Positions 1 to 64,000 of a stretch of 64,000 nt of DNA are shown here, piece by piece. A program made the translations under genes and the position numbers. Each line of letters starts with the position of its first letter. The stretch's first letter is position 1. The notes beneath the pieces were generated by a model. It did not search any database, was not told the DNA's origin, and saw nothing but the letters and a program-made list of their open reading frames with translations. Source of the stretch: Betaproteobacteria bacterium. GTDB taxonomy: Bacteria; Pseudomonadota; Gammaproteobacteria; Burkholderiales; SG8-41. The stretch covers positions 1-64,000 of the forward strand of contig JANYDM010000095.1 in NCBI GenBank assembly GCA_025363575.1. Direction: 5' to 3'.

Positions 1-18
1 CGAATTCACAGGTTTTGA

Positions 19-56
19 CTTCATCTGCGTTCATCCGCGTTTATCTGCGGCTCAGA
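19..56. repeat. Dispersed ATCTGCG(T/G)TTATC-type repeat, right half
   Basis: This stretch carries repeated words such as CATCTGCGTTCATCCGCG and GCGTTTATCTGCGGCT, just downstream of the stop of the minus-strand alcohol dehydrogenase. The same GCGTTTATCTGCGGCT word closes large hairpins at 8295-8377, 14444-14537 and 27868-27987. Only the right half is visible here; the left half would lie before base 1. Its position 3' of a gene suggests a terminator-like role, which is inference. Confidence 0.6.
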
Positions 57-65
57 TCCGCTTGA

Positions 66-1214
66 CTATTGCCACGGCAGCAGTGACGCATGGATCACGT
101 CCGGCACGCCCTTGCCGCCGACCGACTTGATCGCGAGGTCGACGTCTTTCAAGCCGAACCGGTGGGTCGTGACTTTCTCCAGCGGAAAGCGGTGCGACGC
201 CAGTTGCGCCAACGCGAGCTCGCACGCCTGATAGCTGTGGCCGCGCGCGCTCTTGATCGTGATGAACTTCACCGTGACTTTTTCGAGCGGAAAGTTCGGA
301 AACTCTTTCATTTCGCCTTGCACGACGATGACGCCGCCTTTGCGCTTTAGCGCATCGACGCCGAGCAGGATAGGCAGCGTGCCTGCGCCGGCGGTGCAGT
401 CGAGCGCGACATCCACACCGCGGCCGCCGGTGATTTCCATGATGCGCGCGAGCGGATCTTCCTTGTTGACGTCGATCACGTAGTCAGCGCCGAGTTCGCT
501 GGCGACTTTCAGCCGCGCGCCGTCTTTCGACGTGCCGGTGACGATGACGAGGGCGGCGCCCGCCTGCTTGCAGATCACGGTTTGCGAAAGCCCCTGCTGG
601 CCCGGGCCCTGGATGAGCACCGTGGAGTTGTAACCCACGCCGCCGTCGAAGAGCGACCACTCGACGCCGTTGGCCATCGGCGTCACCAGTCCCGCGAGTT
701 CCGGCGTCACGTTTGCCGGCACGCGGTGCACGACGGAATTCCACGGCAGGTAAACGTATTGCGCGAAGCCGCCCCACAAATGCGGCGCTTTCTCGGCGGA
801 AGTGTAGCCATAGCGGATGCCGTCGGGATTGCTGCGCCAGTCGGTGTTTTCGCAATGGCGGTACTGGCCCAGATGGCACCACTCGCATTTGCCGCACATC
901 ACGTAGTGCTCGACGAACACGAGGTCGCCTTCCTTGAAGCCCTTGCGCCGCGTGAACTCGCGGCCCGCCTTGGCGATGGTGCCGATGTTTTCGTGCCCCA
1001 TGATCACAGGCGCGCTCGAGGGCGGCGTCTTGTACAGTTTGACGTCGGTGCCGCAGATGCCGGCGACCTCCATTTTCATGAGCGCGGCGTCAGCCGGGAT
1101 GTCCGGCATCGGAAATTCGCGGATTTCGGTTTTGCTCGGGCCCGTCCGCACGGCCGCCAGTACTTTTTCCACCTGCGTGCTCCCGTCGATGATTTGCGCG
1201 AAAGATTTTCTCAC
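66..1214 (-). CDS. Zinc-dependent medium-chain alcohol dehydrogenase
   Basis: An NAD(P)-dependent medium-chain dehydrogenase, presumably cytosolic, oxidising an alcohol or polyol. Visible motifs are ICGTD with the catalytic-zinc Cys, GHEN, a structural-zinc cluster CGKCEWC plus a fourth Cys (HC), and a Rossmann glycine motif GPGQQG near residue 205. The length of 382 aa is slightly long for the family. The annotated start is GTG at 1214; a GTG at 1172 (VEKVLAAVRTG...) would give a more typical N-terminus and is a real alternative. It is divergent from two class II aldolases, so it probably oxidises an alcohol intermediate of the same sugar-acid or hydroxy-acid route. The exact substrate cannot be told. 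Confidence 0.85.
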   Translation of the reverse strand: MRKSFAQIIDGSTQVEKVLAAVRTGPSKTEIREFPMPDIPADAALMKMEVAGICGTDVKLYKTPPSSAPVIMGHENIGTIAKAGREFTRRKGFKEGDLVFVEHYVMCGKCEWCHLGQYRHCENTDWRSNPDGIRYGYTSAEKAPHLWGGFAQYVYLPWNSVVHRVPANVTPELAGLVTPMANGVEWSLFDGGVGYNSTVLIQGPGQQGLSQTVICKQAGAALVIVTGTSKDGARLKVASELGADYVIDVNKEDPLARIMEITGGRGVDVALDCTAGAGTLPILLGVDALKRKGGVIVVQGEMKEFPNFPLEKVTVKFITIKSARGHSYQACELALAQLASHRFPLEKVTTHRFGLKDVDLAIKSVGGKGVPDVIHASLLPWQ

Positions 1215-1285
1215 GCATCCCGCCGCGTGTCGCGTGCGTCATCCAATCCGGCTATGATGGGCACGCGAAAATCCTGAAGGAAACC

Positions 1286-2026
1286 ATGTCGAACAACTCT
1301 GCAGGCGCGGTCGCGCCCGAACTCATCGCGGACCTCGCCGCGGCAAGCCGCATTCTCGCTGCGCAGGGGGTGGTCGACGGATTCGGCCACGTCTCGTTGC
1401 GCCACCCCGCCGCCCCCGACCGCTACCTGATGGCGCGCTCGATAGCGCCGGCGCTGGTCACGCCCGACGACATCATCGAGTACGATCTCGACAGCAAAGC
1501 AGTCAATGCGAACGGCCGCGCGAGTTTTCTCGAGCGCTTCATCCACGGCGAAATCTACAAGTCGCGCGCCGATATCCATTCGATAGTCCACAGCCATTCG
1601 CCGTCGGTGGTCCCGTTCGGGCTCGTTGACGTGACCTTGCAGGCGATGTTCCATAACGCGGCTTTCATTGCTGCCGGCGTGCCGGTGTTCGACATCCGCG
1701 AGAAGTTCGGCGCCACCAACATGCTGGTCGGCAATGCCGAGAAAGGCGAGGCGCTGGCGGGCGTGCTGGGTCGCAAGGACATCGTGCTCATGCGCGCGCA
1801 TGGCAGCGTCGCGTGCGGGCCGACGCTGCAGACGGCGGTGTTCCGCGCGGTCTACACCGAAGTCAATGCGCGCATCCAGCACTGGACGATGGCGCTCAAG
1901 CCCGGCGCGACCATCGCGGCGCTCGACGAAGAGGAAGGCCGGCTCGCGGATGTAACCAATCAGACCGCCGGCATGCGCGCATGGGATTTGTGGCGCAGTG
2001 AAGTCCGCGCTGAGGTCAACTGGTGA
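1286..2026 (+). CDS. Class II aldolase/adducin family protein
   Basis: A metal-dependent class II aldolase-fold enzyme of 246 aa. The zinc ligands expected of the family are visible as HSH in SIVHSHSP and a third His in LMRAHG, and ERFIHGEIYK provides the acidic residue region. Members cleave or decarboxylate sugar phosphates and hydroxy acids. An AAGGA ribosome-binding site precedes the ATG. It is followed after nine bases by a second, diverged class II aldolase and is divergent from a zinc alcohol dehydrogenase. The paired paralogues may act on different intermediates or as a hetero-oligomer; that is inference. Confidence 0.85.
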   Translation: MSNNSAGAVAPELIADLAAASRILAAQGVVDGFGHVSLRHPAAPDRYLMARSIAPALVTPDDIIEYDLDSKAVNANGRASFLERFIHGEIYKSRADIHSIVHSHSPSVVPFGLVDVTLQAMFHNAAFIAAGVPVFDIREKFGATNMLVGNAEKGEALAGVLGRKDIVLMRAHGSVACGPTLQTAVFRAVYTEVNARIQHWTMALKPGATIAALDEEEGRLADVTNQTAGMRAWDLWRSEVRAEVNW

Positions 2027-2035
2027 CGGAGGCAA

Positions 2036-2710
2036 GTGATGTCAGCAACAGAACTGAAGCAACAGCTCGTCGACTGCATACGCATGCTTGAGCAGTCAGA
2101 CATCATCGACTACAACGGCCATTGCAGCGTTCGCCTCGACGACAATCGCGTCCTCATCAATATCGGCTCGTGTCAGCGCAGCCGGCTGACAGTCGACGAT
2201 ATCTGCACGATAGATCTGGAAGCGAATCAGCTCGAAGGCAAGGGCAATGCGCCGCTCGAGCGTCATCTGCATTGCGGCATTTACCGCGTGCGGCCTGATG
2301 TGAAGGCGATCGTGCACGCGCACCCGAAGTGGTCGACCTTTCTTACCATGGTTGGCGAGAGCTATAAGCCGGTGTATGCGCAAGGCTCGCTCGTTTATCC
2401 GATGCCGCTGCTCGATTCGCCCAACTCGATCAACACGCGCTCGATGGCCGACCGGCTGGCGACGACGCTCGGCGACCGCCCGGCGGCGCTGATGAAGGCG
2501 CACGGCGGAGTGACAGTCGGCAAGGACATCGTTGAGGCCTTCGTGCTCGCCAACTACATGGAAGAGAACGCGTACCGCCAGTACATGGCACTGCAGATCG
2601 GCAAGCCTTATGTGTTCAGCGACGAAGAGATCGCGATGTGCCGCGAGAAGTTATGGAACGCGAATCTATTCAAGCGTACCTGGGACCATTTCCACGCGAA
2701 GCTCGCGTAA
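2036..2710 (+). CDS. Second class II aldolase/adducin family protein
   Basis: A 224-aa class II aldolase-fold protein. The metal-binding histidines appear in AIVHAHPKW and MKAHGG, and the preceding LERHLHCGIY segment corresponds to the family's catalytic acid region. GGAGG sits seven bases before the ATG. It is only distantly similar to the protein just upstream, so this is an old paralogue pair rather than a recent duplication. It ends four bases before the stop of the convergent shikimate-dehydrogenase-like gene, leaving no room for a separate terminator. The substrate is unknown. Confidence 0.85.
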   Translation: MMSATELKQQLVDCIRMLEQSDIIDYNGHCSVRLDDNRVLINIGSCQRSRLTVDDICTIDLEANQLEGKGNAPLERHLHCGIYRVRPDVKAIVHAHPKWSTFLTMVGESYKPVYAQGSLVYPMPLLDSPNSINTRSMADRLATTLGDRPAALMKAHGGVTVGKDIVEAFVLANYMEENAYRQYMALQIGKPYVFSDEEIAMCREKLWNANLFKRTWDHFHAKLA

Positions 2711-2714
2711 GCGC

Positions 2715-3557
2715 TTAGAGCGTTTTCTCCACCATCGCTCTTAATTCGGCGGTCACGGCGGGCTCGATGCCGAACCATGCTTTCCACGCCGGTCGGCCTT
2801 GATGCAAAAGCATGCCCAGTCCATTGACGGTCGGATTGTCGCGTAGTCGCGCGGCGGCGAGAAACGGCGTCTCGAGTGGAATGTAAATGATGTCTACTGC
2901 GAGCGCACCGCGCGGTAGTTTGTCGAGTTTGATGTCGAGCGCGGGCTGGCCGGCCATGCCGCAGCTCGTCGTGTTTACTATCATCGCCGCGCCTTCAAGC
3001 GCATCGTGGCGTTGCTCCCACGGCAGCGCTTTGAGCGGACTGCCGAAATCGTCCGCAATTTTCTGCGCGCGCGCCAATGAACGGTTGACGAGCCGGATCT
3101 CTCGCGCGCCTTCCTGCGCGAGGCCATAGCACACAGCGCGCGCGCCGCCGCCGGCGCCGATCACCACGATGGGACCCGCGTCGGCGCGCCAGCCCGGCTG
3201 TTCCTGTTTCACGTTGTGGATGAAGCCGTAGCAATCGTTGTTGGTGCCGGCGAGCGAGCCATCCGGCCTGACGACCACGCAGCTGATCGCGCCTATGCTT
3301 TTCGCCAGAGCGTCGACTTCATCGACGGCGGTCATCGCCGCCTGCTTGTGCGGGAGCGTGAGATTGCAACCGGCAAAGCCGAGCGGATGCAGCGCGCGCA
3401 GCGCCGCTGCCAGTTGCGCGGGCGGAATCGCCAACGGCACATAGGTTCCAGCCAGCGCGTGCTGCTTGAACCAATAGTTGTGCAGCAGCGGCGAGCGCGA
3501 ATGCATGATGGGCCAGCCCATGACGCCCGCGAGCAGAAAACGGTCTTGATTTGCCAT
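2715..3557 (-). CDS. Shikimate dehydrogenase family protein (AroE-like)
   Basis: Reduces dehydroshikimate or a related cyclohexene acid with NADP(H). The 280-aa protein from the ATG at 3557 shows the substrate motif SRSP (residues 20-23), NLTLPHK with the catalytic Lys near 71, GTNND, the nucleotide-binding GAGGGARA, an NRS after it, and a C-terminal GLGMLLHQ. The open frame continues 71 codons upstream, but that extension has no family similarity. The catabolic surroundings (Bug receptor divergent, OYE reductase nearby) suggest a quinate/shikimate-type or aromatic catabolic paralogue rather than the biosynthetic aroE, but the sequence alone cannot decide. Confidence 0.88.
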   Translation of the reverse strand: MANQDRFLLAGVMGWPIMHSRSPLLHNYWFKQHALAGTYVPLAIPPAQLAAALRALHPLGFAGCNLTLPHKQAAMTAVDEVDALAKSIGAISCVVVRPDGSLAGTNNDCYGFIHNVKQEQPGWRADAGPIVVIGAGGGARAVCYGLAQEGAREIRLVNRSLARAQKIADDFGSPLKALPWEQRHDALEGAAMIVNTTSCGMAGQPALDIKLDKLPRGALAVDIIYIPLETPFLAAARLRDNPTVNGLGMLLHQGRPAWKAWFGIEPAVTAELRAMVEKTL

Positions 3558-3645
3558 CGGCGTATTTTCGCATGCCGGGAACATCGACAGGCTGGCGCTG
3601 CATGGCGGTGAAGACCATCCGGAAGAAATGATGTAAGGTCTCGCC

Positions 3646-4677
3646 ATGGTCCAATTCACCGATGCAGGCATGGGAGGTAAAGCGTCGTTGGCGATTTCCA
3701 TCGTCGCATTCACGCTCGTTTTGACTACACGCGCGTACGCTGCAGATGCATCTTCGCAGCGTCTAAGCAAAGCCGACGACTATCCGCACAAAGCCATCCG
3801 CGTCATCGATCCATTTCCCGCTGCCGGCGCCGGCGACATCATCGCGCGCACGGTCGGCCAGAAGTTCGCTGAGCGCAACGGGCAGGCGTTTGTCGTCGAT
3901 AACCGTCCAGGTGCCGGCGGCAACGTCGCCGCGGAACTGGCGGCGAAGGCAATGCCTGACGGCTATACGTTGTTCGACGTGATCGTATATTCACTCGCGC
4001 CCAGTGTAAGCCTGTATTCCAAGGCGGCATTCGACCCGATGAAGGACTTCGCATACATCACGTTGCTCGCCGGCGGATCGTTCGTCATCGTCGCTTATCC
4101 GTCGTTCCCCGCCAAAACCATTCCTGAACTCGTCGCGCTCGCCAAATCGCAGCCGGGCAAAATCGGTTACGGCTCGTCGGGCGTGGGCGGCCCGGTGCAT
4201 ATCGCGGGTGAATTGTTCAAGAGCCGCGCGGGCATCAACCTGCTGCATGTTCCCTACAAAGGCGCCGCGCCTATCATGACGGCGGTCGCGAGCGGTGAAG
4301 TGCAGATCGGCATTCCGAGCGTCGCCGGCGCATTGCCGCTGATCAAAGCAGGACGCGTCGTGCCTATCGCAGTGCTTGGCGGACAGCGCACGAAGACATT
4401 GCCGTACGTCCCTACGATCGCCGAGTCCGGCTACCCCGGTTACGATTTCACGCCGTGGTACGGCATCGCAGCACCTGCGGGCACACCTGCTGCCATCGTG
4501 CGCGGTCTAAACATCGAGCTCGGAAAAATTGTTCAGCTGCCGGAAATACAGGCGTCGCTCGCGGCCGCGGGCCTTGATGCAGCCAGCAGCACGCCTGAAC
4601 AGTTGCGAGAAATCGTGCGCGAGGCGATTGCGACGTGCGCGAAGATCATCAAGGACGTCGGTATCAGGATTGACTAG
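3646..4677 (+). CDS. Bug/TctC family tripartite tricarboxylate receptor
   Basis: A periplasmic solute-binding protein, usually for carboxylates, serving TctAB-type transporters. The 343-aa product has a hydrophobic signal segment (about residues 14-32) followed by a longer than usual linker. The mature domain begins YPHKAIRVIDPF, and the family marks VVDNRPGAGG, PDGYT and HVPYKG follow. ATG 3670 is an alternative start, but AAGG before 3646 favours the first. It is divergent from the AroE-like gene and convergent with the OYE gene. No membrane subunit is nearby. Confidence 0.9.
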   Translation: MVQFTDAGMGGKASLAISIVAFTLVLTTRAYAADASSQRLSKADDYPHKAIRVIDPFPAAGAGDIIARTVGQKFAERNGQAFVVDNRPGAGGNVAAELAAKAMPDGYTLFDVIVYSLAPSVSLYSKAAFDPMKDFAYITLLAGGSFVIVAYPSFPAKTIPELVALAKSQPGKIGYGSSGVGGPVHIAGELFKSRAGINLLHVPYKGAAPIMTAVASGEVQIGIPSVAGALPLIKAGRVVPIAVLGGQRTKTLPYVPTIAESGYPGYDFTPWYGIAAPAGTPAAIVRGLNIELGKIVQLPEIQASLAAAGLDAASSTPEQLREIVREAIATCAKIIKDVGIRID

Positions 4678-4681
4678 CGAT

Positions 4682-5851
4682 TTATTTCTCCTGCGCGGCC
4701 TCGCTATTGATACCCATCTGCAACGTCGAATTGCGCAAGGGAGCGTACGATCGCTGACGCCTGGCAAGGTAGTGGCCGAACACAGGCGGCAGTTGCGCAT
4801 AGGGTGTTGCGACACCAAGCTTCAGCGCGGCATCGAGCGGCCAGTTGGGATTGACCAGATATTCTCGCCCCAGCGCGACGAGATCGGCTTCGCCCTCCCT
4901 TAATATGGCTTCGGCCTGGTCGGCATGCACGATCATGCCGACGGCCATCGATTTCACGCCGGATTCCTGGCGAATCGCTTTGGCGTACTTCACCTGATAG
5001 CCATAGCAGACTGGATTGTTGGAAGGCTGTGTGTCCGACATGCCGCCGGCACTGCAGTCGATGACGTCGACACCATGCTTGCCGAGCACGCGCGCAAGCT
5101 CGACACTGTTCTCGATTGTCCAACCAGTTTCGTCCGCCGCTGATACGCGCAGGAATAGCGGCTTGTGGTCAGGCCAGTGCTGCCGCACACCTTGCGCCAC
5201 TTCGACCGCGAAGCGCATCCGGTTTTCCATCGAACCGCCATATTGGTCAGTGCGTTGATTTGCAGTAGCAGACAGGAATTGGTGAATGAGATAGCCGTGT
5301 GCGCCGTGGATCTCCATCACGTCGAAACCAGCCTCGTCGGCGCGGCGTGCACCCTGCGACCACGCGTCGACCATTTCTGCGATGTCCGAGTGCGTCATTT
5401 CGCGTGGCGACTCGTAATTCTCGTCGTGCTTGATGGCGCTGGGGGCGATGAGTTCCCACGGCTCGCCATGATCGACTCCCGGAACGTCGCGCAAAGGAAT
5501 TCGTCCCTCCCATGGCACCGAGCGGCGCGCCTTGCGGCCGGAATGTCCGAGTTGGATGCCGCAAGCGGCGCCGTAGCTCTTTACCAGATCGACGATGCGC
5601 CGCATGCCAGGCACAAACTCGTCTTTCCACAGCCCGAGATCGCGCGGCGTCGAGCAGCCGCGTGGATCGATCTTGGTCGATTCGACGAACACCAGCCCGG
5701 CGCCGCCGACCGCAAACTTCGCAAGGTGCGCGAGATGCGTGTCGTTGGTGTAGCCGTTGGCAGCGTTGTAAGTGAGCATCGGCGAAAGCACGATGCGGTT
5801 GCGAAGTGTCAGGCCGCGTATGGTGAGCGGCGAAAACAGCAGCGTTTCCAT
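4682..5851 (-). CDS. NADH:flavin oxidoreductase, old yellow enzyme family
   Basis: An FMN-dependent ene-reductase of the YqjM/NamA-like class that reduces activated C=C bonds in the cytosol. The 389-aa TIM-barrel protein shows PMLTY at the FMN edge, IQLGHSGRKA, the active-site pair in EIHGAHGYLIHQF, an NR after GGSMEN, and a C-terminal ALGREYLVNP phosphate-binding region. It converges on the upstream Bug gene with a four-base gap. Surrounding carboxylate genes suggest a role in degrading unsaturated or alicyclic acids, but the substrate is not evident. Confidence 0.9.
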   Translation of the reverse strand: METLLFSPLTIRGLTLRNRIVLSPMLTYNAANGYTNDTHLAHLAKFAVGGAGLVFVESTKIDPRGCSTPRDLGLWKDEFVPGMRRIVDLVKSYGAACGIQLGHSGRKARRSVPWEGRIPLRDVPGVDHGEPWELIAPSAIKHDENYESPREMTHSDIAEMVDAWSQGARRADEAGFDVMEIHGAHGYLIHQFLSATANQRTDQYGGSMENRMRFAVEVAQGVRQHWPDHKPLFLRVSAADETGWTIENSVELARVLGKHGVDVIDCSAGGMSDTQPSNNPVCYGYQVKYAKAIRQESGVKSMAVGMIVHADQAEAILREGEADLVALGREYLVNPNWPLDAALKLGVATPYAQLPPVFGHYLARRQRSYAPLRNSTLQMGINSEAAQEK

Positions 5852-5949
5852 GAACCGATTAGTCCCCAGTGATCGTCTGCGTATTCTACCTGCCGCGCTT
5901 CGTCCGCGAAAAAGCTACACTACGCTTTCCCGATTGCTGAAAATCTCGC

Positions 5950-6921
5950 ATGCCATTACGACTCGCCCGAGCCAGCGTCTCTATTGTATTCCTGGCGCTA
6001 CTTGGCTCCTATGCATCCGCTCAGACGTATCCCGCCAAACCCATCCGCATAATCGTCGGCGCGGGTTCCGGCGGTGGCGTGGATACGATCTCGCGTCTTG
6101 TCGGCCAGAAGCTCGATGAAGTGTGGCGGCAGCAGGTCGTGGTCGAGGATAGGCCAGGTGCGGGCGGTGCGGTCGGCAGTGATCTGGTCGCGAAGTCGCC
6201 GCCGGATGGCTACACGTTGTTGACGATGAGTATTTCCTACGCGGTCATTCCGGCATCGCATAAGAACCTCAGCTACGACCCGATCCGCGATTTCATTCCG
6301 GTCGCAGTGCTGGTGAACAGCCCTAACATTCTCGTCGTCCATCCGTCGCTGCCGGCGAAGTCGGTGAAAGAGTTGATCGCATTGGCCAAAGCGCATCCGG
6401 GCGAGCTTACGTACGCGTCATCGGGGAATGGCGGCGCGGCTAACCTTGTGCTCGAGGCGTTCAAGCTCGCGACGGGTACGGATATCGTCCACATTCCTTA
6501 TAAGGGCACAGCGCCCGGAGTAATCGACGCGATCGCGGGCCGCATTTCTCTGACGGCGTGCGCCATCGTCTCGGGTCTCGACTATGCGAAGCAGGGGAAG
6601 CTGCGGGCATTGGCAACTGTAGGCGCCAAGCGCGCGAGCGCAGCGCCGGATCTGCCGACAGTCGCAGAGGCGGGCGTGCCCGGCTATGCAGTCGACGTGT
6701 GGTACGCGATGTTCGCCCCGGCGGCAGTGCCGGGCCCCGTGCTCGCGAAGTTGAACGGCGAGATTACAAAGATACTTTACACGCCGGAAATGAAAGCGCG
6801 GTTGGCTGTAATCGGACTTGAACCCGCCGCTGAGCCGCTCGATAAAACGAACGCATATATCAAAGCAGAGGTCGCTAAATGGATGAAGGTCGTCACCGCA
6901 GCGAAGATCACTGCGGAATGA
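5950..6921 (+). CDS. Bug/TctC family receptor coupled to an amidase
   Basis: A periplasmic solute receptor of 323 aa. It has a signal peptide of about 24 residues ending ASAQ, then TYPAKPIRIIV, VVVEDRPGAGG, PDGYT and HIPYKG. Its stop overlaps the start of the following amidase in ATGA (6918-6921), so the two are very likely translated together. The receptor may therefore bind the amide that the amidase hydrolyses, or its acid product. This pairing is inference; the overlap is seen directly. Confidence 0.9.
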   Translation: MPLRLARASVSIVFLALLGSYASAQTYPAKPIRIIVGAGSGGGVDTISRLVGQKLDEVWRQQVVVEDRPGAGGAVGSDLVAKSPPDGYTLLTMSISYAVIPASHKNLSYDPIRDFIPVAVLVNSPNILVVHPSLPAKSVKELIALAKAHPGELTYASSGNGGAANLVLEAFKLATGTDIVHIPYKGTAPGVIDAIAGRISLTACAIVSGLDYAKQGKLRALATVGAKRASAAPDLPTVAEAGVPGYAVDVWYAMFAPAAVPGPVLAKLNGEITKILYTPEMKARLAVIGLEPAAEPLDKTNAYIKAEVAKWMKVVTAAKITAE

Positions 6922-8252
6922 ATAGTTTTGCGCGCGCGGTTCCCGAAATGCTCACCGGCAAACTCACGCCGCGAGATTTACTCGAACGTTGTCTGGAGCG
7001 CGTCACCGCGCGCGACGGCGAAGTCAAAGCGTTCGTCACCTTGAATATCGAAGGTGCGCGCGCCGCAGCCGATGCGGCGACTGCACGGTATCGCGCGGGA
7101 AAACCGCTGTCGAGCGTCGACGGTTGTCCGGTCGGCATCAAAGACATCATGGACACGTTCGATCTGCCGACGCAGATGGGTAGTCCTGCATTCAAAGGAT
7201 GGCAGCCGGCGTACGACGCTGCGTGCGTGCACGCGCTGCGCCAGGGCGGTGCGGTGATCGTCGGCAAGACGGTGACGACGGCATTTGCATGCGGTTCGAC
7301 TAACGTGACGCGCAATCCGCACGATGAAACGCGCACGCCGGGTGGGTCGTCGAGCGGCTCGGCTGCGGCGGTAGGTGCCGGCATGGTGCCGGTCGCGCTG
7401 GGCACGCAGACACAAGGCTCGGTGCTGCGGCCGGCGGCATACTGCGGCGCGTTCGGCTTCAAGCCGACGCATGGCGTGCTGCCGATGCAGGGCGTGCATC
7501 CGATCACGCTGACGCACGATCATCTCGGCGTGATCGGCGCGACATTGGATGACGTATGGCGCATCGCGTCGCATATTTCGCTCGCGCAGGGCAGTCCGGG
7601 TTCAGCGCCGCTCGACGGCGCTGCCGAGGCGCCGCCAGCCGCGCGCAAGCCGCGCCGCCTGATACGCCTTCATCTGCAGGCGTGGGAAAAAGAGGTCGAG
7701 CCGGCGACACGCGACGCATTCGAAGCGATGATAGAGAGACTAAAGCGCGAGGGTGTCGAAATCGTCGATCGCAATTCAAGCAAGGACGTCGCTGAATTCG
7801 AGCGCGCGCTCGACGGCGGATATATCGAGCGCTCAATCGAGCTGACGACTTACGAAATGAAATGGCCGTACGAGCAATACGTTAAAAAATTCGGCGACCT
7901 GCTCGAAAAGCGCGTGCTCGATCGCATGGCGGTTGCCGCGACCATGACGCCGGCGCATTACGCGGGCCTGCTCGCCGGCCGGCTTGCCATGCGCGAGCAG
8001 GCGCACAAAACATTGGCGGGCAGCGACGGCTTCATTACATTGACTGCGCCGAGCCCGGCGCCCGTCGCGCGCGACCACACCGGTAGCCGCGCTTATCAAA
8101 TCTATGCGACGTTCCTCGGCATTCCGGCGTTCAGCCTGCCGCTGCTGACGGTCGACAAGATGCCGCTTGGCGTTCAGCTCATAGGCGTTGCGGGTGAGGA
8201 CGGTTCGCTGGCTGCGACGGCTCACTGGTTGACCCAGGCGATCGGAAGGTAG
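6918..8252 (+). CDS. Amidase signature family enzyme
   Basis: Hydrolyses an amide, using the family Ser-cisSer-Lys triad. The 444-aa protein shows the Lys region GCPVGIKDIMDT, the Gly/Ser-rich TPGGSSSGSAAAV with the cis-Ser, and the nucleophile region GTQTQGSVLRPAAYCG. In the last, the usual GGS is QGS but the Ser is kept. The start chosen is the ATG in the ATGA overlap with the Bug gene; an open frame upstream of it is only the shadow of that gene. The length fits the family. A GatA role is unlikely because gatB/gatC are absent and the neighbourhood is catabolic. Confidence 0.9.
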   Translation: MNSFARAVPEMLTGKLTPRDLLERCLERVTARDGEVKAFVTLNIEGARAAADAATARYRAGKPLSSVDGCPVGIKDIMDTFDLPTQMGSPAFKGWQPAYDAACVHALRQGGAVIVGKTVTTAFACGSTNVTRNPHDETRTPGGSSSGSAAAVGAGMVPVALGTQTQGSVLRPAAYCGAFGFKPTHGVLPMQGVHPITLTHDHLGVIGATLDDVWRIASHISLAQGSPGSAPLDGAAEAPPAARKPRRLIRLHLQAWEKEVEPATRDAFEAMIERLKREGVEIVDRNSSKDVAEFERALDGGYIERSIELTTYEMKWPYEQYVKKFGDLLEKRVLDRMAVAATMTPAHYAGLLAGRLAMREQAHKTLAGSDGFITLTAPSPAPVARDHTGSRAYQIYATFLGIPAFSLPLLTVDKMPLGVQLIGVAGEDGSLAATAHWLTQAIGR

Positions 8253-8294
8253 CGTGGACCATTGGAAACTATCTCAAAATTCCAAATCAGTTTT

Positions 8295-8377
8295 AGCCGC
8301 AGATAAACGCAGATAAGAACGCAAGCAAAATCGATCTGATCGTTTTTCCGGATTTGCGTCGGCGTTTATCTGCGGCT
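8295..8377. terminator. Large inverted repeat between convergent genes
   Basis: Perfect 16-base arms AGCCGCAGATAAACGC (8295-8310) and its complement (8362-8377) enclose a 51-base spacer between the convergent amidase and methyltransferase-like genes. An extra AGATAA follows the left arm. It is one of four copies of the same repeat in this window. A bidirectional terminator or mRNA-stabilising role is plausible; there is no clear U-tract. Confidence 0.6.
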
Positions 8378-8399
8378 ACAAAGTGATTTTTCGAGTGCC

Positions 8400-9341
8400 C
8401 TAGTTCTTGATTTGATAACGCCGTTCAGGCGGCGTGCCTGCAGCGTAGTGGTTTGTTTCCAGAGCGGGAACGGAGACTTCGTTGCAGACCTTGCGCACGC
8501 TGAACGCTTCCAGCGGCGGCTTCCAGCCTGTTTTCAACTCGCACACCACTTCGACGCAGCTGATCTGCTTGAGCCACGAGCAGACTTTGACGTCGGAGCC
8601 GTCGGCTTTCTTGATTTCGGTCAGGAACGGCGCGCCTTCGTAGTACGGCTTGTTGGTGCCGGCTTCCGAATTGACGTCCTGCAGGACGGTATAGAAACTG
8701 CCGTTCACCCGCAGAAATCCCAGCACCTTTTCCATGAAGAGCGACAGGTCGACCGCGTAGGAAAAGCCGCCGATCACGTCGGTGATGAGCCGGAACTGAC
8801 CGAGCTCGTTCAAGGAATATTCGCGCAACCGGCGGCTGTACAGGTACTGCGCCTGATCCGGTTCCAGCGCCGCCGCCGATTTGAGCCAGCCGGGTGTGCG
8901 GCGGTCTTCGATCGACATCGCAACGGTTCGCGCTTTTTTGCCGCGGCGCGCGCGGTCATCCCAGTGCGAAATATCGTAAGCGGGGCTGTAGTAATCCAGT
9001 ATTGCATTGCCTTCGCCGGCGCCGATGTCAAGCCAGCGGTCCTGCGGCGCGAGGGCCGCGAGACTCGCGTCGAAGCCTGCAGCCAGCGCCCGGGCGTAGT
9101 CGTCCAGCGATCTGTTCACGGTGTAGTTCTCGTCGCGCTTCGCCTGATAGATGCTTTCCTGCTTGACGATTTCCTCGGCGATTCCCGGGGTGAATTTTTG
9201 CTGGGCCTGTGCGTCGTCCGGTCGCGGCGCGAGCATAACGATCAGCGCGAGGCTGGACAGTGCGGTCTTGTTCAAAGTTCTCCTCGGTCCTGGTTCCGGG
9301 CGCATCGATGCGGCGCCTTTGTCAACGGGCACTGCCTGCAT
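8400..9341 (-). CDS. Putative exported protein with SAM-methyltransferase-like fold
   Basis: I do not recognise a named gene. The 313-aa product begins with a basic stretch and a hydrophobic run (about residues 25-47, TALSSLALIVMLAP then an AQAQQ cleavage-like site), which looks like a signal peptide. From about residue 100 it has a class I methyltransferase motif I, WLDIGAGEGNAI. Further on, QFRLITDVIGGFSYAVDLS and a GSFYTVL strand resemble post-motif regions. An alternative start is ATG 9305, still before the signal. An exported methyltransferase-like protein is unusual because SAM is cytosolic. It may have lost or changed activity. Confidence 0.65.
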   Translation of the reverse strand: MQAVPVDKGAASMRPEPGPRRTLNKTALSSLALIVMLAPRPDDAQAQQKFTPGIAEEIVKQESIYQAKRDENYTVNRSLDDYARALAAGFDASLAALAPQDRWLDIGAGEGNAILDYYSPAYDISHWDDRARRGKKARTVAMSIEDRRTPGWLKSAAALEPDQAQYLYSRRLREYSLNELGQFRLITDVIGGFSYAVDLSLFMEKVLGFLRVNGSFYTVLQDVNSEAGTNKPYYEGAPFLTEIKKADGSDVKVCSWLKQISCVEVVCELKTGWKPPLEAFSVRKVCNEVSVPALETNHYAAGTPPERRYQIKN

Positions 9342-9416
9342 TTGAAATGATACACAGGTCGAGGTTCCGCGGGAAAGCGCGACCGGCTGCCGCCCTTTAG
9401 AAAAAAGTGATAACAG

Positions 9417-10334
9417 TCACTTCTTTTTTGCACCGAAAAGTCTGGCGCTGCCCGGCGCTTCGACGAAGCTTGCCCACGCATAATCATATTTTCCGGTGAT
9501 GCCCAGGCTGAAGGCGGCGGCAGTCAACGCGCTGACGAAACTGATCTGCAGCTCCTCAGTAGCGCGTTCAGAATCGGAAGGATACTGCGCGTCTTCGTGC
9601 GCGGCGTCCTTAATGGAGATTTCCGCGATGCCGCTGCGGATGTAGCGAAAAAAGTAATCGCGGTCGTTCGCAGCCGACACATGCGGGTCGGCGCCGAGCA
9701 CGATGACGGGCTTGCCGATCCGGCGCAGAAAATTCGGCAGCTCGGGGCCGATGCCCGCGGGATCGAGCAGGATGCCGCCGATGGCGGGCGCGCCTTCAGC
9801 CAGCGCGATGGCCACCGCCGAACCGCCGTACGAATGGCCGGCGAGCACGATGCGGCCAGCGTCTATCCGCCGGTCGAGCATTTCCGGCGCCCGGTAAATG
9901 GCCGCCGCAATTCTTGCGAGCGTCTTGCCGTTCTCAAGCCAGGGCCCTTCCCTGGGCAATTGCACGGTAAGGCAATGTATACCCCACGTCGCAAGGTGCA
10001 GGCACTGAAATGCGTGATCGTCTTTCGAACTGTCGAGACCGTGAAGCAGAATGACCAGCGGCGCTTTTTCCGCTGGCGCGCTCAAATACAGGTCTGTGCT
10101 GACGTGTTCGCCCGGCGCCAGCGTCAGGACATGGTTCTCATGCGTCGTCACGGTAAACGGCCCGCGCATCCTGAATTGGTCGAGGTCCGCCTTGTGCTCG
10201 ACCAAATAGCGGTCGAGTTCGGCGACGCTGGCGGGGCGCAACGACGTGATTCCGGTGTGCGGCAAGCGCGTGCAGCCGTCGAGCAGCGCAAGCCACACGA
10301 CCGCAAGCAGGGTGCAACGTACGAGTGTCGTCAA
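9417..10334 (-). CDS. Alpha/beta hydrolase, probable exported or lipid-anchored
   Basis: A 305-aa alpha/beta hydrolase. The N-terminus has a hydrophobic segment ending LALLDGC, a possible though poor lipobox, so the protein probably acts in the envelope. The oxyanion region VILLHGLDSS, the nucleophile elbow GHSYGG and a late His in AAHEDAQ fit a Ser-Asp-His triad. It resembles PET-hydrolase/chlorophyllase-like dienelactone-type hydrolases only in general layout. It lies on the same strand as the methyltransferase-like gene, 75 bases upstream, and may be cotranscribed. Substrate unknown. Confidence 0.75.
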   Translation of the reverse strand: MTTLVRCTLLAVVWLALLDGCTRLPHTGITSLRPASVAELDRYLVEHKADLDQFRMRGPFTVTTHENHVLTLAPGEHVSTDLYLSAPAEKAPLVILLHGLDSSKDDHAFQCLHLATWGIHCLTVQLPREGPWLENGKTLARIAAAIYRAPEMLDRRIDAGRIVLAGHSYGGSAVAIALAEGAPAIGGILLDPAGIGPELPNFLRRIGKPVIVLGADPHVSAANDRDYFFRYIRSGIAEISIKDAAHEDAQYPSDSERATEELQISFVSALTAAAFSLGITGKYDYAWASFVEAPGSARLFGAKKK

Positions 10335-10494
10335 TTCCGGTTGCCGGTTTTACGTCTGACCCGATAATACGACATCCCGCAGCTTCGACCGGCGGCAAAT
10401 TAAGCGGCGCGCGTGTGGAAAAAGTCGCGCGGCAACGGGCGGTCGAGCAGGTAAAATCTGGTCGCATAAGACCGCTTCTGGGAGGGAAATTCGC

Positions 10495-11490
10495 ATGAAT
10501 GCTCGACGCAGACTTGTGCTCGCACTGGGGGCGGGCGCGCTCACGGCGCCGTGGGTCGCAATCGCCCAACCGAAAGGGCGCGTATACCGCGTCGGCCTGC
10601 TCGCGGCCGGTAGCCAGCTCAACAGCATCAATCTCTACGACGCGTTTGCAAACGGGTTGAGGGACCTCGGTTACGTCGAGGGAAAGAACCTCGTGCTCGA
10701 GCGCCGTTTTGCCGGCGGCAAGCTCGACACGCTGCCGGCGCTGGCGACTGAGCTGGCGGTGAAAAAGCTCGATGTGATTTTCGCACCAGGCAGCCCGGCG
10801 GTGCGCGCGGTCAAAGAAGCGGCGGAGAGCACACCCATAGTATTTGCGGTGGTCAACGATCCGGTCGAGCGCGGCTTCGTCGCGAGCCTCACCAAGCCCG
10901 GCGGCCGCATTACCGGCGTCACCAGCGTCGAGCGCGGATTGAGCGTGACACGCCTGCATCTGCTCAAAGAGGCGTTTCCGCGGATTTCGCACGTCGTGGT
11001 CGCCATTGCGCGCGAGCCGAGCGTCGCCGGCCAGGTTGCCGCGCAAATCGGCGAAGTCACGCAGGCGGCGAAAACCAACGGCATGCAGGTGCTCGCAATG
11101 GAAATCCGCAGCCGCAATTCGTTCGGCGATGCGAGCGAGGTGTTGCGCAAGTGGCGCGCCGACGGCATGAGCTGCCTGGACAGCGCCGGCAATTTCTACA
11201 ATCGCGATGTGCTGACGGATTTCGCCGCGAAAACGAGGCTGCCCGCGATCTACACCAGTCGCGAATACGTCGACGCGGGCGGCCTCATGAGCTATGGCGC
11301 CAACGCCGAAGCGAACTACCGGCGCGCGGCGGGTTATGTCGACAAGATTCTGAAAGGCGCGCAGCCCGCCGACCTGCCGGTCGAAACGCCGACGAAATTC
11401 GAGCTCGCGCTCAATGGCAAGACGGCGAAAGCGCTGGGCATCACGTTCCCGTCGGGAATACTGGAGAAAGCGGACCGCATCATCGAGTAA
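10495..11490 (+). CDS. ABC transporter substrate-binding protein (TrpX/YtrF-like, ABC_sub_bind)
   Basis: A periplasmic binding protein of 331 aa of the family that includes tryptophan/tyrosine binders. It has an N-terminal signal with an RRRL start that could use Tat, an AIAQ cleavage site, VYRVGLLAAGS, GLRDLGYVEGKNL, GSPAVRAVKEA and a C-terminal PTKFELALNGKTAKALG, which is highly typical of the family. GGAGGG precedes the ATG. No permease or ATPase gene accompanies it, so it is an orphan receptor like the Bug proteins around it. Confidence 0.88.
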   Translation: MNARRRLVLALGAGALTAPWVAIAQPKGRVYRVGLLAAGSQLNSINLYDAFANGLRDLGYVEGKNLVLERRFAGGKLDTLPALATELAVKKLDVIFAPGSPAVRAVKEAAESTPIVFAVVNDPVERGFVASLTKPGGRITGVTSVERGLSVTRLHLLKEAFPRISHVVVAIAREPSVAGQVAAQIGEVTQAAKTNGMQVLAMEIRSRNSFGDASEVLRKWRADGMSCLDSAGNFYNRDVLTDFAAKTRLPAIYTSREYVDAGGLMSYGANAEANYRRAAGYVDKILKGAQPADLPVETPTKFELALNGKTAKALGITFPSGILEKADRIIE

Positions 11491-11564
11491 TTTCGCGCTG
11501 CTGCGCGCGCGCGGGCCGGTGCCATAGAATGTCGGCATCAGGATAAACCCCGGCGCTGCAAGCC

Positions 11565-12197
11565 ATGCTCGATTGGGCCGAATACACGAAGTTTTTTCTG
11601 GCGCTGCTGGTCATCGTCAATCCGGTCGGCGCCGTGCCGCTGTTCGTCAGCATGACAGCGCAGAATTCAGCCGCCGAACGGCGGCGCATTGCGCGCGTGG
11701 CCAGCAGCGCGGTCGCTATCGTGCTCATCGTCGTGGCCATCGGCGGCCAGCCGCTGCTCGCTTTTTTCGGCATCTCGATCCCGTCGTTCAAGGTCGGCGG
11801 CGCAATCCTGATCCTGCTGCTCGCGATTTCGATGATGCACGCGGCGCCGACCGGCGAAAAACAAACGCCGGAAGAAGCGCGCGAGGCTGAGGACAAAGAG
11901 AGCATCGCGGTAGTGCCGCTGGCGATCCCGCTGCTGGCGGGCCCCGGCGCGATGTCGACGACGATCATATTCGCGACCGGGCGCTCTTCGCTGAGCCATA
12001 TTTGCGTCATCATCATTACATGCCTGCTCGTATCGCTGACGACGTGGGCGGCATTGCGCGCGGCTACACCGGTGAGTCGGTGGCTGGGCAGGACCGGCGT
12101 CAATATCGCGATCCGCATCATGGGCCTGCTGCTCGCGGCGGTCGCGGTGGAGATTTTTACGAGCGGCATTCTCGTGCTGCTGCCGGGTTTGCGCTGA
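11565..12197 (+). CDS. MarC family integral membrane protein
   Basis: A 210-aa inner-membrane protein of the MarC (UPF0056) family with about six hydrophobic segments. It begins YTKFFLALLVIVNPVGAVP, a typical N-terminal signature (PVG), and carries FFGISIPSFKVGGAILIL and a central LAIPLLAGPGAMST. The family's function is unsettled, and an antibiotic-resistance role was withdrawn for E. coli MarC. It stands alone, with the MFS gene starting about 115 bases downstream. Confidence 0.9.
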   Translation: MLDWAEYTKFFLALLVIVNPVGAVPLFVSMTAQNSAAERRRIARVASSAVAIVLIVVAIGGQPLLAFFGISIPSFKVGGAILILLLAISMMHAAPTGEKQTPEEAREAEDKESIAVVPLAIPLLAGPGAMSTTIIFATGRSSLSHICVIIITCLLVSLTTWAALRAATPVSRWLGRTGVNIAIRIMGLLLAAVAVEIFTSGILVLLPGLR

Positions 12198-12312
12198 CCG
12201 TTGGTTCGTAATGGGGAAGCCGCGCGCAATGCGCTAAAATGCGCGTTGAATTCGCCGCGTCCGCTCGCCGCTTTTCCTTCATTGACGTGGCGCATACATT
12301 CCGCAGATTGTG

Positions 12313-13455
12313 ATGCCGCTTTATCTGACTTTTGCCTTTGCGTTCCTCGGCTTCACGTGCATTTCCGCCGCGCGCGTTGTGCTGTCGCTGTTCGCGCTCG
12401 ATCTCGGCGCGCAACCGCTCGCCGTCGGCGTGCTCGTCGCGATGTTCTACGCGTGCCCGCTGCTGCTGTCGTGGCCGATAGGCGCGTTGTCCGACCGCGT
12501 GACGCCGCGCTGGCCGCTTTTGTTCGCTTCCATTTGCGGCGTGTGCGGCATGACCGCGCCGTATTTCTCGCACACGATGGGAGCGTTGTACTTCGCCGCC
12601 ATCATGAGCGGCCTCGCGCTCGCCATCCTGCACGTGCTGGCGCAGAATCTCGTCGGCCTCATGAGCAAGCCTGAAGAGCGCGCGCGCAACTTCAGCAACT
12701 TCAGCATGATAGGGGCGGCGACCAATTTCGTCGGCCCGCTCGTGGCCGGGCTTGCCATTGACCATACCGGCCACGCGACCTCAACTCTGTTCGTCGTCGC
12801 CATCTGGATTGCAGCCGGCATCCTGATGCTGGCGCGCGGAAAGATCCTGCCCGAGAACAAGCGCTATGCAGGCCCGCCGACGCACATTCTTGACACGCTG
12901 GCAAACCGGCAGATCTGGCGCACGCTGACAACGAGCAGCCTCGCGCAGCTTGGCACCGATCTTTTTCAGTTCTATCTTCCCATCCACGGTCATTCTGTCG
13001 GGATGTCGGCGACCGCCATCGGCATCGTGCTGTCGGCTTTCGCGGTCGCGTTGTTCGCGGTTCGCAGCGTACTCACACGACTGGTCGCAAGATACGGCGA
13101 GGAAAGGTTGCTGGCTTATTCGTTTTACGTCGGCGCCGCGGCGTTTGCGCTGGTGCCGTTCTGCCACAGCGCGCTGCCGCTCACGCTGGTGTCTTTCATA
13201 TTCGGCCTCGGCATGGGCTGCGGGCAGCCCGTCACTTTGATGCTGATGTTCAGCCATTCCTTGCAGGGCCGCACGGGCGAAACGCTGGGGCTGCGTCTGA
13301 CCTTCAACAACCTGATGCGCGTGATCGGGCCTGTGCTGTTCGGTTCCGTCGGTTCGGTGCTCGGCCTGTTCGGGGTATTCTGGATCAACGCTTTGGTCAT
13401 GGGCGCCGGTGGCGTGCTCGCGCTGCCGCAGAAAAATGGTCCGCATAATCCTTAA
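12313..13455 (+). CDS. Major facilitator superfamily transporter
   Basis: A 12-helix MFS permease of 380 aa. Helix 1 starts MPLYLTFAFAFLGF. A loop 2-3 motif of the MFS type is seen in GALSDRVTPRWPLL, and the second half has ARYGEERLLAYSF and GLGMGCGQPVTLML. GTG 12310 is an adjacent alternative start. No substrate can be assigned. The next gene, a Bug receptor, starts 22 bases after this one ends, so the two could form an uptake or export unit, although Bug proteins are not known to serve MFS carriers. Confidence 0.85.
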   Translation: MPLYLTFAFAFLGFTCISAARVVLSLFALDLGAQPLAVGVLVAMFYACPLLLSWPIGALSDRVTPRWPLLFASICGVCGMTAPYFSHTMGALYFAAIMSGLALAILHVLAQNLVGLMSKPEERARNFSNFSMIGAATNFVGPLVAGLAIDHTGHATSTLFVVAIWIAAGILMLARGKILPENKRYAGPPTHILDTLANRQIWRTLTTSSLAQLGTDLFQFYLPIHGHSVGMSATAIGIVLSAFAVALFAVRSVLTRLVARYGEERLLAYSFYVGAAAFALVPFCHSALPLTLVSFIFGLGMGCGQPVTLMLMFSHSLQGRTGETLGLRLTFNNLMRVIGPVLFGSVGSVLGLFGVFWINALVMGAGGVLALPQKNGPHNP

Positions 13456-13477
13456 AGCGGTTCACCAGGACGCAGCT

Positions 13478-14434
13478 ATGCATAGAGCAATTTTAAAAGT
13501 CCTGGCCATCGTTGTGCTCGCCACGGGCGCCCGCGCGCAGAGCTATCCGCAAAAACCGGTCCGCTTGATATTGCCGGTGCCCCCCGGCGGTGTCGCCGAT
13601 GTAATTGCGCGGCCGCTCGCGCAAAAGTTGACGCAAAACCTCGGCCAGCCGGTGGTGCTCGACAACCGGCCCGGCGCCACCGGCGCCATCGGGCTCGGTT
13701 TGGTCGCCAAGGCGGCGCCCGACGGCTACACGCTGCTGTGGGGCTCGACCAATACTTTATGCATGGGTACCGTGCTTTACGCAAAGACGCCGCCGATCGA
13801 CGATTACGCTGCCATCACGCCGGTGATCATTTTTCATAACGTGCTCGTGGTCAATCTCGCGCTGCCGGTGAAGTCGACAGCGGAGCTGATCGAATATGCG
13901 AAAGCGCGTCCCGAAGATCTCAAGTTCGCATCGTCGGGCGACGGCAGCACCAACCACCTGACCGCGGCGCTGTTCCAGTCGCTGACGAAAACAAAAATCA
14001 CGCACGTGCCGTACAAGGGCGGCGGCCCGGCGCTGATCGACGTGCTCGGCGGCCACGTGCAGGCGATGTTCGCGACGGTGCCGTCCACTGTTACTTATAT
14101 CAGGGACGGCCGCTTGAAAGCGCTCGTGGTGACGAGCGAGAAACGCGAGCTGGCTTTGCCGAACGTCCCCGCCGCAGCCGAGGCGGGCTTGCCCGGCCTC
14201 ATCGTATCGACCTGGAACGGAGTGCTGGCGCCGGCGCAGACGCCGCGCAATATCGTTGCCAGGCTCAACGCCGAGATCACGAAAATCGCGCACACGCCGG
14301 AAATGGTCGAGCGCTACGCCGCGCAAGCCGCCGAGGTTTATACGACGACGCCGGAGCAATTCGCGGCGATCGTGCGCAGCGATTTTGCAAAGTGGAGCAA
14401 GGTGGCCAAGGATATAGGCTTGCGTTCGAACTAA
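13478..14434 (+). CDS. Bug/TctC family receptor
   Basis: A periplasmic receptor of 318 aa from the ATG at 13478; an upstream extension overlaps the MFS gene and is not family-like. It has a signal peptide ending GARAQ, then SYPQKPVRLILP, VVLDNRPGATG, PDGYT and HVPYKGGG. It lies on the same strand as, and 22 bases after, the MFS gene, and converges on a second Bug gene across a large inverted repeat. The ligand is unknown. Confidence 0.9.
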   Translation: MHRAILKVLAIVVLATGARAQSYPQKPVRLILPVPPGGVADVIARPLAQKLTQNLGQPVVLDNRPGATGAIGLGLVAKAAPDGYTLLWGSTNTLCMGTVLYAKTPPIDDYAAITPVIIFHNVLVVNLALPVKSTAELIEYAKARPEDLKFASSGDGSTNHLTAALFQSLTKTKITHVPYKGGGPALIDVLGGHVQAMFATVPSTVTYIRDGRLKALVVTSEKRELALPNVPAAAEAGLPGLIVSTWNGVLAPAQTPRNIVARLNAEITKIAHTPEMVERYAAQAAEVYTTTPEQFAAIVRSDFAKWSKVAKDIGLRSN

Positions 14435-14443
14435 GAAGAATTC

Positions 14444-14537
14444 GAGCCGCCGATAAACGCAGATAAAACCAAAACCTGTCTGAGAATTATCTTGTGCTTT
14501 TGATCTATCTGCGTTTATCGGCGTTTATCGGCGGCTC
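14444..14537. terminator. Large inverted repeat between two convergent Bug genes
   Basis: Arms GAGCCGCCGATAAACGC (14444-14460) and its exact complement (14521-14537) enclose about 60 bases, with extra nested copies of GCGTTTATCGGC. This is the same repeat family as at 8295 and 27868, with a CCGATAA variant of CAGATAA. Its place between convergent genes fits a bidirectional terminator. Confidence 0.6.
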
Positions 14538-14551
14538 ACCGCTCTAATTTC

Positions 14552-15544
14552 CTAGTTAGCTTTAATGCTTTGCTTGCGAATCAGGTTGCCCCACTTGGTG
14601 CGCTCGGCGGCGAGGAAGGCGCGGAATTCCGTCGCCGGGCCACCGATGATGTCCGCGCCGAGCTCGGTCAGCTGTGTTCGATACTCCGGATCCTGCAATG
14701 TTTCGTTGATCGCGCGGTTGAGCAATGCAACCATCGCTCCCGGAGTTTTCGCTGGCACGAGCACGCCGTGGGCGATGACTGACTCGAAACCGCGCAGGCC
14801 GCCTTCCTGGAAAGTCGGAACATCAGGCAGTACCGCCGCACGCCGCGGGCTGGCGATTGCAATTGCGCGCACGCGGCCACCGCGAATATGGCCGATCGCC
14901 GTCGCTGTCGCGTCGAACAGCAGCTGGACTTCGCCGCCGATCAGCGCCGTGACCGCGGGCGCGCCGCCGCGGTAGGGTACATGCCGAATATCGATGCCGG
15001 CGGCATCTATGAGCAACTCCCCCGCGAGATGGATGGATGTCCCGGCACCGCCCGATGCGAAATTCAGCACGCCGGGCTTCGCTTTCGCGAGCGCGATCAG
15101 TTCCGGCAACGTGGCGGGCACTTGCGTGAGGTTCGCGAGCAGCACGTGCGGCATTTTGCTCAGCAGCACGACCGGCGTGAAATCGCGGTCGGCATTGAAC
15201 GGCAGCTTCGGATAAAGCAGCGGGTTGACTGCGAGCACTGGATGCGCCGCGAACAGCAGCGAATAGCCGTTGGGCGTCGCGTCTGCAATCGCGGCCGCCG
15301 CGACATTGCCGGCCCCGCCCGAACGATTCTCCACGACGACCGGCTGTTGCCACATCCGGCTCAAGCGTTCGGCGAGACGACGCGCATTGACATCGGCCGC
15401 GCCGCCGGGCGGCGTTGCTGCGACTATGCGTACCGGCTGCGTCGGAAAATTCTGTGCGGCGGATGTCGTCGCCCAGAGCGGCGAAATGAACACGCAAGCG
15501 ACGGCTGAAAGAAGCTGCGGTGGAATACGCAGGCAAGTGCTCAT
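14552..15544 (-). CDS. Bug/TctC family receptor
   Basis: A 330-aa periplasmic receptor with a signal peptide ending TSAAQ, then NFPTQPVRIVAATPPGG, VVVENRSGGAGN, NGYSLL in place of the usual DGYT, and HVPYRGG. The substituted PDGYT and YKG positions (PNGYS, YRG) mark it as one of the more diverged Bug members here. It is divergent from the SDR gene at 15658, which suggests shared regulation from the 113-base gap. Confidence 0.9.
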   Translation of the reverse strand: MSTCLRIPPQLLSAVACVFISPLWATTSAAQNFPTQPVRIVAATPPGGAADVNARRLAERLSRMWQQPVVVENRSGGAGNVAAAAIADATPNGYSLLFAAHPVLAVNPLLYPKLPFNADRDFTPVVLLSKMPHVLLANLTQVPATLPELIALAKAKPGVLNFASGGAGTSIHLAGELLIDAAGIDIRHVPYRGGAPAVTALIGGEVQLLFDATATAIGHIRGGRVRAIAIASPRRAAVLPDVPTFQEGGLRGFESVIAHGVLVPAKTPGAMVALLNRAINETLQDPEYRTQLTELGADIIGGPATEFRAFLAAERTKWGNLIRKQSIKAN

Positions 15545-15657
15545 GAACAGGTCTTCGGTTGATTTAACGCGGCTGGACCGCGTGCGCGGCCGTGCGTGCT
15601 TTGGTTTAGTATGCGGACTCTAATTTCACTTTACCAGAATCGTGGAGATGCAAAAGC

Positions 15658-16413
15658 ATGGACCTGCAACTGAAAGGACGCACCGCCATTGTCACGGGCG
15701 CAAGCCAGGGGCTCGGCCGCGCCATCGCGCTTGGCCTCGCCGCTGAAGGCGTGATAGTCGCGGCGGTCGCGCGCCGCATCAATCTGCTTGAGGAGCTCTC
15801 GGCGGAAATCGTCAACGCCGGCGGCGAGAAGCCGACGCTGATACAGGCCGATCTATATCCGGATGACGCTGCGGACCGTATTGCCGAAAGCGCGATGAAG
15901 GCGCTCGGCCGCGTCGATATCCTCGCCAATGCAGCCGGCGGTAGCCGGCCGCTGCCGGTCGGCGCATCGAAAGCCGAGTGGCTGGAGGGCCTGACGCTGA
16001 ACTTTTTCCGCTTGCGCGAGTTGACCGAAGCCGTGATGCCCGGCATGCAGAAAAACGGTTTCGGCCGCGTAATCAATCTGACCGGCACGCGCGAGCCGCG
16101 CAACCTGAATGCGGCGCACGCGGCCAAGGCTGCCGTTCATGTATGGTCGAAAGGATTGTCCAAGGTCGTCGCCAAAGACGGCGTCACCGTCAATTGCATA
16201 CAGCCCGGCAAATTGCGCAGCGAGCAGATCGACAAGCGCTGGCCGACCGCGGAAGCGCGTAAGGAGTGGGCAAAGAAAGAAGTGCCGATGGAGCGCATGG
16301 GCGAGCCGCACGAGCTCGCCGACCTCGCGGTGTTTCTGGCGTCGCCGCGCGCGAGCTACATCACGGGCAACATTGTTGCGTTCGACGGCGGGGCGCGGTT
16401 CTTTGCGTTTTAG
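15658..16413 (+). CDS. Short-chain dehydrogenase/reductase lacking the usual catalytic Tyr
   Basis: A 251-aa classical-SDR-length protein. The cofactor motif TGASQGLG (residues 14-21), NAAG and the C-terminal FDGG are present. In the active-site segment after INLTG, the expected YxxxK reads as NAAHAAKAA, so the position four residues before the Lys is Ala, not Tyr, and a His lies three before it. The usual Ser is a Thr-Gly. It may therefore use a different mechanism or be a non-catalytic member. It is followed by the MmgE/PrpD gene, on the same strand. Confidence 0.85.
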   Translation: MDLQLKGRTAIVTGASQGLGRAIALGLAAEGVIVAAVARRINLLEELSAEIVNAGGEKPTLIQADLYPDDAADRIAESAMKALGRVDILANAAGGSRPLPVGASKAEWLEGLTLNFFRLRELTEAVMPGMQKNGFGRVINLTGTREPRNLNAAHAAKAAVHVWSKGLSKVVAKDGVTVNCIQPGKLRSEQIDKRWPTAEARKEWAKKEVPMERMGEPHELADLAVFLASPRASYITGNIVAFDGGARFFAF

Positions 16414-16429
16414 CTACTCGCTGCCCCTC

Positions 16430-16465
16430 ACCCTGGCCCTACTCCCGCGAGCGGGGCGAGAGAAT
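16430..16465. repeat. REP-like CCCTCACCC...GAGCGGGG repeat
   Basis: GCCCCTCACCCTGGCCC followed by a short hairpin CTCCCGCGAGCGGGGCGAG. A related element in the opposite orientation lies at 26687-26729. Repeats of this kind are scattered through proteobacterial genomes; here the element sits between the SDR and the MmgE/PrpD gene and may reduce read-through. Confidence 0.55.
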
Positions 16466-16483
16466 TTTCAAGGTATCGCCTAG

Positions 16484-17860
16484 TTGGTACTCTACGTAAA
16501 AGACCGTTTGGCAGAGCTCGTTCACGGCATTCGCTATGAGGATCTGCCGCCTGAAGTCGTGCTTGCTGCAAAGCGCGTGATACTCGATACGCTCGCGTGC
16601 GCCGTCGGTGCGCTTCGCAGTGAACCCGCTGCCATCGTAAAACGCGTAGCCGCAGAGCTCGGCGGCAAGGAGGAAGCCACCACCATCGGGTTCGGCAGCA
16701 GGACTTCGTGCGCGCTCGCGACGCTGGTCAACGGCACATTGATCCGCTATCTCGACAACAATGATTATTACTTCGGGCACGACTCCGCGCATCCGAGCGG
16801 CAGTCTGGCGCCGGCGCTGGCAGTCGCGGAGAAATACCGGCGCGATGGCAGGGACGTCATAACCGCGCTCGTCACTGCTTATGAAATCCAGCTGCGCCTT
16901 TGCGATGTCGTTGCTGCGCCGGGCATCACGGCGCGCGGCTGGCATCCCGGCACGGACACGCAGTTTGCGAGCGCTGCGCTGGCGGCGCGACTGATGAGTG
17001 ATGATGCCCGCGTGACTGCGCATGCCATGGCGATCGCGGGCAGCCACAACAACACGCTGGCGCAGTCGCAACGCGGGCACATTCCGATGATGAAGGCGAC
17101 CGCCGAGGCGACGATAGCGAAAGGCGGCGTCGAGGCAGCTCTGCTGGCAGCGGCCGGATTGACCGGGCCGGAAGAAATATTCGAAGGCATCGCGGGTTGG
17201 GGCAAGACGGTAGCCGGCGATGTCGACTTCACTGCGCTTACTGCCCCTGTAGATGAGCGTTACCGCATACTCGATACCTGCCTGAAGCCGTATGCAGCAG
17301 TGGCCGGCGCTATGGCGCCGATACGCGCAGCAATCGACATCGCGACGCAGGAGAGGCTGGCGCCGGCGGACATCGACAGCGTCGTGATCAAGCTGCATGC
17401 GAATGCGGTGAAGAAAGCGACCGACCCGCGCAAGAATTATCCGCGTGACAAAGAGACCGCGGACCATAGCTATCACTATTGCATCGCCGCGGCGCTGCTC
17501 GATAGCGCATGCGGGCCCGCGCAGTTTACCGCCGCGCGCATTGCATCTGACGATATTCGCGACCTGATCGCGAAAACGACGCTGGCGGTCGACGATGAGC
17601 TGACTGCGCTGTGGCCGCGGTCGTCCGGCGGGGGGGTGGTCGTCAAGCTGCGATGCGGGCGCGAACTCGCGCGTCTCAACAAGCACCCGCCGGGCCATCC
17701 GCGCAATCCGCTGAGCGACGCGGAAATCGAGCGCAAGTTTTTCGAGCTGTCCGATGGCATACTGCCGGTCGCGCGGATCGAACGGATTATCGAGGAAGTC
17801 GGCAAGTTCGAACTATGCGAAGACATCGGAGAATTGCTCGGCCACCTGAAAATGCAGTAA
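16484..17860 (+). CDS. MmgE/PrpD family protein
   Basis: A 458-aa protein of the family containing 2-methylcitrate dehydratase (PrpD) and cis-aconitate decarboxylase. Typical segments are seen: LAELVHGIRYEDLPPEVV at the N-terminus, LDTLACAVGA, a DNNDYYFG/HPSGSLAPALAVAE region, and CLKPYAAVAGAMAPI in the middle. The start is TTG at 16484. The enzyme would dehydrate or decarboxylate a tricarboxylate-like acid, which fits the Bug receptor gene that follows 44 bases downstream. It is not next to prpB/prpC, so a true methylcitrate role is doubtful. Confidence 0.85.
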   Translation: MVLYVKDRLAELVHGIRYEDLPPEVVLAAKRVILDTLACAVGALRSEPAAIVKRVAAELGGKEEATTIGFGSRTSCALATLVNGTLIRYLDNNDYYFGHDSAHPSGSLAPALAVAEKYRRDGRDVITALVTAYEIQLRLCDVVAAPGITARGWHPGTDTQFASAALAARLMSDDARVTAHAMAIAGSHNNTLAQSQRGHIPMMKATAEATIAKGGVEAALLAAAGLTGPEEIFEGIAGWGKTVAGDVDFTALTAPVDERYRILDTCLKPYAAVAGAMAPIRAAIDIATQERLAPADIDSVVIKLHANAVKKATDPRKNYPRDKETADHSYHYCIAAALLDSACGPAQFTAARIASDDIRDLIAKTTLAVDDELTALWPRSSGGGVVVKLRCGRELARLNKHPPGHPRNPLSDAEIERKFFELSDGILPVARIERIIEEVGKFELCEDIGELLGHLKMQ

Positions 17861-17904
17861 TGCGCCGCGCTCGCACCGCAAGGCGCATCACGGAGGAGAA
17901 CGAC

Positions 17905-18873
17905 ATGAAGTCTGTTCTATGCGGTTTTGCCGTCGCCAGCGTGTTGTGCACGGTGACGCTGGCATGCGCGCAAAACTATCCGAACAAATCGGTTCTGATG
18001 ATCATGCCGTTGCAGGCCGGCAGCTCGGTGGACGTCGGCATGCGCATCGTCACGCAAAAAATGGCGGAAAGCATGGGCCAGCAGATCGTGATCGACAACC
18101 AGCCCGGCGCTGCGGGACTGATCGGCACCGAACGGTTCATGCGCTCGCAGCCCGATGGCTATACGCTGGCGACGCTCAACGATTCCATCCTGACGATGAT
18201 TCCCAATCTCTACCAGAAAGTCGCGTACGATCCGGTCAAGAGCTTTACGCCCGTCAGCCTGGTGGCGTGGAACACCTGGCTGCTGGTTACGCATCCGACG
18301 TTGCCGGTAAGAACCGCGCGTGATCTGGTGGCGCTCGCGAAAGCGCGTCCCGGTGAGATCAACTATGCATCGGGCGGCAACGGCAGCCCGCAGCACGTCG
18401 CGATGGCGATGTTCGAAGCGGCAACCGGCGCGAAACTCACGCACGTGCCGTACAAAGGCACGACGCAAGCCACGCTCGACGTCATTAGCGGTCATATCCC
18501 GACCATGTTCTCAGCGACGTCGCTCGTCATCGAACAGGTGCGCGACGGCAAGATACGCGCGCTGGCGAGCGCGGGCTCGCGGCGGCTTGCTCTGCTGCCG
18601 GCAGTACCGACTATTGCGGAGTCGGGCGTGCCGGGTTTCGAATTCAACACCTGGATGTCGATTTACGCGCCGCTCAACACGCCGAAGGAAACCGTCAATC
18701 GCCTCAATGCGGAAATAATCAAAGCGCTGGCGCTCGCCGACGTCAGGGAACGCCTCGTATCCATCGGCTTCGAGATCGACGGTTCGACGCCGGACAAGCT
18801 TGCCGCAGTCACGAAGACGCGGCTGGAGCAGATGCAGAAGATCATCAAAGACGCCGGTATCCGCATGCAATGA
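17905..18873 (+). CDS. Bug/TctC family receptor
   Basis: A 322-aa periplasmic receptor starting at ATG 17905 after GGAGGAGAACGAC. The signal peptide ends TLACAQ, followed by NYPNKSVLMIMPLQAG, IVIDNQPGAAG, PDGYT and HVPYKGT. The frame is open far upstream, but that part is the shadow of the MmgE/PrpD gene. Its stop overlaps the next start in ATGA (18870-18873), which couples it to the sugar-binding-fold protein. Confidence 0.9.
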   Translation: MKSVLCGFAVASVLCTVTLACAQNYPNKSVLMIMPLQAGSSVDVGMRIVTQKMAESMGQQIVIDNQPGAAGLIGTERFMRSQPDGYTLATLNDSILTMIPNLYQKVAYDPVKSFTPVSLVAWNTWLLVTHPTLPVRTARDLVALAKARPGEINYASGGNGSPQHVAMAMFEAATGAKLTHVPYKGTTQATLDVISGHIPTMFSATSLVIEQVRDGKIRALASAGSRRLALLPAVPTIAESGVPGFEFNTWMSIYAPLNTPKETVNRLNAEIIKALALADVRERLVSIGFEIDGSTPDKLAAVTKTRLEQMQKIIKDAGIRMQ

Positions 18874-19781
18874 CCGTGAGCGGCGCTCCTGTCATCGCAG
18901 TATTCACCAAGAACCGCACCAACCCGGCCTATGCGGCCGCACGCCTGGGCGCCGACCGTACTGCAAAGCGCATGGGTGCGCGTACCGTGCACTATGTGCC
19001 GGAAAAGCCGGACGATGTGGCAGAGCAGATCGCTCTGATCGACGAAGCGCTCGCCGCGCTTCCTGCTGCATGCGTACTCGTGCCGGCTCATCCAACCGCG
19101 ATCAATGCGGCACTTCGCAAGATACAGGCGGCCGGCGTGCCCCTATTCGGCATCATCAACCGTTTTACCGAGCCGCAGCACATCGCAAGCTGGGTCGGTT
19201 CTGAAGATTATCCCCTGGCGTTTCGCGTAGGGACTTATCTGTGCGAGCACCTGAAAGGGCGCGGCGAGATAGTGATTGTCGAAGGCCAGCCCCATTCCGT
19301 GACGAGTCTTGAGCGCGTACGCGGATTCCGCGATGCGGTGAAGCAATTTCCGCAATCGCGCATTGTGACGGCGATCTGCGGCAACTATCAGCACGGCGAT
19401 ACACTGCGGGCCGGCGAGGCGTTGCTGAAGTCAGGCGTTAAATTCGACGCAGTGCTTGCGGCAAACGATGTCATGGCGCTTGCCATGCTGGAACTGCTGG
19501 CCATCGCCGGTCACTCTTGCGCGGTGACCGGCATCAACGCGGTACCCGATGCGATAGAAGAAATAAAACACGGGCATATGCTCGCGACCGCGGATTTCGA
19601 CGCCATGAAGATGGCGTGCATCGCGACCGAAGCCGCCATCCGTCATCTGCGCGGCGAAAAAGTGCCCATGGAGATCCTGCTGCCGGTGCAGGTTGTCGAT
19701 ATCAATAACTGCGCGTCGTGGGAGAAGCCGTTTGAAGAACGCGAGTGCCCGCGGTGGGAAGACTTGGTACGAAATGCGTAG
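18870..19781 (+). CDS. Periplasmic-binding-protein-fold protein without signal peptide
   Basis: A 303-aa protein with the Peripla_BP_4 (ribose-binding/LacI effector) fold: VIAVFTKNRTNPAYAAARLGAD, a long helix, PLFGIINRF, GEIVIVEGQPHSVTSLERVRGF and a C-terminal AVTGINAVPDAIEEIKHGHMLATADF. The N-terminus MTVSGAPVIAVF leads directly into the first strand, with no signal peptide and no helix-turn-helix. It therefore appears to be a cytosolic ligand-binding module. Translational coupling to the Bug gene (ATGA) argues that it is real. A start within the Bug gene that adds a signal is not evident. Role unknown. Confidence 0.75.
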   Translation: MTVSGAPVIAVFTKNRTNPAYAAARLGADRTAKRMGARTVHYVPEKPDDVAEQIALIDEALAALPAACVLVPAHPTAINAALRKIQAAGVPLFGIINRFTEPQHIASWVGSEDYPLAFRVGTYLCEHLKGRGEIVIVEGQPHSVTSLERVRGFRDAVKQFPQSRIVTAICGNYQHGDTLRAGEALLKSGVKFDAVLAANDVMALAMLELLAIAGHSCAVTGINAVPDAIEEIKHGHMLATADFDAMKMACIATEAAIRHLRGEKVPMEILLPVQVVDINNCASWEKPFEERECPRWEDLVRNA

Positions 19782-19792
19782 CATTATTCTTA

Positions 19793-19811
19793 CCTTCCCT
19801 TTGCAGGGAGG
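19793..19811. repeat. Short hairpin after the binding-fold gene
   Basis: TCCCT-TTGC-AGGGA within CCTTCCCTTTGCAGGGAGG, 10 to 30 bases after the stop at 19781. It resembles a degenerate copy of the REP-like element seen at 16430 and 26687, and could be a weak terminator. There is no run of T after it. Confidence 0.4.
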
Positions 19812-19911
19812 ATGAAAACAGCGTTGCCGCTTAAATCGACGGCCGATAGATTTGCCTCAAACTGTTAGAATCCCCATTCGCTTGAAGCGTCCGCTATAAC
19901 GGAGAACACGC

Positions 19912-21744
19912 ATGGACATAACGACACCCGCAGCGACCAAGACGACCAGTGCCGCACCCAAGCGCACGACGTACAAAGGCGCCGAGATCATGGTCGAGTA
20001 CCTGATCAAGGAAAAGGTGCCGTACCTGTTCGGCGTTTGCGGTCACGGCAACATCGGTTTCCTGGACGCAGCATGCAGCGCTGCCGATCGCATCAAAACT
20101 ATTTCAGTGCATCACGAGCAGGCCGCGGGCTATATGGCGGATGCTTATTACAAGGTGAAGCATCAGCCGGTCGCAACGTACACGTCATGCGGCCCCGGCT
20201 CGTGCAATCTGCCGGTGGCGCTGGCTGGCGCAATGATGGACTCGTCCGCATTCCTCGCGATAACCGGCAACGTGCCGACGACGCAGTTCAATCGCATGCC
20301 GTTCCAGGAAACCGGCCGCTACTTTCAGGGCGATTTCCCGTCGGTGATCCGTCCGCTCGTCAAGAAAAGTTTCCAGCCGACGCGCGCCGAGATGCTGCCG
20401 CTCGCGATGAAGCAGGCATTCGGCCTGCTGCGCACCGGCCGGCCGGGCCCGGTCAACATCGACGTGCCGCTCAACGTGTTCCAGGAAACGGCCGACGTTG
20501 AAATTCCGGATCCTGATCCGCCGGTCATGCAGCGCGCGCCCGGCGATCTGTCGGCGCTCGACAAGGCGCTCGACTTGCTGCTGGCGGCAAAACGGCCGGT
20601 GATTCTGGTCGGGCAGGGCGGCCTCATCGGCGAAGCGACCGAAGTGCTGCTCGAATTCATCAAGCTGCTGCACATTCCCGTCGTAACAAGCCCGAACGGC
20701 AAAGGTACGATCGACGAGACGCATGAGCTGTCTTTCGGCCCGATGGGCAGGAACGGCCCGTACCAGGCGAACGAAGCGACGCGCAACGCGGACGTGATAC
20801 TCGGACTCGGCTGCAGTTTCGACGACCGCGCCACCAGCGCATGGATCAGCGGCTATACGCTGACGGTGCCGCCGACGAAACTGATTCAGATCGACAACGA
20901 CCCGTCGGAGATCGGCCGAAACTACCCGGTGCATCTCGGCATCCTCGGCGACATCCGCGCCAGCCTTGAAGTCCTGGTCCGGCGCGCGCAAGAAAAAATC
21001 AAAGGCAAACCCCGGACGTACGACGACTGGATCGCCAATCTGCGCGGCTGCAAGAAAATCTGGGACGACTATCAGCAGCCGTTCATGGCAGCCGACCAGA
21101 TGCCGCTGCGCCCCGAGCGTTTGCTTAAAGGGCTGATGAACGTCATCCCGCAGGACGCGATATTCGCTACCGACGTTGGCGTGCATCACAACTGGGTGGT
21201 GCAGTTGTGGAAACAGCGGCGCGCGCGCCATTTGCTGCAATCGTGGGGCTTCGCGTCGATGGGATTTGCGACCTGCGGCATACTTGGCGCGAAACTCGCG
21301 CAGCCGGAAAGCCCGGCGATCGCGGTGTGCGGCGACGGCTCGTTCATGATGACGCCGCATATTCTTGCCACTGCCGTCGAATACGACATTCCCGCAGTGT
21401 GGGTCGTGTGGAACAACTACGGCTACTGCTCGATACGCGACATGCAGCTCGGCATGTTCGGCCAGGAGCTGGCGACGAGCTTCCAGATCGAAAAAACCAA
21501 AAAACTGTTCAGCACCGATTTCGTGATGCTCGCGCGGTCGATGGGCGTGGATGGCGCGCGCGTCGAGCGTGCCGGCGATCTCGAGGGCGTACTCGAGACC
21601 GCGATCAAGGCGAACCGGCCGTACCTCGTCGAGGTGCCTGTCGATCGCGAGATCCGCCCGGTTGGCACGGGCACTTGGCAATTGCCGCCGTTCCCGCATG
21701 GCGAGCCGAACTTTCGCAAGCTCGCAGGGCTCGAAGGAAAGTAG
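19912..21744 (+). CDS. Thiamine-diphosphate-dependent enzyme, acetolactate-synthase-like
   Basis: A 610-aa ThDP enzyme with the three-domain layout of acetolactate synthase. The catalytic Glu lies in HHEQAAGYMADAYY (about residue 65), the central domain has PVILVGQGGLIGEA, and the ThDP/Mg motif runs from CGDGSFMM to WNNYGY. About 22 Thr/Ala-rich residues precede the fold. There is no small regulatory subunit (ilvN), so an anabolic ALS role is unlikely. A decarboxylase, carboligase or sulfoacetaldehyde acetyltransferase-type activity is possible. It lies downstream of the receptor pair, on the same strand, after a 130-base gap with its own leader. Confidence 0.85.
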   Translation: MDITTPAATKTTSAAPKRTTYKGAEIMVEYLIKEKVPYLFGVCGHGNIGFLDAACSAADRIKTISVHHEQAAGYMADAYYKVKHQPVATYTSCGPGSCNLPVALAGAMMDSSAFLAITGNVPTTQFNRMPFQETGRYFQGDFPSVIRPLVKKSFQPTRAEMLPLAMKQAFGLLRTGRPGPVNIDVPLNVFQETADVEIPDPDPPVMQRAPGDLSALDKALDLLLAAKRPVILVGQGGLIGEATEVLLEFIKLLHIPVVTSPNGKGTIDETHELSFGPMGRNGPYQANEATRNADVILGLGCSFDDRATSAWISGYTLTVPPTKLIQIDNDPSEIGRNYPVHLGILGDIRASLEVLVRRAQEKIKGKPRTYDDWIANLRGCKKIWDDYQQPFMAADQMPLRPERLLKGLMNVIPQDAIFATDVGVHHNWVVQLWKQRRARHLLQSWGFASMGFATCGILGAKLAQPESPAIAVCGDGSFMMTPHILATAVEYDIPAVWVVWNNYGYCSIRDMQLGMFGQELATSFQIEKTKKLFSTDFVMLARSMGVDGARVERAGDLEGVLETAIKANRPYLVEVPVDREIRPVGTGTWQLPPFPHGEPNFRKLAGLEGK

Positions 21745-21784
21745 TGAGTCGTCCTCAGCAGGTAAATATTAAAAGGAGACGGAC

Positions 21785-22258
21785 ATGCGTTCATTGTTGA
21801 TTTTAGGGATCGCAATGATTTTTACCGGCTGTGCCCAGATGCCGCGTTCTACCGACGTGACGCAGTTACAGATGACGGCCCGCGACAACGGCGCCGTCTA
21901 TTACGGCTCCGCGCGACGCGAATTCCTGCGCGTGACGAGCCTCACGCTGGAAGTCGATCGCCGCATTTACAACGGCAATATTGAGCTCACCGACCCGAAC
22001 GCTTCGTTTGGCTTGTATCAGATCTACGGGGCCCGCAATGCCGCGCCGAAATCCGCCGACACTTTGCGCGGTACTAACTTCCGGAGCGCGATCCTTTCGT
22101 CGACCGACAAACTGACGATTAAGTGCGACTTTGTCGACTACCGCGGCACGGACACTCACGGGATCTGCATCGATCAGTCGCAGCGCGTCTTCGATGCCGT
22201 ACTGAACGTCGGGCCCAACGAGCGGTATGACGACATAGTCCCGGCCGAGCGCAAGTAA
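21785..22258 (+). CDS. Small putative lipoprotein
   Basis: A 157-aa protein of no family I recognise. It has a short signal ending IFTGC, a good lipobox, so it is probably lipid-anchored with a globular periplasmic domain. AAAAGGAGACGGAC before the ATG is a strong ribosome-binding site, and codon use matches the neighbours, so it is a real gene. It follows the ThDP enzyme by 40 bases, possibly by chance, and converges on a Bug gene with 13 bases between stops. Four Cys residues including the lipobox one are visible. Confidence 0.75.
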   Translation: MRSLLILGIAMIFTGCAQMPRSTDVTQLQMTARDNGAVYYGSARREFLRVTSLTLEVDRRIYNGNIELTDPNASFGLYQIYGARNAAPKSADTLRGTNFRSAILSSTDKLTIKCDFVDYRGTDTHGICIDQSQRVFDAVLNVGPNERYDDIVPAERK

Positions 22259-22271
22259 AGCGTGCGGGCTT

Positions 22272-23255
22272 CTACTCCGGCTTGATGCCGGCAGCCTTTA
22301 CGACCTTGCCCCAGCGCGCGAGCTCGCTTTTGAGGTGAGCTTCGAATTCCTGCGGTGTCGTGGTCGTGATATCGAGCGATAGATTGCCGAATCTGGCGCG
22401 CGTATCCTGCGCGCGCATCACGTCCAGTATCGTGCTGTGAAGTTTCGCCAGGATTTCTTTTGGCAGGCGCGCCGGCGCGAACACACCGAACCAATTGGTG
22501 ACTACCATGCCGGCAACGCCGGCTTCATCGAAGGTGGGCACCTCCGGCAGCGCGCCCGCGCGTTTTGCGCTTGACACGGCTAGCGCGCGCAGACGCCCGC
22601 CGCGCACGTGCGGCGTTGCGCCGGGCATCGTCGGGAACGCCGCCTGCACCTGGCCGCCCATAACGTCTGTTTGCGCGATGGCGATGCTCTTATAAGGCAC
22701 ATGCACGATATTCACGCCTGCCGCGAGCTTGAACAGCTCGCCGGTCAGATGCGTGATTGAACCGCTGCCGCCCGAGCCGTAATTGATCGTGCCCGGTTTG
22801 GCTTTTGACGCCGCGATGAATTCGGTCAGCGTCTGCGCGGGAAAGCCCGGGTTGATCACCATCACCTGCGGCGCGGTCGCCAGCAGGGTGATGGGCGTGA
22901 AGTCTTTGATCGGGTCATACGGCACGTGCCGCAGCACGTGCACGTTGATCGTATGCGGCGAATCGCCGATCAGCAGCGTGTATCCATCCGCGGCAGCCTT
23001 CGCCACCAGCTCGCGCCCGAGCGAGCCCGACGCGCCGGGCCGGTTGTCGATGACGAACTGCTGGCCCAGTGCCTCTCCCAGTTTTTGCCCCACGATGCGC
23101 GCGACAGCGTCGGACGAGCCGCCGGGCGAATAGGGGACGACGACGCGGATGGGACGGACGGGGTAAGAGTTTTCGGCGGCGCCCGCTGAAGGAAGTGCAA
23201 CGATCTGCAGGAGCGCGCTGATAAGTATGAAAACGCCGGGCGTGTATAGAGACAT
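22272..23255 (-). CDS. Bug/TctC family receptor
   Basis: A 327-aa periplasmic receptor with the signal MSLYTPGVFILISALLQIVA, then SYPVRPIRVVVPYSPGG, FVIDNRPGASG, DGYTLL and HVPYKS. In the last the usual Gly is Ser. Its ATG overlaps by one base the stop of an upstream small open frame (TAATG), a sign of translational coupling if that frame is expressed. Confidence 0.9.
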   Translation of the reverse strand: MSLYTPGVFILISALLQIVALPSAGAAENSYPVRPIRVVVPYSPGGSSDAVARIVGQKLGEALGQQFVIDNRPGASGSLGRELVAKAAADGYTLLIGDSPHTINVHVLRHVPYDPIKDFTPITLLATAPQVMVINPGFPAQTLTEFIAASKAKPGTINYGSGGSGSITHLTGELFKLAAGVNIVHVPYKSIAIAQTDVMGGQVQAAFPTMPGATPHVRGGRLRALAVSSAKRAGALPEVPTFDEAGVAGMVVTNWFGVFAPARLPKEILAKLHSTILDVMRAQDTRARFGNLSLDITTTTPQEFEAHLKSELARWGKVVKAAGIKPE

Positions 23256-23683
23256 TAGTGATCGTCGATCCGTGTTTGTCCGTTCTCGCGCGCCAGCTCC
23301 AGGCGAAGCACTCTATCGCCGCTCTGGGTATGGATGTACCAATACGTCAGCGGCAGCCCGCACGAGGATTGTCTTCCCTGAACGCTCTCAGTTGAACGAG
23401 TTCGATTTCGCGGACGCTCTCCGATCGAGCGATATGCGTCAAGAATGAATTTGCAGTGTTGACCGAACAAAGCAGCCTTGTCCAGCCTGGACACCTTGTT
23501 CAAGACATCCATCTTAATGTGTGTTGTATGCAGATCAAAATAAGCGTCCTGCTGCCTGCCTTTGCACATGATAACGAGTTGTCGGAAGAGTGCCTGCAAA
23601 CTCCCGGGCGCCGGTATTACCGCTCGTGACCGGAGCCTGCAACGCGTATCCATTGTCCGCGGCGGATTACGTGAGCGTAGCAA
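23255..23683 (-). CDS. Uncertain small open frame upstream of a Bug gene
   Basis: An open frame of up to 142 aa that I cannot assign. Its C-terminal half (LPLTYWYIHTQSGDRVLRLE) looks protein-like, while the N-terminal part is Arg-rich and less convincing. A shorter start at the internal MDVLNKVSRL (about residue 58) is possible. The stop overlaps the ATG of the following Bug gene in TAATG. Base composition is less GC-rich than the surroundings. It could be a small unknown gene, a remnant, or non-coding leader. If it is not a gene, 23256-23778 is a 520-base stretch in which I see nothing else. Confidence 0.35.
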   Translation of the reverse strand: MLRSRNPPRTMDTRCRLRSRAVIPAPGSLQALFRQLVIMCKGRQQDAYFDLHTTHIKMDVLNKVSRLDKAALFGQHCKFILDAYRSIGERPRNRTRSTESVQGRQSSCGLPLTYWYIHTQSGDRVLRLELARENGQTRIDDH

Positions 23684-23778
23684 AGTATAAAAGCGGCGGC
23701 ATGAAGCGTCGCAATTGCATGAGAAGTCTCTTTTTTGTGAGTTAGTGGTATTTCAATAACCTATTCTCATCAATCAAA

Positions 23779-24420
23779 TCAGTTCTTGTCTGTTACTGCA
23801 ATGAGCATTGCGTCGGCCAGTACGACTTCGCCGCGCTTGCGTAGTTCTTCGGCGGCGCCGACGCGGTCGCGCTCTTCGCGGTTCTGGCTGAGTTTCGACT
23901 TGCCGACGATGCGGGTGATCTCGATTTCGATGCCGACAATGTTGCCGAGCATTTGACTGATGAACTCGGGCGAGGAGTCGGTCATCTTCCAGGGACGCGC
24001 GTCGCCGGCGCGGCCTTCGTGGGTGCGCGTGAGGCGCGCGACGACGCCGCGCACGAACCGCTCGTCGTCGCGGACTATGACTTTGCCGTGGACATGCACG
24101 ACACGGTAGTTCCATGTCGGCACCAAGCGGTGCGACTCGTGTTTGGCCGGGTACCAGTTCGGCGATACATAAGCGTGCTCGGCGCGGAAGATCACCAGTG
24201 TTTCATCGCCGTCCTTGATTTCTTTCCAGATGGGATTCGCGCGCGCGACGTGCGCGATCAGGCTGCCGTGCGTGCCGGGTTTCGCTTCGATCTCGAACGG
24301 CAGGTGATTGGCGGCCAGTCCGTCGGGCCCGTTGACCACGAATGCGCCCAGCGGATGCTCGCTGATGAGACGATGGAGTTCTTCGACGCGCGTTTCTTCG
24401 AAATGCTTGGGTACGTACAT
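23779..24420 (-). CDS. FMN-binding negative transcriptional regulator, PaiB family
   Basis: A 213-aa PaiB-like protein with a split-barrel FMN-binding fold. It has the diagnostic start MYVPKHFEETRVEELHRLI, then GLAANHLPFEIE, GSLIAHVARANPIWKE, HAYVSPNWYPAK and VPTWNYRVVHVHGK. PaiB in Bacillus affects sporulation and protease genes, but its mechanism is unclear and members may be flavin enzymes. It follows the Bug gene at 24451-25548 on the same strand, 30 bases downstream, so the two are probably cotranscribed. Confidence 0.9.
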   Translation of the reverse strand: MYVPKHFEETRVEELHRLISEHPLGAFVVNGPDGLAANHLPFEIEAKPGTHGSLIAHVARANPIWKEIKDGDETLVIFRAEHAYVSPNWYPAKHESHRLVPTWNYRVVHVHGKVIVRDDERFVRGVVARLTRTHEGRAGDARPWKMTDSSPEFISQMLGNIVGIEIEITRIVGKSKLSQNREERDRVGAAEELRKRGEVVLADAMLIAVTDKN

Positions 24421-24450
24421 GGTTATCTCCCAGAACTTGAAGGTCGGCGA

Positions 24451-25548
24451 TTAGTCGCCTTTGACGCCCGCCGCTTTTACCACTTTGCCCCATTTCACGA
24501 TTTCTTCGCGCAGGAACTTGCGGAATTCCACCGGCGGCATGTGTTCGGCTTCGACGCCTTCGAGCGCGAGCGCTTCGCGTGTAGCAGGCACGGCAACGAT
24601 CTTCTTCAACTCGTCGCTTATGCGCGTCACGATCGCATGCGGCAGTTTCGGCGGGCCCCACACGCCGTACCAGAGCACGGCTTCATAGCCGGGTACCGTT
24701 TCTGCGATCGCCGGAATGTCGGGCACACCGGGCAGGCGTTTCGGTGTCGTTACGCCGAGCCCTTTCAGGCGGCCGTTGCGCACGAACGGAATTTCGGACG
24801 CGATGCCGCCCATCAGTAGCTGCACCTGACCGCCAAGAAGGTCGGCCATCGCGGGTCCCGTGCCCTTGAAAGGGACGTGCACCATCTGGGTCTGCGTCAT
24901 CATCTTGAAGAGTTCGGTCGCAAGGTGAGTGAAGCCGCCCACGCCGGTCGAGCCATAGTTCAGTTTGCCCGGACTCGCTTTGGCGAGATTGATCAACTCT
25001 TGCGTCGTCTTCACCGGCACGCCGGGATAGACGGCGAGCAGGTCGGCGCTGATGCCGACGAGCCCGATCGGCGAAATGCCATCGACGGGGTCGAACGACA
25101 ATTTGTACAGGCTCGGATTTACCGCATAGCTGCCGGACACGAGTATGAGCGTGTAGCCATCGGGTGCCGCGCGCGCTGCGATGTCGGCGCCGAGGACGCC
25201 GCCCGCGCCACCGCGGTTGTCGACGACGACTTGCTGACCGAGCCCTTCGCTCAGTTTCTGCGCAACGCGGCGCGCGACGATGTCGGTGCCGCCCCCCGGA
25301 GCAAATGGAACAACCAATCTTATGGGTTTTATAGGGTAAGACACCGATTCGCGAGCAGCGAGGCGGATAAATCCGGGGGGCAGAGCGTCGTTCCCGCGAG
25401 CGGGCCTGCGGCTAACGAGTCTCGACGCTTCCACCTCGGCGAAGGGGACTACCATGCGGATCGGTTTGTCGGGATAGTGTTGCGCGTATGCGCCGGTTGC
25501 TCCTGCGGCAAGCCCAGCGCACAGAAAATTAATCAAGATCGTTTTCAT
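24451..25548 (-). CDS. Bug/TctC receptor with duplicated mature N-terminus
   Basis: A periplasmic receptor of 365 aa from ATG 25548, some 40 aa longer than its relatives. A signal peptide (1-23) leads to YPDKPIRMVVPFA (25-37). An Arg-rich insert then covers residues 38-70 (bases 25339-25437), after which the same motif starts again as YPIKPIRLVVPFAPGGG (71-87) and the rest is a normal Bug domain (VVVDNRGGAGG, PDGYT, HVPFKGT). The second motif copy uses codons such as CCT, ATA, AGA, TTG, GTT and TTT, unlike the GC-ending codons around it. The frame stays open. Whether it folds and is exported normally is uncertain. Confidence 0.8.
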   Translation of the reverse strand: MKTILINFLCAGLAAGATGAYAQHYPDKPIRMVVPFAEVEASRLVSRRPARGNDALPPGFIRLAARESVSYPIKPIRLVVPFAPGGGTDIVARRVAQKLSEGLGQQVVVDNRGGAGGVLGADIAARAAPDGYTLILVSGSYAVNPSLYKLSFDPVDGISPIGLVGISADLLAVYPGVPVKTTQELINLAKASPGKLNYGSTGVGGFTHLATELFKMMTQTQMVHVPFKGTGPAMADLLGGQVQLLMGGIASEIPFVRNGRLKGLGVTTPKRLPGVPDIPAIAETVPGYEAVLWYGVWGPPKLPHAIVTRISDELKKIVAVPATREALALEGVEAEHMPPVEFRKFLREEIVKWGKVVKAAGVKGD

Positions 25549-25570
25549 ACTTCTCCCGCTGGATTCGACG

Positions 25571-26536
25571 TCAATCGAGCTTGGCACCCGACGCTTTTAC
25601 AACCTTTGCCCACTTTGTGATTTCCTCGCGCACGTATTGAGCAAACTGCTCAGGGTTTTTGACTGAGGGCTCTGCACCCAACGCGGTGAGTCGTTCCTTC
25701 AATTCCGGTGCGGTAATCGCCGCACTAATCTCGCCGTTAAGACGCATGATGATTTCCCGCGGCAGCGCGGCCGGACCGAACAGGCCGTACCATGAGGTGA
25801 CATCGAATCCGGGCAGACCCGCTTCGGCCACTGTCGGCAGCTGCGGCAACAGCGGCGAGCGGGTCGCGCCGGTCAGTGCGATTGCGCGCAATTTTCCCGA
25901 CTGCACGTGCGGCATCGCGACCGGCAGTCCCATGGACGCCAGTTGCAACTGGCCCGCGAGTAGATCGCCAACGACCTGGCCTGCGCCTTTATAGGGGATG
26001 TGGATCATCTTTACGCCCGCCATGGTGTCTAACAATTCCAGCGCGAGATGATTGGGCGAGCCGTTGCCGGCCGAGCCGAAGTTGAGCTGTCCCGGTTTTG
26101 CTTTCGCCAGCGCGATCAACTCATGTATTGATTTTGCGGGAAGCGAGGGATGCAGCACGATGACGCTCGGAAATGACGCCACCTCGGCAATCGCCGACAG
26201 GTCTTTCGCCATGTCGTAACTGAGTTTGGAATAGAGGCTCGCGCCTATCGCGTGCGGCACGCCGCCCATCAGCAGCGTATAGCCATCCGGCGCGGACTTG
26301 GCGACCAGCTCGGCGCCGATGTTGCCGCCGGCGCCGACGCGGTTCTCGATAACGACGGGCTGGCCCAGGCGCTCGTTCATTTTCTGGCCGACGATGCGTG
26401 CGAGCACGTCGGTCGCGCCGCCGGGCGAGAACGGCGCGATCAGACGAATGGGCTTGTTTGGATAATCCTGCGCAATTGCGGCAGCTGCCGCGAATATTGC
26501 GGCCAGACTTATCCCGGTTGTTGCAGCGGCGTGCAT
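25571..26536 (-). CDS. Bug/TctC family receptor
   Basis: A 321-aa receptor starting at ATG 26536 (MHAAATTGIS). The frame is open for another 194 codons upstream, but that part is the shadow of the enolase-superfamily gene. The signal ends AAIAQ, followed by DYPNKPIRLIAPFSPGG, VVIENRVGAGGN, PDGYT and HIPYKGAG. It lies just upstream of the modified Bug gene, 22 bases away on the same strand, so this is a tandem pair of receptors. It is divergent from the enolase-superfamily gene. Confidence 0.9.
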   Translation of the reverse strand: MHAAATTGISLAAIFAAAAAIAQDYPNKPIRLIAPFSPGGATDVLARIVGQKMNERLGQPVVIENRVGAGGNIGAELVAKSAPDGYTLLMGGVPHAIGASLYSKLSYDMAKDLSAIAEVASFPSVIVLHPSLPAKSIHELIALAKAKPGQLNFGSAGNGSPNHLALELLDTMAGVKMIHIPYKGAGQVVGDLLAGQLQLASMGLPVAMPHVQSGKLRAIALTGATRSPLLPQLPTVAEAGLPGFDVTSWYGLFGPAALPREIIMRLNGEISAAITAPELKERLTALGAEPSVKNPEQFAQYVREEITKWAKVVKASGAKLD

Positions 26537-26686
26537 TACTCCTCCGGCTGACGCGCCTGCGATGCGGCGGTCGTTATGCGAAAACTGCGGCGCAGTTTGA
26601 CACGGCTTTTGCGCGGCATGCAATCGGGTAGAATTCGTGTGCCTTCCACATTTTCGAAACCATGCAACAGCGTGGCTTCGCTCGGC

Positions 26687-26729
26687 GCTCCCCTCTCCTG
26701 TGAAGGGAGAGGGGCCGGGGGTGAGGGCC
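26687..26729. repeat. REP-like CCCCTCTCC...GGAGAGGGG hairpin
   Basis: CTCCCCTCTCCTGTGAAGGGAGAGGGG forms a strong hairpin, followed by CCGGGGGTGAGGG. It is the reverse orientation of the element at 16430. It ends only about 23 bases before the ATG of the enolase-superfamily gene, so it lies in the 5' leader and could affect translation. Confidence 0.6.
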
Positions 26730-26752
26730 AAGCAGAACAACCTGAATTTAGA

Positions 26753-27865
26753 ATGCCTGCGGTGAAAATCAAACGTATCGAACCCATTGCCGTCCGCCTG
26801 CCGCTGACGAAGATGAAGAAGATGGCGGGTGTCGCCTTGGACACCGCCGAGAATCTGGTTGTGCGCATAGAGTCGGATACCGGCGTCGTCGGTTGGGGCG
26901 AGTCGGGGTCCGCGCCCATCATGACGGGCGAGACTGTCGAGAGCATGGTCGCCGCGGTGCGCCATCTCGCACCTTATCTGCAAGGAAACGCGGCAGATGA
27001 TATTGCCGGCGCGACGTCCGCGATGAATCTCTGGATGTATGGCAACAGCGCGGCGAAAGGCGCAATCGACATGGCGTTGCACGATCTGGTCGGGCGCGCC
27101 ACGCAACAGCCGGTGCACGCTTTGCTGGGCGGCAAGCGCCGCGACCGCGTCTCGACATTGGGCGTTCTCAGCAACGGCAGGCTCGATGCCGACGTTCAGG
27201 ATGCGAAGGAGCAGCGCGCAGCCGGCTACGTCGCGTACAAGATCAAAGTCGGCGTGAACTCACCCGAAGTGGATGCCGAGCGCACGCGCGGCGTATGCGA
27301 AGTGCTGGGCAAAGGATTTCTCATTTGTGCGGACGCCAATCAGGGCTGGACAGTCGACGAAGGCGAGCGTTACGTGCGCGCCGTCGCCGATACTCTACTG
27401 GATTTTTTCGAGCAGCCGACGCGCCAGGACGATCTCGCCGGCATGGCGCGCATAGCCGCGGCCAGCCGTGTGCCGATAGCCGCGGACGAAGGCATCCATT
27501 CTCTCGAGCACATACGCCGCCACCACGCGGCGAAAGCGGCCAGCGGCGTCAGCCTGAAGTCGATCAAGTTCGGCGGCTTGCGCGGCGTGATGGAGGCGGG
27601 CAGGTTATGCGACGAGCTCGGTATGCAGATCAACGTCGCGTGCAAGACCGGCGAGTCGAGCATCGCGTCTGCTGCTGCCGTGCACATGGCGGCGGCGCTC
27701 GCATCGAACAAATGCAGCCTGAATATCGCGAGTCCTTATCTCGCGGAGGACCTGACTGTGCAGCCGCTCAAAGTGGAACGTGGGCATGTCATCGTTCCCG
27801 ACAGCCCCGGGCTCGGCGTCGAAGTCGAAGAAGCGCGCGTGCGGCGTTTTCAAATCAAGGTTTAG
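26753..27865 (+). CDS. Mandelate racemase/muconate lactonizing enzyme family protein
   Basis: An enolase-superfamily enzyme of 370 aa from ATG 26753. It abstracts a proton alpha to a carboxylate. The capping domain begins KIKRIEPIAVRLPL. The barrel shows YKIKVG with the catalytic Lys pair region, CADANQGW for the first metal Asp, FFEQPT for the Glu, and IAADEGIHS for the third ligand; KFGGL, with a possible second base, follows. This is a MLE-like arrangement (cycloisomerase, racemase or dipeptide epimerase). The following Gfo/Idh/MocA gene suggests a sugar acid or cyclic acid pathway. The frame is open upstream of the start but not family-like. Confidence 0.87.
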   Translation: MPAVKIKRIEPIAVRLPLTKMKKMAGVALDTAENLVVRIESDTGVVGWGESGSAPIMTGETVESMVAAVRHLAPYLQGNAADDIAGATSAMNLWMYGNSAAKGAIDMALHDLVGRATQQPVHALLGGKRRDRVSTLGVLSNGRLDADVQDAKEQRAAGYVAYKIKVGVNSPEVDAERTRGVCEVLGKGFLICADANQGWTVDEGERYVRAVADTLLDFFEQPTRQDDLAGMARIAAASRVPIAADEGIHSLEHIRRHHAAKAASGVSLKSIKFGGLRGVMEAGRLCDELGMQINVACKTGESSIASAAAVHMAAALASNKCSLNIASPYLAEDLTVQPLKVERGHVIVPDSPGLGVEVEEARVRRFQIKV

Positions 27866-27867
27866 TT

Positions 27868-27987
27868 GAGCCGCAGATAAACGCGCAGATAAACGCCGAT
27901 GAATCAATTTCAAATGCGAGAGATGTCCTCGCTGGTTTTGCTGTTCTTCACGGTTTTATCGGCGGGTATCTGCGTTTATCGGCGGCT
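27868..27987. terminator. Inverted repeat of the GCAGATAAACGC family
   Basis: GAGCCGCAGATAAACGC with a second GCAGATAAACGC copy on the left (27868-27896) faces TATCTGCGTTTATCGGCGGCT on the right (27967-27987), with a spacer of about 70 bases. It begins three bases after the stop of the enolase-superfamily gene. The arms are imperfect. It fills the 155-base gap before the oxidoreductase gene. Confidence 0.55.
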
Positions 27988-28020
27988 AGTTTGGTTTTAC
28001 GAATTCAAGGGGTGGAGTGA

Positions 28021-28992
28021 GTGGTCAACGCAGCAATCGTAGGTCTCGGCTGGTGGGGCAAGAACATCGTCAACGCAGTGCAGGGCAAAAGCCCGCTGCT
28101 GAAATTCGTGCGCGGCGTGACCAAAGAGCTCGCGGAGACGGAGACGTTCGGTAAGCAGCACGGCATTGCGCTGTGTGGCGAACTCGACGAAGTGCTTGCC
28201 GATCCGGCAATCGAAGCCGTTGTGCTGGCAACACCGCATTCCTTGCATGCCGATCAAATCGTAGCCGCGGCACGCGCGGGCAAGCACGTATTCTGCGAAA
28301 AGCCGTTGTCGCTCAAACGCGCCGACGCAGAGCGCGCGGTCAAAGCCTGTCTCGATGCGAAGCGTGTCATCGGCGTAGGGCAGAACAAGCGGTTCTGGCC
28401 GTCGATGAGTGCATTGCGCGGCGTCGTCGCCGGCGGCAGTCTCGGCGAATTAATGCACATCGAAGGGCATTACAGCAACGAGAACTCGAGCAATTTCTTC
28501 GCGGGCTGGCGCGACAAGCCGGAGGAGACGCCGGGTGCAAGCATGACCGGCACGGGCATTCATATTCTGGATGCGTTCGTCAGCATGGCCGGTCCGGTGG
28601 CCGCAGTCAGCGCCCAGTTTGTGGCCATGCGCGGCGGGCACGATCCGCGCGACACGATATCGGTTCTGTTCAAATTCAAGAACGGCATGAGCGGGACGCT
28701 GGGCGCGGTGCGGGCGTCGCCGTTTTACTGGCGCGTGCATGCATTCGGCGACAAGGGCTCGGCGGAGGCGCTGGGCGAAACGGAAATCGTCGTGCGCTGC
28801 TCCGGCGCGCCGGTTGAGCGCAAGACCTATGCGCCCATCGATTCGCTACGCGCTGAATTCGACGCATTCGCCGTTGCCGTCGGCGGCGGCGCGCGGTATC
28901 CGATCACGCCGGGGGAGATGACGGCGACCATAGCGGTTTTCGACGCCATCATTCAATCGATTGCCAGCAGCAAACCGATAACGCTGGCGTGA
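28021..28992 (+). CDS. Gfo/Idh/MocA family oxidoreductase
   Basis: A 323-aa NAD(P)-dependent dehydrogenase with an N-terminal Rossmann domain (AAIVGLGWWGKN) and the family signature FCEKPLSLKRADAE containing the EKP catalytic Lys. The C-terminal alpha/beta domain includes GTGIHILDAFVSMAG with the likely catalytic His. The start is GTG at 28021, with AAGGGGTGGAG upstream. The reaction is probably oxidation of a sugar, inositol-like or cyclic polyol substrate. It is in line with the enolase-superfamily gene, but the repeat in between may separate transcripts. Confidence 0.87.
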   Translation: MVNAAIVGLGWWGKNIVNAVQGKSPLLKFVRGVTKELAETETFGKQHGIALCGELDEVLADPAIEAVVLATPHSLHADQIVAAARAGKHVFCEKPLSLKRADAERAVKACLDAKRVIGVGQNKRFWPSMSALRGVVAGGSLGELMHIEGHYSNENSSNFFAGWRDKPEETPGASMTGTGIHILDAFVSMAGPVAAVSAQFVAMRGGHDPRDTISVLFKFKNGMSGTLGAVRASPFYWRVHAFGDKGSAEALGETEIVVRCSGAPVERKTYAPIDSLRAEFDAFAVAVGGGARYPITPGEMTATIAVFDAIIQSIASSKPITLA

Positions 28993-29158
28993 CTTATGAC
29001 CGTTGACGCAGGCGCCTCGCCTCCCTAGACTGCGGATTCCTGTTTCCAGGATCCGCCTTTCGTGTTGCAGCTGCGCCCGCGCCCTACGCGGGACGCCGAG
29101 AGTCCTTCTCACTCTGCAATAGCGGGTCCCGGGCATACGCCACGGGGAGGGCGTCATC

Positions 29159-29728
29159 TTGATTCGCAGTCTCGTAGCATTATTGCTGCTTGTTTCATCG
29201 TCGGCCGCCTGTGCGGACCCGATCATGCTGCTATTGCTGCGCTTTGCGCGCGACCGCGCGGTCTCGTCATCGATTGAGGCGGGCGCCAACACGTTGCAGC
29301 ACCGCTTTGCGACCACGCCGGCGCGCATATACGGTTTTGCACCAGCCGCTGCGGAAATTCTACCCGGGACCGGCGAGCAGCAGGTGCGCGCGCTGATCGA
29401 TGATAACTTTTTGCATCTCGACACCGGTCAGCGCGACGAGGTTTTCGCGAGCCTGCAAAAAATTCTGCAGGATCCGCAGCACGAACAGGAAAAATCCCGC
29501 ATCGTGTTGGAGTTCGCGCAGAAGGCACGCGAGGTCAGGGAATGCTATACCACGCTCGCCAGGCTTTCGCGCGCGGAGAAAAAGAACCTCGCGGCGTTGG
29601 TCGGTGAGGAATACCGCCACATGCCGGAAAGCGAGCGTCTGCATTTGTTCGACGTCCTCAACGCCGGCTCGCTGCCGCTGCCGCGCGACCTGCGCGACAT
29701 CATGCTCGCCGAGCTCAGAGCGGGCTAG
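29159..29728 (+). CDS. Secreted protein of unknown function
   Basis: A 189-aa protein I do not recognise. A clear signal peptide (MIRSLVALLLLVSSSAACA) is followed by a largely helical domain rich in charged residues. Its Leu/Arg pattern includes DDNFLHLDTGQRDEVFASLQ and LSRAEKKNLAALVGEEYRHM. The start is TTG at 29159, with GGGGAGGG eight or nine bases before it, which supports this start. Codon use is like the neighbours. It is followed by the 27-bp tandem repeat array, which continues in the same frame after two stop codons. Confidence 0.7.
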   Translation: MIRSLVALLLLVSSSAACADPIMLLLLRFARDRAVSSSIEAGANTLQHRFATTPARIYGFAPAAAEILPGTGEQQVRALIDDNFLHLDTGQRDEVFASLQKILQDPQHEQEKSRIVLEFAQKAREVRECYTTLARLSRAEKKNLAALVGEEYRHMPESERLHLFDVLNAGSLPLPRDLRDIMLAELRAG

Positions 29729-29788
29729 CGCTGAGGGCCGCCTGCGGGCGCTAGAGGTTCGCAACGACCAGGCGCACGGCCGTCGGGT

Positions 29789-29950
29789 CTGGATTCGCGC
29801 ATACAGTCGCCGTTTGTGGATCCGCGTACACTGCCGCCGGTGGTGGATCCGCGCACACTGCCGCCGGTGGTGGATCCGCGCACACTGCCGCCGGTAGTGG
29901 ATCCGCGCACACTGCCGCCGGTAGTGGATCCGCGCACACTGCCGCGGATA
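29789..29950. repeat. 27-bp tandem repeat array, six units
   Basis: Units start at 29789 (degenerate), 29816, 29843, 29870, 29897 and 29924 (3' end diverged). Each core unit contains GTGGATCCGCGCACACTGCC and ends CGCCGGT(G/A). Units two to five are almost identical. The unit length is a multiple of three and would read VDPRTLPPV in the plus frame, but no start codon with a binding site precedes it and TAA ends it at 29957. The array fills most of the 300-base gap before the molybdenum hydroxylase genes; I see no gene in the gap. Confidence 0.85.
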
Positions 29951-30031
29951 GCGTTGTAAAATCGGCGAAAGCCGTCAAAACAAGCAGCGCCCCAAGGGCG
30001 CATGCTGTTCACCAAAAGCGCATTCCACATC

Positions 30032-32335
30032 ATGAGTCATGCCCACGCGGCCAACCGCCGCGAAGACCTGCGTTTGATCACCGGCCGCGGCCATTATACG
30101 GCGGACATGAACCTGCCCGGCCAGCTGCACGCAGCGTTTCTGCGCGCCGATCGCGCGCATGCCGAAATCGTCGCGATCGATGCGCAGCCGGCGCTTGCGC
30201 GGCCCGGCGTCGTCGCCGTGTTCACCGGGGCCGATGCGGTTGCCGCGCAGTACACGCAATTTCCGAATCTGATGTCGTTCACCGGCCGCAATGGCGGGCA
30301 AATACTCAAACCCGAACGCCCCGTGCTGGCGACCAAAGCGGTGCGCTATGTCGGTGAATGCATCGCGATGGTGGTCGCGGAGTCGGCGCTCGCGGCGCAA
30401 GATGCGCTCGACGCCATTGAAATCGAATACAAGGATTTGCGTGCCGTCGTCACCGTGGAAGACGCGCTGGCACAGGGCGCGCCGCAACTGCACGCCAATG
30501 TCCCGGGCAATCTGTGTTTCGAGTGGGAAACCGGCGATGCGAAAGCAGTGGAGCAGGCCTTCGCGAAAGCAGCGCATATAACGAAGCTCAAAGTTTTGAC
30601 GACGCGCGTCGCACCCAGCCCCATGGAGCCGCGCGGCTGCATGGTGAGCTACGACGCGGCAAGCGACAGCTACGATATCTACACGCCGTCGCAAGGCATG
30701 ATCATGCTGCGCAAGCAGTTTTCGACGCTGACCGGCGTGCCCGAAACGAAACTGCGCGTGCATTCGCGCGATGTCGGCGGCAGTTTCGGCCAGCGCAGCG
30801 GCGTTTATCCGGAGCACGGGGCGCAGATGATAGCGTCGAAACGCCTTGGCCGCCCGGTGAAATGGGTGGGCTCGCGCGCTGAAGGTTTCATGTCGGACGC
30901 GCACGGTCGCGGTCTCGAGATCGCCGGCGAGCTGGCGCTCGACCGCGACGGCAAATTTCTCGCCGCGCGCTACGAGTTCCTGTGCGACATGGGCGCTTAT
31001 CTGACGCCGACCGGTTCGGTCAGCCATCTGCGCAATCCGGCGACGCTGATGACGGGCGTCTATAAGACGCCGGCGCTGTATGGCAGCTTCAAAGTCGTAC
31101 TCACGAACACGGTGCCGATCGCCGCATACCGGGGGGCGGGGCGCCCTGATATCGCGTATGCGGTCGAGCGGTTGGTCGATCGCGCGGCGGATGAAATGAA
31201 GATAGAGCGCGCCGAACTGCGCCGTCGTAATTTCATTCCTCCCGATGCATTTCCGTACAAGACGCCGACGGTCGGCGTGTACGAGCCATCCGATTTCGCG
31301 GGGTGCCTCGAGCAGGCGCTGAAGACGGCGGACTGGAACGGCTTTGAGCAGCGCCGCGCAGCCGCGACGCAGCGCGGCAAGCTGCGCGGCATGGGGCTCT
31401 CGACCATTATTGAAGCGACCGGCGCGGGTGTCTTCCCGAAAGATCAGGTGGCGATCGAAGTCGACGCAGCCGGCAAACTAACCGTCTACACAGTGAGCCT
31501 GTCTTCCGGGCAGGGGCATGAGACGACATTCGCTGCGGTGGTCGCCGATACGCTTGGCTTGCCGCACGAAGCGGTGACTTTGCGCGAATGCGATCCGGCC
31601 CGCGAACTGATCGGCAACCATACCGGCGGTTCGCGCTCGATGGCAGGCGTGGGCAGTGTGTGCAAGATCGCAGCCGACAAGATGATAGAGCAGTCGAAGC
31701 CGCTGGCGGCCGAAGAACTCGAATTGGAGCCTTCGCAAGTCGACTACAAAGGCGGCGTGTTCCGCGCGCGCGACGGCGAAAAGTCCATCAGTTTCGAACA
31801 GCTTGCGCAGAAACTGGCCGGACGCCAGCCGCATCCCATGAATACGCTCGCCGAGGGCACGGTTGGCTCGACCTGGCCGAACGGCTGCCATATCGCCGAA
31901 GTCGAAATCGATCCCGACACCGGCGTTACCGAAATCGCGTCCTATGTGGCCGTGGACGACAGCGGCACGGTGATCAATCATGCAATCGTCGAAGGTCAGG
32001 TGCACGGCGGTGTCATGCAGGGCGCGGGGCAGATTTTCCATGAGCACGTGATTTACGATCGCGCCAGCGGGCAACTGCAGACGGGCAGCTTCATGGACTA
32101 TTGCATGCCGCGCGCGGGCCTGCTAAAGGCGATGAACGTCGGCGACCACCCGCTGCCCAGTAAACTCAACGCCATCGGCGCGAAAGGCGTGGGAGAATCC
32201 GGGTGCACGGCGTCTTTGCCGGCACTGGCCAACGCAATGACGGATGCGCTGCGGCCCGCCGGCGTCGGGCATCTCGACATGCCGTATACGCCGGGTAAAG
32301 TGTGGCATTCCATTCAGGCAGCAAAGCGGAGATAG
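30032..32335 (+). CDS. Molybdenum hydroxylase large subunit, form II CoxL-like
   Basis: The catalytic, molybdopterin-cytosine-dinucleotide-binding subunit of a xanthine-dehydrogenase-family enzyme, about 767 aa. It starts with the usual RREDLRLITGRGHYTAD. The active-site loop reads AYRGAGRPD, the form II type, not the AYxCSFR of true CO dehydrogenase. GGSFGQR and the C-terminal GAKGVGESG, with the conserved catalytic Glu, are present. ATG 30002 would add ten residues. Medium and small subunits follow directly. The substrate is probably an aldehyde or N-heterocycle, but it cannot be predicted. Confidence 0.92.
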   Translation: MSHAHAANRREDLRLITGRGHYTADMNLPGQLHAAFLRADRAHAEIVAIDAQPALARPGVVAVFTGADAVAAQYTQFPNLMSFTGRNGGQILKPERPVLATKAVRYVGECIAMVVAESALAAQDALDAIEIEYKDLRAVVTVEDALAQGAPQLHANVPGNLCFEWETGDAKAVEQAFAKAAHITKLKVLTTRVAPSPMEPRGCMVSYDAASDSYDIYTPSQGMIMLRKQFSTLTGVPETKLRVHSRDVGGSFGQRSGVYPEHGAQMIASKRLGRPVKWVGSRAEGFMSDAHGRGLEIAGELALDRDGKFLAARYEFLCDMGAYLTPTGSVSHLRNPATLMTGVYKTPALYGSFKVVLTNTVPIAAYRGAGRPDIAYAVERLVDRAADEMKIERAELRRRNFIPPDAFPYKTPTVGVYEPSDFAGCLEQALKTADWNGFEQRRAAATQRGKLRGMGLSTIIEATGAGVFPKDQVAIEVDAAGKLTVYTVSLSSGQGHETTFAAVVADTLGLPHEAVTLRECDPARELIGNHTGGSRSMAGVGSVCKIAADKMIEQSKPLAAEELELEPSQVDYKGGVFRARDGEKSISFEQLAQKLAGRQPHPMNTLAEGTVGSTWPNGCHIAEVEIDPDTGVTEIASYVAVDDSGTVINHAIVEGQVHGGVMQGAGQIFHEHVIYDRASGQLQTGSFMDYCMPRAGLLKAMNVGDHPLPSKLNAIGAKGVGESGCTASLPALANAMTDALRPAGVGHLDMPYTPGKVWHSIQAAKRR

Positions 32336-32336
32336 C

Positions 32337-33137
<801 letters not shown>

Positions 33138-33143
33138 TACACG

Positions 33144-33171
33144 ATCCTCAATCCTCAATCCTCAATCCTGA
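33144..33171. repeat. ATCCTCA heptamer repeats
   Basis: Three to four tandem ATCCTCA heptamers (ATCCTCAATCCTCAATCCTC, then AATCCTGA) lie between the medium- and small-subunit genes. The same words form hairpins at 59150-59205 and 61642-61726. It is a simple repeat inside an operon, 10 bases before the start of the small subunit. Confidence 0.7.
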
Positions 33172-33181
33172 ATTTAATTCC

Positions 33182-33646
33182 ATGACAAAAATCGAACTGA
33201 CCGTAAACGGCAAAAAACATTCGCGCGAAGTCGAAGACCGCGCACTGCTCGTCGATGTGCTGCGCGACCAGCTGCAGCTCACGGGCACCCACATCGGCTG
33301 CGACACCAGCCAGTGCGGCTGCTGCACCGTGCACATGGACGGCCGCGCCGTGAAGTCGTGCACCGTGCTGGCGGTGCAGGCCGGCGGGGCCGAGATAGTC
33401 ACCATCGAGGGCCTCGCCAACGGCGACCAGCTGCATCCGGTTCAGCAGGCGTTTACCGACTGCCACGCGCTGCAATGCGGATTTTGCACGCCGGGGATGA
33501 TCATGGCGATCAGCGCATTTCTCAAAGACAACCCGCACCCGACCGACGACGAGATTTATCACGGACTCGAGGGCAACCTGTGCCGCTGCACCGGCTATAT
33601 CAATATCGTCAAAGCCGTAAAGCGCAGCGCGGAGCTGCTGAAGTGA
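33182..33646 (+). CDS. Molybdenum hydroxylase [2Fe-2S] subunit (CoxS-like)
   Basis: A 154-aa iron-sulfur subunit with two [2Fe-2S] domains. The plant-ferredoxin-type cluster uses CDTSQCGCCTVHMDG and a following Cys (KSC). The helical domain uses QCGFCTPGMI and CRCTGY. It passes electrons from the molybdenum site to FAD. Gene order L-M-S differs from the more common M-S-L of form I cox operons. Separated from the FAD-subunit gene by 44 bases of repeat. Confidence 0.93.
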   Translation: MTKIELTVNGKKHSREVEDRALLVDVLRDQLQLTGTHIGCDTSQCGCCTVHMDGRAVKSCTVLAVQAGGAEIVTIEGLANGDQLHPVQQAFTDCHALQCGFCTPGMIMAISAFLKDNPHPTDDEIYHGLEGNLCRCTGYINIVKAVKRSAELLK

Positions 33647-33656
33647 CGCGCCGGCC

Positions 33657-34229
33657 ATGAACGCACCCGCGCACAAGATCGCAGCTTGCGTCGCGGGGTT
33701 GATGCTGGCTGTCGCCGCTTGCGGCGCCGCGGGCGCTTGCAAATCGATGCTCGACCATCAGTTTCCCGAATTGGTCAGCGGCAAGCCGCAATCGCTGTGC
33801 GAGTACGCGGGCAAGGTCGTGCTGGTGGTTAACACGGCGAGCCAGTGCGGCTACACGCCGCAATACGAAGGTCTCGAGGCGTTGTATAAACGGTATCGCG
33901 CGCGCGGGCTGGTGGTGGTCGGTTTCCCGTCAAACGATTTTGGCGGGCAGGAGCCGGGCAGCAACCAGGAAGTCGCGCAGTTCTGCCAGTTAAACTACGG
34001 CGTGAGCTTTCCGATGTTTGAGAAGACTGTGGTTGCAGGCCCGCAAGCCAACGCTTTTTACGCGACGCTGGCCCAGCGCGGCGGCGGCGCACCGCACTGG
34101 AACTTCCACAAGTATTTGATAGATCGCGCCGGCAATCGCGTAGTCGGCTTTGATAGCAACGTAGCGCCGGCCGATGGCAGGCTGGCGCGCGAAATCGAGC
34201 GGCTCCTGATGGAGCCGCCGTCGCGTTAA
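33657..34229 (+). CDS. Exported glutathione peroxidase family protein
   Basis: A 190-aa thiol peroxidase that reduces hydroperoxides. The conserved tetrad is visible: Cys in NTASQCGYTPQY, Gln in GFPSNDFGGQEPG, and Trp/Asn in PHWNFHKYL. An N-terminal hydrophobic segment with AVAACGAAGAC suggests export, possibly as a lipoprotein, so it would act in the periplasm. It starts 10 bases after the iron-sulfur subunit and may protect or simply follow the hydroxylase operon. Confidence 0.9.
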   Translation: MNAPAHKIAACVAGLMLAVAACGAAGACKSMLDHQFPELVSGKPQSLCEYAGKVVLVVNTASQCGYTPQYEGLEALYKRYRARGLVVVGFPSNDFGGQEPGSNQEVAQFCQLNYGVSFPMFEKTVVAGPQANAFYATLAQRGGGAPHWNFHKYLIDRAGNRVVGFDSNVAPADGRLAREIERLLMEPPSR

Positions 34230-34292
34230 TGCGGGTCCGGCCTTGCGCCGTTACCCTTCGGCCCAACCTCAGTTGAACGGCCGTTTGCTAAC

Positions 34293-34499
34293 TTAGTGGT
34301 GGTGAATCAACCCATTGGCCGGGTTAGCGCACACAAACAAACGGCGCACCGCCGAACCTACCCACACAATCGCGTTGCTGATCGCTTCCGCATCGCGCAA
34401 TGCATTAACTGCGACTGCGCGTTGAATGGCATTTACAGGCGCGAGTTTTACCCGTGCATAAAGATCTGATTCTGAAGCACTTTCATCATATTTAGACAT
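34293..34499 (-). CDS. Small basic helical protein (RSP_7527-like), divergent from LysR
   Basis: A 68-aa protein starting MSKYDESASESDLYARVKLA at 34499. It is preceded by a good GGAG seven to eight bases upstream of ATG (TGGAGACAAAAATG), which decides the start; the open frame extends 23 codons further. The middle is an Ala/Arg-rich amphipathic helix (NAIQRAVAVNALRDAEAISNAI), then IVWVGSAVRRLF. This pattern recalls the small RSP_7527/DUF1127-like proteins of proteobacteria; I am not certain of the family. It is divergent from the LysR gene in an AT-rich region. Confidence 0.55.
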   Translation of the reverse strand: MSKYDESASESDLYARVKLAPVNAIQRAVAVNALRDAEAISNAIVWVGSAVRRLFVCANPANGLIHHH

Positions 34500-34660
34500 T
34501 TTTGTCTCCACTGTTCGTACATTACTAAAACTAACTCTGGAACAATTGCTGCTCTGTCCCAGTCCCATCGAACATCATAATAGACCGGATAAATATCAGT
34601 TTGTTGCGTCGCAATACATGATATATTGTCACTCATGAGATTAGAAAATCTAATCTAATA
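34500..34660. other. AT-rich divergent promoter region
   Basis: This 160-base stretch between the small gene and the LysR gene is clearly richer in A and T than its surroundings. On the plus strand TTGTTG (34601) and TATATT (34622), 15 bases apart, could be a weak promoter for the LysR gene. On the minus strand TTGTTC and TAATGT, similarly spaced, could serve the small gene. These are guesses by eye. The palindrome at 34638-34656 lies at its right end. Confidence 0.4.
34638..34656. promoter_or_regulatory. Perfect palindrome abutting the LysR start codon
   Basis: AGATTAG-AAAAT-CTAATCT, with 7-base perfect arms, ends four bases before the ATG of the LysR gene and occupies the place of a ribosome-binding site, which is otherwise absent. 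It contains a T-N11-A core (ATTAGAAAATCTAAT) of the LysR-box type. It is likely an autoregulatory operator. Confidence 0.6.
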
Positions 34661-35617
34661 ATGACAGAACGGTTACCGCCGCTTAATGCCCTCAGGGCCT
34701 TTGAAACGGCAGCCCGGCACCAAAGCTTTAAGCGGGCCGCCCAGGAACTGAATGTCACACCGGCCGCCATCAGCCATCAGGTGAAGGCGCTCGAAGACTA
34801 TTTGGGCGTGCCGTTGTTTCACCGGTTGAGCCGTGGCCTCGAGCTGACCCCCGCAGCGCAGGCCGCCATGCCCGAATTGAGCCAGGGGTTTGAGACACTG
34901 GCCGCGGCTGTCGCGCGCCTGCGTCCGCAGCCGGACAGCGGGCATTTGACAGTCAGCGTGGCGCCGTCTTTTGCGGCACGTTGGTTGATGCCGCGACTGC
35001 ATCGATTCTTTGCGTTACAGCCGGATCTCGACGTCCGCATCAATGCACGCACGCGGCTTTTGAACAAGCGCGGCCAGGACAACGCCGTCGAGCGCGCCAC
35101 GGTGGAAAACTGGCTGGAGGAATCCGATGTCGCGATACTTTACGGGCACGGCGACTACACCGGCTTTCGCTACGATAAATTATTCCCTCTCACGCTCGCC
35201 GCCATGTGCAACCCGCGGCTCGTACACGGGGACATTCCGTTACGCACGCCGCAGGATCTGCACTTGCACACACTCGTGCATGATGACACAGGCATGCTGT
35301 TCGACGGCGTTCCGTTCTGGGATGTTTGGTTGAAGGCAGCCGGTGTCGACGGCGTCGATACAGCGCGCGGATCGCATTTCAGCCAGCCGGTACTCGCGGT
35401 CGAAGCGGCCAGCGACGCATTGGGCGTGGTGGCCACGTTTCCCGTGCTGGCGGCGGCGGAACTTGGCGTGGGGCGCCTGATCCAGCCGTTTCAACTCGAA
35501 GTGCCGCTGCAATCGGCGTATTACCTGATCTGCCCCGAAGCATCCTTGCAGCGTCCCGCAGTGGCGGCGTTTCGCGACTGGCTTCTCGGCGAGGCCGCGC
35601 AGCAGGCCGCGTACTGA
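34661..35617 (+). CDS. LysR family transcriptional regulator, GcvA-like
   Basis: A 318-aa LysR regulator. The N-terminal winged HTH reads LPPLNALRAFETAARHQSFKRAA and LNVTPAAISHQVKALED, as in GcvA-type proteins. The effector domain starts at LTVSVAPSFAARWLMPRL and includes FRYDKLFPLTLAAMC. The start matches the family, but there is no Shine-Dalgarno; a palindrome lies against the ATG instead. Possible targets are the small divergent gene and the gamma-glutamyl ligase operon 77 bases downstream. Confidence 0.92.
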   Translation: MTERLPPLNALRAFETAARHQSFKRAAQELNVTPAAISHQVKALEDYLGVPLFHRLSRGLELTPAAQAAMPELSQGFETLAAAVARLRPQPDSGHLTVSVAPSFAARWLMPRLHRFFALQPDLDVRINARTRLLNKRGQDNAVERATVENWLEESDVAILYGHGDYTGFRYDKLFPLTLAAMCNPRLVHGDIPLRTPQDLHLHTLVHDDTGMLFDGVPFWDVWLKAAGVDGVDTARGSHFSQPVLAVEAASDALGVVATFPVLAAAELGVGRLIQPFQLEVPLQSAYYLICPEASLQRPAVAAFRDWLLGEAAQQAAY

Positions 35618-35694
35618 TTTCGTAAGTCCAATCCATATCGGGCATAATCTTTTTTCCGCCTGAGCCGCGGATCCGGAAGCGGGGAGCCTCGAAC

Positions 35695-37062
35695 ATGAAA
35701 AATACCAAATCGGCGGACCAGAAGATCATCGATCTCGTGCGCGCGTCGCCTGCTGCGCGCGTCAAGGTCGCCGTGACCGACATCGATGGCGTGCTGCGCG
35801 GCAAGTACCTGCACAAGGAAAAATTTCTGTCGGCGCTCGATAACGGGTTCGGCTTCTGCAACGTCGTTTTCGGCTGGGACATGGGCGACCAGTGCTACGA
35901 CAACGCGACATGGACCGGCTGGCATACCGGTTTCCCGGACGCGCTGGCGCGGATAGACCTCGCCACGTTCCGCCGCGTGCCATGGGACGACGGCGTGCCG
36001 TTTTTTCTGGCGGATTTCAGCGACGCGCAAGGCGCTCCGTCGCCGGTGTGTCCGCGCCAGGTATTGAAGAAGGTGCTGGCGCGCGGCGCAAAACAAGGCT
36101 TCAAGGCGCTCGCGGGTGTCGAATACGAATGGTTCAACTTCCGCGAGACGCCGCAGAGCCTCGCCGCCAAGAATTACACGCAACCGGAAACGATCACGCC
36201 GGGGATGTTCGGCTACTCGCTGATACGCGCGGGCCAGAACCAGGCGTTCTTCAAGGCGTTGATGGAAGAGATGCCGCAGTTCGGCATTCCGATCGAAGGG
36301 CTGCACACTGAAACCGGGCCCGGCGTCTATGAAGCAGCGATTCTTTATTCGGAGGCGCTGGAGGCGGCCGATCGCGCTGTATTGTTCAAGACGGCAGCCA
36401 AGGAAATCGGCCATCGCTTCGGCATCATGCCGAGCTTCATGGCGAAATGGAGCGCGCAGTATCCGGGCTGCAGCGGTCACGTGCACCAGAGCCTGTGGAA
36501 CGGTAAAAAGAATCTGTTTTACGACACAAAAGCGCCGCGCCGCATGAGCAAGCTGTTCGAGAGCTACATCGCGGGGCAACTGCATTGCCTCAAGGACATT
36601 CAGGTTTTTTTCGCGCCGACGATCAACAGCTACAAACGGCTCGTCGACGGTTTCTGGGCGCCGGTGAAAGCAACCTGGGGCATGGATAACCGAACGGCAA
36701 GCCTGCGCGTGCTCGCGGGCGCGGAGAAATCGACGCGCATAGAGACACGTTGTCCCGGCGCCGATACGAATCCGTACCTCGCAGTTGCCGCATGTGTCGC
36801 CGCCGGTCTTTATGGCATCGAGAAAGGCCTCAAGCTCACGACTGCACCGCTTGAAGGCGACAGCGCAAAAGCCGAGCGCATTCCGCGCCTGCCGCGCAAC
36901 CTGCTGGAAGCCACCGCCAACCTGAAGAGATCGAAGATCGCGCGCGAGCTGTTCGGCGAGGAATTCGTCGACCATTACGTGAGCACGCGCGAATGGGAAT
37001 GGCGCCAGTTCCAGGATGCCGTTACCGACTGGGAATTGAAGCGGTATTTCGAAATCATCTGA
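35695..37062 (+). CDS. Glutamine-synthetase-like gamma-glutamyl-amine ligase
   Basis: A 455-aa protein of the PuuA/GlnA4-type branch of glutamine synthetases that joins glutamate to an amine with ATP. Visible are the metal-binding EGLHTETGPGVYE, SGHVHQSLW for ATP/metal, NSYKRLVDGFWAP, and DNRTASLRV with the glutamate-binding Arg. The C-terminus TDWELKRYFEII is typical of this branch, and there is no adenylylation loop signature. Fe-ADH, gamma-glutamyl hydrolase and aldehyde dehydrogenase genes follow, all on the same strand with small gaps. Amine substrate not known; ethanolamine-like amino alcohols are a candidate. Confidence 0.88.
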   Translation: MKNTKSADQKIIDLVRASPAARVKVAVTDIDGVLRGKYLHKEKFLSALDNGFGFCNVVFGWDMGDQCYDNATWTGWHTGFPDALARIDLATFRRVPWDDGVPFFLADFSDAQGAPSPVCPRQVLKKVLARGAKQGFKALAGVEYEWFNFRETPQSLAAKNYTQPETITPGMFGYSLIRAGQNQAFFKALMEEMPQFGIPIEGLHTETGPGVYEAAILYSEALEAADRAVLFKTAAKEIGHRFGIMPSFMAKWSAQYPGCSGHVHQSLWNGKKNLFYDTKAPRRMSKLFESYIAGQLHCLKDIQVFFAPTINSYKRLVDGFWAPVKATWGMDNRTASLRVLAGAEKSTRIETRCPGADTNPYLAVAACVAAGLYGIEKGLKLTTAPLEGDSAKAERIPRLPRNLLEATANLKRSKIARELFGEEFVDHYVSTREWEWRQFQDAVTDWELKRYFEII

Positions 37063-37075
37063 ATCCGCCAAGCGC

Positions 37076-38224
37076 ATGACAATCCATCGGTTTGCTTTTC
37101 CTACGGACATTCGTTTCGGCGCCGGCGCGCGCCGGGAGGCGGGGCCTTATCTTGCGACGCACGGTTGCAAGCGCGCGCTGATCGTCACCGACAAAGGCGT
37201 TGCGGCGCTGCCGATGCTCGCTGAATTCGAGTCGACCCTGGACGGGCTGGCGGTCGCGGTCTTTTCAGGCGTGGCAGGCAATCCGCTCACGAGCCAGGTC
37301 GACGCGGGGCTCGCCGCCTATAAGAAGCACGATGCAGACGCAGTCGTCGGCTTCGGCGGCGGTGCGGCACTCGACGTTGCAAAGGCCATCGCGTTGATGG
37401 CGAACCATCCAGGCAGCGTGCTCGAATACGCGTGGGACCACCCGCAGGTAAGGCCGATTGAGCGCGATCTGCCATGCTTCATTGCGCTGCCGACGACCGC
37501 CGGCACCGGCAGCGAAGTCGGGCGCTCGAGCGTGATTTCGGATGACAAGACGCATATCAAGAAAATTATTTTCTCGGCGAAACTGCTGGCCAAAGCCGTG
37601 TTCGCCGATCCGGAGCTCACGCTGGATCTGCCGGCGAACGTCACGGCGGCCACAGGCATGGATGCGCTCACGCACAACATCGAGTCGTATCTCGCGACGG
37701 GGTATCACCCGATGTGCGACGGCATCGCGCTCGAGGGCGTGCGCATTGCGGCACGCGCGCTGCCGGTTGCCGTGCGCGAGCCGCACAATCTGCGGGCACG
37801 CTCCGATATGCTGATGGCGTCGCTGATGGGCGCGGTCGCGTTCCAGAAAGATCTCGGCGCCACGCATTCGTGCGCGCACGCCCTGTCGACCGTCGCCGAT
37901 CTGCATCACGGGCTCGCCAACGGCATCATGCTCGACTACGTCATGCGCTTCAATCAGCCGGTCGCCATCGAGCGTTTCGCAATCATGGCCGAAGCGGCAG
38001 GCGTCGCGCGCGACTCAGCCGCAGCGAGCGCTGCCTCATTCGTCGAGTGGTTGACCGCGCTCAAGCGCGAGCTCGGCATTCCGTCGAAACTCGGCGACGT
38101 GAAAGTGTCAAAACAACATCTGCCGCGCTTGCTCGATGTCGCCGTCGAGGACATCTGCCATCGCACCAATCCGCGCCCGTGCACGCGCGCGGATTTCGAG
38201 CGCCTGTTTACCGAAGCGATGTAA
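37076..38224 (+). CDS. Iron-containing alcohol dehydrogenase
   Basis: A 382-aa group III alcohol dehydrogenase. NAD-binding GFGGGAALDVAKAIA and TTAGTGSEV are clear. The iron ligands expected of the family lie in THNIESYLATGYHPM and in THSCAHALSTVADLHHGLANG. It begins 13 bases after the ligase gene ends. In this setting it probably oxidises the hydroxyl group of a gamma-glutamylated amino alcohol, which is inference. Otherwise it may be a general 1,3-propanediol/butanol-type dehydrogenase. Confidence 0.9.
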   Translation: MTIHRFAFPTDIRFGAGARREAGPYLATHGCKRALIVTDKGVAALPMLAEFESTLDGLAVAVFSGVAGNPLTSQVDAGLAAYKKHDADAVVGFGGGAALDVAKAIALMANHPGSVLEYAWDHPQVRPIERDLPCFIALPTTAGTGSEVGRSSVISDDKTHIKKIIFSAKLLAKAVFADPELTLDLPANVTAATGMDALTHNIESYLATGYHPMCDGIALEGVRIAARALPVAVREPHNLRARSDMLMASLMGAVAFQKDLGATHSCAHALSTVADLHHGLANGIMLDYVMRFNQPVAIERFAIMAEAAGVARDSAAASAASFVEWLTALKRELGIPSKLGDVKVSKQHLPRLLDVAVEDICHRTNPRPCTRADFERLFTEAM

Positions 38225-38226
38225 CC

Positions 38227-39009
38227 ATGAACAGGCAAACCCTCAAAGTCGGCGTCTCCGCGCGGTTCTTTCATCCCGAACCGTCGAGCATCGGCGTGCA
38301 AAGCAAGACGCTGCAATATCTCGAGCAGTCGATGGCGCACTGGGTAATGTCGCGCGACGTGCTGGTGTTCATGATCCCGTCGGTCGACAAGGACGGCATC
38401 ATCCATCGCAGCAGCATCCGTTTGTCCGATTATGCGAAACATCTGGATGCGCTGGTGCTGCAGGGCGGTGCGGACCTCGCGCCCGAGACCTACGGCGAGG
38501 AGCCGTTGAAGGCGGAGTGGGCAGGCGACCGCGTGCGCGACATCTATGAAATGGAAGTGCTGCACGAATTCATGGAGGCCGACAAGCCGGTGCTCGGCGT
38601 GTGCCGCGGCGCCCAGCTCATCAACGTCGCATTCGGCGGCACGCTTTATCAGGACATCAACACCCACGTGCCGGACAGCTTCGCCCATCGCGCGGCGCAC
38701 GCATACGAAAACAACTTTCACGAGATCAGCATCGAGCCCGAATCGGGCCTCGCGCGCCTGTACCCGAATGCGCGCACGGGCAAGGTGAATTCCATCCACC
38801 ATCAATCGATCAAGACGCTGGGCCGCGAGCTGGCGGTCGAAGCGTATTCGCAAGACGATCGCGTGATCGAAGCGATCCGCTGGCAGGGGCGCGGCTACGT
38901 GTTCGCCGTGCAATGGCATCCGGAGTTCCTGCACCCCGCAGACAAGACTGTTCTCAACCCGGCGCCGATACTGGATGAATTCCTCACCGCCGTGCGGGAA
39001 CGAGCCTGA
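38227..39009 (+). CDS. Gamma-glutamyl hydrolase, class I GATase (PuuD-like)
   Basis: A 260-aa peptidase C26 protein that releases glutamate from gamma-glutamyl compounds in the cytosol. The nucleophile Cys is in KPVLGVCRGAQLINVAFGG, followed by TLYQDI; the catalytic His/Glu are in FAVQWHPEF. VNSIHHQSIK is also typical of PuuD. The ATG is two bases after the dehydrogenase stop. It would perform the last step of the gamma-glutamylated pathway. Confidence 0.9.
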   Translation: MNRQTLKVGVSARFFHPEPSSIGVQSKTLQYLEQSMAHWVMSRDVLVFMIPSVDKDGIIHRSSIRLSDYAKHLDALVLQGGADLAPETYGEEPLKAEWAGDRVRDIYEMEVLHEFMEADKPVLGVCRGAQLINVAFGGTLYQDINTHVPDSFAHRAAHAYENNFHEISIEPESGLARLYPNARTGKVNSIHHQSIKTLGRELAVEAYSQDDRVIEAIRWQGRGYVFAVQWHPEFLHPADKTVLNPAPILDEFLTAVRERA

Positions 39010-39049
39010 GATTGTCCGGACGAACCCCGCCTCCAACCAGATTGTCTTC

Positions 39050-40423
39050 ATGCTGAAAATCCTGAATCCGGCCACCCATGCGATGATCGCGAAAATTCCC
39101 GCCGATACTGCCGCCGGAGTGAAACAGAAATATCAGGCGGCACGCGCTGCACAATCGGCCTGGGCGCAGACGCCGGCCAGCGTGCGCATCGATGCGATGA
39201 CCGCGTTTCGCGAGCAGATACGCACACGCCGCGACGAGCTCGCGAAAATCCTCACCGCCGAAGTCGGCAAGCCGATCGCCCAATCGCGCAATGAGCTCAC
39301 GGGCGTGCTCGATCGCATCGACTTCTTCGTCAACAATGCAGCACGCACACTCAGGGACGACGTCGTGTTTGCGGACCGCAGCGCCAAGATCGAAGAGAAA
39401 ATATCGTACGAACCACTCGGTGTGATCGCCAACATTTCCGCATGGAATTATCCGTACTTCGTCGGCGCCAATGTATTCGTGCCGGCGCTCCTGACCGGCA
39501 ACGCGGTGTTGTACAAACCTTCCGAATTTGCGACATTGACCGGGATCGAGATCGCCAAAATGCTGCATGCATCCGGCGTGCCGCAGGACGTGTTCGTGCC
39601 GGTGGTCGGCGGCGGAGAAATCGGCGCCATGGTGGCGCGTCAGCCAGTTGACGGAATTTTTTTCACCGGCTCCTATTTGACCGGTCAAAAAATCGCCGCG
39701 GCAGCCGGCAAGCGCATGATCAAGGTGCAGCTCGAGCTTGGCGGCAAGGATCCGGTCTACGTGTGCGACGATGTCGATGTAAAAGCGGCAGCGGCATCGG
39801 TGGCGGACGGCGCGTTCTACAACACCGGCCAGAGCTGCTGCGCGGTCGAGCGCGTCTATGTGCACGAAAGCATCTACGTCGATTTCGTCGAGGCGTTCGT
39901 GGCGACGGTGCGCGGCTTCAAGGTCGGCGATCCGCGCGACGAGTCGACTTACATCGGCCCGCTGACGCGCAAAGCCCAGCTAGCGGTTTTAAAACATCAG
40001 GTCGCGGACGCAAAGAGAAAGGGCGCACATTTGCTAATGGGTGGCAAGCCGCTCGCGCGCAAGGGCCATTATTTCGCACCGACCGTCTTCAGCGACGCCG
40101 ATCACCGCATGGAGCTCATGCGTGAGGAGACCTTCGGTCCCGTCATCGGTATACAGAAAGTCAAAGGCGACGAGGAAGCCGCGCGGCTGATGAACGATAC
40201 CGAATACGGTTTGACAGCCGGTGTCTACACGCCGGATCGCGCGCGCGCGGAAAAAATACTTGCGCAGATGAAATCCGGCTCGGTCTACTGGAACTGCTGT
40301 GACCGCGTCAGCCCGCGATTGCCGTGGTCGGGCACCGGCCATTCGGGCATGGGGCTAACGCTGTCAACCTACGGCATACAAACTTTCCTGCGACCCAAAG
40401 CGTGGCACCTGCGGTCCGCGTAG
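39050..40423 (+). CDS. Aldehyde dehydrogenase
   Basis: A 457-aa NAD(P)-dependent aldehyde dehydrogenase from ATG 39050 (MLKILNPATH). The catalytic Glu lies in QLELGGKDPVYV and the catalytic Cys in NTGQSCCAVERVYVHE. EETFGPVIGI and the C-terminal FLRPK complete the fold. The frame extends 25 codons upstream over the end of the hydrolase gene, and I regard that as non-coding. It probably oxidises the gamma-glutamyl aldehyde made by the neighbouring Fe-ADH. Confidence 0.9.
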   Translation: MLKILNPATHAMIAKIPADTAAGVKQKYQAARAAQSAWAQTPASVRIDAMTAFREQIRTRRDELAKILTAEVGKPIAQSRNELTGVLDRIDFFVNNAARTLRDDVVFADRSAKIEEKISYEPLGVIANISAWNYPYFVGANVFVPALLTGNAVLYKPSEFATLTGIEIAKMLHASGVPQDVFVPVVGGGEIGAMVARQPVDGIFFTGSYLTGQKIAAAAGKRMIKVQLELGGKDPVYVCDDVDVKAAAASVADGAFYNTGQSCCAVERVYVHESIYVDFVEAFVATVRGFKVGDPRDESTYIGPLTRKAQLAVLKHQVADAKRKGAHLLMGGKPLARKGHYFAPTVFSDADHRMELMREETFGPVIGIQKVKGDEEAARLMNDTEYGLTAGVYTPDRARAEKILAQMKSGSVYWNCCDRVSPRLPWSGTGHSGMGLTLSTYGIQTFLRPKAWHLRSA

Positions 40424-41226
40424 CTGCGGCGCGTACGGCCTCGCTGCGGCGCGCGGCCTCAAACTTCGCTGCCGACGCGCACGTTGCGCTGCTATGCGAA
40501 GGCGTACGCATCGGCTGGCTGCGCAAGGCGCATGCGCAGCGCCTTATGGCGTGGCCGGATATTTTCAAGCGCGATGCGAATGGCGTGCGTATAGCTGAAA
40601 ATCTGACGGGTGCCGACGCCCGTAGCGCCGCGATCGACGGCGTCGTAAATGCGCTGCATGAGGAAGGCATGATTGCAGGCTGGCGCAACGAGCGCTATGC
40701 GGTCGTTACTGCGTTCGAAGCGCCGCCGCTGTTTCACATCGAGCGTGCCGCGGCGCGTTTCTTCGGCACTACGACTCATGCCGCGCACATGAACGGATAT
40801 TGCGGCACCGGCGCCAGTTGCGAAATGTGGCTCGCGCGCCGCGCGGCCACGAAGCCGATCGATCCCGGCATGCTGGATAATCTGGTCGGCGGTGGGATGT
40901 CCGCCGGCGTGCCGCCGCTGCAAACCATAATCCGCGAGGCGTGGGAAGAGGCGGGGATTCCGGCGGAACTGGCAGGCAAAGCAATCAGGGCCGGCGAGGT
41001 CCGCGTATTGCGCGTAGTGCCCGAAGGGGTGCAGTCCGAAACCATATTCGTTTTCGAACTCGAGCTTGTGCGCGAGTTTCGGCCGAAAAACATGGACGGC
41101 GAAGTTGCGGAATTCCAGCGTGTGCCGCTCGCGCAGGTCGAAGAGATGCTGGGCAGCCGCATGACGCTAGACGCGAGCCTTGTCGCGCTCGAATTTTTGG
41201 CGCGCCTTCACGATCCAGCGGCTTAA
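40402..41226 (+). CDS. Nudix hydrolase with DUF4743-like N-terminal domain
   Basis: A 274-aa protein if translation begins at the GTG at 40402, within the last codons of the aldehyde dehydrogenase; the ATG at 40324 would overlap that gene by 100 bases and is less likely. An N-terminal domain (VALLCEGVRIGWLRKAHAQ) matches the DUF4743 region found in Tnr3-like proteins. The Nudix box is complete: GGGMSAGVPPLQTIIREAWEEAGI with REXXEE, spanning about 20 residues. It hydrolyses a nucleoside diphosphate or thiamine diphosphate derivative. Its link to the gamma-glutamyl genes is unclear. Confidence 0.85.
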   Translation: MAPAVRVAAARTASLRRAASNFAADAHVALLCEGVRIGWLRKAHAQRLMAWPDIFKRDANGVRIAENLTGADARSAAIDGVVNALHEEGMIAGWRNERYAVVTAFEAPPLFHIERAAARFFGTTTHAAHMNGYCGTGASCEMWLARRAATKPIDPGMLDNLVGGGMSAGVPPLQTIIREAWEEAGIPAELAGKAIRAGEVRVLRVVPEGVQSETIFVFELELVREFRPKNMDGEVAEFQRVPLAQVEEMLGSRMTLDASLVALEFLARLHDPAA

Positions 41227-41248
41227 AGAGCCTATTGCAGATAAACTT

Positions 41249-42271
41249 CTAGTTGAGCCTGATCTTCACGGCGCTCATCAGTTTTTCCAGCTCGACGTAT
41301 TCGCGGTCGAACCGGGCCTTGAATTCCTCCGGTGTGGCCCGCACGGCGACTTCGGTGCCCTCGGCGGCGAGACTCTTTACCAGTTCCGATGCATTCATGC
41401 CTTCGCTTACGGCGGCGTTGACCGCGCGGATGATGGCGCGCGGCGTAGCGGCCGGCGCGTAATAACTGTAAGTATTGTGCAGCTCAAATCCGTCGATTAC
41501 CGTTTCGGAAATTGTCGGCAGGTCCGGATAGAGCGGCGAGCGCCGCAGGCTCGACATCGCCAGAGGCCTCACCTTCCCGCTGTTGAAATATGGACCTATG
41601 GTGGAGGTGCTCGTGAACACCAACTGGATCTGCGCGGCGAGCAATTCCATCAACGCGGGCACGGCTCCTTTGTATGGCACGTGTACGATGTTAATCCCGG
41701 CCAAGAGCTTGAGACGCTCCATGCCGATATGACCGGTCGTGCCCACTCCCTGCGATCCATAGCTGAGCGCGCCTGGCCTGCTTTTCGCATAGGCGACAAG
41801 TTCTTTGACCGACTTGAAGGGCGCCGCGGGATGGGTGATCAGGATATAGGGCTGCGTCGTCAGCTGTACGATTGGAACGAAAGCCCTGCGCACGTCGTAC
41901 GTGGCGCGCTTCAGCACGCCGTTCATCATAAGCGTCTCCGAAGCTGCCAGAAGTGTGTAGCCATCGGGCGGCGCCAGCGCCACGAGGTCCATCGCAACGA
42001 CCGTTCCGCCGCCCGGACGATTGTCCACGATAAACGTCTGGTTCAAGCGTTCGCTCAACTTTTGCGCGCCAAGCCGCGTCATCAGGTCGAGTCCTCCAGC
42101 GGGGGCGATCCCGACCACAATGCGCACTGATTTCTTTGGATAGTCGCCCGGTTTCTCCTGGGCATGTGTCGTGGCTGGAGCGGCTATTTGCGCGGAGAGC
42201 AATGCGCACAGCAAACAACGGGGTGATGAGTTACCCAGGAAGAACACGCCGCAACTAGTCTTCGTGCGCAA
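41249..42271 (-). CDS. Bug/TctC family receptor
   Basis: A 340-aa receptor with a signal peptide ending ATTHAQ and a slightly longer pre-domain (EKPGD) before YPKKSVRIVVG. FIVDNRPGGG, PDGYT and HVPYKGA are present. The start overlaps the 3' end of the upstream NYN gene by 17 bases, which suggests cotranscription, although functionally the pair makes little sense. The ligand is unknown. Confidence 0.88.
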   Translation of the reverse strand: MRTKTSCGVFFLGNSSPRCLLCALLSAQIAAPATTHAQEKPGDYPKKSVRIVVGIAPAGGLDLMTRLGAQKLSERLNQTFIVDNRPGGGTVVAMDLVALAPPDGYTLLAASETLMMNGVLKRATYDVRRAFVPIVQLTTQPYILITHPAAPFKSVKELVAYAKSRPGALSYGSQGVGTTGHIGMERLKLLAGINIVHVPYKGAVPALMELLAAQIQLVFTSTSTIGPYFNSGKVRPLAMSSLRRSPLYPDLPTISETVIDGFELHNTYSYYAPAATPRAIIRAVNAAVSEGMNASELVKSLAAEGTEVAVRATPEEFKARFDREYVELEKLMSAVKIRLN

Positions 42272-43085
42272 GCATGCGGATAATGTAGCCGCCGGATTTC
42301 TCGTCGCGCTCGAGTTTCAGCATGTGACGCGCCTGCGCTTCTTCGAGCAGCGCATTAAACGAGCGGAAGCCGTAGTAAGGCTCGTTGAAGCCCGGCTTGC
42401 GACGCTTCAGCGCCTGCTTGACCATCGAACCCCAGATTTTGCCGTCTTCGCCGCGCTCGGTGCCGAGCGCCTCTATCGTTTCAAGCGTGAGATCGAGCGC
42501 TTCCTGCTTCTTGTCGTCGTCGGATTTTTTCGGCGCGTCGGCGGGTTCCGCGGCGGCTTCCGACTTGGGGGCGGCTTTTTTCGGCGCTGCGCGACGGCGC
42601 GCGGGTTTCTCGCGCACGAGATCGTCGTAGAAAATGAATTCATCGCAGTTCGCGATCAGCAGGTCCGAGGTCGAATTCTTGACGCCGACGCCGATTACCG
42701 TCTTGTCGTTTTCGCGCAGCTTCGATACGAGCGGCGAAAAATCGGAATCGCCGCTGATGATGACGAACGCGTCGACGTGCGATTTGGTGTAGCAGAGGTC
42801 GAGCGCGTCGACCACCATCCTGATATCCGCGGAATTCTTGCCCGACATGCGCACGTGCGGGATTTCTATGAGTTCGAACGACGCTTCGTGCATCGCGCCC
42901 TTGAAGCTCTTGTAGCGGTCCCAGTCGCAGTAGGCCTTCTTGACGACGATGCTGCCCTTGAGCAGCAGGCGCTCGAGCACCTTGTCGATATCGAACTTCG
43001 CATACTTGGCGTCGGCGACGCCGAGCGCGACGTTCTCGAAATCGCAGAACAAAGCCATATTGGTAATGTCGGCTGGTGCAGCCAT
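42255..43085 (-). CDS. NYN-domain nuclease-like protein with C-terminal LOTUS/OST-HTH domain
   Basis: A 276-aa LabA/DUF88-type protein starting at ATG 43085. The PIN-like NYN domain shows the acidic residues in FCDFENVALG, KNSADIRMVVDAL and ISGDSDFSPLV, expected to bind metal for RNA cleavage. A Lys/Ala/Pro-rich linker (about residues 165-200) leads to a C-terminal winged-helix domain (MVKQALKRRKPGF, then GFRSFNALLEEA) of the OST-HTH/LOTUS type, probably RNA-binding. The start separates it by 92 bases from the phosphonate operon upstream. Confidence 0.88.
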   Translation of the reverse strand: MAAPADITNMALFCDFENVALGVADAKYAKFDIDKVLERLLLKGSIVVKKAYCDWDRYKSFKGAMHEASFELIEIPHVRMSGKNSADIRMVVDALDLCYTKSHVDAFVIISGDSDFSPLVSKLRENDKTVIGVGVKNSTSDLLIANCDEFIFYDDLVREKPARRRAAPKKAAPKSEAAAEPADAPKKSDDDKKQEALDLTLETIEALGTERGEDGKIWGSMVKQALKRRKPGFNEPYYGFRSFNALLEEAQARHMLKLERDEKSGGYIIRMLAHED

Positions 43086-43177
43086 GGTTGCTCCGTTGGT
43101 GGTGCCGGCGGCAGCGAGCGCCGCGGGCGAGCGGGCATTGTACGCGCCGGCGGCGCGGCTGTCTCCGTGCGCAGTGC

Positions 43178-43861
43178 CTAGCGCGGCGCGGCCAGCGGCA
43201 CCGACAAGAATACGCCGAACTCGGCGGCTAGGTTGCAGCTCACGCGCGCGTGCACCTTGCCCTGCTCGTCGTAGAAGCTCGCGCGTTCGGCGAGCGGGAA
43301 GACGGCTTCGTGCCACACGTTGGGATGAATATAGAGACCTTTGCCGGCGTCGACGTAGAACGCAACGAAGTCCTGCGGCTTCAAGTTGTCGCCGGGCAAT
43401 GCCAGCGGGCACACAAACGCATCGCTGTTCAGCGGGAAAAACAATTGCCCGCCATCGGGATGATAGTTTGCGTGCCACAGCAGCACGCGCTCATGGGTTG
43501 ACTTGCCGCTGGTTTTCGCAGCACCTGGATTTTTCGACCAGCCGAGCAGGTAATGCGAGCCCACCGCCTGGTTCTTGCCGTACAGCACGTCGCCTTCCCA
43601 CCAAAAATCAAATTGCCCTTGGGTGGTGCCGCCTTCGTTGCCGGTGCCGGGATCGCATTGCCGCCAGCCAGCCACCGGCCAAGTGACGATTTCTACCGGA
43701 TAGTTTCGACTGTGGTCGACGAGTTTGCCGTAGCCTTTGAGCGATTTCTCAGTCGCGCGCACCAGCGGCACTTCGTACCACGGCAGTACATCCGGTACGT
43801 CGGGCGCGAGGTAATCGGCGGCGGCGATTGCGTGCGATTTTTGTTGAAACTGCGTGGCCAC
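43178..43861 (-). CDS. AllA-like (ureidoglycolate lyase family) cupin in the phosphonate operon
   Basis: A protein of about 227 aa. The C-terminal half aligns by eye with E. coli AllA: a FVCPLALPGD strand, then KGLYIHPNVWHEAVFPL matching the family's GxxxHxNVWHxxxF. The N-terminal half (LPWYEVPLVRATEKSLKGYG, FDFWWEGDVLYGKNQAV) is an extension. The start is uncertain: GTG 43861, 11 bases after the phnW stop, is the best candidate because the upstream frame is only the shadow of phnW. No other allantoin genes are present, so ureidoglycolate is unlikely to be the substrate. Its place behind phnW suggests a role with AEP-derived compounds. Confidence 0.7.
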   Translation of the reverse strand: MATQFQQKSHAIAAADYLAPDVPDVLPWYEVPLVRATEKSLKGYGKLVDHSRNYPVEIVTWPVAGWRQCDPGTGNEGGTTQGQFDFWWEGDVLYGKNQAVGSHYLLGWSKNPGAAKTSGKSTHERVLLWHANYHPDGGQLFFPLNSDAFVCPLALPGDNLKPQDFVAFYVDAGKGLYIHPNVWHEAVFPLAERASFYDEQGKVHARVSCNLAAEFGVFLSVPLAAPR

Positions 43862-43872
43862 GATGAATTCGA

Positions 43873-45018
43873 TCAGGCGGCTACACGCGCTTTGGCGGCT
43901 GGCTTCAATTGCGTGATGCCCATCTCCTTGACGATGGCGGCAATGGCATCGACCGCTTGTTTCATTTCCGTTTCGCCGATGGCGCCTATGCAGCCGACGC
44001 GAAATGTTTCGACTTGGGTGAGCTTGCCGGGGTAAAGCGTGAAGCCGCGCTCGCGGACCTTGTCGTAGAACACGTTGAAGTTGTACTTGGGGTCGGACGG
44101 CGCGTGCCATGTGGTGATAATCGGCGCCTGGATAGCTCGCGGCAAAAATGACACGAATCCAAGCTTTTCCATTCCTCCGATCAGTGTCTCGCAATTCTTA
44201 CGGTAGCGCGCGCCGCGTCCCGCGACGCCGCCCTGCGCCTGGAACTGCTTGAGTGCTTCGGCGAGCGCCGCCACCACTGTCGTCGGCGGCGTAAAGCGCC
44301 ATTGCTTCGTGCGCTGATAGGCCTGCCACTGGTCGTAAAGGTCGAGCGACAGCGAATGACAGTTGCCCTTGCATTGCTCGAGCGCGGCTTTGCGCAGGAT
44401 CGCGAAGCCCATGCCGGGCACGCTTTCCAGGCATTTGCCGGAAGCCGCAACCACGCCATCGAAACGGATTTTGCGCGCATCGATGTCAAGTGCCCCGAAC
44501 GAGCTCATGGCGTCAATGAACAGCCCGCGGTTATACCTGGCGACGACGTCGGCGATTTCCTCGAGCGGGTTCAGGATGCCGGTGCTGGTTTCGCAATGCA
44601 CGATGGACACGTGCGTCAGCGATGGATCGGCGGCGAGTGCTTCATCGACCATTTTGGCGGTGGTCGGCTGGTCTTCGGCGGTCTGGAGCACTTTGTGCTT
44701 GCGCTGGACGATTTCGCAGATTTTCGCAATGCGTTTGCCGTATTCGCCGTTGATGCAGACTAGGACGCGGCCATCGCGGGGGATCAGCGTCCCCAATGCT
44801 GCTTCGACCGAAAAAGTGCCGCTCCCCTGCATCAGCACGCAAGCGTGATCTTCGCCGCCGTGGACGATATCGTTCAACTGGATTATGAGGCCTGCGGTCA
44901 TGTCAATGAACGCGATATCGCGCGAGCCGTAGTCGCGCAACTGCGCCTGCTTGGTCTGCAGCGTCGTGGTCAGCGGGCCGGGGGTGAGCAGAATGGGGTC
45001 TTTAGCGGTCATGATCAA
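43873..45018 (-). CDS. phnW: 2-Aminoethylphosphonate-pyruvate transaminase
   Basis: A PLP enzyme of 381 aa that converts 2-AEP and pyruvate to phosphonoacetaldehyde and alanine. It begins with the characteristic [21 protein letters not shown]. The PLP Lys lies in [15 protein letters not shown], and [11 protein letters not shown] binds the cofactor phosphate. [11 protein letters not shown] closes the fold. The start lies six bases after the permease stop in the same operon. The product would feed phnY on the divergent strand. Confidence 0.95.
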
Positions 45019-45024
45019 CTTTCC

Positions 45025-46746
45025 TTAAGTCTGTGCGGCCGGTCTACGCCAGGCCTGGGTCTTTGCTTCCAGAAAGCGGTTTAGCAGGTAGTACAAAAAA
45101 CAGGCGAACGAAGATGTAATCACGATCAGCGTTGCCATCGCAGTGGCCGGGCCGATTTCACCGGCCTCGTCCAGATTGAGTATCGCGAGCGCGGCCAGCA
45201 TCGTATCCGGCGAGTACAAAAATACGACCGCTGAGATAGTCGTCATCGCGTTGACGAAAAAATAGCGGCTGATGTCGAGGATCGCCGGCAGGCACACCGG
45301 TACGGTCACGACAAAAAAAGTCTTGAAGAACGGCACTTTCAGTGACGCCGAAACCGCTTCGAATTCAGTGTCGATCTGCTTTAACGCAGTGAGCGCTGTC
45401 AGGTGGCTCGAAGAATAATAGTGGACGATGGTGGAAATCACGAGAATCGCCATCGTGTGGTAGATGACGTTCAGCGGGTTCGCGGGGTGGTTGAAGAAAA
45501 ATATGAAGCCAAGGCCGAGCACCAGACCAGGCACGCCCATAGGCAGCACCGCGAACATGCGCAGCAGCGGCCGCAGCCAGTCGAGGCCGCGGGTTTTTTC
45601 GAGCAGGTAGGCGCACACGAAAACGAAGGCAGTGCCACCAGTGGCGCACCACAAGGCCATCTTGACGCTGTTCACATAGGCGTCGAAGATGCCGGCCTCG
45701 ACCAGCCCCATGCGATAGTGAGTCAGGCTGAAACTCAAATCGTACGGCCACAGTTTGATGAAGGACGCCCAAACCGCCATGCCCAGCACTGCGAGCATGA
45801 GTGCCGCCACCAGCCAGCAGAACGCCGCCATGGCGAAATCGAATCCGCGCGCGGGCTTGGGCGAGTAGGGCACCGAGCGCGCCGTGAGTTGCGCCTGCTG
45901 CCGGCGCTGCACCAGCATGTCGACAATATAAGTGATGAACACCGGGACCAGCAGCATGATGCTGACCACCGCGCCTTTGGCGAAATCCTGCTGGCCGATA
46001 ACGAGCTTGAAAATGTCCGTGGCCATCACGTTGAAGTTGCCGCCGATCACTTTCGGCACGCCGAAATCCGAGATCGCATAGGTGAATACCACCATTGCGG
46101 CGCTGATCAGGCCGTATTTCGCAGCGGGCAGGGTGATGGTGAAGAACTTGCGCAGCGTGCGCGTGCCCATCGAATCAGCGGCTTCGTAAAGTCGCGCGTC
46201 GGTCAGCGACAGCGCGGTGATCAATATCATCAGCGCGTGCGGAAACGTCGCGTAGACCAGCGACAACACGATGCCGCGCGCGCCGTAAATCTGGGTGTCG
46301 CCCATCCACGCCTTGAATGCGCCCTGGTTGCCGAACCAGTAAATGAATGAGATTGCCGACAGCAGCGATGGCGCCAGCAGCGGAATCAGCGCGATATTGC
46401 GCAGCAAAGTCTTGCACTGTATGCAGCTGCGCGTCAGCGCATAAGCAAATGTGAACGCCGCGGGCACCGTGATCAGCATCACCAGCCCCGACACCCACAC
46501 GCTGTTCCAGATCGATTGCGACAGGGCAGGTGTCTCAAAGTAAGCGATGAAATGGGCGAGCCCGACGTAGTTGCCGTCCGCGTCCTCGACGCTTTTCGAG
46601 GTGATCATGAAGATGGGCGCAAACACCGCGATGCCCAGCACAGTGCCCATCGCGAGAAGCACAATGTGGCCGATGCGCTCGGTCCAGTGCACGCGCTGCG
46701 TCACAGAGCGCGGCGGAACGATGGCGGGCGACAGTACGGCGCTCAT
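45025..46746 (-). CDS. Fused 2-AEP ABC transporter permease
   Basis: A 573-aa inner-membrane permease with two BPD_transp_1 domains in one chain (about residues 60-270 and 340-560), each with six or so helices, as in FbpB-like iron and phosphonate permeases. The EAA-type loops are seen around EAADSMGTRTLRKFFTITLP and FEAVSASLKVPFFKTFFVVT. It combines the functions of PhnU and PhnV. It lies between the ATPase and phnW with gaps of four and six bases. Confidence 0.92.
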   Translation of the reverse strand: MSAVLSPAIVPPRSVTQRVHWTERIGHIVLLAMGTVLGIAVFAPIFMITSKSVEDADGNYVGLAHFIAYFETPALSQSIWNSVWVSGLVMLITVPAAFTFAYALTRSCIQCKTLLRNIALIPLLAPSLLSAISFIYWFGNQGAFKAWMGDTQIYGARGIVLSLVYATFPHALMILITALSLTDARLYEAADSMGTRTLRKFFTITLPAAKYGLISAAMVVFTYAISDFGVPKVIGGNFNVMATDIFKLVIGQQDFAKGAVVSIMLLVPVFITYIVDMLVQRRQQAQLTARSVPYSPKPARGFDFAMAAFCWLVAALMLAVLGMAVWASFIKLWPYDLSFSLTHYRMGLVEAGIFDAYVNSVKMALWCATGGTAFVFVCAYLLEKTRGLDWLRPLLRMFAVLPMGVPGLVLGLGFIFFFNHPANPLNVIYHTMAILVISTIVHYYSSSHLTALTALKQIDTEFEAVSASLKVPFFKTFFVVTVPVCLPAILDISRYFFVNAMTTISAVVFLYSPDTMLAALAILNLDEAGEIGPATAMATLIVITSSFACFLYYLLNRFLEAKTQAWRRPAAQT

Positions 46747-46750
46747 GGCG

Positions 46751-47842
46751 TCATCCGGTTTTTGGGAAAACCCGTATGCTTTCGCCGGGGAGGCTCACGC
46801 GCACCGGCCGGCCGCGCTCGATATGGAATGTCTCCATGTCGCGCGGCGAGAAGTCGGCGATGACGAGCTGGGTTGCAATGCCGTCTACTTTGATGCCGAG
46901 CCGGCACATTGCGCCGAGAAACTCAATGTTCTCGATGCGTCCGGCAAACGAGCCGGGTGCTGCGTCGCCGGCGCCGCTCACCACCACGTCCTCAGGACGC
47001 AGAAATACAGTGACCTGAGTGCCGCTGCGGAAGTTGAGCCGGGTGCCGTTGGTGTGCAGACGCACGTCGCCGATTTCCAGGTCGGCTTCGCCGCGCACGA
47101 TCGCCGCCAGCATGTTGGTCTTGCCCACGAAATCCGCGACGAAAGGCGACGCAGGCTGGCGGTAAATTTCCATCGGCGTGCCGACCTGGTCGATGACGCC
47201 CTGATTCATGACGACTACGCGGTCGGCGATCGACAGCGCTTCTTCCTGGTCGTGGGTGACGAGTATCGTCGTCACGCCGAGACGCTGCTGCAGGTGGCGA
47301 ATTTCGCCGCGCAAACGCACGCGCACCTGCGCATCGAGCGCCGAGAGCGGCTCGTCGAGCAGCAGCAGGCCGGGCGACGTCGCAAGCGCGCGGGCGAGCG
47401 CGACGCGCTGCTGCTGGCCGCCCGACAACTGGCCCGGATATTTCGCGCCACTGTCGGCGAGACCGATCAGCGTCAGCAACTCAGCGACGCGCTGGCGGAT
47501 CGCTTCTTTCGCCAGCCGCCGGTTGACGAGCCCGTACGCGACGTTGTCGTAAATCGTGAGATTGGGGAAAAGCGCATAGGACTGAAAGACGATGCCGTAA
47601 TCGCGCATCATCGGCGGCAGCCGCGAAATGTCGCGGTCGTTTTGCATGATGGTGCCGCTGGTCTGCACTTCGAGGCCGGCGATGATCCGCAGCAGCGTGG
47701 TCTTGCCGCAACCCGAGGGACCGAGGAAGCACACGAGCTCGCCCTTGTTAATGGCGAGGCTCACGTCGTTCAACGCGGTGAAATCACCGAATTTCTTGAC
47801 GATATTTTCGATGCGCAGCGCGGCGGTGCCGTTGGCGGTCAT
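46751..47842 (-). CDS. phnT: 2-AEP ABC transporter ATP-binding protein
   Basis: A 363-aa ABC ATPase from ATG 47842. Walker A is GPSGCGKTT, the signature is LSGGQQQRVALARA, Walker B is LLLLDEPLSALD, and the H-loop is VTHDQEEAL. A C-terminal TOBE-like domain (VTVFLRPEDVVV) follows. It is of the spermidine/iron/phosphonate importer class. The gene symbol rests on the context with phnW/phnA/phnY. Confidence 0.9.
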   Translation of the reverse strand: MTANGTAALRIENIVKKFGDFTALNDVSLAINKGELVCFLGPSGCGKTTLLRIIAGLEVQTSGTIMQNDRDISRLPPMMRDYGIVFQSYALFPNLTIYDNVAYGLVNRRLAKEAIRQRVAELLTLIGLADSGAKYPGQLSGGQQQRVALARALATSPGLLLLDEPLSALDAQVRVRLRGEIRHLQQRLGVTTILVTHDQEEALSIADRVVVMNQGVIDQVGTPMEIYRQPASPFVADFVGKTNMLAAIVRGEADLEIGDVRLHTNGTRLNFRSGTQVTVFLRPEDVVVSGAGDAAPGSFAGRIENIEFLGAMCRLGIKVDGIATQLVIADFSPRDMETFHIERGRPVRVSLPGESIRVFPKTG

Positions 47843-47918
47843 GGCAGCAGGGTCACTCAAAAAACTGGCGCCGGGGAACGCTTGTTCCGCGACGCCAGCG
47901 ATTACTTCGCAGGTCGGC

Positions 47919-48944
47919 CTACTTCTCGGTCTTGGCTGAGTAGCGCTTCTGCCATTCGGCGAGTATCTTGTCGCGGTTCTTGGCCGCCCACGCAAAATCG
48001 TTCTTGACCATCAACTGCTCGTAATTTTCCGGAATGTTGGGCTGCGGCTTGGCGATGCCGGGCATCGCGACGACCTGCCACCAGCCGGCATACAGCTCGT
48101 TCGCTTCTTTGCTCGCAATCCAGTCCTGCAGCTTTTTCGCGGCTTCGAGCTTTTTGGTGGTCTTGACGATGCCGGTTGCTTCGATGTCCCAGCCCAGGCC
48201 TTCGCTCGGGAACACGAGCATGACGGGCGCGCCGGACTTTTTGACTTGCTGTGCCCGATATTCGAACGAGATGCCGACGACGAATTCGCCGGCGCCGGAC
48301 TGCCGGCAGGGCTTTGATCCGGAGTGCGTGTATTGCGCGATGTTCTCGTGCAGCGCGTCCATGTACTTCCAGCCGCCGTCTTCGCCCCACAACTGCAGCC
48401 ACGCGGTGGCGTCTAGAAAGCCGGTGCCGGAAGAGGATGGGGCCGGCATCGTGATCTGGCCTTTATAAACGGGTTTGGTCAGGTCTTTCCAGCTTTCCGG
48501 CCGTGGAATGCCGCGCTTGGCGGCTTCGACGACGTTGAAACAGACCGTTGCGCCCCACGCGTCCATGCCGACCCACGCCGGCACCGCCTTGGGATCGCTG
48601 TACTTGCGCGTGAGTTTTTCAAACCCTTTGGGTTTGTACGGCAGCAGCAATCCCTGCTGATCGAACACCATCATGCTGGTCGCCGCGACGCCCATGATGA
48701 CGTCGGCCTGGGGATTGGCTTTTTCGGCGAGCACTTTGGCGGTGATCACGCCGGTCGAGTCGCGCACCCATTTCAGCTCGATATTCGGCTCGATCTTGTT
48801 GAAACTGTCGGCGTACGCTTTCAACTGGTCGGTTTCGAGCGCCGTGTATACCAGCAACTGCGTTTTCTGCGCGCTGGCGACACCGGCAACCGTGGCGAGC
48901 AGCAACGCGCCAAGTGCTGCAAGCACAACCCTGACGTTTTTCAT
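47919..48944 (-). CDS. phnS: 2-AEP ABC transporter substrate-binding protein
   Basis: A periplasmic binding protein of 341 aa from ATG 48944, with the signal MKNVRVVLAALGALLLATVA and an ASAQ cleavage site. The FbpA-like fold shows LLVYTALETDQLKAYADSF and IELKWVRDSTGVITAKVLAE, then WVGMDAWGATVCFNV. It is the first gene of the uptake operon, read from the divergent promoter region 48945-49088. Ligand assignment to 2-AEP is by context. Confidence 0.9.
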   Translation of the reverse strand: MKNVRVVLAALGALLLATVAGVASAQKTQLLVYTALETDQLKAYADSFNKIEPNIELKWVRDSTGVITAKVLAEKANPQADVIMGVAATSMMVFDQQGLLLPYKPKGFEKLTRKYSDPKAVPAWVGMDAWGATVCFNVVEAAKRGIPRPESWKDLTKPVYKGQITMPAPSSSGTGFLDATAWLQLWGEDGGWKYMDALHENIAQYTHSGSKPCRQSGAGEFVVGISFEYRAQQVKKSGAPVMLVFPSEGLGWDIEATGIVKTTKKLEAAKKLQDWIASKEANELYAGWWQVVAMPGIAKPQPNIPENYEQLMVKNDFAWAAKNRDKILAEWQKRYSAKTEK

Positions 48945-49007
48945 TGAAGACTCCCTGTTTTTAGTGTGGTGATGCGTGCGCATGACGGATAGCTGCGGAA
49001 ATACTAT

Positions 49008-49021
49008 GTCATTTCAATGAC
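49008..49021. promoter_or_regulatory. Inverted repeat GTCATT-TC-AATGAC
   Basis: Six-base perfect arms with a two-base spacer between phnS and the GntR gene, 64 bases upstream of the phnS start. It differs in sequence from the 17-bp palindrome at 49048, so it may bind another regulator or belong to the phnS promoter. Confidence 0.4.
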
Positions 49022-49047
49022 GCCTGCATGACAACGTATTTTGCAGA

Positions 49048-49064
49048 TTGTAGACAATCTACAA
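49048..49064. promoter_or_regulatory. Probable GntR/FCD operator TTGTAGACAATCTACAA
   Basis: A perfect palindrome with 7-base arms TTGTAGA/TCTACAA and a three-base centre, in the 144-base gap between the divergent phnS and GntR genes, 25 bases before the regulator start. TTGT...ACAA palindromes are typical sites of FCD-type GntR regulators. It could control both transcripts. Binding by the adjacent regulator is inference. Confidence 0.65.
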
Positions 49065-49088
49065 ACAACGCAGTAGCATGTCAAGCCT

Positions 49089-51067
<1,979 letters not shown>

Positions 51068-51076
51068 GGAAAGTCC

Positions 51077-52534
51077 ATGGCTATTGCCGCGCAACGCAAA
51101 CAGGCATCCGACATCAGGCAAGAAGGCATGCGTATAGGCGGCGAGAAAATCCTGCGCGAGCGCGTGATAGAAGTCCTCAATCCGTACACGGAGCAAGTCA
51201 TCGCGACCGTGCCAAAAGCAACCGTCGAGGATATCAAGCGTGCGTTTGCGATTGCCAAAAGCTACAAGGCGAAGCTCACGCGTTATGAGCGCGCCAATAT
51301 CCTGAACCGCGCGGCTGAACTCATGCGTGCCCGAACCGACGAGCTGTCGGATCTGATTACGACTGAATGCGGCATCTGCAAGAAGGATTCACTCTACGAA
51401 GTCGGCCGGGCATGCGACGTCATGAATTTTGCCGCTGGCCAGGCGCTGATCGACGACGGCCAGGTTTTTTCGTGCGACCTGACGCCCCACGGCAAGAAGC
51501 GCCGCGTGTACACGCAGCGCGATCCGCTGCTCGGCGCAATCAGCGCGATCACGCCGTTCAATCACCCGCTGAACCAGGTCGCGCACAAGGTTGCGCCGTC
51601 GGTGGCTACCAATAACCGCATGGTGTTGAAGCCGACCGAAAAAACGCCGTTGTCGGCCATTGTGCTCGCGGATATTCTGTATGAGGCGGGTCTGCCGCCG
51701 GAGATGTACCAGGTCGTCACCGGTGATCCGAAAGAGATCGCCGATGAGATGCTGACCAATCCGGACGTTGACCTGATCACGTTCACGGGCGGCGTGCCGA
51801 TCGGCAAGTACATCGCATCGAAAGCGGGCTACAAACGCATGGTGCTGGAGCTCGGCGGCAATGATCCGCTCATCGTCATGGAAGACGCGGACATCGAAGA
51901 AGCCGCGTCGCTGGCGGTCGCGGGCTCTTACAAGAATTCCGGTCAACGCTGTACTGCCGTCAAGCGCATGCTGGTGCACGAAAAAGTCGCGGACGATTTC
52001 GTGGCGCGCGTGGTGGCGAAGACCAAAGCGTGGTCGTACGGCGATCCGATGGACGGCAAGCTCGACATGGGCACAGTTATCGACGAGCCGGCGGCGAAAT
52101 CGTTCGAGGACAAGGTCAACGCGGCGGTCAAGGATGGCGCGATGCTGCTTGTCGGCAATGTCCGCCGCGGCGCATCGTATTCTCCGACGGTGCTCGATCA
52201 CGTGCAGCCGGAAATGCCCCTCGTGAAATACGAGACCTTCGGGCCGGTGTCGCCGATTATCCGCTTCAAGGACATTGACGACGCGATCCGCATTTCGAAC
52301 TCGACCGCGTACGGGCTGTCGTCGGGCGTGTGCACAAACCGGCTCGATTACATCACGCGTTTCATTTCTGAGCTCAATGTCGGTACGGTCAACGTGCGCG
52401 AGGTGCCGGGTTACCGCATCGAGCTTACCCCGTTCGGCGGCATCAAGGATTCCGGTCTCGGTTACAAAGAGGGCGTGCAGGAAGCGATGAAAAGCTTTAC
52501 CAACGTCAAAACCTATTCGTTGCCGTGGGTGTGA
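51077..52534 (+). CDS. phnY: Phosphonoacetaldehyde dehydrogenase
   Basis: A 485-aa NAD-dependent aldehyde dehydrogenase that oxidises phosphonoacetaldehyde to phosphonoacetate. The catalytic Glu lies in [11 protein letters not shown], the catalytic Cys in [12 protein letters not shown], and [12 protein letters not shown] and [11 protein letters not shown] are typical. The function is assigned from the tight phnA-phnY arrangement and the phnW gene opposite; without that context it would be called a succinate-semialdehyde-type ALDH. Confidence 0.93.
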
Positions 52535-52566
52535 GGTTGCGCGCGGCGAGAGCGGAGGATTGCTAG

Positions 52567-54264
52567 TTGCAGGTACTGCTTAATCTGCTCGCCGGCGTAG
52601 CGCTGCTCGTTTGGGGCACCCACCTCGTGCGCACCGGCATCATGCGCTCGTGGGGCGGCCAGCTGCGCCGGGTGCTCGGCGTGAGCACCAGCAACCGGTT
52701 TCACGCATTTCTCGCCGGCATCGGCGTGACCGGCCTCCTCCAGAGCAGCACCGCGACTGCGCTCATCACTACGTCTTTCGTCGGGCAGGGATTGATCGCG
52801 ACGGCGCCGGCGCTGGCGATCATGCTAGGCGCCGATGTCGGCACCAGCCTGGTCGTGCAATTGCTATCGATCAATCTTTCGTGGCTGTGGCCGTTGCTTA
52901 TTTTTTCAGGCGTCGTGATCTACCTTTCACGCGAGCATGCGCCGGCGGGCCGCGTCGGCCGCATCCTCATCGGTTTCGGGCTCATCCTGCTCGCGCTGCA
53001 GCTGATCGTGCTCGCGGCCAAGCCGCTGACGGAGGCGGCGTCCGTTAAAGTCCTGTTTGCATCGGTGACGGGCGATGTGCTTCTCGATATGCTGATCGCC
53101 GCGGGACTGACGGTCCTGTGCTATTCCAGCCTGGCGGTTGTGCTGCTGACCGCGACGCTCACTGCCGCGGCTATGATCTCCGCGGACGTCGCGCTCGGGC
53201 TGGTGCTGGGCGCCAATCTCGGCAGCGGCGTGCTTGCCATACTGGCGACGCTGCATTCAAGCCCGGAGGCGCGTCGCGTCGCTCTCGGCAATTTCTTTTT
53301 CAAGCTGACGGGTTGCGTGCTGATGCTGCCGCTGCTGCACTGGGTGGGCGGCTGGCTCGCTGCCCTGGATCCGAGCCCGCAACGCCAGGTCGTCAATTTT
53401 CACCTGGCGTTCAACCTGGCGATCGCGCTGGCATTCATCGGCTTTACCGAGCGTTTCGCGCGCCTCGCCGAAGGCGTGCTGCCGTCCAACCCTGAACAGG
53501 ACAGCCCGGGCAAGCCGCGCTATCTCGATCCGGTGGCGCTGGAGACGCCGGCGCTTGCCGTTGCATGCGCCGCGCGCGAAGCGCTGCGGCTGGGCGACAT
53601 GATAGAGCGCATGCTGCGCGGCACGCTGACGGTGCTGCGCAATAACGACCTGAAGCTCGCGGGCGACATCCGTCGCATGGACGACGAGGTCGACGATCTA
53701 TACACCGCGATCAAGCTCTACCTTACGCAGATGAGCCGCGATGCGCTCGAAGAAAAAGAGGCGCGGCGCTGGGCCGACATCATTTCCTTCATCATCAATC
53801 TCGAGCATGTCGGCGACATCATCGACAAGAACCTGCTGGAAATCGCCGAAAAGAAGATCCGCAAGAACCAGGAGTTCTCCGCCGTCGGCATGCAGGAAAT
53901 CTGCGAATTGCATGCGCGCGTGCTCGCCACCCTGCAGCTCGGGCTCAACGTATTCATCGACTCCGACCTGCGCAGCGCGCAGCGCCTGATTTCGGAGAAG
54001 GAGCAGTTTCGCACGCTCGAGCGTGCTTACGCCGACAGCCATTTGCAGCGGCTGGTCGACAACAAGCTGTCGAGCATAGAAACCAGCGCGCTGCACCTTG
54101 ACATCATTCGCGATCTGAAGCGCATCAATTCGCACATCTGCTCGATTGCTTATCCGATCCTCGAGGCCGCCGGCGTGCTTGCACCAACGCGCCTGCGCGA
54201 GCGCAGCCCCCTTAACGCCGCGCCGCTCGATTCCGTGCTGAACGGCGACTCGCCCAAGATATAG
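52567..54264 (+). CDS. Na/Pi cotransporter family protein with PhoU-like domain
   Basis: A 565-aa NptA-type membrane protein. It carries the two inverted halves with the QSST motif (TGLLQSSTATALITTSF) and a diverged second motif (TVLCYSSLAVVLLTATLT, where the Gln-Ser is Tyr-Ser). A C-terminal cytosolic PhoU-like helical domain covers about residues 350-540. TTG is the start, with GGAGG eight bases before it. Coming directly after phnA-phnY, it probably moves or exports the phosphate released by PhnA, which is inference. Confidence 0.9.
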   Translation: MQVLLNLLAGVALLVWGTHLVRTGIMRSWGGQLRRVLGVSTSNRFHAFLAGIGVTGLLQSSTATALITTSFVGQGLIATAPALAIMLGADVGTSLVVQLLSINLSWLWPLLIFSGVVIYLSREHAPAGRVGRILIGFGLILLALQLIVLAAKPLTEAASVKVLFASVTGDVLLDMLIAAGLTVLCYSSLAVVLLTATLTAAAMISADVALGLVLGANLGSGVLAILATLHSSPEARRVALGNFFFKLTGCVLMLPLLHWVGGWLAALDPSPQRQVVNFHLAFNLAIALAFIGFTERFARLAEGVLPSNPEQDSPGKPRYLDPVALETPALAVACAAREALRLGDMIERMLRGTLTVLRNNDLKLAGDIRRMDDEVDDLYTAIKLYLTQMSRDALEEKEARRWADIISFIINLEHVGDIIDKNLLEIAEKKIRKNQEFSAVGMQEICELHARVLATLQLGLNVFIDSDLRSAQRLISEKEQFRTLERAYADSHLQRLVDNKLSSIETSALHLDIIRDLKRINSHICSIAYPILEAAGVLAPTRLRERSPLNAAPLDSVLNGDSPKI

Positions 54265-54274
54265 ATTGCCGCCG

Positions 54275-54829
54275 ATGACGCTGCAGGAAATTCAGTTGCT
54301 GTTCGATGCCGGCGGCGGCCGCCGATACAGCGGCGAAGCGGTCACCCAGCTCGAGCATGCGCTGCAAAGCGCGCAGCTTGCAGAAAAAGCGGGCGCCGGC
54401 AACGAGCTCATCACGGCCTGCCTGCTGCATGATTTCGGCCACCTGGCGAACGACGAAGGCGACACACCCACGCTGCGCGGAGTCGACGACCGTCATCAGT
54501 ATTACGGGGTGAGCGCTTTGAAAAACCTGTTCGGCCCGCCGGTGCTGACGCCGATCCGGCTGCATGTCGACGCGAAACGTTATTTGTGCGCGACGGAAGA
54601 GCGTTATTACGCCGGCTTGTCGGAGGATTCGAAACGCAGTCTCGATTTGCAAGGCGGCGCGTACAGTGCGACGGAAGCGGCGACGTTCATAGCACAGCCG
54701 CACGCGCTGGATGCTGTGAGGCTGAGGCGCTGGGACGACGAGGCAAAAGTCAGCGGTTGCCGCACACCGGATCTCGCGCATTACCTGGCCATTGCTGCTG
54801 CGTGCGCGAAGGCTACACCGGCAGCATGA
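54275..54829 (+). CDS. PhnZ-type HD-domain mixed-valent diiron oxygenase
   Basis: A 184-aa HD-domain protein of the phosphonate-degradation type. Residues matching PhnZ are visible with a constant offset: Tyr18 and Glu21 (GRRYSGEAV), His28, the HD pair His52-Asp53 (LLHDFGH), His74 (DDRHQYYG), His97 and Lys101 (IRLHVDAKRYL). PhnZ cleaves 1-hydroxy-2-aminoethylphosphonate to glycine and phosphate. Its usual partner, a 2-oxoglutarate dioxygenase, is absent here. TTG 54266 is an alternative start. Either it uses ready-made hydroxy-AEP or it has another phosphonate substrate. Confidence 0.87.
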   Translation: MTLQEIQLLFDAGGGRRYSGEAVTQLEHALQSAQLAEKAGAGNELITACLLHDFGHLANDEGDTPTLRGVDDRHQYYGVSALKNLFGPPVLTPIRLHVDAKRYLCATEERYYAGLSEDSKRSLDLQGGAYSATEAATFIAQPHALDAVRLRRWDDEAKVSGCRTPDLAHYLAIAAACAKATPAA

Positions 54830-54857
54830 TGGATTCGAAGCCGGGCCAAGCGGGGCA

Positions 54858-55703
54858 ATGATTTTGCCGCTCGATGTTACGCTGCTGGTGCTGCTGGCGG
54901 CGCTGATGCATGCGTCGTGGAACGCGATCGCGAAATCGGCTGCCAACAAGCTGCTCGACATTACGACCATGGCGCTGGCGGGCGGCGCCATGTGCGCGCT
55001 CGCGCTGCCTTTCCTGCCTGTGCCCGAACCCGAGGCCTGGCCGTGGCTGGCGGCATCGTTGCTGCTGCATTTCCTGTATTTCATGGCCCTAGTGGGCGCC
55101 TATAACCGGGCCGACCTGTCGCACGCCTATCCGCTGATGCGCGGGGTCGCGCCGTTGCTCGTTGCGGTATTCGGCGCGCTGCTCCTGGACGAGGGACTGA
55201 CGGCGAAAATGTGGGTCGGCATCGCGCTGATCAGCAGCGGTATCCTGCTGCCATTCTGGCTGAGCGCCGGCAACAAGAAGACGCTCTTCCGGAGATCCGG
55301 TTTCGCGCTCGCCAATGCGGCCATCATCGCGGCGTATACGCTGGTCGACGGATTCGGCACGCGCCTGTCCGCTAATGCGCTCAGCTATTGTCTGTGGCTG
55401 TTTCTGCTCGACCCGCTGCCTATCCTCGCCGTTGCGCTCGCGCGCCACGGCAGTGGCGTGTGGCTGCATCTGCGCCGCCGCTGGCTCGCGTGCACGGTGG
55501 GCGGTGCGCTAACCGTGCTCGCGTACGGCATCGTTCTGTGGGCGATGACGCGTGCGCCTATCGCGGCGGTTTCCGCGTTGCGCGAGACTTCGGTGATTTT
55601 CGCCGCCCTCATCGGCGCCGTGTTTTTGCGCGAAGGATTCGGGCCATGGCGCATTGCCGGCGCCGTGCTGGTCGCGGGCGGGATCGCCGCGCTCAGGCTG
55701 TAG
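54858..55703 (+). CDS. EamA/DMT membrane protein of the phosphonate-utilisation type
   Basis: A 281-aa inner-membrane protein with about ten helices in two EamA-like halves, starting MILPLDVTLLVLLAALMHASWNAIAKSAA at 54858. It contains FMALVGAYNRADLSHAYPLMRGVAPLL and ends in a second copy of the fold (SALRETSVIFAALIGAVFLRE). Proteins of this kind recur in phosphonate operons, and a transport role for an aminophosphonate or a product is likely. It closes the plus-strand phosphonate operon and overlaps the end of the convergent MFS gene by 11 bases. Confidence 0.85.
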   Translation: MILPLDVTLLVLLAALMHASWNAIAKSAANKLLDITTMALAGGAMCALALPFLPVPEPEAWPWLAASLLLHFLYFMALVGAYNRADLSHAYPLMRGVAPLLVAVFGALLLDEGLTAKMWVGIALISSGILLPFWLSAGNKKTLFRRSGFALANAAIIAAYTLVDGFGTRLSANALSYCLWLFLLDPLPILAVALARHGSGVWLHLRRRWLACTVGGALTVLAYGIVLWAMTRAPIAAVSALRETSVIFAALIGAVFLREGFGPWRIAGAVLVAGGIAALRL

Positions 55704-56919
55704 TGGGGGCGGCGGCCTTGCGCTCGATCTGGCGATCGTCGATCGGGTAATTGAGGATGGCGGCGAGCACGCCCATGCCTATCGTCAGCATCCACATCAG
55801 GCGGTAGGAGCCGGTCGCATCGAACAGATAGCCGGCGATGCCGACGCCGAAGAAGCTGCCGATCTGGTGGAACAGAAAAGCGATGCCGGTGAGTGTCGAC
55901 AGATAGCGCACGCCGAAGATCTGCGCGATGACGCCGCTCGTCAGCGGGACAGTGCCCAGCCACAGGAAACCGATGGCAGCGCCGAACAGGCCGACGGACC
56001 ACGGGGTCACCGGCAGCGAAATGAAAATCGCGATCACGATCGCGCGCGTCAAGTAGAGCGTGCTCAGCAGATATTTTTTCGTGTAGCGCCCGCTCAGCCA
56101 GCCCCAGAAATAACTGCCGAAGATATTGAACAGCCCGATCAGCGCGAGCGCCATCACGCCGGTTTCGGGCGCCATGTGCTGATCGACCATATAGGCGGGG
56201 AAGTGGACGGATATGAACATCAGCTGGAAGCCGCACACGGTGTACGCGATGCACAGAAGCCAGTAGCCGCCGTGGCTGAGCGCTTCACGCAAAGCTTCCG
56301 GTATTGACTGCTTGAACTGCCCCGGCTCAGGTGCTGCACGTTTTTCGGAGAGCGCCGTGGACAACGGCACGACCATGAGTACCGTCAGCGCCAACGCCAG
56401 CAGTGCGTAGTGCCAGCCGATATGCGTGATCAGCTGCTGTGCGTAGGGCAGCATGACGAACTGCCCGAACGAGCCCGCCGCGCCGGCGAGTCCCAGCGCA
56501 ACGCTGCGCTTTTCAACCGGAAACGCGCGCGCGATAACGCCGTACACGATGCTGAATCCGACGCAGGCCAGCGCGATGCCGACGACGATGCCCGCGCTCA
56601 ATCCGAATGCGAGCCCGCTGGTGGAATTCGCCATCAGCACGAGCCCGATCGCGTAGAGCACCGCGCCGCACGCCATCACGCGGCTCGCGCCGTGTCTGTC
56701 CGCAATCATGCCGGTCACGGGCTGCGCGAGTCCATACACGAGGTTTTGGATCGCGATCGCAAATGAGAACGTCTGCCGTCCCCAGTCGAGGTCGGACGTC
56801 ATCGGCTGCAGAAACAGGCCGAAAGAATGGCGCGCGCCGAGCGCGATGGTGAGCGCCACGCCGCCGCATAGCAGTATGACGGCGGGCGTGCGCCAGTTTT
56901 TAGCGGGAGTCGCAGTCAA
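55693..56919 (-). CDS. MFS transporter, OFA/monocarboxylate-like
   Basis: A 408-aa permease with 12 predicted helices. ALGARHSFGLFLQPMTSDLDWGRQTFSFAIA at helix 1-2 and GMIADRHGASRVMACG at loop 2-3 are typical of the oxalate/formate antiporter-like MFS branch. The second half has GWLSGRYTKKYLLSTLYL. Its 3' end overlaps the phosphonate DMT gene by 11 bases in convergent orientation. Substrate is probably an organic anion; not certain. Confidence 0.87.
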   Translation of the reverse strand: MTATPAKNWRTPAVILLCGGVALTIALGARHSFGLFLQPMTSDLDWGRQTFSFAIAIQNLVYGLAQPVTGMIADRHGASRVMACGAVLYAIGLVLMANSTSGLAFGLSAGIVVGIALACVGFSIVYGVIARAFPVEKRSVALGLAGAAGSFGQFVMLPYAQQLITHIGWHYALLALALTVLMVVPLSTALSEKRAAPEPGQFKQSIPEALREALSHGGYWLLCIAYTVCGFQLMFISVHFPAYMVDQHMAPETGVMALALIGLFNIFGSYFWGWLSGRYTKKYLLSTLYLTRAIVIAIFISLPVTPWSVGLFGAAIGFLWLGTVPLTSGVIAQIFGVRYLSTLTGIAFLFHQIGSFFGVGIAGYLFDATGSYRLMWMLTIGMGVLAAILNYPIDDRQIERKAAAPTTA

Positions 56920-56946
56920 AATGGCTCGATCGTAGCAAGCGCGGGA

Positions 56947-57651
56947 TCACGCCTTCAGCGTGAACGGGTTGAAGTCCGTGTTGCGGTCGTAGTAGTCCTC
57001 ACTCTCGGCGCGCTTGAGCCAGCCGACTATCTTGTACGTGAGCGGCGTGAAGACGATTTCGACGCCGACTTTGACGACGAATTGCGACAACATCACGAGC
57101 GGCAGCTTGTCATTGGGGATGATGCCGGTATCGTAAAAGGCAAGCGGGTAGAACAGCAGCGAGTCGATGCCTTCGCCGAAGATCGTCGAGCCTATCGTGC
57201 GCGTCCACAACCAGCGCCCGGCGGTGGCGATTTTCATCTTGGCGAGCACGAACGAATTGACGAATTCCCCGCAGACGAATGCGACCAGCGATGCCGTCGC
57301 GATGCGCCACGTCGAGCCGAACGCGATTTCGTAGGCGCCCTGGTTGTGCCAGAACGGCGCCGGCGGCAGCTTGACGACGACCCATGCCATGAGGGCGGCG
57401 AACGCGAGGGCCGCGAAACCCGTCCAGATCACGCGGCGCGAGCGCGCGTAGCCGTAGACCTCGGTCAGCACGTCGCCGAATACATAGGAAATCGGAAAGA
57501 ACAAAACGCCGGCGCCGAAGGTCAAAGTGCCGACCAGCGGCCAGTCGAGTTGCGCGATCTTGGCCGGTCCGATCAGATTGGAGCAGACCAGTATGGTGAC
57601 AAACGCCACCATTACGTAGTCGTAGTAGCGATAGGTGCGTGGCTGTGACAT
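56947..57651 (-). CDS. Queuosine precursor transporter, YhhQ/VUT family
   Basis: A 234-aa inner-membrane protein of the VUT_1 family, which imports 7-cyano- or 7-aminomethyl-deazaguanine for tRNA modification. Typical are the early VCSNLIGPAKIA, LFFPISYVFGDVLTEVYGYARSRRVIW, and GEGIDSLLFYPLAF with the conserved charged residues. It has about six helices. A member of a housekeeping group unrelated to the phosphonate island. Confidence 0.9.
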   Translation of the reverse strand: MSQPRTYRYYDYVMVAFVTILVCSNLIGPAKIAQLDWPLVGTLTFGAGVLFFPISYVFGDVLTEVYGYARSRRVIWTGFAALAFAALMAWVVVKLPPAPFWHNQGAYEIAFGSTWRIATASLVAFVCGEFVNSFVLAKMKIATAGRWLWTRTIGSTIFGEGIDSLLFYPLAFYDTGIIPNDKLPLVMLSQFVVKVGVEIVFTPLTYKIVGWLKRAESEDYYDRNTDFNPFTLKA

Positions 57652-57778
57652 GAAAAGCAGAGTTTAGGAACGTTGAGATTCGTATTAGGCCATATCCGGC
57701 GCTGCGCGCAAACTGTATGTAAGCGGGCGGGCCGGCAACGCGTTATGAACTGTCAAACTGAAGAAAGCGGTAACGACC

Positions 57779-58276
57779 ATGAAAAATCTATCCTGCGGCG
57801 GCGCCCCTGCGCGGTGGGTTGCAGCGACGATGCTGACGATCGCAGCGTTATTGACGGGCTGCAGCGGGTTGCCGCCCGGAGTTCAGGCCCCGTCCGTTAC
57901 CATCGCGGACATCGGCTTGAGCGGCGCCGGCTTGTTCGAGCAGCAATTCAACCTGCGGCTGCGCATACAAAATCCCAATCCTGAAGAATTCACGGTTGAT
58001 GGCATCGCTTTCGATCTCGAACTCAATGGTCAGCCCTTCGCCAGGGGCGTCGGCAACCAGGCGGTTGTGGTGCCGCGTTATGGCTCGGGTTTCCTGCCTG
58101 TCGAGGCCGTCAGCACTACGCGCGGGCTCGTCAGGCAGTTTGGCCTGATCGCCAAAAGCGGCAGGCCCGTCTTCGCTTACCGCATCCGGGGCGCACTCGG
58201 CATTGCGGCCGGCGCGCGTGTGCCGTTTGACGAGCGTGGCGAAGTGGATCTCAGCGCTCTGCTCTTCGCGCCGTAG
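57779..58276 (+). CDS. LEA type 2 family lipoprotein
   Basis: A 165-aa outer-envelope protein. The signal ends IAALLTGC, a good lipobox. The mature part is a water-stress/LEA-2 domain with IADIGLSGAGLFEQQFNLRLRIQNPNP, a characteristic beta-sandwich pattern with NPNP, and VDGIAFDLELNGQPFARG. The function is unknown; such proteins are often periplasmic or outer-membrane-attached. Followed 69 bases later by an MlaF-like ATPase, on the same strand. Confidence 0.87.
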   Translation: MKNLSCGGAPARWVAATMLTIAALLTGCSGLPPGVQAPSVTIADIGLSGAGLFEQQFNLRLRIQNPNPEEFTVDGIAFDLELNGQPFARGVGNQAVVVPRYGSGFLPVEAVSTTRGLVRQFGLIAKSGRPVFAYRIRGALGIAAGARVPFDERGEVDLSALLFAP

Positions 58277-58345
58277 TTGCGGGAAGGGCGGCGGGACACT
58301 GCTAATGGCATGTTAAACTGCCGCGACTATTTAAAGCCGCATGCC

Positions 58346-59149
58346 ATGCCAGCCGACGACATAGTTGAAATCCACGATCTGCGTTTCGCCTACGCGGACC
58401 GTCCTTTGCTCACAAGCATCAATCTCACGATCCCGCGCGGCAAGGTCGTCGGCATCATGGGCGCGAGCGGCAGCGGCAAATCCACGCTCTTGCGACTGAT
58501 CGGCGGGCAGCTGACGCCGGCCGCCGGCTACGTGAAAGTCAACGGCAAGATCGTGCATGAGCTGCCGCGCGACGAGCTGTACCAGCTGCGCCGTAAAATG
58601 GGCATGCAATTCCAGGCCGGCGGCCTGTTCACCGATCTGACGGTCTACGAGAACATCGCTTTCCAGATGCGCGAGCACACCGATCTGCCGGAGAGCATGA
58701 TCCGCGATCTCGTGCTGCTCAAGCTGGCCGCGGTCGGACTGCGCGGCGCAGCGCAGCTGTTGCCGGGTGAACTGTCGGGCGGCATGGCGCGGCGGGTCGG
58801 CCTTGCGCGCGCAATTGCGCTCGATCCCATGCTCGTGATGTACGACGAGCCTTTCGCCGGGCTCGATCCTATTTCGTGCAGCGTAGTCGGCAATCTCATC
58901 CGCAAGCTGAACGACGCTCTGGGCGCAACTTCCATCGTGGTCTCGTATGATGCCGCGGAATCCATGCGCGTCATCGATTATCTTTACCTGATTTCCGACG
59001 GCGTCATCGCGGCGTCGGGGCCGGCCGCCGAAATGAAAGTTTCGCCCGATCCGTTCGTGCGCCAGTTTCTGGACGGCGCGCACGACGGCCCGGTGCCGTT
59101 CCACTACCCGCGCGATTCGTATAAGGACGACCTGGGACTGACGGCGTGA
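58346..59149 (+). CDS. MlaF-like ABC transporter ATP-binding protein, without partners
   Basis: A 267-aa ABC ATPase resembling MlaF of the phospholipid transport system. Walker A is MGASGSGKSTLL, the signature ELSGGMARRVGLARA and Walker B LVMYDEPFAGLDPIS are of the MlaF type. No mlaE, mlaD, mlaC or mlaB follows; the next gene is convergent lplT. It starts at ATG 58346; ATG 58341 is out of frame. It may work with an MlaE encoded elsewhere. The usual His of the H-loop appears as YDAAES (SYDAAESM), where most ATPases have SHD, an unusual change. Confidence 0.85.
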   Translation: MPADDIVEIHDLRFAYADRPLLTSINLTIPRGKVVGIMGASGSGKSTLLRLIGGQLTPAAGYVKVNGKIVHELPRDELYQLRRKMGMQFQAGGLFTDLTVYENIAFQMREHTDLPESMIRDLVLLKLAAVGLRGAAQLLPGELSGGMARRVGLARAIALDPMLVMYDEPFAGLDPISCSVVGNLIRKLNDALGATSIVVSYDAAESMRVIDYLYLISDGVIAASGPAAEMKVSPDPFVRQFLDGAHDGPVPFHYPRDSYKDDLGLTA

Positions 59150-59205
59150 GGATCCAGGATTGAGGGTTGAGTAGTTCTGCCTTAACCCTCAATCCGCAAT
59201 CCTGA
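59150..59205. terminator. Inverted repeat of the GGATTGAG family
   Basis: CAGGATTGAGGGTTGA (59155-59170) faces TTAACCCTCAATCCGCAATC (from 59182), between the convergent MlaF-like and lplT genes. The arms match over about 14 bases with one mismatch. Fits a bidirectional terminator. It shares the word CCTCAATCC with repeats at 33144 and 61642. Confidence 0.55.
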
Positions 59206-59209
59206 GCCG

Positions 59210-60472
59210 CTAGTGCTTGCTGTCCGCCGGGATCTGCGGCAGCGGCCCGGTGCGCAGGTTCTGCTGGTGGCGTTCGCGCACCAGCGTCATCGTGACGGCC
59301 ACGAACAGGCCGAACAGCACGATGACCGTGTAAATCGAAAAGTTGAACTTGATCAGCAGTGAGTAGACGCCGAGCATCGTGAGGATGCTGAGGTTCTCAT
59401 TAAAGTTCTGCACGGCAATCGAGTGCCCGGCGCCCATCAGAATATGGCCGCGGTGCTGCAGCAGCGCATTCATCGGCACCACGAAAAAGCCCGCCAGCGC
59501 GCCGATCAGCGTCATGATAGCCATCGCTGCATAGACGTCGCGCACGAATATCATGCTGATGGTGATGATGCCCATCGCGATGCCGACCGGCAGCACGTTG
59601 ACCGCGCGGTGCAACGGCACGACTTTCGCCGCGAGCACGGCGCCGGCGCCTATGCCCACGGCGGTAATGCCCTGCATGATGGTCGATTGCGCCAGCGTAT
59701 AGCCGAGCGCGACTTCGGCCCATTTCAGCACGATGAACTGCAGCGTCGCGCCTGCGCCCCAGAAGAGGGTGGTCGTCGCGAGCGAGATCTGGCCGAGCTT
59801 GTCCGCCCACAGCAGCCGCAGGCAATGCGTGAAGTCGCTGACCAGGTACAGCGGATTCTTGCGCGCCGGCTTGTGGTCGACGCCGGTTTTTGGCACATAG
59901 AGATTGAATATGGCGGCGATGATGTAAAGAATGATGATCAGCGCAATTGCGATTTCGGGCGCCGTATCGATGCCGGTCTCGATCTGCGGCACGTCGATGC
60001 GCAGCAGTTCGGACGAGACTGCTTCGCTGATCAGCGCGCCGCCGAGCAGCGTGCCGAGAATGATGGATCCTACAGTCAGGCCCTCGATCCAGCCGTTGGC
60101 GACGACCAGCTTGTGATGCGGCAGGTATTCAGTAAGGATGCCGTACTTGGCCGGCGAGTAAGCCGCGGCGCCGAGGCCGACGACGCCGTATGCCATGAGC
60201 GGATGCACGCCGAATAGCATGAGCGAGCAACCCAGCACTTTGATGGTGTTCGACACGAACATCACCTTGCCCTTGGGCAGCGCGTCGGCGAACGCGCCGA
60301 CGAACGGCGCGAGCACGACGTACGAAATCGTGAAGAACAGCTTCAGCATCGGCGTGAGCCACGCCGGTGAATCGAGCAATGCGAGCGTTGCGATGGCAGC
60401 GACCAGCAACGCGTTGTCGGCCAGCGACGAGAAGAACTGCGCCGCCATGATGATGAAAAAACCGAACGGCAT
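59210..60472 (-). CDS. lplT: Lysophospholipid transporter
   Basis: A 420-aa MFS-type membrane protein of the LplT family, which moves lysophospholipids across the inner membrane. From ATG 60472 it begins MPFGFFIIMAAQFFSSLADNALL, the diagnostic start. ALVAPFVGAFADALPKGKVMF-like loop motif, SPAKYGILTEYLP and a late GFFVVPMNALLQHRG are also typical. A 76-codon upstream extension is rejected. Here lplT is not fused to acyltransferase domains. It stands close to alr and radA, an arrangement seen in other betaproteobacteria. Confidence 0.92.
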   Translation of the reverse strand: MPFGFFIIMAAQFFSSLADNALLVAAIATLALLDSPAWLTPMLKLFFTISYVVLAPFVGAFADALPKGKVMFVSNTIKVLGCSLMLFGVHPLMAYGVVGLGAAAYSPAKYGILTEYLPHHKLVVANGWIEGLTVGSIILGTLLGGALISEAVSSELLRIDVPQIETGIDTAPEIAIALIIILYIIAAIFNLYVPKTGVDHKPARKNPLYLVSDFTHCLRLLWADKLGQISLATTTLFWGAGATLQFIVLKWAEVALGYTLAQSTIMQGITAVGIGAGAVLAAKVVPLHRAVNVLPVGIAMGIITISMIFVRDVYAAMAIMTLIGALAGFFVVPMNALLQHRGHILMGAGHSIAVQNFNENLSILTMLGVYSLLIKFNFSIYTVIVLFGLFVAVTMTLVRERHQQNLRTGPLPQIPADSKH

Positions 60473-60723
60473 GAAGGGGATGCGTGCCCTCTTATATGAG
60501 GCGAACTTTATACCATAGTTTGCGGCGGGGGCGTTGGAGCCGGCCTGTGCCGTCCATGACTTCGCTGGCGAATTGTGGTTGAATACCAGCCGGATTTCGG
60601 GGGAGGAGTGAAGAGCGTCGAGCGAAGCATGAAGAACAGAAGCCGCAAACTTTTGCTGCCAGAATTCGCGGCGGTTTTGCAGCCGCCGCTCTTCTCGCAT
60701 GTTCCGCCGCCTTTCACCATACG

Positions 60724-61632
60724 ATGGCTGACCGCAGACTGCAGGTTTTTCATACCGTAGCGAAGCAATTGAGCTTCACCAAGGCGGCCGAGCAGCTTTT
60801 CATGACCCAACCGGCCGTGACGTTCCAGGTCAAGCAGCTTGAAGAGCATTTCAGCGCGCGACTGTTCGAGCGCAGCCACGGCAAGATCGCGCTGACGCCC
60901 GCCGGCGAGCTGGTGCTCGACTACGCCGAACGCATACTCGGCCTTTCAGCAGAGCTCGACAAGCGGGTGGCGGAGCTCACCGGCGCGATCAGCGGGCCGC
61001 TGCTGCTCGGCTGCAGCATGACGATCGCCGAATTCATCCTGCCGCGCGTGCTTGGCGAATTCAAGGCGCGCCATCCCCAGGTGCAGACGCACATGACGGT
61101 CGCCAACTCGGAGACCATCGAGCACCGCGTGGCGGACCACACGCTCGATCTTGGGCTCATCGAGTCGCCGGCGCATCTGCCCGGGCTGCACACCGACATC
61201 TGCTGCGAGGACGAGCTGCTGATGATCTGCTCGCCTGCCTATAAATTCGCGCGCGAGAAATCGATCACCGCCGCGCAGATCGCGGACGAGCCCTATATCA
61301 GCCGCGAGAGCGGTTCCGGCACGCGCCAGTTCGCCGATAATTACTTCCGCAAATCCGGCGTTGCGCCCGAGGATCTCAATATCGTCATGGAGCTCGGCAG
61401 TCCCGAGGCGATCAAAGGCGTGGTCGAAACCGGCATCGGCGTCGCCATCATGTCGGGCGCCACGGTCACCAAAGAGCTCAAGCTTGGTTCGCTGGTCGCG
61501 CTGCCGCTCGATCCGCCGCTGATCCGCACCTTGTCCATAGTCTATCCGCGCGAAAAATTCCGTTCGCGCCTGCTATCGACGTTCGTCGAGTTCGCGACGG
61601 CAAAAATGCGCGCAATGGCGGAGCGGAAGTAA
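60724..61632 (+). CDS. LysR family transcriptional regulator
   Basis: A 302-aa LysR protein: HTH segment LQVFHTVAKQLSFTKAAEQLFMTQPAVTFQVKQLE, then an effector domain from LLLGCSMTIAEFILPRVLGEF with SRESGSGTRQ, which in CbbR/CysB-like and sulfur or carbon regulators contacts the ligand. The start at 60724 gives a standard-length N-terminus (MADRRLQVF). It lies between lplT (divergent) and alr (same strand). Target unknown. Confidence 0.92.
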   Translation: MADRRLQVFHTVAKQLSFTKAAEQLFMTQPAVTFQVKQLEEHFSARLFERSHGKIALTPAGELVLDYAERILGLSAELDKRVAELTGAISGPLLLGCSMTIAEFILPRVLGEFKARHPQVQTHMTVANSETIEHRVADHTLDLGLIESPAHLPGLHTDICCEDELLMICSPAYKFAREKSITAAQIADEPYISRESGSGTRQFADNYFRKSGVAPEDLNIVMELGSPEAIKGVVETGIGVAIMSGATVTKELKLGSLVALPLDPPLIRTLSIVYPREKFRSRLLSTFVEFATAKMRAMAERK

Positions 61633-61641
61633 TGCATGGAA

Positions 61642-61726
61642 TGGAGGAATGAGGATTGAAGATTGAGGTTTGATGCCTCACCTGCCTCGGGCCCTCTCAA
61701 TCCTCGCTCCTCAATCCTCAATCCTG
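61642..61726. repeat. Inverted repeats of the GGATTGAG family
   Basis: GGAATGAGGATTGAAGATTG on the left (from 61645) and TCAATCCTCAATCCTG on the right (61711-61726, preceded by TCTCAATCCTCGC) form an imperfect hairpin filling the gap between the LysR gene and alr. It ends about six bases before the alr start, so it is in the alr leader. Confidence 0.55.
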
Positions 61727-61731
61727 CTTTT

Positions 61732-62796
61732 ATGCGCCCTATCAAAGCCACCATCAGTCTCGGCGCGCTGAAGCACAACTTCGCCGTCGTGCGCCGCCGC
61801 GCACCCGGCTCGCGCATCCTCGCGGTCGTCAAGGCGAATGCTTACGGCCACGGTGTTATGCGTGCATTACCCGCGTTCGCCGCCGCTGATGGCCTGGCAC
61901 TGCTCGAAATCGATGTCGCCGTGCGCTTGCGCGAAGGCGGCTACTCGAAGCGCATTGTTCTGCTTGAAGGCCTGTTCGAGCCGGCGGAGGTCGCAGCGGC
62001 GGCGGCGCACGATCTGACGGTGGTTGTACATCAGCAGGAACAGTTGCAGATGCTGGACGCCGCGCCGTCGGATGCGCGCCTTGACGTGATGCTGAAGATC
62101 AACACGGGCATGAACCGGCTGGGGTTTCCCTTGCCAGACGCGCGCGCCGCGTGCGCGCAGTTGCAGGCGCACCGCGCCGTCAGGCAGTTAACCCTGATGA
62201 CGCATTTCGCGACGGCAGACGACGCGCGCGGCGTCGCGTGGCAGATGCGGGCGCTCGAGGAAATCGCGGCGGGCAGCACGCTGGAACGCTCACTCGCCAA
62301 CTCGGCTGCGATCCTGCGCTTTCCCGAAACCCACGCGCAATGGGTGCGTCCGGGCATCATGCTCTACGGCTGTACGCCGTTTACCGATGCTTCCGCGCAA
62401 GAACTCGGCTTGCAGCCGGCAATGACATTGGAAAGTGCGGTCATCGGTGTGCAAAACCTGCGTCAGGGCGACCGCCTCGGCTACGCCGGCACGTTCGAAG
62501 CGGGGCAGGCGCTGCGCGCCGGCACTGTCGCTTGCGGTTATGCGGACGGTTATCCGCGCCACGCGCCGACCGGCACGCCGATCCTCGTCGGCGGCGTGCG
62601 TACGCGCACGCTGGGGCGCGTATCGATGGACATGCTCAGCGTCGATCTCACCGGCATTCCGGGTGCCGGTGTCGGCATGCCCGTAGTCCTGTGGGGGGCG
62701 GGTTTGCCGGCCGACGAAGTCGCGGCCGCCGCAGGCACGGTCAGCTATGAAATGCTGTGCGCGCTTGCGCCCCGCGTTGCCGTCGCCGAAGGCTGA
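61732..62796 (+). CDS. alr: Alanine racemase
   Basis: A 354-aa PLP enzyme that interconverts L- and D-alanine for peptidoglycan. The PLP Lys lies in LAVVKANAYGHG (about residue 34), the catalytic Tyr in RLGYAGTFEAG, and NTGMNRLGF and RPGIMLYGC are conserved. The ATG at 61732 gives MRPIKATISLGALKHNF; an upstream extension consists of repeat sequence. No Shine-Dalgarno is obvious because the dispersed repeat lies directly before the start. Confidence 0.94.
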   Translation: MRPIKATISLGALKHNFAVVRRRAPGSRILAVVKANAYGHGVMRALPAFAAADGLALLEIDVAVRLREGGYSKRIVLLEGLFEPAEVAAAAAHDLTVVVHQQEQLQMLDAAPSDARLDVMLKINTGMNRLGFPLPDARAACAQLQAHRAVRQLTLMTHFATADDARGVAWQMRALEEIAAGSTLERSLANSAAILRFPETHAQWVRPGIMLYGCTPFTDASAQELGLQPAMTLESAVIGVQNLRQGDRLGYAGTFEAGQALRAGTVACGYADGYPRHAPTGTPILVGGVRTRTLGRVSMDMLSVDLTGIPGAGVGMPVVLWGAGLPADEVAAAAGTVSYEMLCALAPRVAVAEG

Positions 62797-62850
62797 GAGA
62801 GCACGGATGAGGCCGGTGAAAAACACCATCCGCGGGTGTATCATCGGCAT

Positions 62851-63813
62851 ATGACAAGCCCGCAGCTTGCCGGCATGAACGAGCCGGCTTCCTCCACCGG
62901 TGAACCGCTGCGCTGGCCGTACCGGCGCACCGCGGCGATGCGTTACGGTGCCGCGCTGCTTGCCGTGCTCGCCGCGTTCACGATCCGCTACATGATTTAC
63001 GGCGATTTGCAGAACCGGCTCGTGTTTACGTTTTTCGTGCCGGCAGCTGTCGTGGCCGTGTGGTACGGCGGACTGGGCCCGGGCGTGTTCGCGACCGGGC
63101 TGGGCCTGCTGCTGGGTGATTATTTTTTCATGATGTCGCGCACGGCGCTGTGGCCGCTCGGCAATCGCGAGTCTCTCGCTGTCGGCGTCTACGTGGTGAC
63201 CACGTTGCTGTGCGTGATACTGTGCGAAAGGCTCCATCGCCGCGTGCGCCAGTTCGAACGCGCGCTGGATAACGAACGGCATCACGGCAACGCGCCGCTG
63301 TGCCCCGAAGCGCAGGAGTTCGCGGTCTACCTCGACCGCTATTACGCGCAGGCCGACCATCATCTGTACGAATATCCGAGCTGGCCGTACCGGCGCTCGT
63401 TCCTGATGCGCTACGGCATGCTGGTCGGGGTCGTGGCAGTCGCCTTCGTGGCGCGCTACTGGCTGTTCGGGCACGATGCGCGATTCCCGTTTTTGTTTTT
63501 CGTGCCGGCGGCGATCGTGGCCGTTTGGTACGGCGGCATGATGGCCGGGCTCATCGCCGCTGCCGCGGGGCTCATGCTCGGCGATTATTTCTTTTTGTCG
63601 GACCACGAGGCGCTGGGCCCGGTGCTCGAGCCCGAGCGCCTGCAGATCGGGCTTTTCGCGGTGACCACGGCGCTGTGCGTGATGCTGCTCGAGCTTCTGC
63701 ACGAGCGCATACGGCGCCTGGAGCACGCCTACGACCGCGCGCGCCATCACCCGCATGCGCACGCCGCGGACCTGACGCCCGGGGCCACGTCCGGCGTATC
63801 GGCGGCGCACTGA
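62851..63813 (+). CDS. Membrane protein with two DUF4118-like modules
   Basis: A 320-aa membrane protein that contains the same module twice. Each begins WPYRR, has an RYG helix, then a segment FFVPAA(V/I)VAVWYGG, then LLLGDYFFM or LMLGDYFFL, and ends in a helix with TT.LCV. The modules cover about residues 20-140 and 180-300, joined by a hydrophilic linker. This is the four-helix DUF4118 fold known from KdpD and related sensor kinases, but no kinase domain is attached. The GTG at 62836 is an alternative start. Lies between alr and radA; function unknown. Confidence 0.8.
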   Translation: MTSPQLAGMNEPASSTGEPLRWPYRRTAAMRYGAALLAVLAAFTIRYMIYGDLQNRLVFTFFVPAAVVAVWYGGLGPGVFATGLGLLLGDYFFMMSRTALWPLGNRESLAVGVYVVTTLLCVILCERLHRRVRQFERALDNERHHGNAPLCPEAQEFAVYLDRYYAQADHHLYEYPSWPYRRSFLMRYGMLVGVVAVAFVARYWLFGHDARFPFLFFVPAAIVAVWYGGMMAGLIAAAAGLMLGDYFFLSDHEALGPVLEPERLQIGLFAVTTALCVMLLELLHERIRRLEHAYDRARHHPHAHAADLTPGATSGVSAAH

Positions 63814-63876
63814 CGCTTTCGCCAGCCGGCGCGCACGATGGCGCCGCGCGCATAGCTGCCGCGTAACCGGTTCCGC

Positions 63877-64000
63877 ATGGCCAAGTCAAAATCGATCTAC
63901 ACGTGCACTGAGTGCGGCGGCCAGGCAGTGAAGTGGCAGGGCCAGTGCCCACACTGCACGGCGTGGAACACGCTCGTTGAAACCGTCGCCGAGACCGCAG
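63877..64000 (+). CDS. radA: DNA repair protein RadA, N-terminal fragment (cut by window end)
   Basis: The first 41 codons are visible: MAKSKSIYTCTECGGQAVKWQ, then the second zinc-finger pair CPHC and AWNTLVE. This four-Cys zinc finger (CTEC...CPHC) with KWQGQCP is diagnostic of RadA/Sms, the branch-migration ATPase of recombination. The rest lies beyond base 64000. Confidence 0.93.
   Translation, partial: MAKSKSIYTCTECGGQAVKWQGQCPHCTAWNTLVETVAETA

Follow-up and report, generated by a model that had tools for sequence, protein, structure and literature searches.

Among natural phosphonates, 2-aminoethylphosphonate (AEP) is the most common; which of its relatives bacteria can use as phosphorus source depends on accessory enzymes. 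The question raised by the present locus is whether its accessory genes take it beyond a simple AEP pathway, and what its AllA-like cupin would contribute. The locus occupies part of a 64,000-nucleotide stretch of a betaproteobacterial contig (the window). An initial annotation had placed eleven genes, arranged as two divergent operons, at 43178-55703, and all of these open frames were indeed found, in the order and on the strands claimed (Table 1). Nine of the eleven exceeded curated NCBIfam cut-offs in a profile search. The inferred start of PhnT2 lies inside a longest frame that reaches 47995, with the TIGR03265 match beginning at its residue 58, and that of PhnS2 lies inside a frame that reaches 48983. 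Just beyond the island lie unrelated genes, with NYN, TctC and Nudix at one end and MFS and Vut_1 at the opposite end, and no RNA family above gathering score and no tRNA was found in the window.

Table 1. Features of the AEP island, in window positions.
Feature	Position	Strand	Remark
AllA-like cupin, PF04115 family	43178..43861	-	Begins with GTG, 227 aa; closes the leftward operon
phnW, 2-aminoethylphosphonate:pyruvate transaminase	43873..45012	-	Inferred start; longest frame to 45018
PhnU2, fused ABC permease	45025..46746	-	TIGR03262, 800 bits (cut-off 593)
PhnT2, ABC ATPase	46751..47842	-	TIGR03265, 527 bits (cut-off 458)
PhnS2, putative periplasmic AEP-binding protein	47919..48944	-	TIGR03261, 507 bits (cut-off 393)
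Palindrome GATTGTAGACAATC, candidate PhnR operator	49046..49059	.	Between operons
GntR/FCD regulator, phnR_burk type	49089..49835	+	TIGR03338, 294.5 bits (cut-off 271.5); PF07729, PF00392
phnA, phosphonoacetate hydrolase	49832..51067	+	TIGR02335, 597 bits (cut-off 408)
phnY, phosphonoacetaldehyde dehydrogenase	51077..52534	+	TIGR03250, 873 bits (cut-off 636)
Na/Pi cotransporter with PhoU-like domain, probable phosphate exporter	52567..54264	+	TIGR00704, 292 bits (cut-off 210)
HD-domain diiron phosphonate oxygenase (PhnHD/PhnZ-like)	54266..54829	+	TIGR03276, 236 bits (cut-off 214.6)
DMT (EamA) membrane transporter	54858..55703	+	PF00892

The island resembles a rather ordinary bacterial gene set for AEP uptake and breakdown to acetate and phosphate. 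The PhnS2-T2-U2 ABC transporter would import AEP; its three parts all score above cut-off and lie in one operon, their NCBIfam names say 'putative', and none of the six solved relatives listed for PhnS2 is named as an AEP binder. PhnW would then convert AEP to phosphonoacetaldehyde, which PhnY would oxidise to phosphonoacetate, and PhnA would turn the latter into acetate and phosphate. All three enzymes scored above their equivalog cut-offs (for PhnW, NF010006 at 541 bits, cut-off 296). The best solved relative of PhnW is 7e7g (E 1e-150), and PhnA and PhnY align over nearly their full length with 1ei6 (E 3e-173) and 4i3t (E 1.5e-181), respectively. The initial reading of the locus as an AEP island with this route and these accessory genes was thus right as far as sequence can tell: the route is sound, and it is not new.

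A search for the gene set elsewhere, which the initial annotation had recommended, revealed a near-identical island in two further genomes of betaproteobacteria, Betaproteobacteria bacterium GR16-43 (L105) and a Burkholderiales MAG (L106). Both share the order W-U2-T2-S2 on one arm and PhnR-PhnA-(PhnY)-NaPi-HD on the other; L105 includes PhnY, whereas in L106 it is missing from its place between PhnA and NaPi. Such recurrence of the gene order elsewhere puts the set far beyond chance. The DMT gene follows the HD gene in L106 too, and no DMT match above 60 bits was found in the L105 island. Unlike here, the AllA-like gene of these two genomes lies outside the island (loci L006 and L068). The palindrome between the operons is proposed as the operator of the GntR regulator PhnR, which would bind it and control both operons. 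It is the sole match in the window with at most one mismatch (expectation 0.08; a match arises in 6 of 100 shuffles). In the corresponding position L105 and L106 carry GATTGTTGACAATC, which differs from GATTGTAGACAATC by a single central base. With at most one mismatch allowed, the palindrome was not found in L107, and there were no matches close to the AllA-like gene of L006, which is unlinked and for which co-regulation is unsupported.

The initial annotation had further held that the PhnZ-type enzyme, the phosphate carrier and the AllA-like gene together go beyond the simple pathway. This stands for the AllA-like gene, which alone exceeds what was found in print. The PhnZ-type gene was rejected as the novelty since the available text of PMC8154272 already reports it in phnWAY clusters, and the phosphate carrier occupies the same place in the two relatives. 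The mechanical frame of the AllA-like gene spans 43178-44194; a start at 44194 was rejected since the frame would overlap phnW, and the likely start is the GTG at 43861, lying 11 bp beyond the end of phnW and giving a length close to the 226-240 aa of the closest homologues. The protein matches PF04115 at 37.4 bits (cut-off 23) over only ~65 residues (65 of 162 positions), and the five listed ureidoglycolate-lyase NCBIfam models give at most 30 bits against cut-offs of 160-275; by its sequence it belongs to a distinct PF04115 family below the ureidoglycolate-lyase cut-offs. Its predicted structure (model pLDDT 85.7) has the fold of AllA, the ureidoglycolate lyase: AllA or putative ureidoglycolate hydrolases fill the first five Foldseek rows (E 1.5e-8 for 2bdr, 5.5e-8 for 1xsq and 7.3e-7 for 1yqc). 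H134, Q139 and H184 align with H74, Q79 and H124 of AllA, whereas N132 takes the position of AllA E72 and the protein is ~60 residues longer.

To see this family in its genomic settings, 80 loci were retrieved via the AllA-like gene alone, and phosphonate markers were sought in the fetched flanks. A phosphonate gene was present in the flank at 14 loci; the other 66, many on short contigs, had no such marker nearby. Phosphonate genes at most two genes away and on the same strand occur in records titled Beta-, Gamma- and Deltaproteobacteria, Cyanobacteria and Bacteroidota. In counts that are raw and uncorrected for kinship throughout, all 23 full-score AllA-like carriers across four sampled groups possess an HD oxygenase, mostly unlinked, and 16 of 70 carriers have no HD match. 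The HD gene was found in 12/12 carriers of the Chitinophagales sample, compared with 40/198 genomes overall. It was also found in 7/7 Burkholderiaceae carriers, which says little because the gene is so common there (90/150). The AllA-like family is often found with phosphonate-degrading genes in unrelated bacteria, and our literature search found no paper linking the two.

Neighbour families present in at least two high-level groups, as labelled from record titles, comprise phosphonate genes plus others; the neighbour genes are longest-frame calls and sometimes shadow frames, as is neighbour cluster 2. Among the shared non-phosphonate neighbours are an ABC ATPase family, into which PhnT2 of L060 and L075 fall too, as well as ABC-F, Suf Fe-S, enoyl-CoA hydratase, RNase PH, glyoxalase-like and M20 families. 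The one betaproteobacterial member of the M20 cluster (L068) is only 30% identical and lies 7 kb away.

We suggest that the AllA-like cupin serves the same aminophosphonate metabolism as an accessory metalloenzyme, its metal being presumed. Our preferred guess, by analogy with AllA, is that it would act on a short aldehyde-acid (phosphonoacetaldehyde in this island) by opening an adduct or hydrate of that compound. There is a sizeable chance, though short of even, that it is instead a ureide or pyrimidine enzyme that landed beside phnW by chance, its co-occurrence with the HD gene reflecting lifestyle or kinship. The predicted AllA fold, the abundance of the HD gene in Burkholderiaceae and the uncorrected kinship in every sample all fit such an origin. 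So do the Sneathiella-type alphaproteobacteria, where the AllA-like gene adjoins pyrimidine- or ureide-type genes; apart from L012 and L020, these loci were assigned by clustering with one of those two. In L012, L015 and L021, the AllA-like gene comes directly after an NMT1-type ABC transporter, ahead of which stand an M20 hydrolase and PreT/PreA-type genes; in L010, L014, L016, L020 and L026 its immediate predecessor is the M20 gene. The M20 gene scores 687 bits with the NCBIfam allantoate-amidohydrolase subfamily (cut-off 452) and does not reach the AllC equivalog (265 vs 598). This alternative is opposed by the same-strand phosphonate neighbours in five differently titled groups and by the Chitinophagales carriers, which all have the HD gene. 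None of these 12 has allantoicase, compared with 15/198 genomes overall, a value that chance also gives (0.9 expected, p 0.38). Allantoicase is not the sole source of ureidoglycolate, and because of these other sources the test is partial. The Sneathiella-type neighbours, the carriers lacking an HD match and the marker-free loci do argue against an exclusive phosphonate role. In Sneathiella, the substrate of an aldehyde-acid-opening cupin is perhaps malonic semialdehyde, formed from beta-alanine, which is AEP's carboxylate analogue.

The HD protein (236.1 bits, above the TIGR03276 cut-off) retains the PhnZ stretches YxGEA..Q.EH, LLHD.GH, HV.AKRYL and WD in alignment with 4mlm and 6npa, and we assume the ligand roles within them. 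No PhnY* hydroxylase partner is present among the eleven genes of the island. We propose that the oxygenase serves a side branch in which (R)-1-hydroxy-AEP, imported with AEP, would be converted to glycine and phosphate. In the accessible portion of PMC8154272, phnZ-like genes occur in 24 of 75 phnWAY clusters, never together with PbfA, and are linked to (R)-1-hydroxy-AEP breakdown. It is conceivable, if rather doubtful, that the substrate is another 1-hydroxyphosphonate, such as hydroxymethylphosphonate or an N-methylated one, given that the protein scores higher with TmpB (6npa, 112 bits) than with PhnZ (4mlm, 97 bits) and that the functions of such proteins without PhnY* are called a 'conundrum' in the available part of PMC11203657. 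However, it falls far under the TmpB model (154 bits) and the hydroxymethylphosphonate model (164 bits), each with a cut-off of 300, while exceeding TIGR03276, and (R)-1-hydroxy-AEP use would account for PhnZ and PbfA never sharing one cluster in the PMC8154272 data.

The Na/Pi-PhoU protein contains two PF02690 and two PF01895 stretches and is most simply a probable phosphate exporter, which would remove the phosphate surplus arising when AEP serves as carbon or nitrogen source. Cells using AEP as nitrogen source release phosphate, as excerpts of PMC8316502 state. An importer, or a mere phosphate-status signal, is unlikely: the protein does match TIGR01013, 'sodium-dependent inorganic phosphate transporter', at 279 bits, under the cut-off of 306, but import makes little sense within a phosphate-releasing operon, and a Na/Pi cotransporter that promotes phosphate export, YjbB, is known from the accessible text of PMC11389368.

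It is very improbable that the cupin is a widespread new phosphonate enzyme, a metal-dependent AEP hydroxylase or 1-hydroxy-AEP epimerase supplying 1-hydroxyphosphonate as PhnHD's missing partner, which would explain the frequent TIGR03276 oxygenases without PhnY*. Against this, 28 of the 40 Chitinophagales HD genomes lack the cupin, and in some AllA-like carriers a TmpA-like hydroxylase is already located next to the HD gene.

Taken together, from the gene identities and order, the conserved palindrome and the family co-occurrence, we infer that the island is probably an aminophosphonate mineralisation module with a side branch, phosphate export, PhnR control and an accessory cupin. The available sections of PMC11203657 treat PhnHD proteins that lack a hydroxylase partner as a recognised puzzle, and a conserved cupin accompanying such proteins in several phyla is a concrete candidate here. 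Moreover, the proteins that databases name 'ureidoglycolate lyase' include a large family whose function may be a different one.

With respect to known systems, the same fold family includes DsyD (the DMSHB decarboxylase domain) and DUF4867/SqvB, which act or are proposed to act on hydroxyacids or sugars according to the accessible parts of PMC11306096 and PMC11968277. DUF4867 (9gyy) is a weaker Foldseek match to our model, with a TM of only 0.42; the likeness to DsyD is by description only, and two single-domain DsyD-like proteins lacked the decarboxylase activity in the portion of the DsyD paper available. DsyD-like decarboxylation of phosphonolactate to phosphonoacetate, which has no supporting context, was not adopted. 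The regulator here is of the GntR type, whereas LysR regulators are the context in which the S. meliloti cluster is discussed. The Achromobacter PhnHD (TIGR03276), as described in part of PMC11203657, is likewise an HD oxygenase next to a phosphonate operon that lacks PhnY*, but the cluster there belongs to the PhnX type and has HpnW in place of PhnW. The published phnWAY clusters with a phnZ-like gene (PMC8154272, Table 1) have the same three enzymes and HD oxygenase; compared with what the available text describes for them, the island here adds the Na/Pi-PhoU protein, the DMT protein and the AllA-like cupin.

The island comprises eleven genes in two divergent operons, as the initial annotation had described it, and this layout was confirmed by open reading frames and by NCBIfam and Pfam matches in the window. 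The leftward operon carries PhnS2, PhnT2, PhnU2, PhnW and an AllA-like cupin, and the rightward one GntR (phnR_burk), PhnA, PhnY, a Na/Pi-PhoU protein, an HD-domain diiron phosphonate oxygenase (HD) and a DMT protein. Nine of the eleven genes pass a curated NCBIfam cut-off, and the DMT and AllA-like genes were assigned via Pfam. The immediately flanking genes are unrelated to the island, and neither a tRNA nor an RNA family over its gathering score was found in the window. PhnA could be aligned over nearly its full length with 1ei6, a solved phosphonoacetate hydrolase, and PhnY equally with 4i3t, an aldehyde dehydrogenase; PhnW matched the solved structure 7e7g. The PhnW, PhnY and PhnA families are known to take 2-aminoethylphosphonate (AEP) through phosphonoacetaldehyde and phosphonoacetate to acetate and phosphate. 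Structure matches and family knowledge thus back the route claimed for this island, which these three enzymes would provide.

Coordinates of the features discussed
Feature	Sequence	Coordinates	Strand	Content
Phosphonate island	window	43178..55703		
AllA-like gene	window	43178..43861	-	PF04115-family cupin, 227 aa
Palindrome	window	49046..49059		
Left flank	window	38975-43133		Aldehyde dehydrogenase, Nudix/DUF4743, TctC receptor, NYN protein
Right flank	window	55693-60700		MFS, Vut_1, LEA_2 domain protein, ABC ATPase, MFS
Island relative	L106	6674-9567		Na/Pi gene directly after PhnA; no PhnY between
Pyrimidine-type neighbours of AllA-like gene	L012	2136-13189		PreA, PreT-type, M20 hydrolase, dihydropyrimidinase, NMT1-type ABC transporter

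The Na/Pi-PhoU protein is best read as a predicted phosphate exporter, because cells using AEP as nitrogen source release phosphate (available text of PMC8316502) and YjbB promotes export (available text of PMC11389368). Our literature search found no paper treating a cotransporter together with phosphonate, phnW and phnA. The HD protein can be aligned with PhnZ and TmpB; it scores over the TIGR03276 cut-off and far under the TmpB and hydroxymethylphosphonate models.

The AllA-like proteins form an uncharacterised accessory family whose tie to phosphonate catabolism is repeated but not exclusive. Homologues numbered 4777 of 5406 candidates at E <=1e-3, and among the 120 matches listed most are 215-240 aa long. 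The predicted model (pLDDT 85.7) best matched AllA-type structures (2bdr, E 1.5e-8, TM 0.54 on the query). The sequence alignment places H134, Q139 and H184 at AllA H74, Q79 and H124, with N132 replacing AllA E72. N132, H134, Q139, H184, H204, R206 and E214 are invariant in 81/81 sequences (the window and 80 loci), partly by construction for N132, H134 and E214, which are contained in the search patterns that selected the loci. The available text of the respective sources describes AllA as a nickel-dependent lyase (PMC3793230) and, as related cupins, DUF4867 (PMC11968277) and DsyD, which is the domain of DsyGD that decarboxylates DMSHB (PMC11306096). Titles and abstract starts, with few subscription papers covered, yielded no account of phosphonate catabolism by a ureidoglycolate-lyase-type protein, and the word 'ureidoglycolate' is absent from the main texts of PMC12366243, PMC8154272 and PMC10574752.

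Scanning with no query but the AllA-like alignment confirmed 174 places, of which the best 80 were taken as loci. In 14/80 (a raw count), the flanking sequence fetched (up to 10 kb) contains a phosphonate gene; the other 66/80, many on short contigs, have no phosphonate marker there. The neighbours are PhnW in L001 and L013; PhnW, HD and PhnX-like in L044; HD and PhnX-like in L018; PhnU2 in L022 and L055; PhnS2-T2-U2 in L060 and L075; PhnX-like with a TIGR03364-type FAD oxidase in L002, L024 and L036; and, 7-9 kb away, TmpA with HD in L046, L067 and L072, which may represent one event. Identities come from HMM scans for L044, L036 and L067, and elsewhere from tblastn, for which these proteins or those of the window served as queries; in L044 the PhnX-like protein falls below its model cut-off (201 bits vs 219). 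Bacteroidota loci further contain a TonB receptor, a phosphodiesterase, calcineurin-like phosphoesterases, PhoX and a DUF5690 protein. L013, L018, L024, L036 and L044 jointly combine the AllA-like gene and these genes with PhnX-like, FAD oxidase, PhnW or HD, and are apparently phosphonate and phosphate-ester scavenging islands.

At the genome level, AllA-like carriers were compared with HD presence (E <=1e-20) in four group samples, whose names we take from the organism of each centre genome; many records are MAGs. The Burkholderiaceae sample has the AllA-like gene in 7/150 genomes and HD in 90/150, with both in 7/7 carriers (p 0.025, kinship ignored). The corresponding Chitinophagales counts are 12/198 and 40/198 (20 over the family cut-off), and 12/12 carriers have HD (8 over cut-off; p 1e-9, kinship ignored). 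PhnW over cut-off, found in 19/198, is shared by 8/12 of these carriers (p 6e-7, kinship ignored), and allantoicase, in 15/198, by 0/12 (p 0.38). HD (E <=1e-20) occurs in 19/19 Chitinophagales genomes having PhnW over cut-off, and in this order seems to accompany PhnW almost constantly. Among cyanobacteria (one order sampled), a full-score AllA-like gene (over 400 bits) occurs in 3/195 genomes and HD in 14/195, with both in 3/3, one HD being partial (p 3e-4, kinship ignored). Eight more genomes with weak matches (105-123 bits, ~206 aa) were excluded as another PF04115 subfamily; none has an HD match, and including them gives 3/11. At three places with this shorter subfamily (G017:C15, G446:C3, G529:C4) one in-frame TAA each is reported. 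In the Cytophagales sample the AllA-like gene (E <=1e-40) occurs in 1/194 genomes and HD in 32/194, with both in 1/1. Eight of the 23 carriers were already known from an earlier search; without these, the association stands at 15/15 (Chitinophagales 8/8, p 7e-7, kinship ignored). Both genes share a contig in 5/23 carriers and are adjacent only in G004.

Direct searches of carrier genomes, those of 70/80 loci, gave an HD match in 15/20 and 39/50, i.e. 54/70; 14 of the 70 also lie within the group samples, and L018, L044 and L067 were picked for the 20-genome set with a nearby HD gene already known. The 15/20 set used a threshold of 1e-3, and all 15 best matches lie below 1e-59. Twenty-two of the 54 matches exceed the family cut-off, and two in the 39/50 set are fragments. 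No match was obtained in 16/70, including the genomes of L001, L055, L060, L074 and L075. The reverse link fails: in the Chitinophagales sample, the AllA-like gene is missing from 28/40 HD genomes.

Forty HD regions of carriers were fetched and probed with query proteins. The HD gene often adjoins PhnX-like, DUF5690 or FAD-oxidase genes in Bacteroidota (e.g. L127, L129, L131, L134, L144) and clusters with PhnW, PhnA and PhnY in alphaproteobacteria (L109, L114, L142, L143); it was the sole query protein recognised in 13/28 regions listed in one probing set. A TmpA homologue adjoins HD in L109, L114, L115, L138 and L139, in the first two also beside PhnW, PhnA and PhnY. Some carriers thus already have a candidate hydroxylase, which argues against the AllA-like cupin as supplier of a 1-hydroxyphosphonate.

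Some other neighbourhoods are of pyrimidine or ureide type. Eight loci from alphaproteobacteria (L010, L012, L014, L015, L016, L020, L021, L026) have an M20 hydrolase upstream of the AllA-like gene and co-oriented with it; the hydrolase matches a subfamily model named allantoate amidohydrolase (687 bits, cut-off 452) and does not reach the AllC equivalog (265 bits of 598 needed). A carbamoylputrescine-amidase-like protein is also among the L012 neighbours. The L012 neighbour clusters are common to L015 and L021, and some also occur in L031. Sneathiella-type alphaproteobacteria have the AllA-like gene within or adjoining pyrimidine-catabolic genes. Pyrimidine breakdown of this kind usually yields beta-alanine, the carboxylate analogue of AEP. 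Because of this analogy, we would guess that the AllA-like cupin opens an adduct or hydrate of a short aldehyde-acid, phosphonoacetaldehyde or, in Sneathiella, perhaps malonic semialdehyde.

A search for the gene set in other genomes, as the initial annotation had proposed, recovered closely similar islands in Betaproteobacteria bacterium GR16-43 (L105; PhnW-U2-T2-S2 / PhnR-A-Y-NaPi-HD, divergent) and a Burkholderiales MAG (L106; PhnW-U2-T2-S2 / PhnR-A-NaPi-HD-DMT, divergent). The closest fetched relative of the window is L001, a Betaproteobacteria MAG apparently from a lake (AllA-like 87%, PhnW 94% identical). Between the operons of the window, GATTGTAGACAATC forms a perfect inverted repeat (6+6) whose end lies 29 bp 5' of the phnR start; it is the sole match in the window at <=1 mismatch (0.08 expected; 6/100 shuffles contain one). 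The matching intergenic sequences of L105 and L106 contain GATTGTTGACAATC, and the core ATTGTNNACAAT occurs in 5/124 loci (L105, L106, L043, L054, L080), with intergenic position established for L105 and L106. At <=1 mismatch the palindrome is absent from L006, around an unlinked AllA-like gene, and from L107, a Paraburkholderia region. We propose GATTGTAGACAATC as a candidate PhnR operator.

Among the 12 loci (L081-L092) taken from the best of the 90 HD-positive genomes of the Burkholderiaceae sample, phnY directly adjoins the HD gene in 12/12. The available text of PMC8154272 reports phnZ homologues in 24/75 phnWAY clusters among 19,425 complete genomes, with 0 cases of phnZ and pbfA in one cluster, both being taken to deal with (R)-1-hydroxy-AEP. 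TIGR03276 'PhnHD' genes adjoin phosphonatase operons without PhnY* (available text of PMC11203657). Taken together, the two related islands, these published clusters and the phnY-HD adjacency indicate a recurring module, and the island belongs to a known kind, of which it is a well-formed example carrying an additional, recurring gene set.
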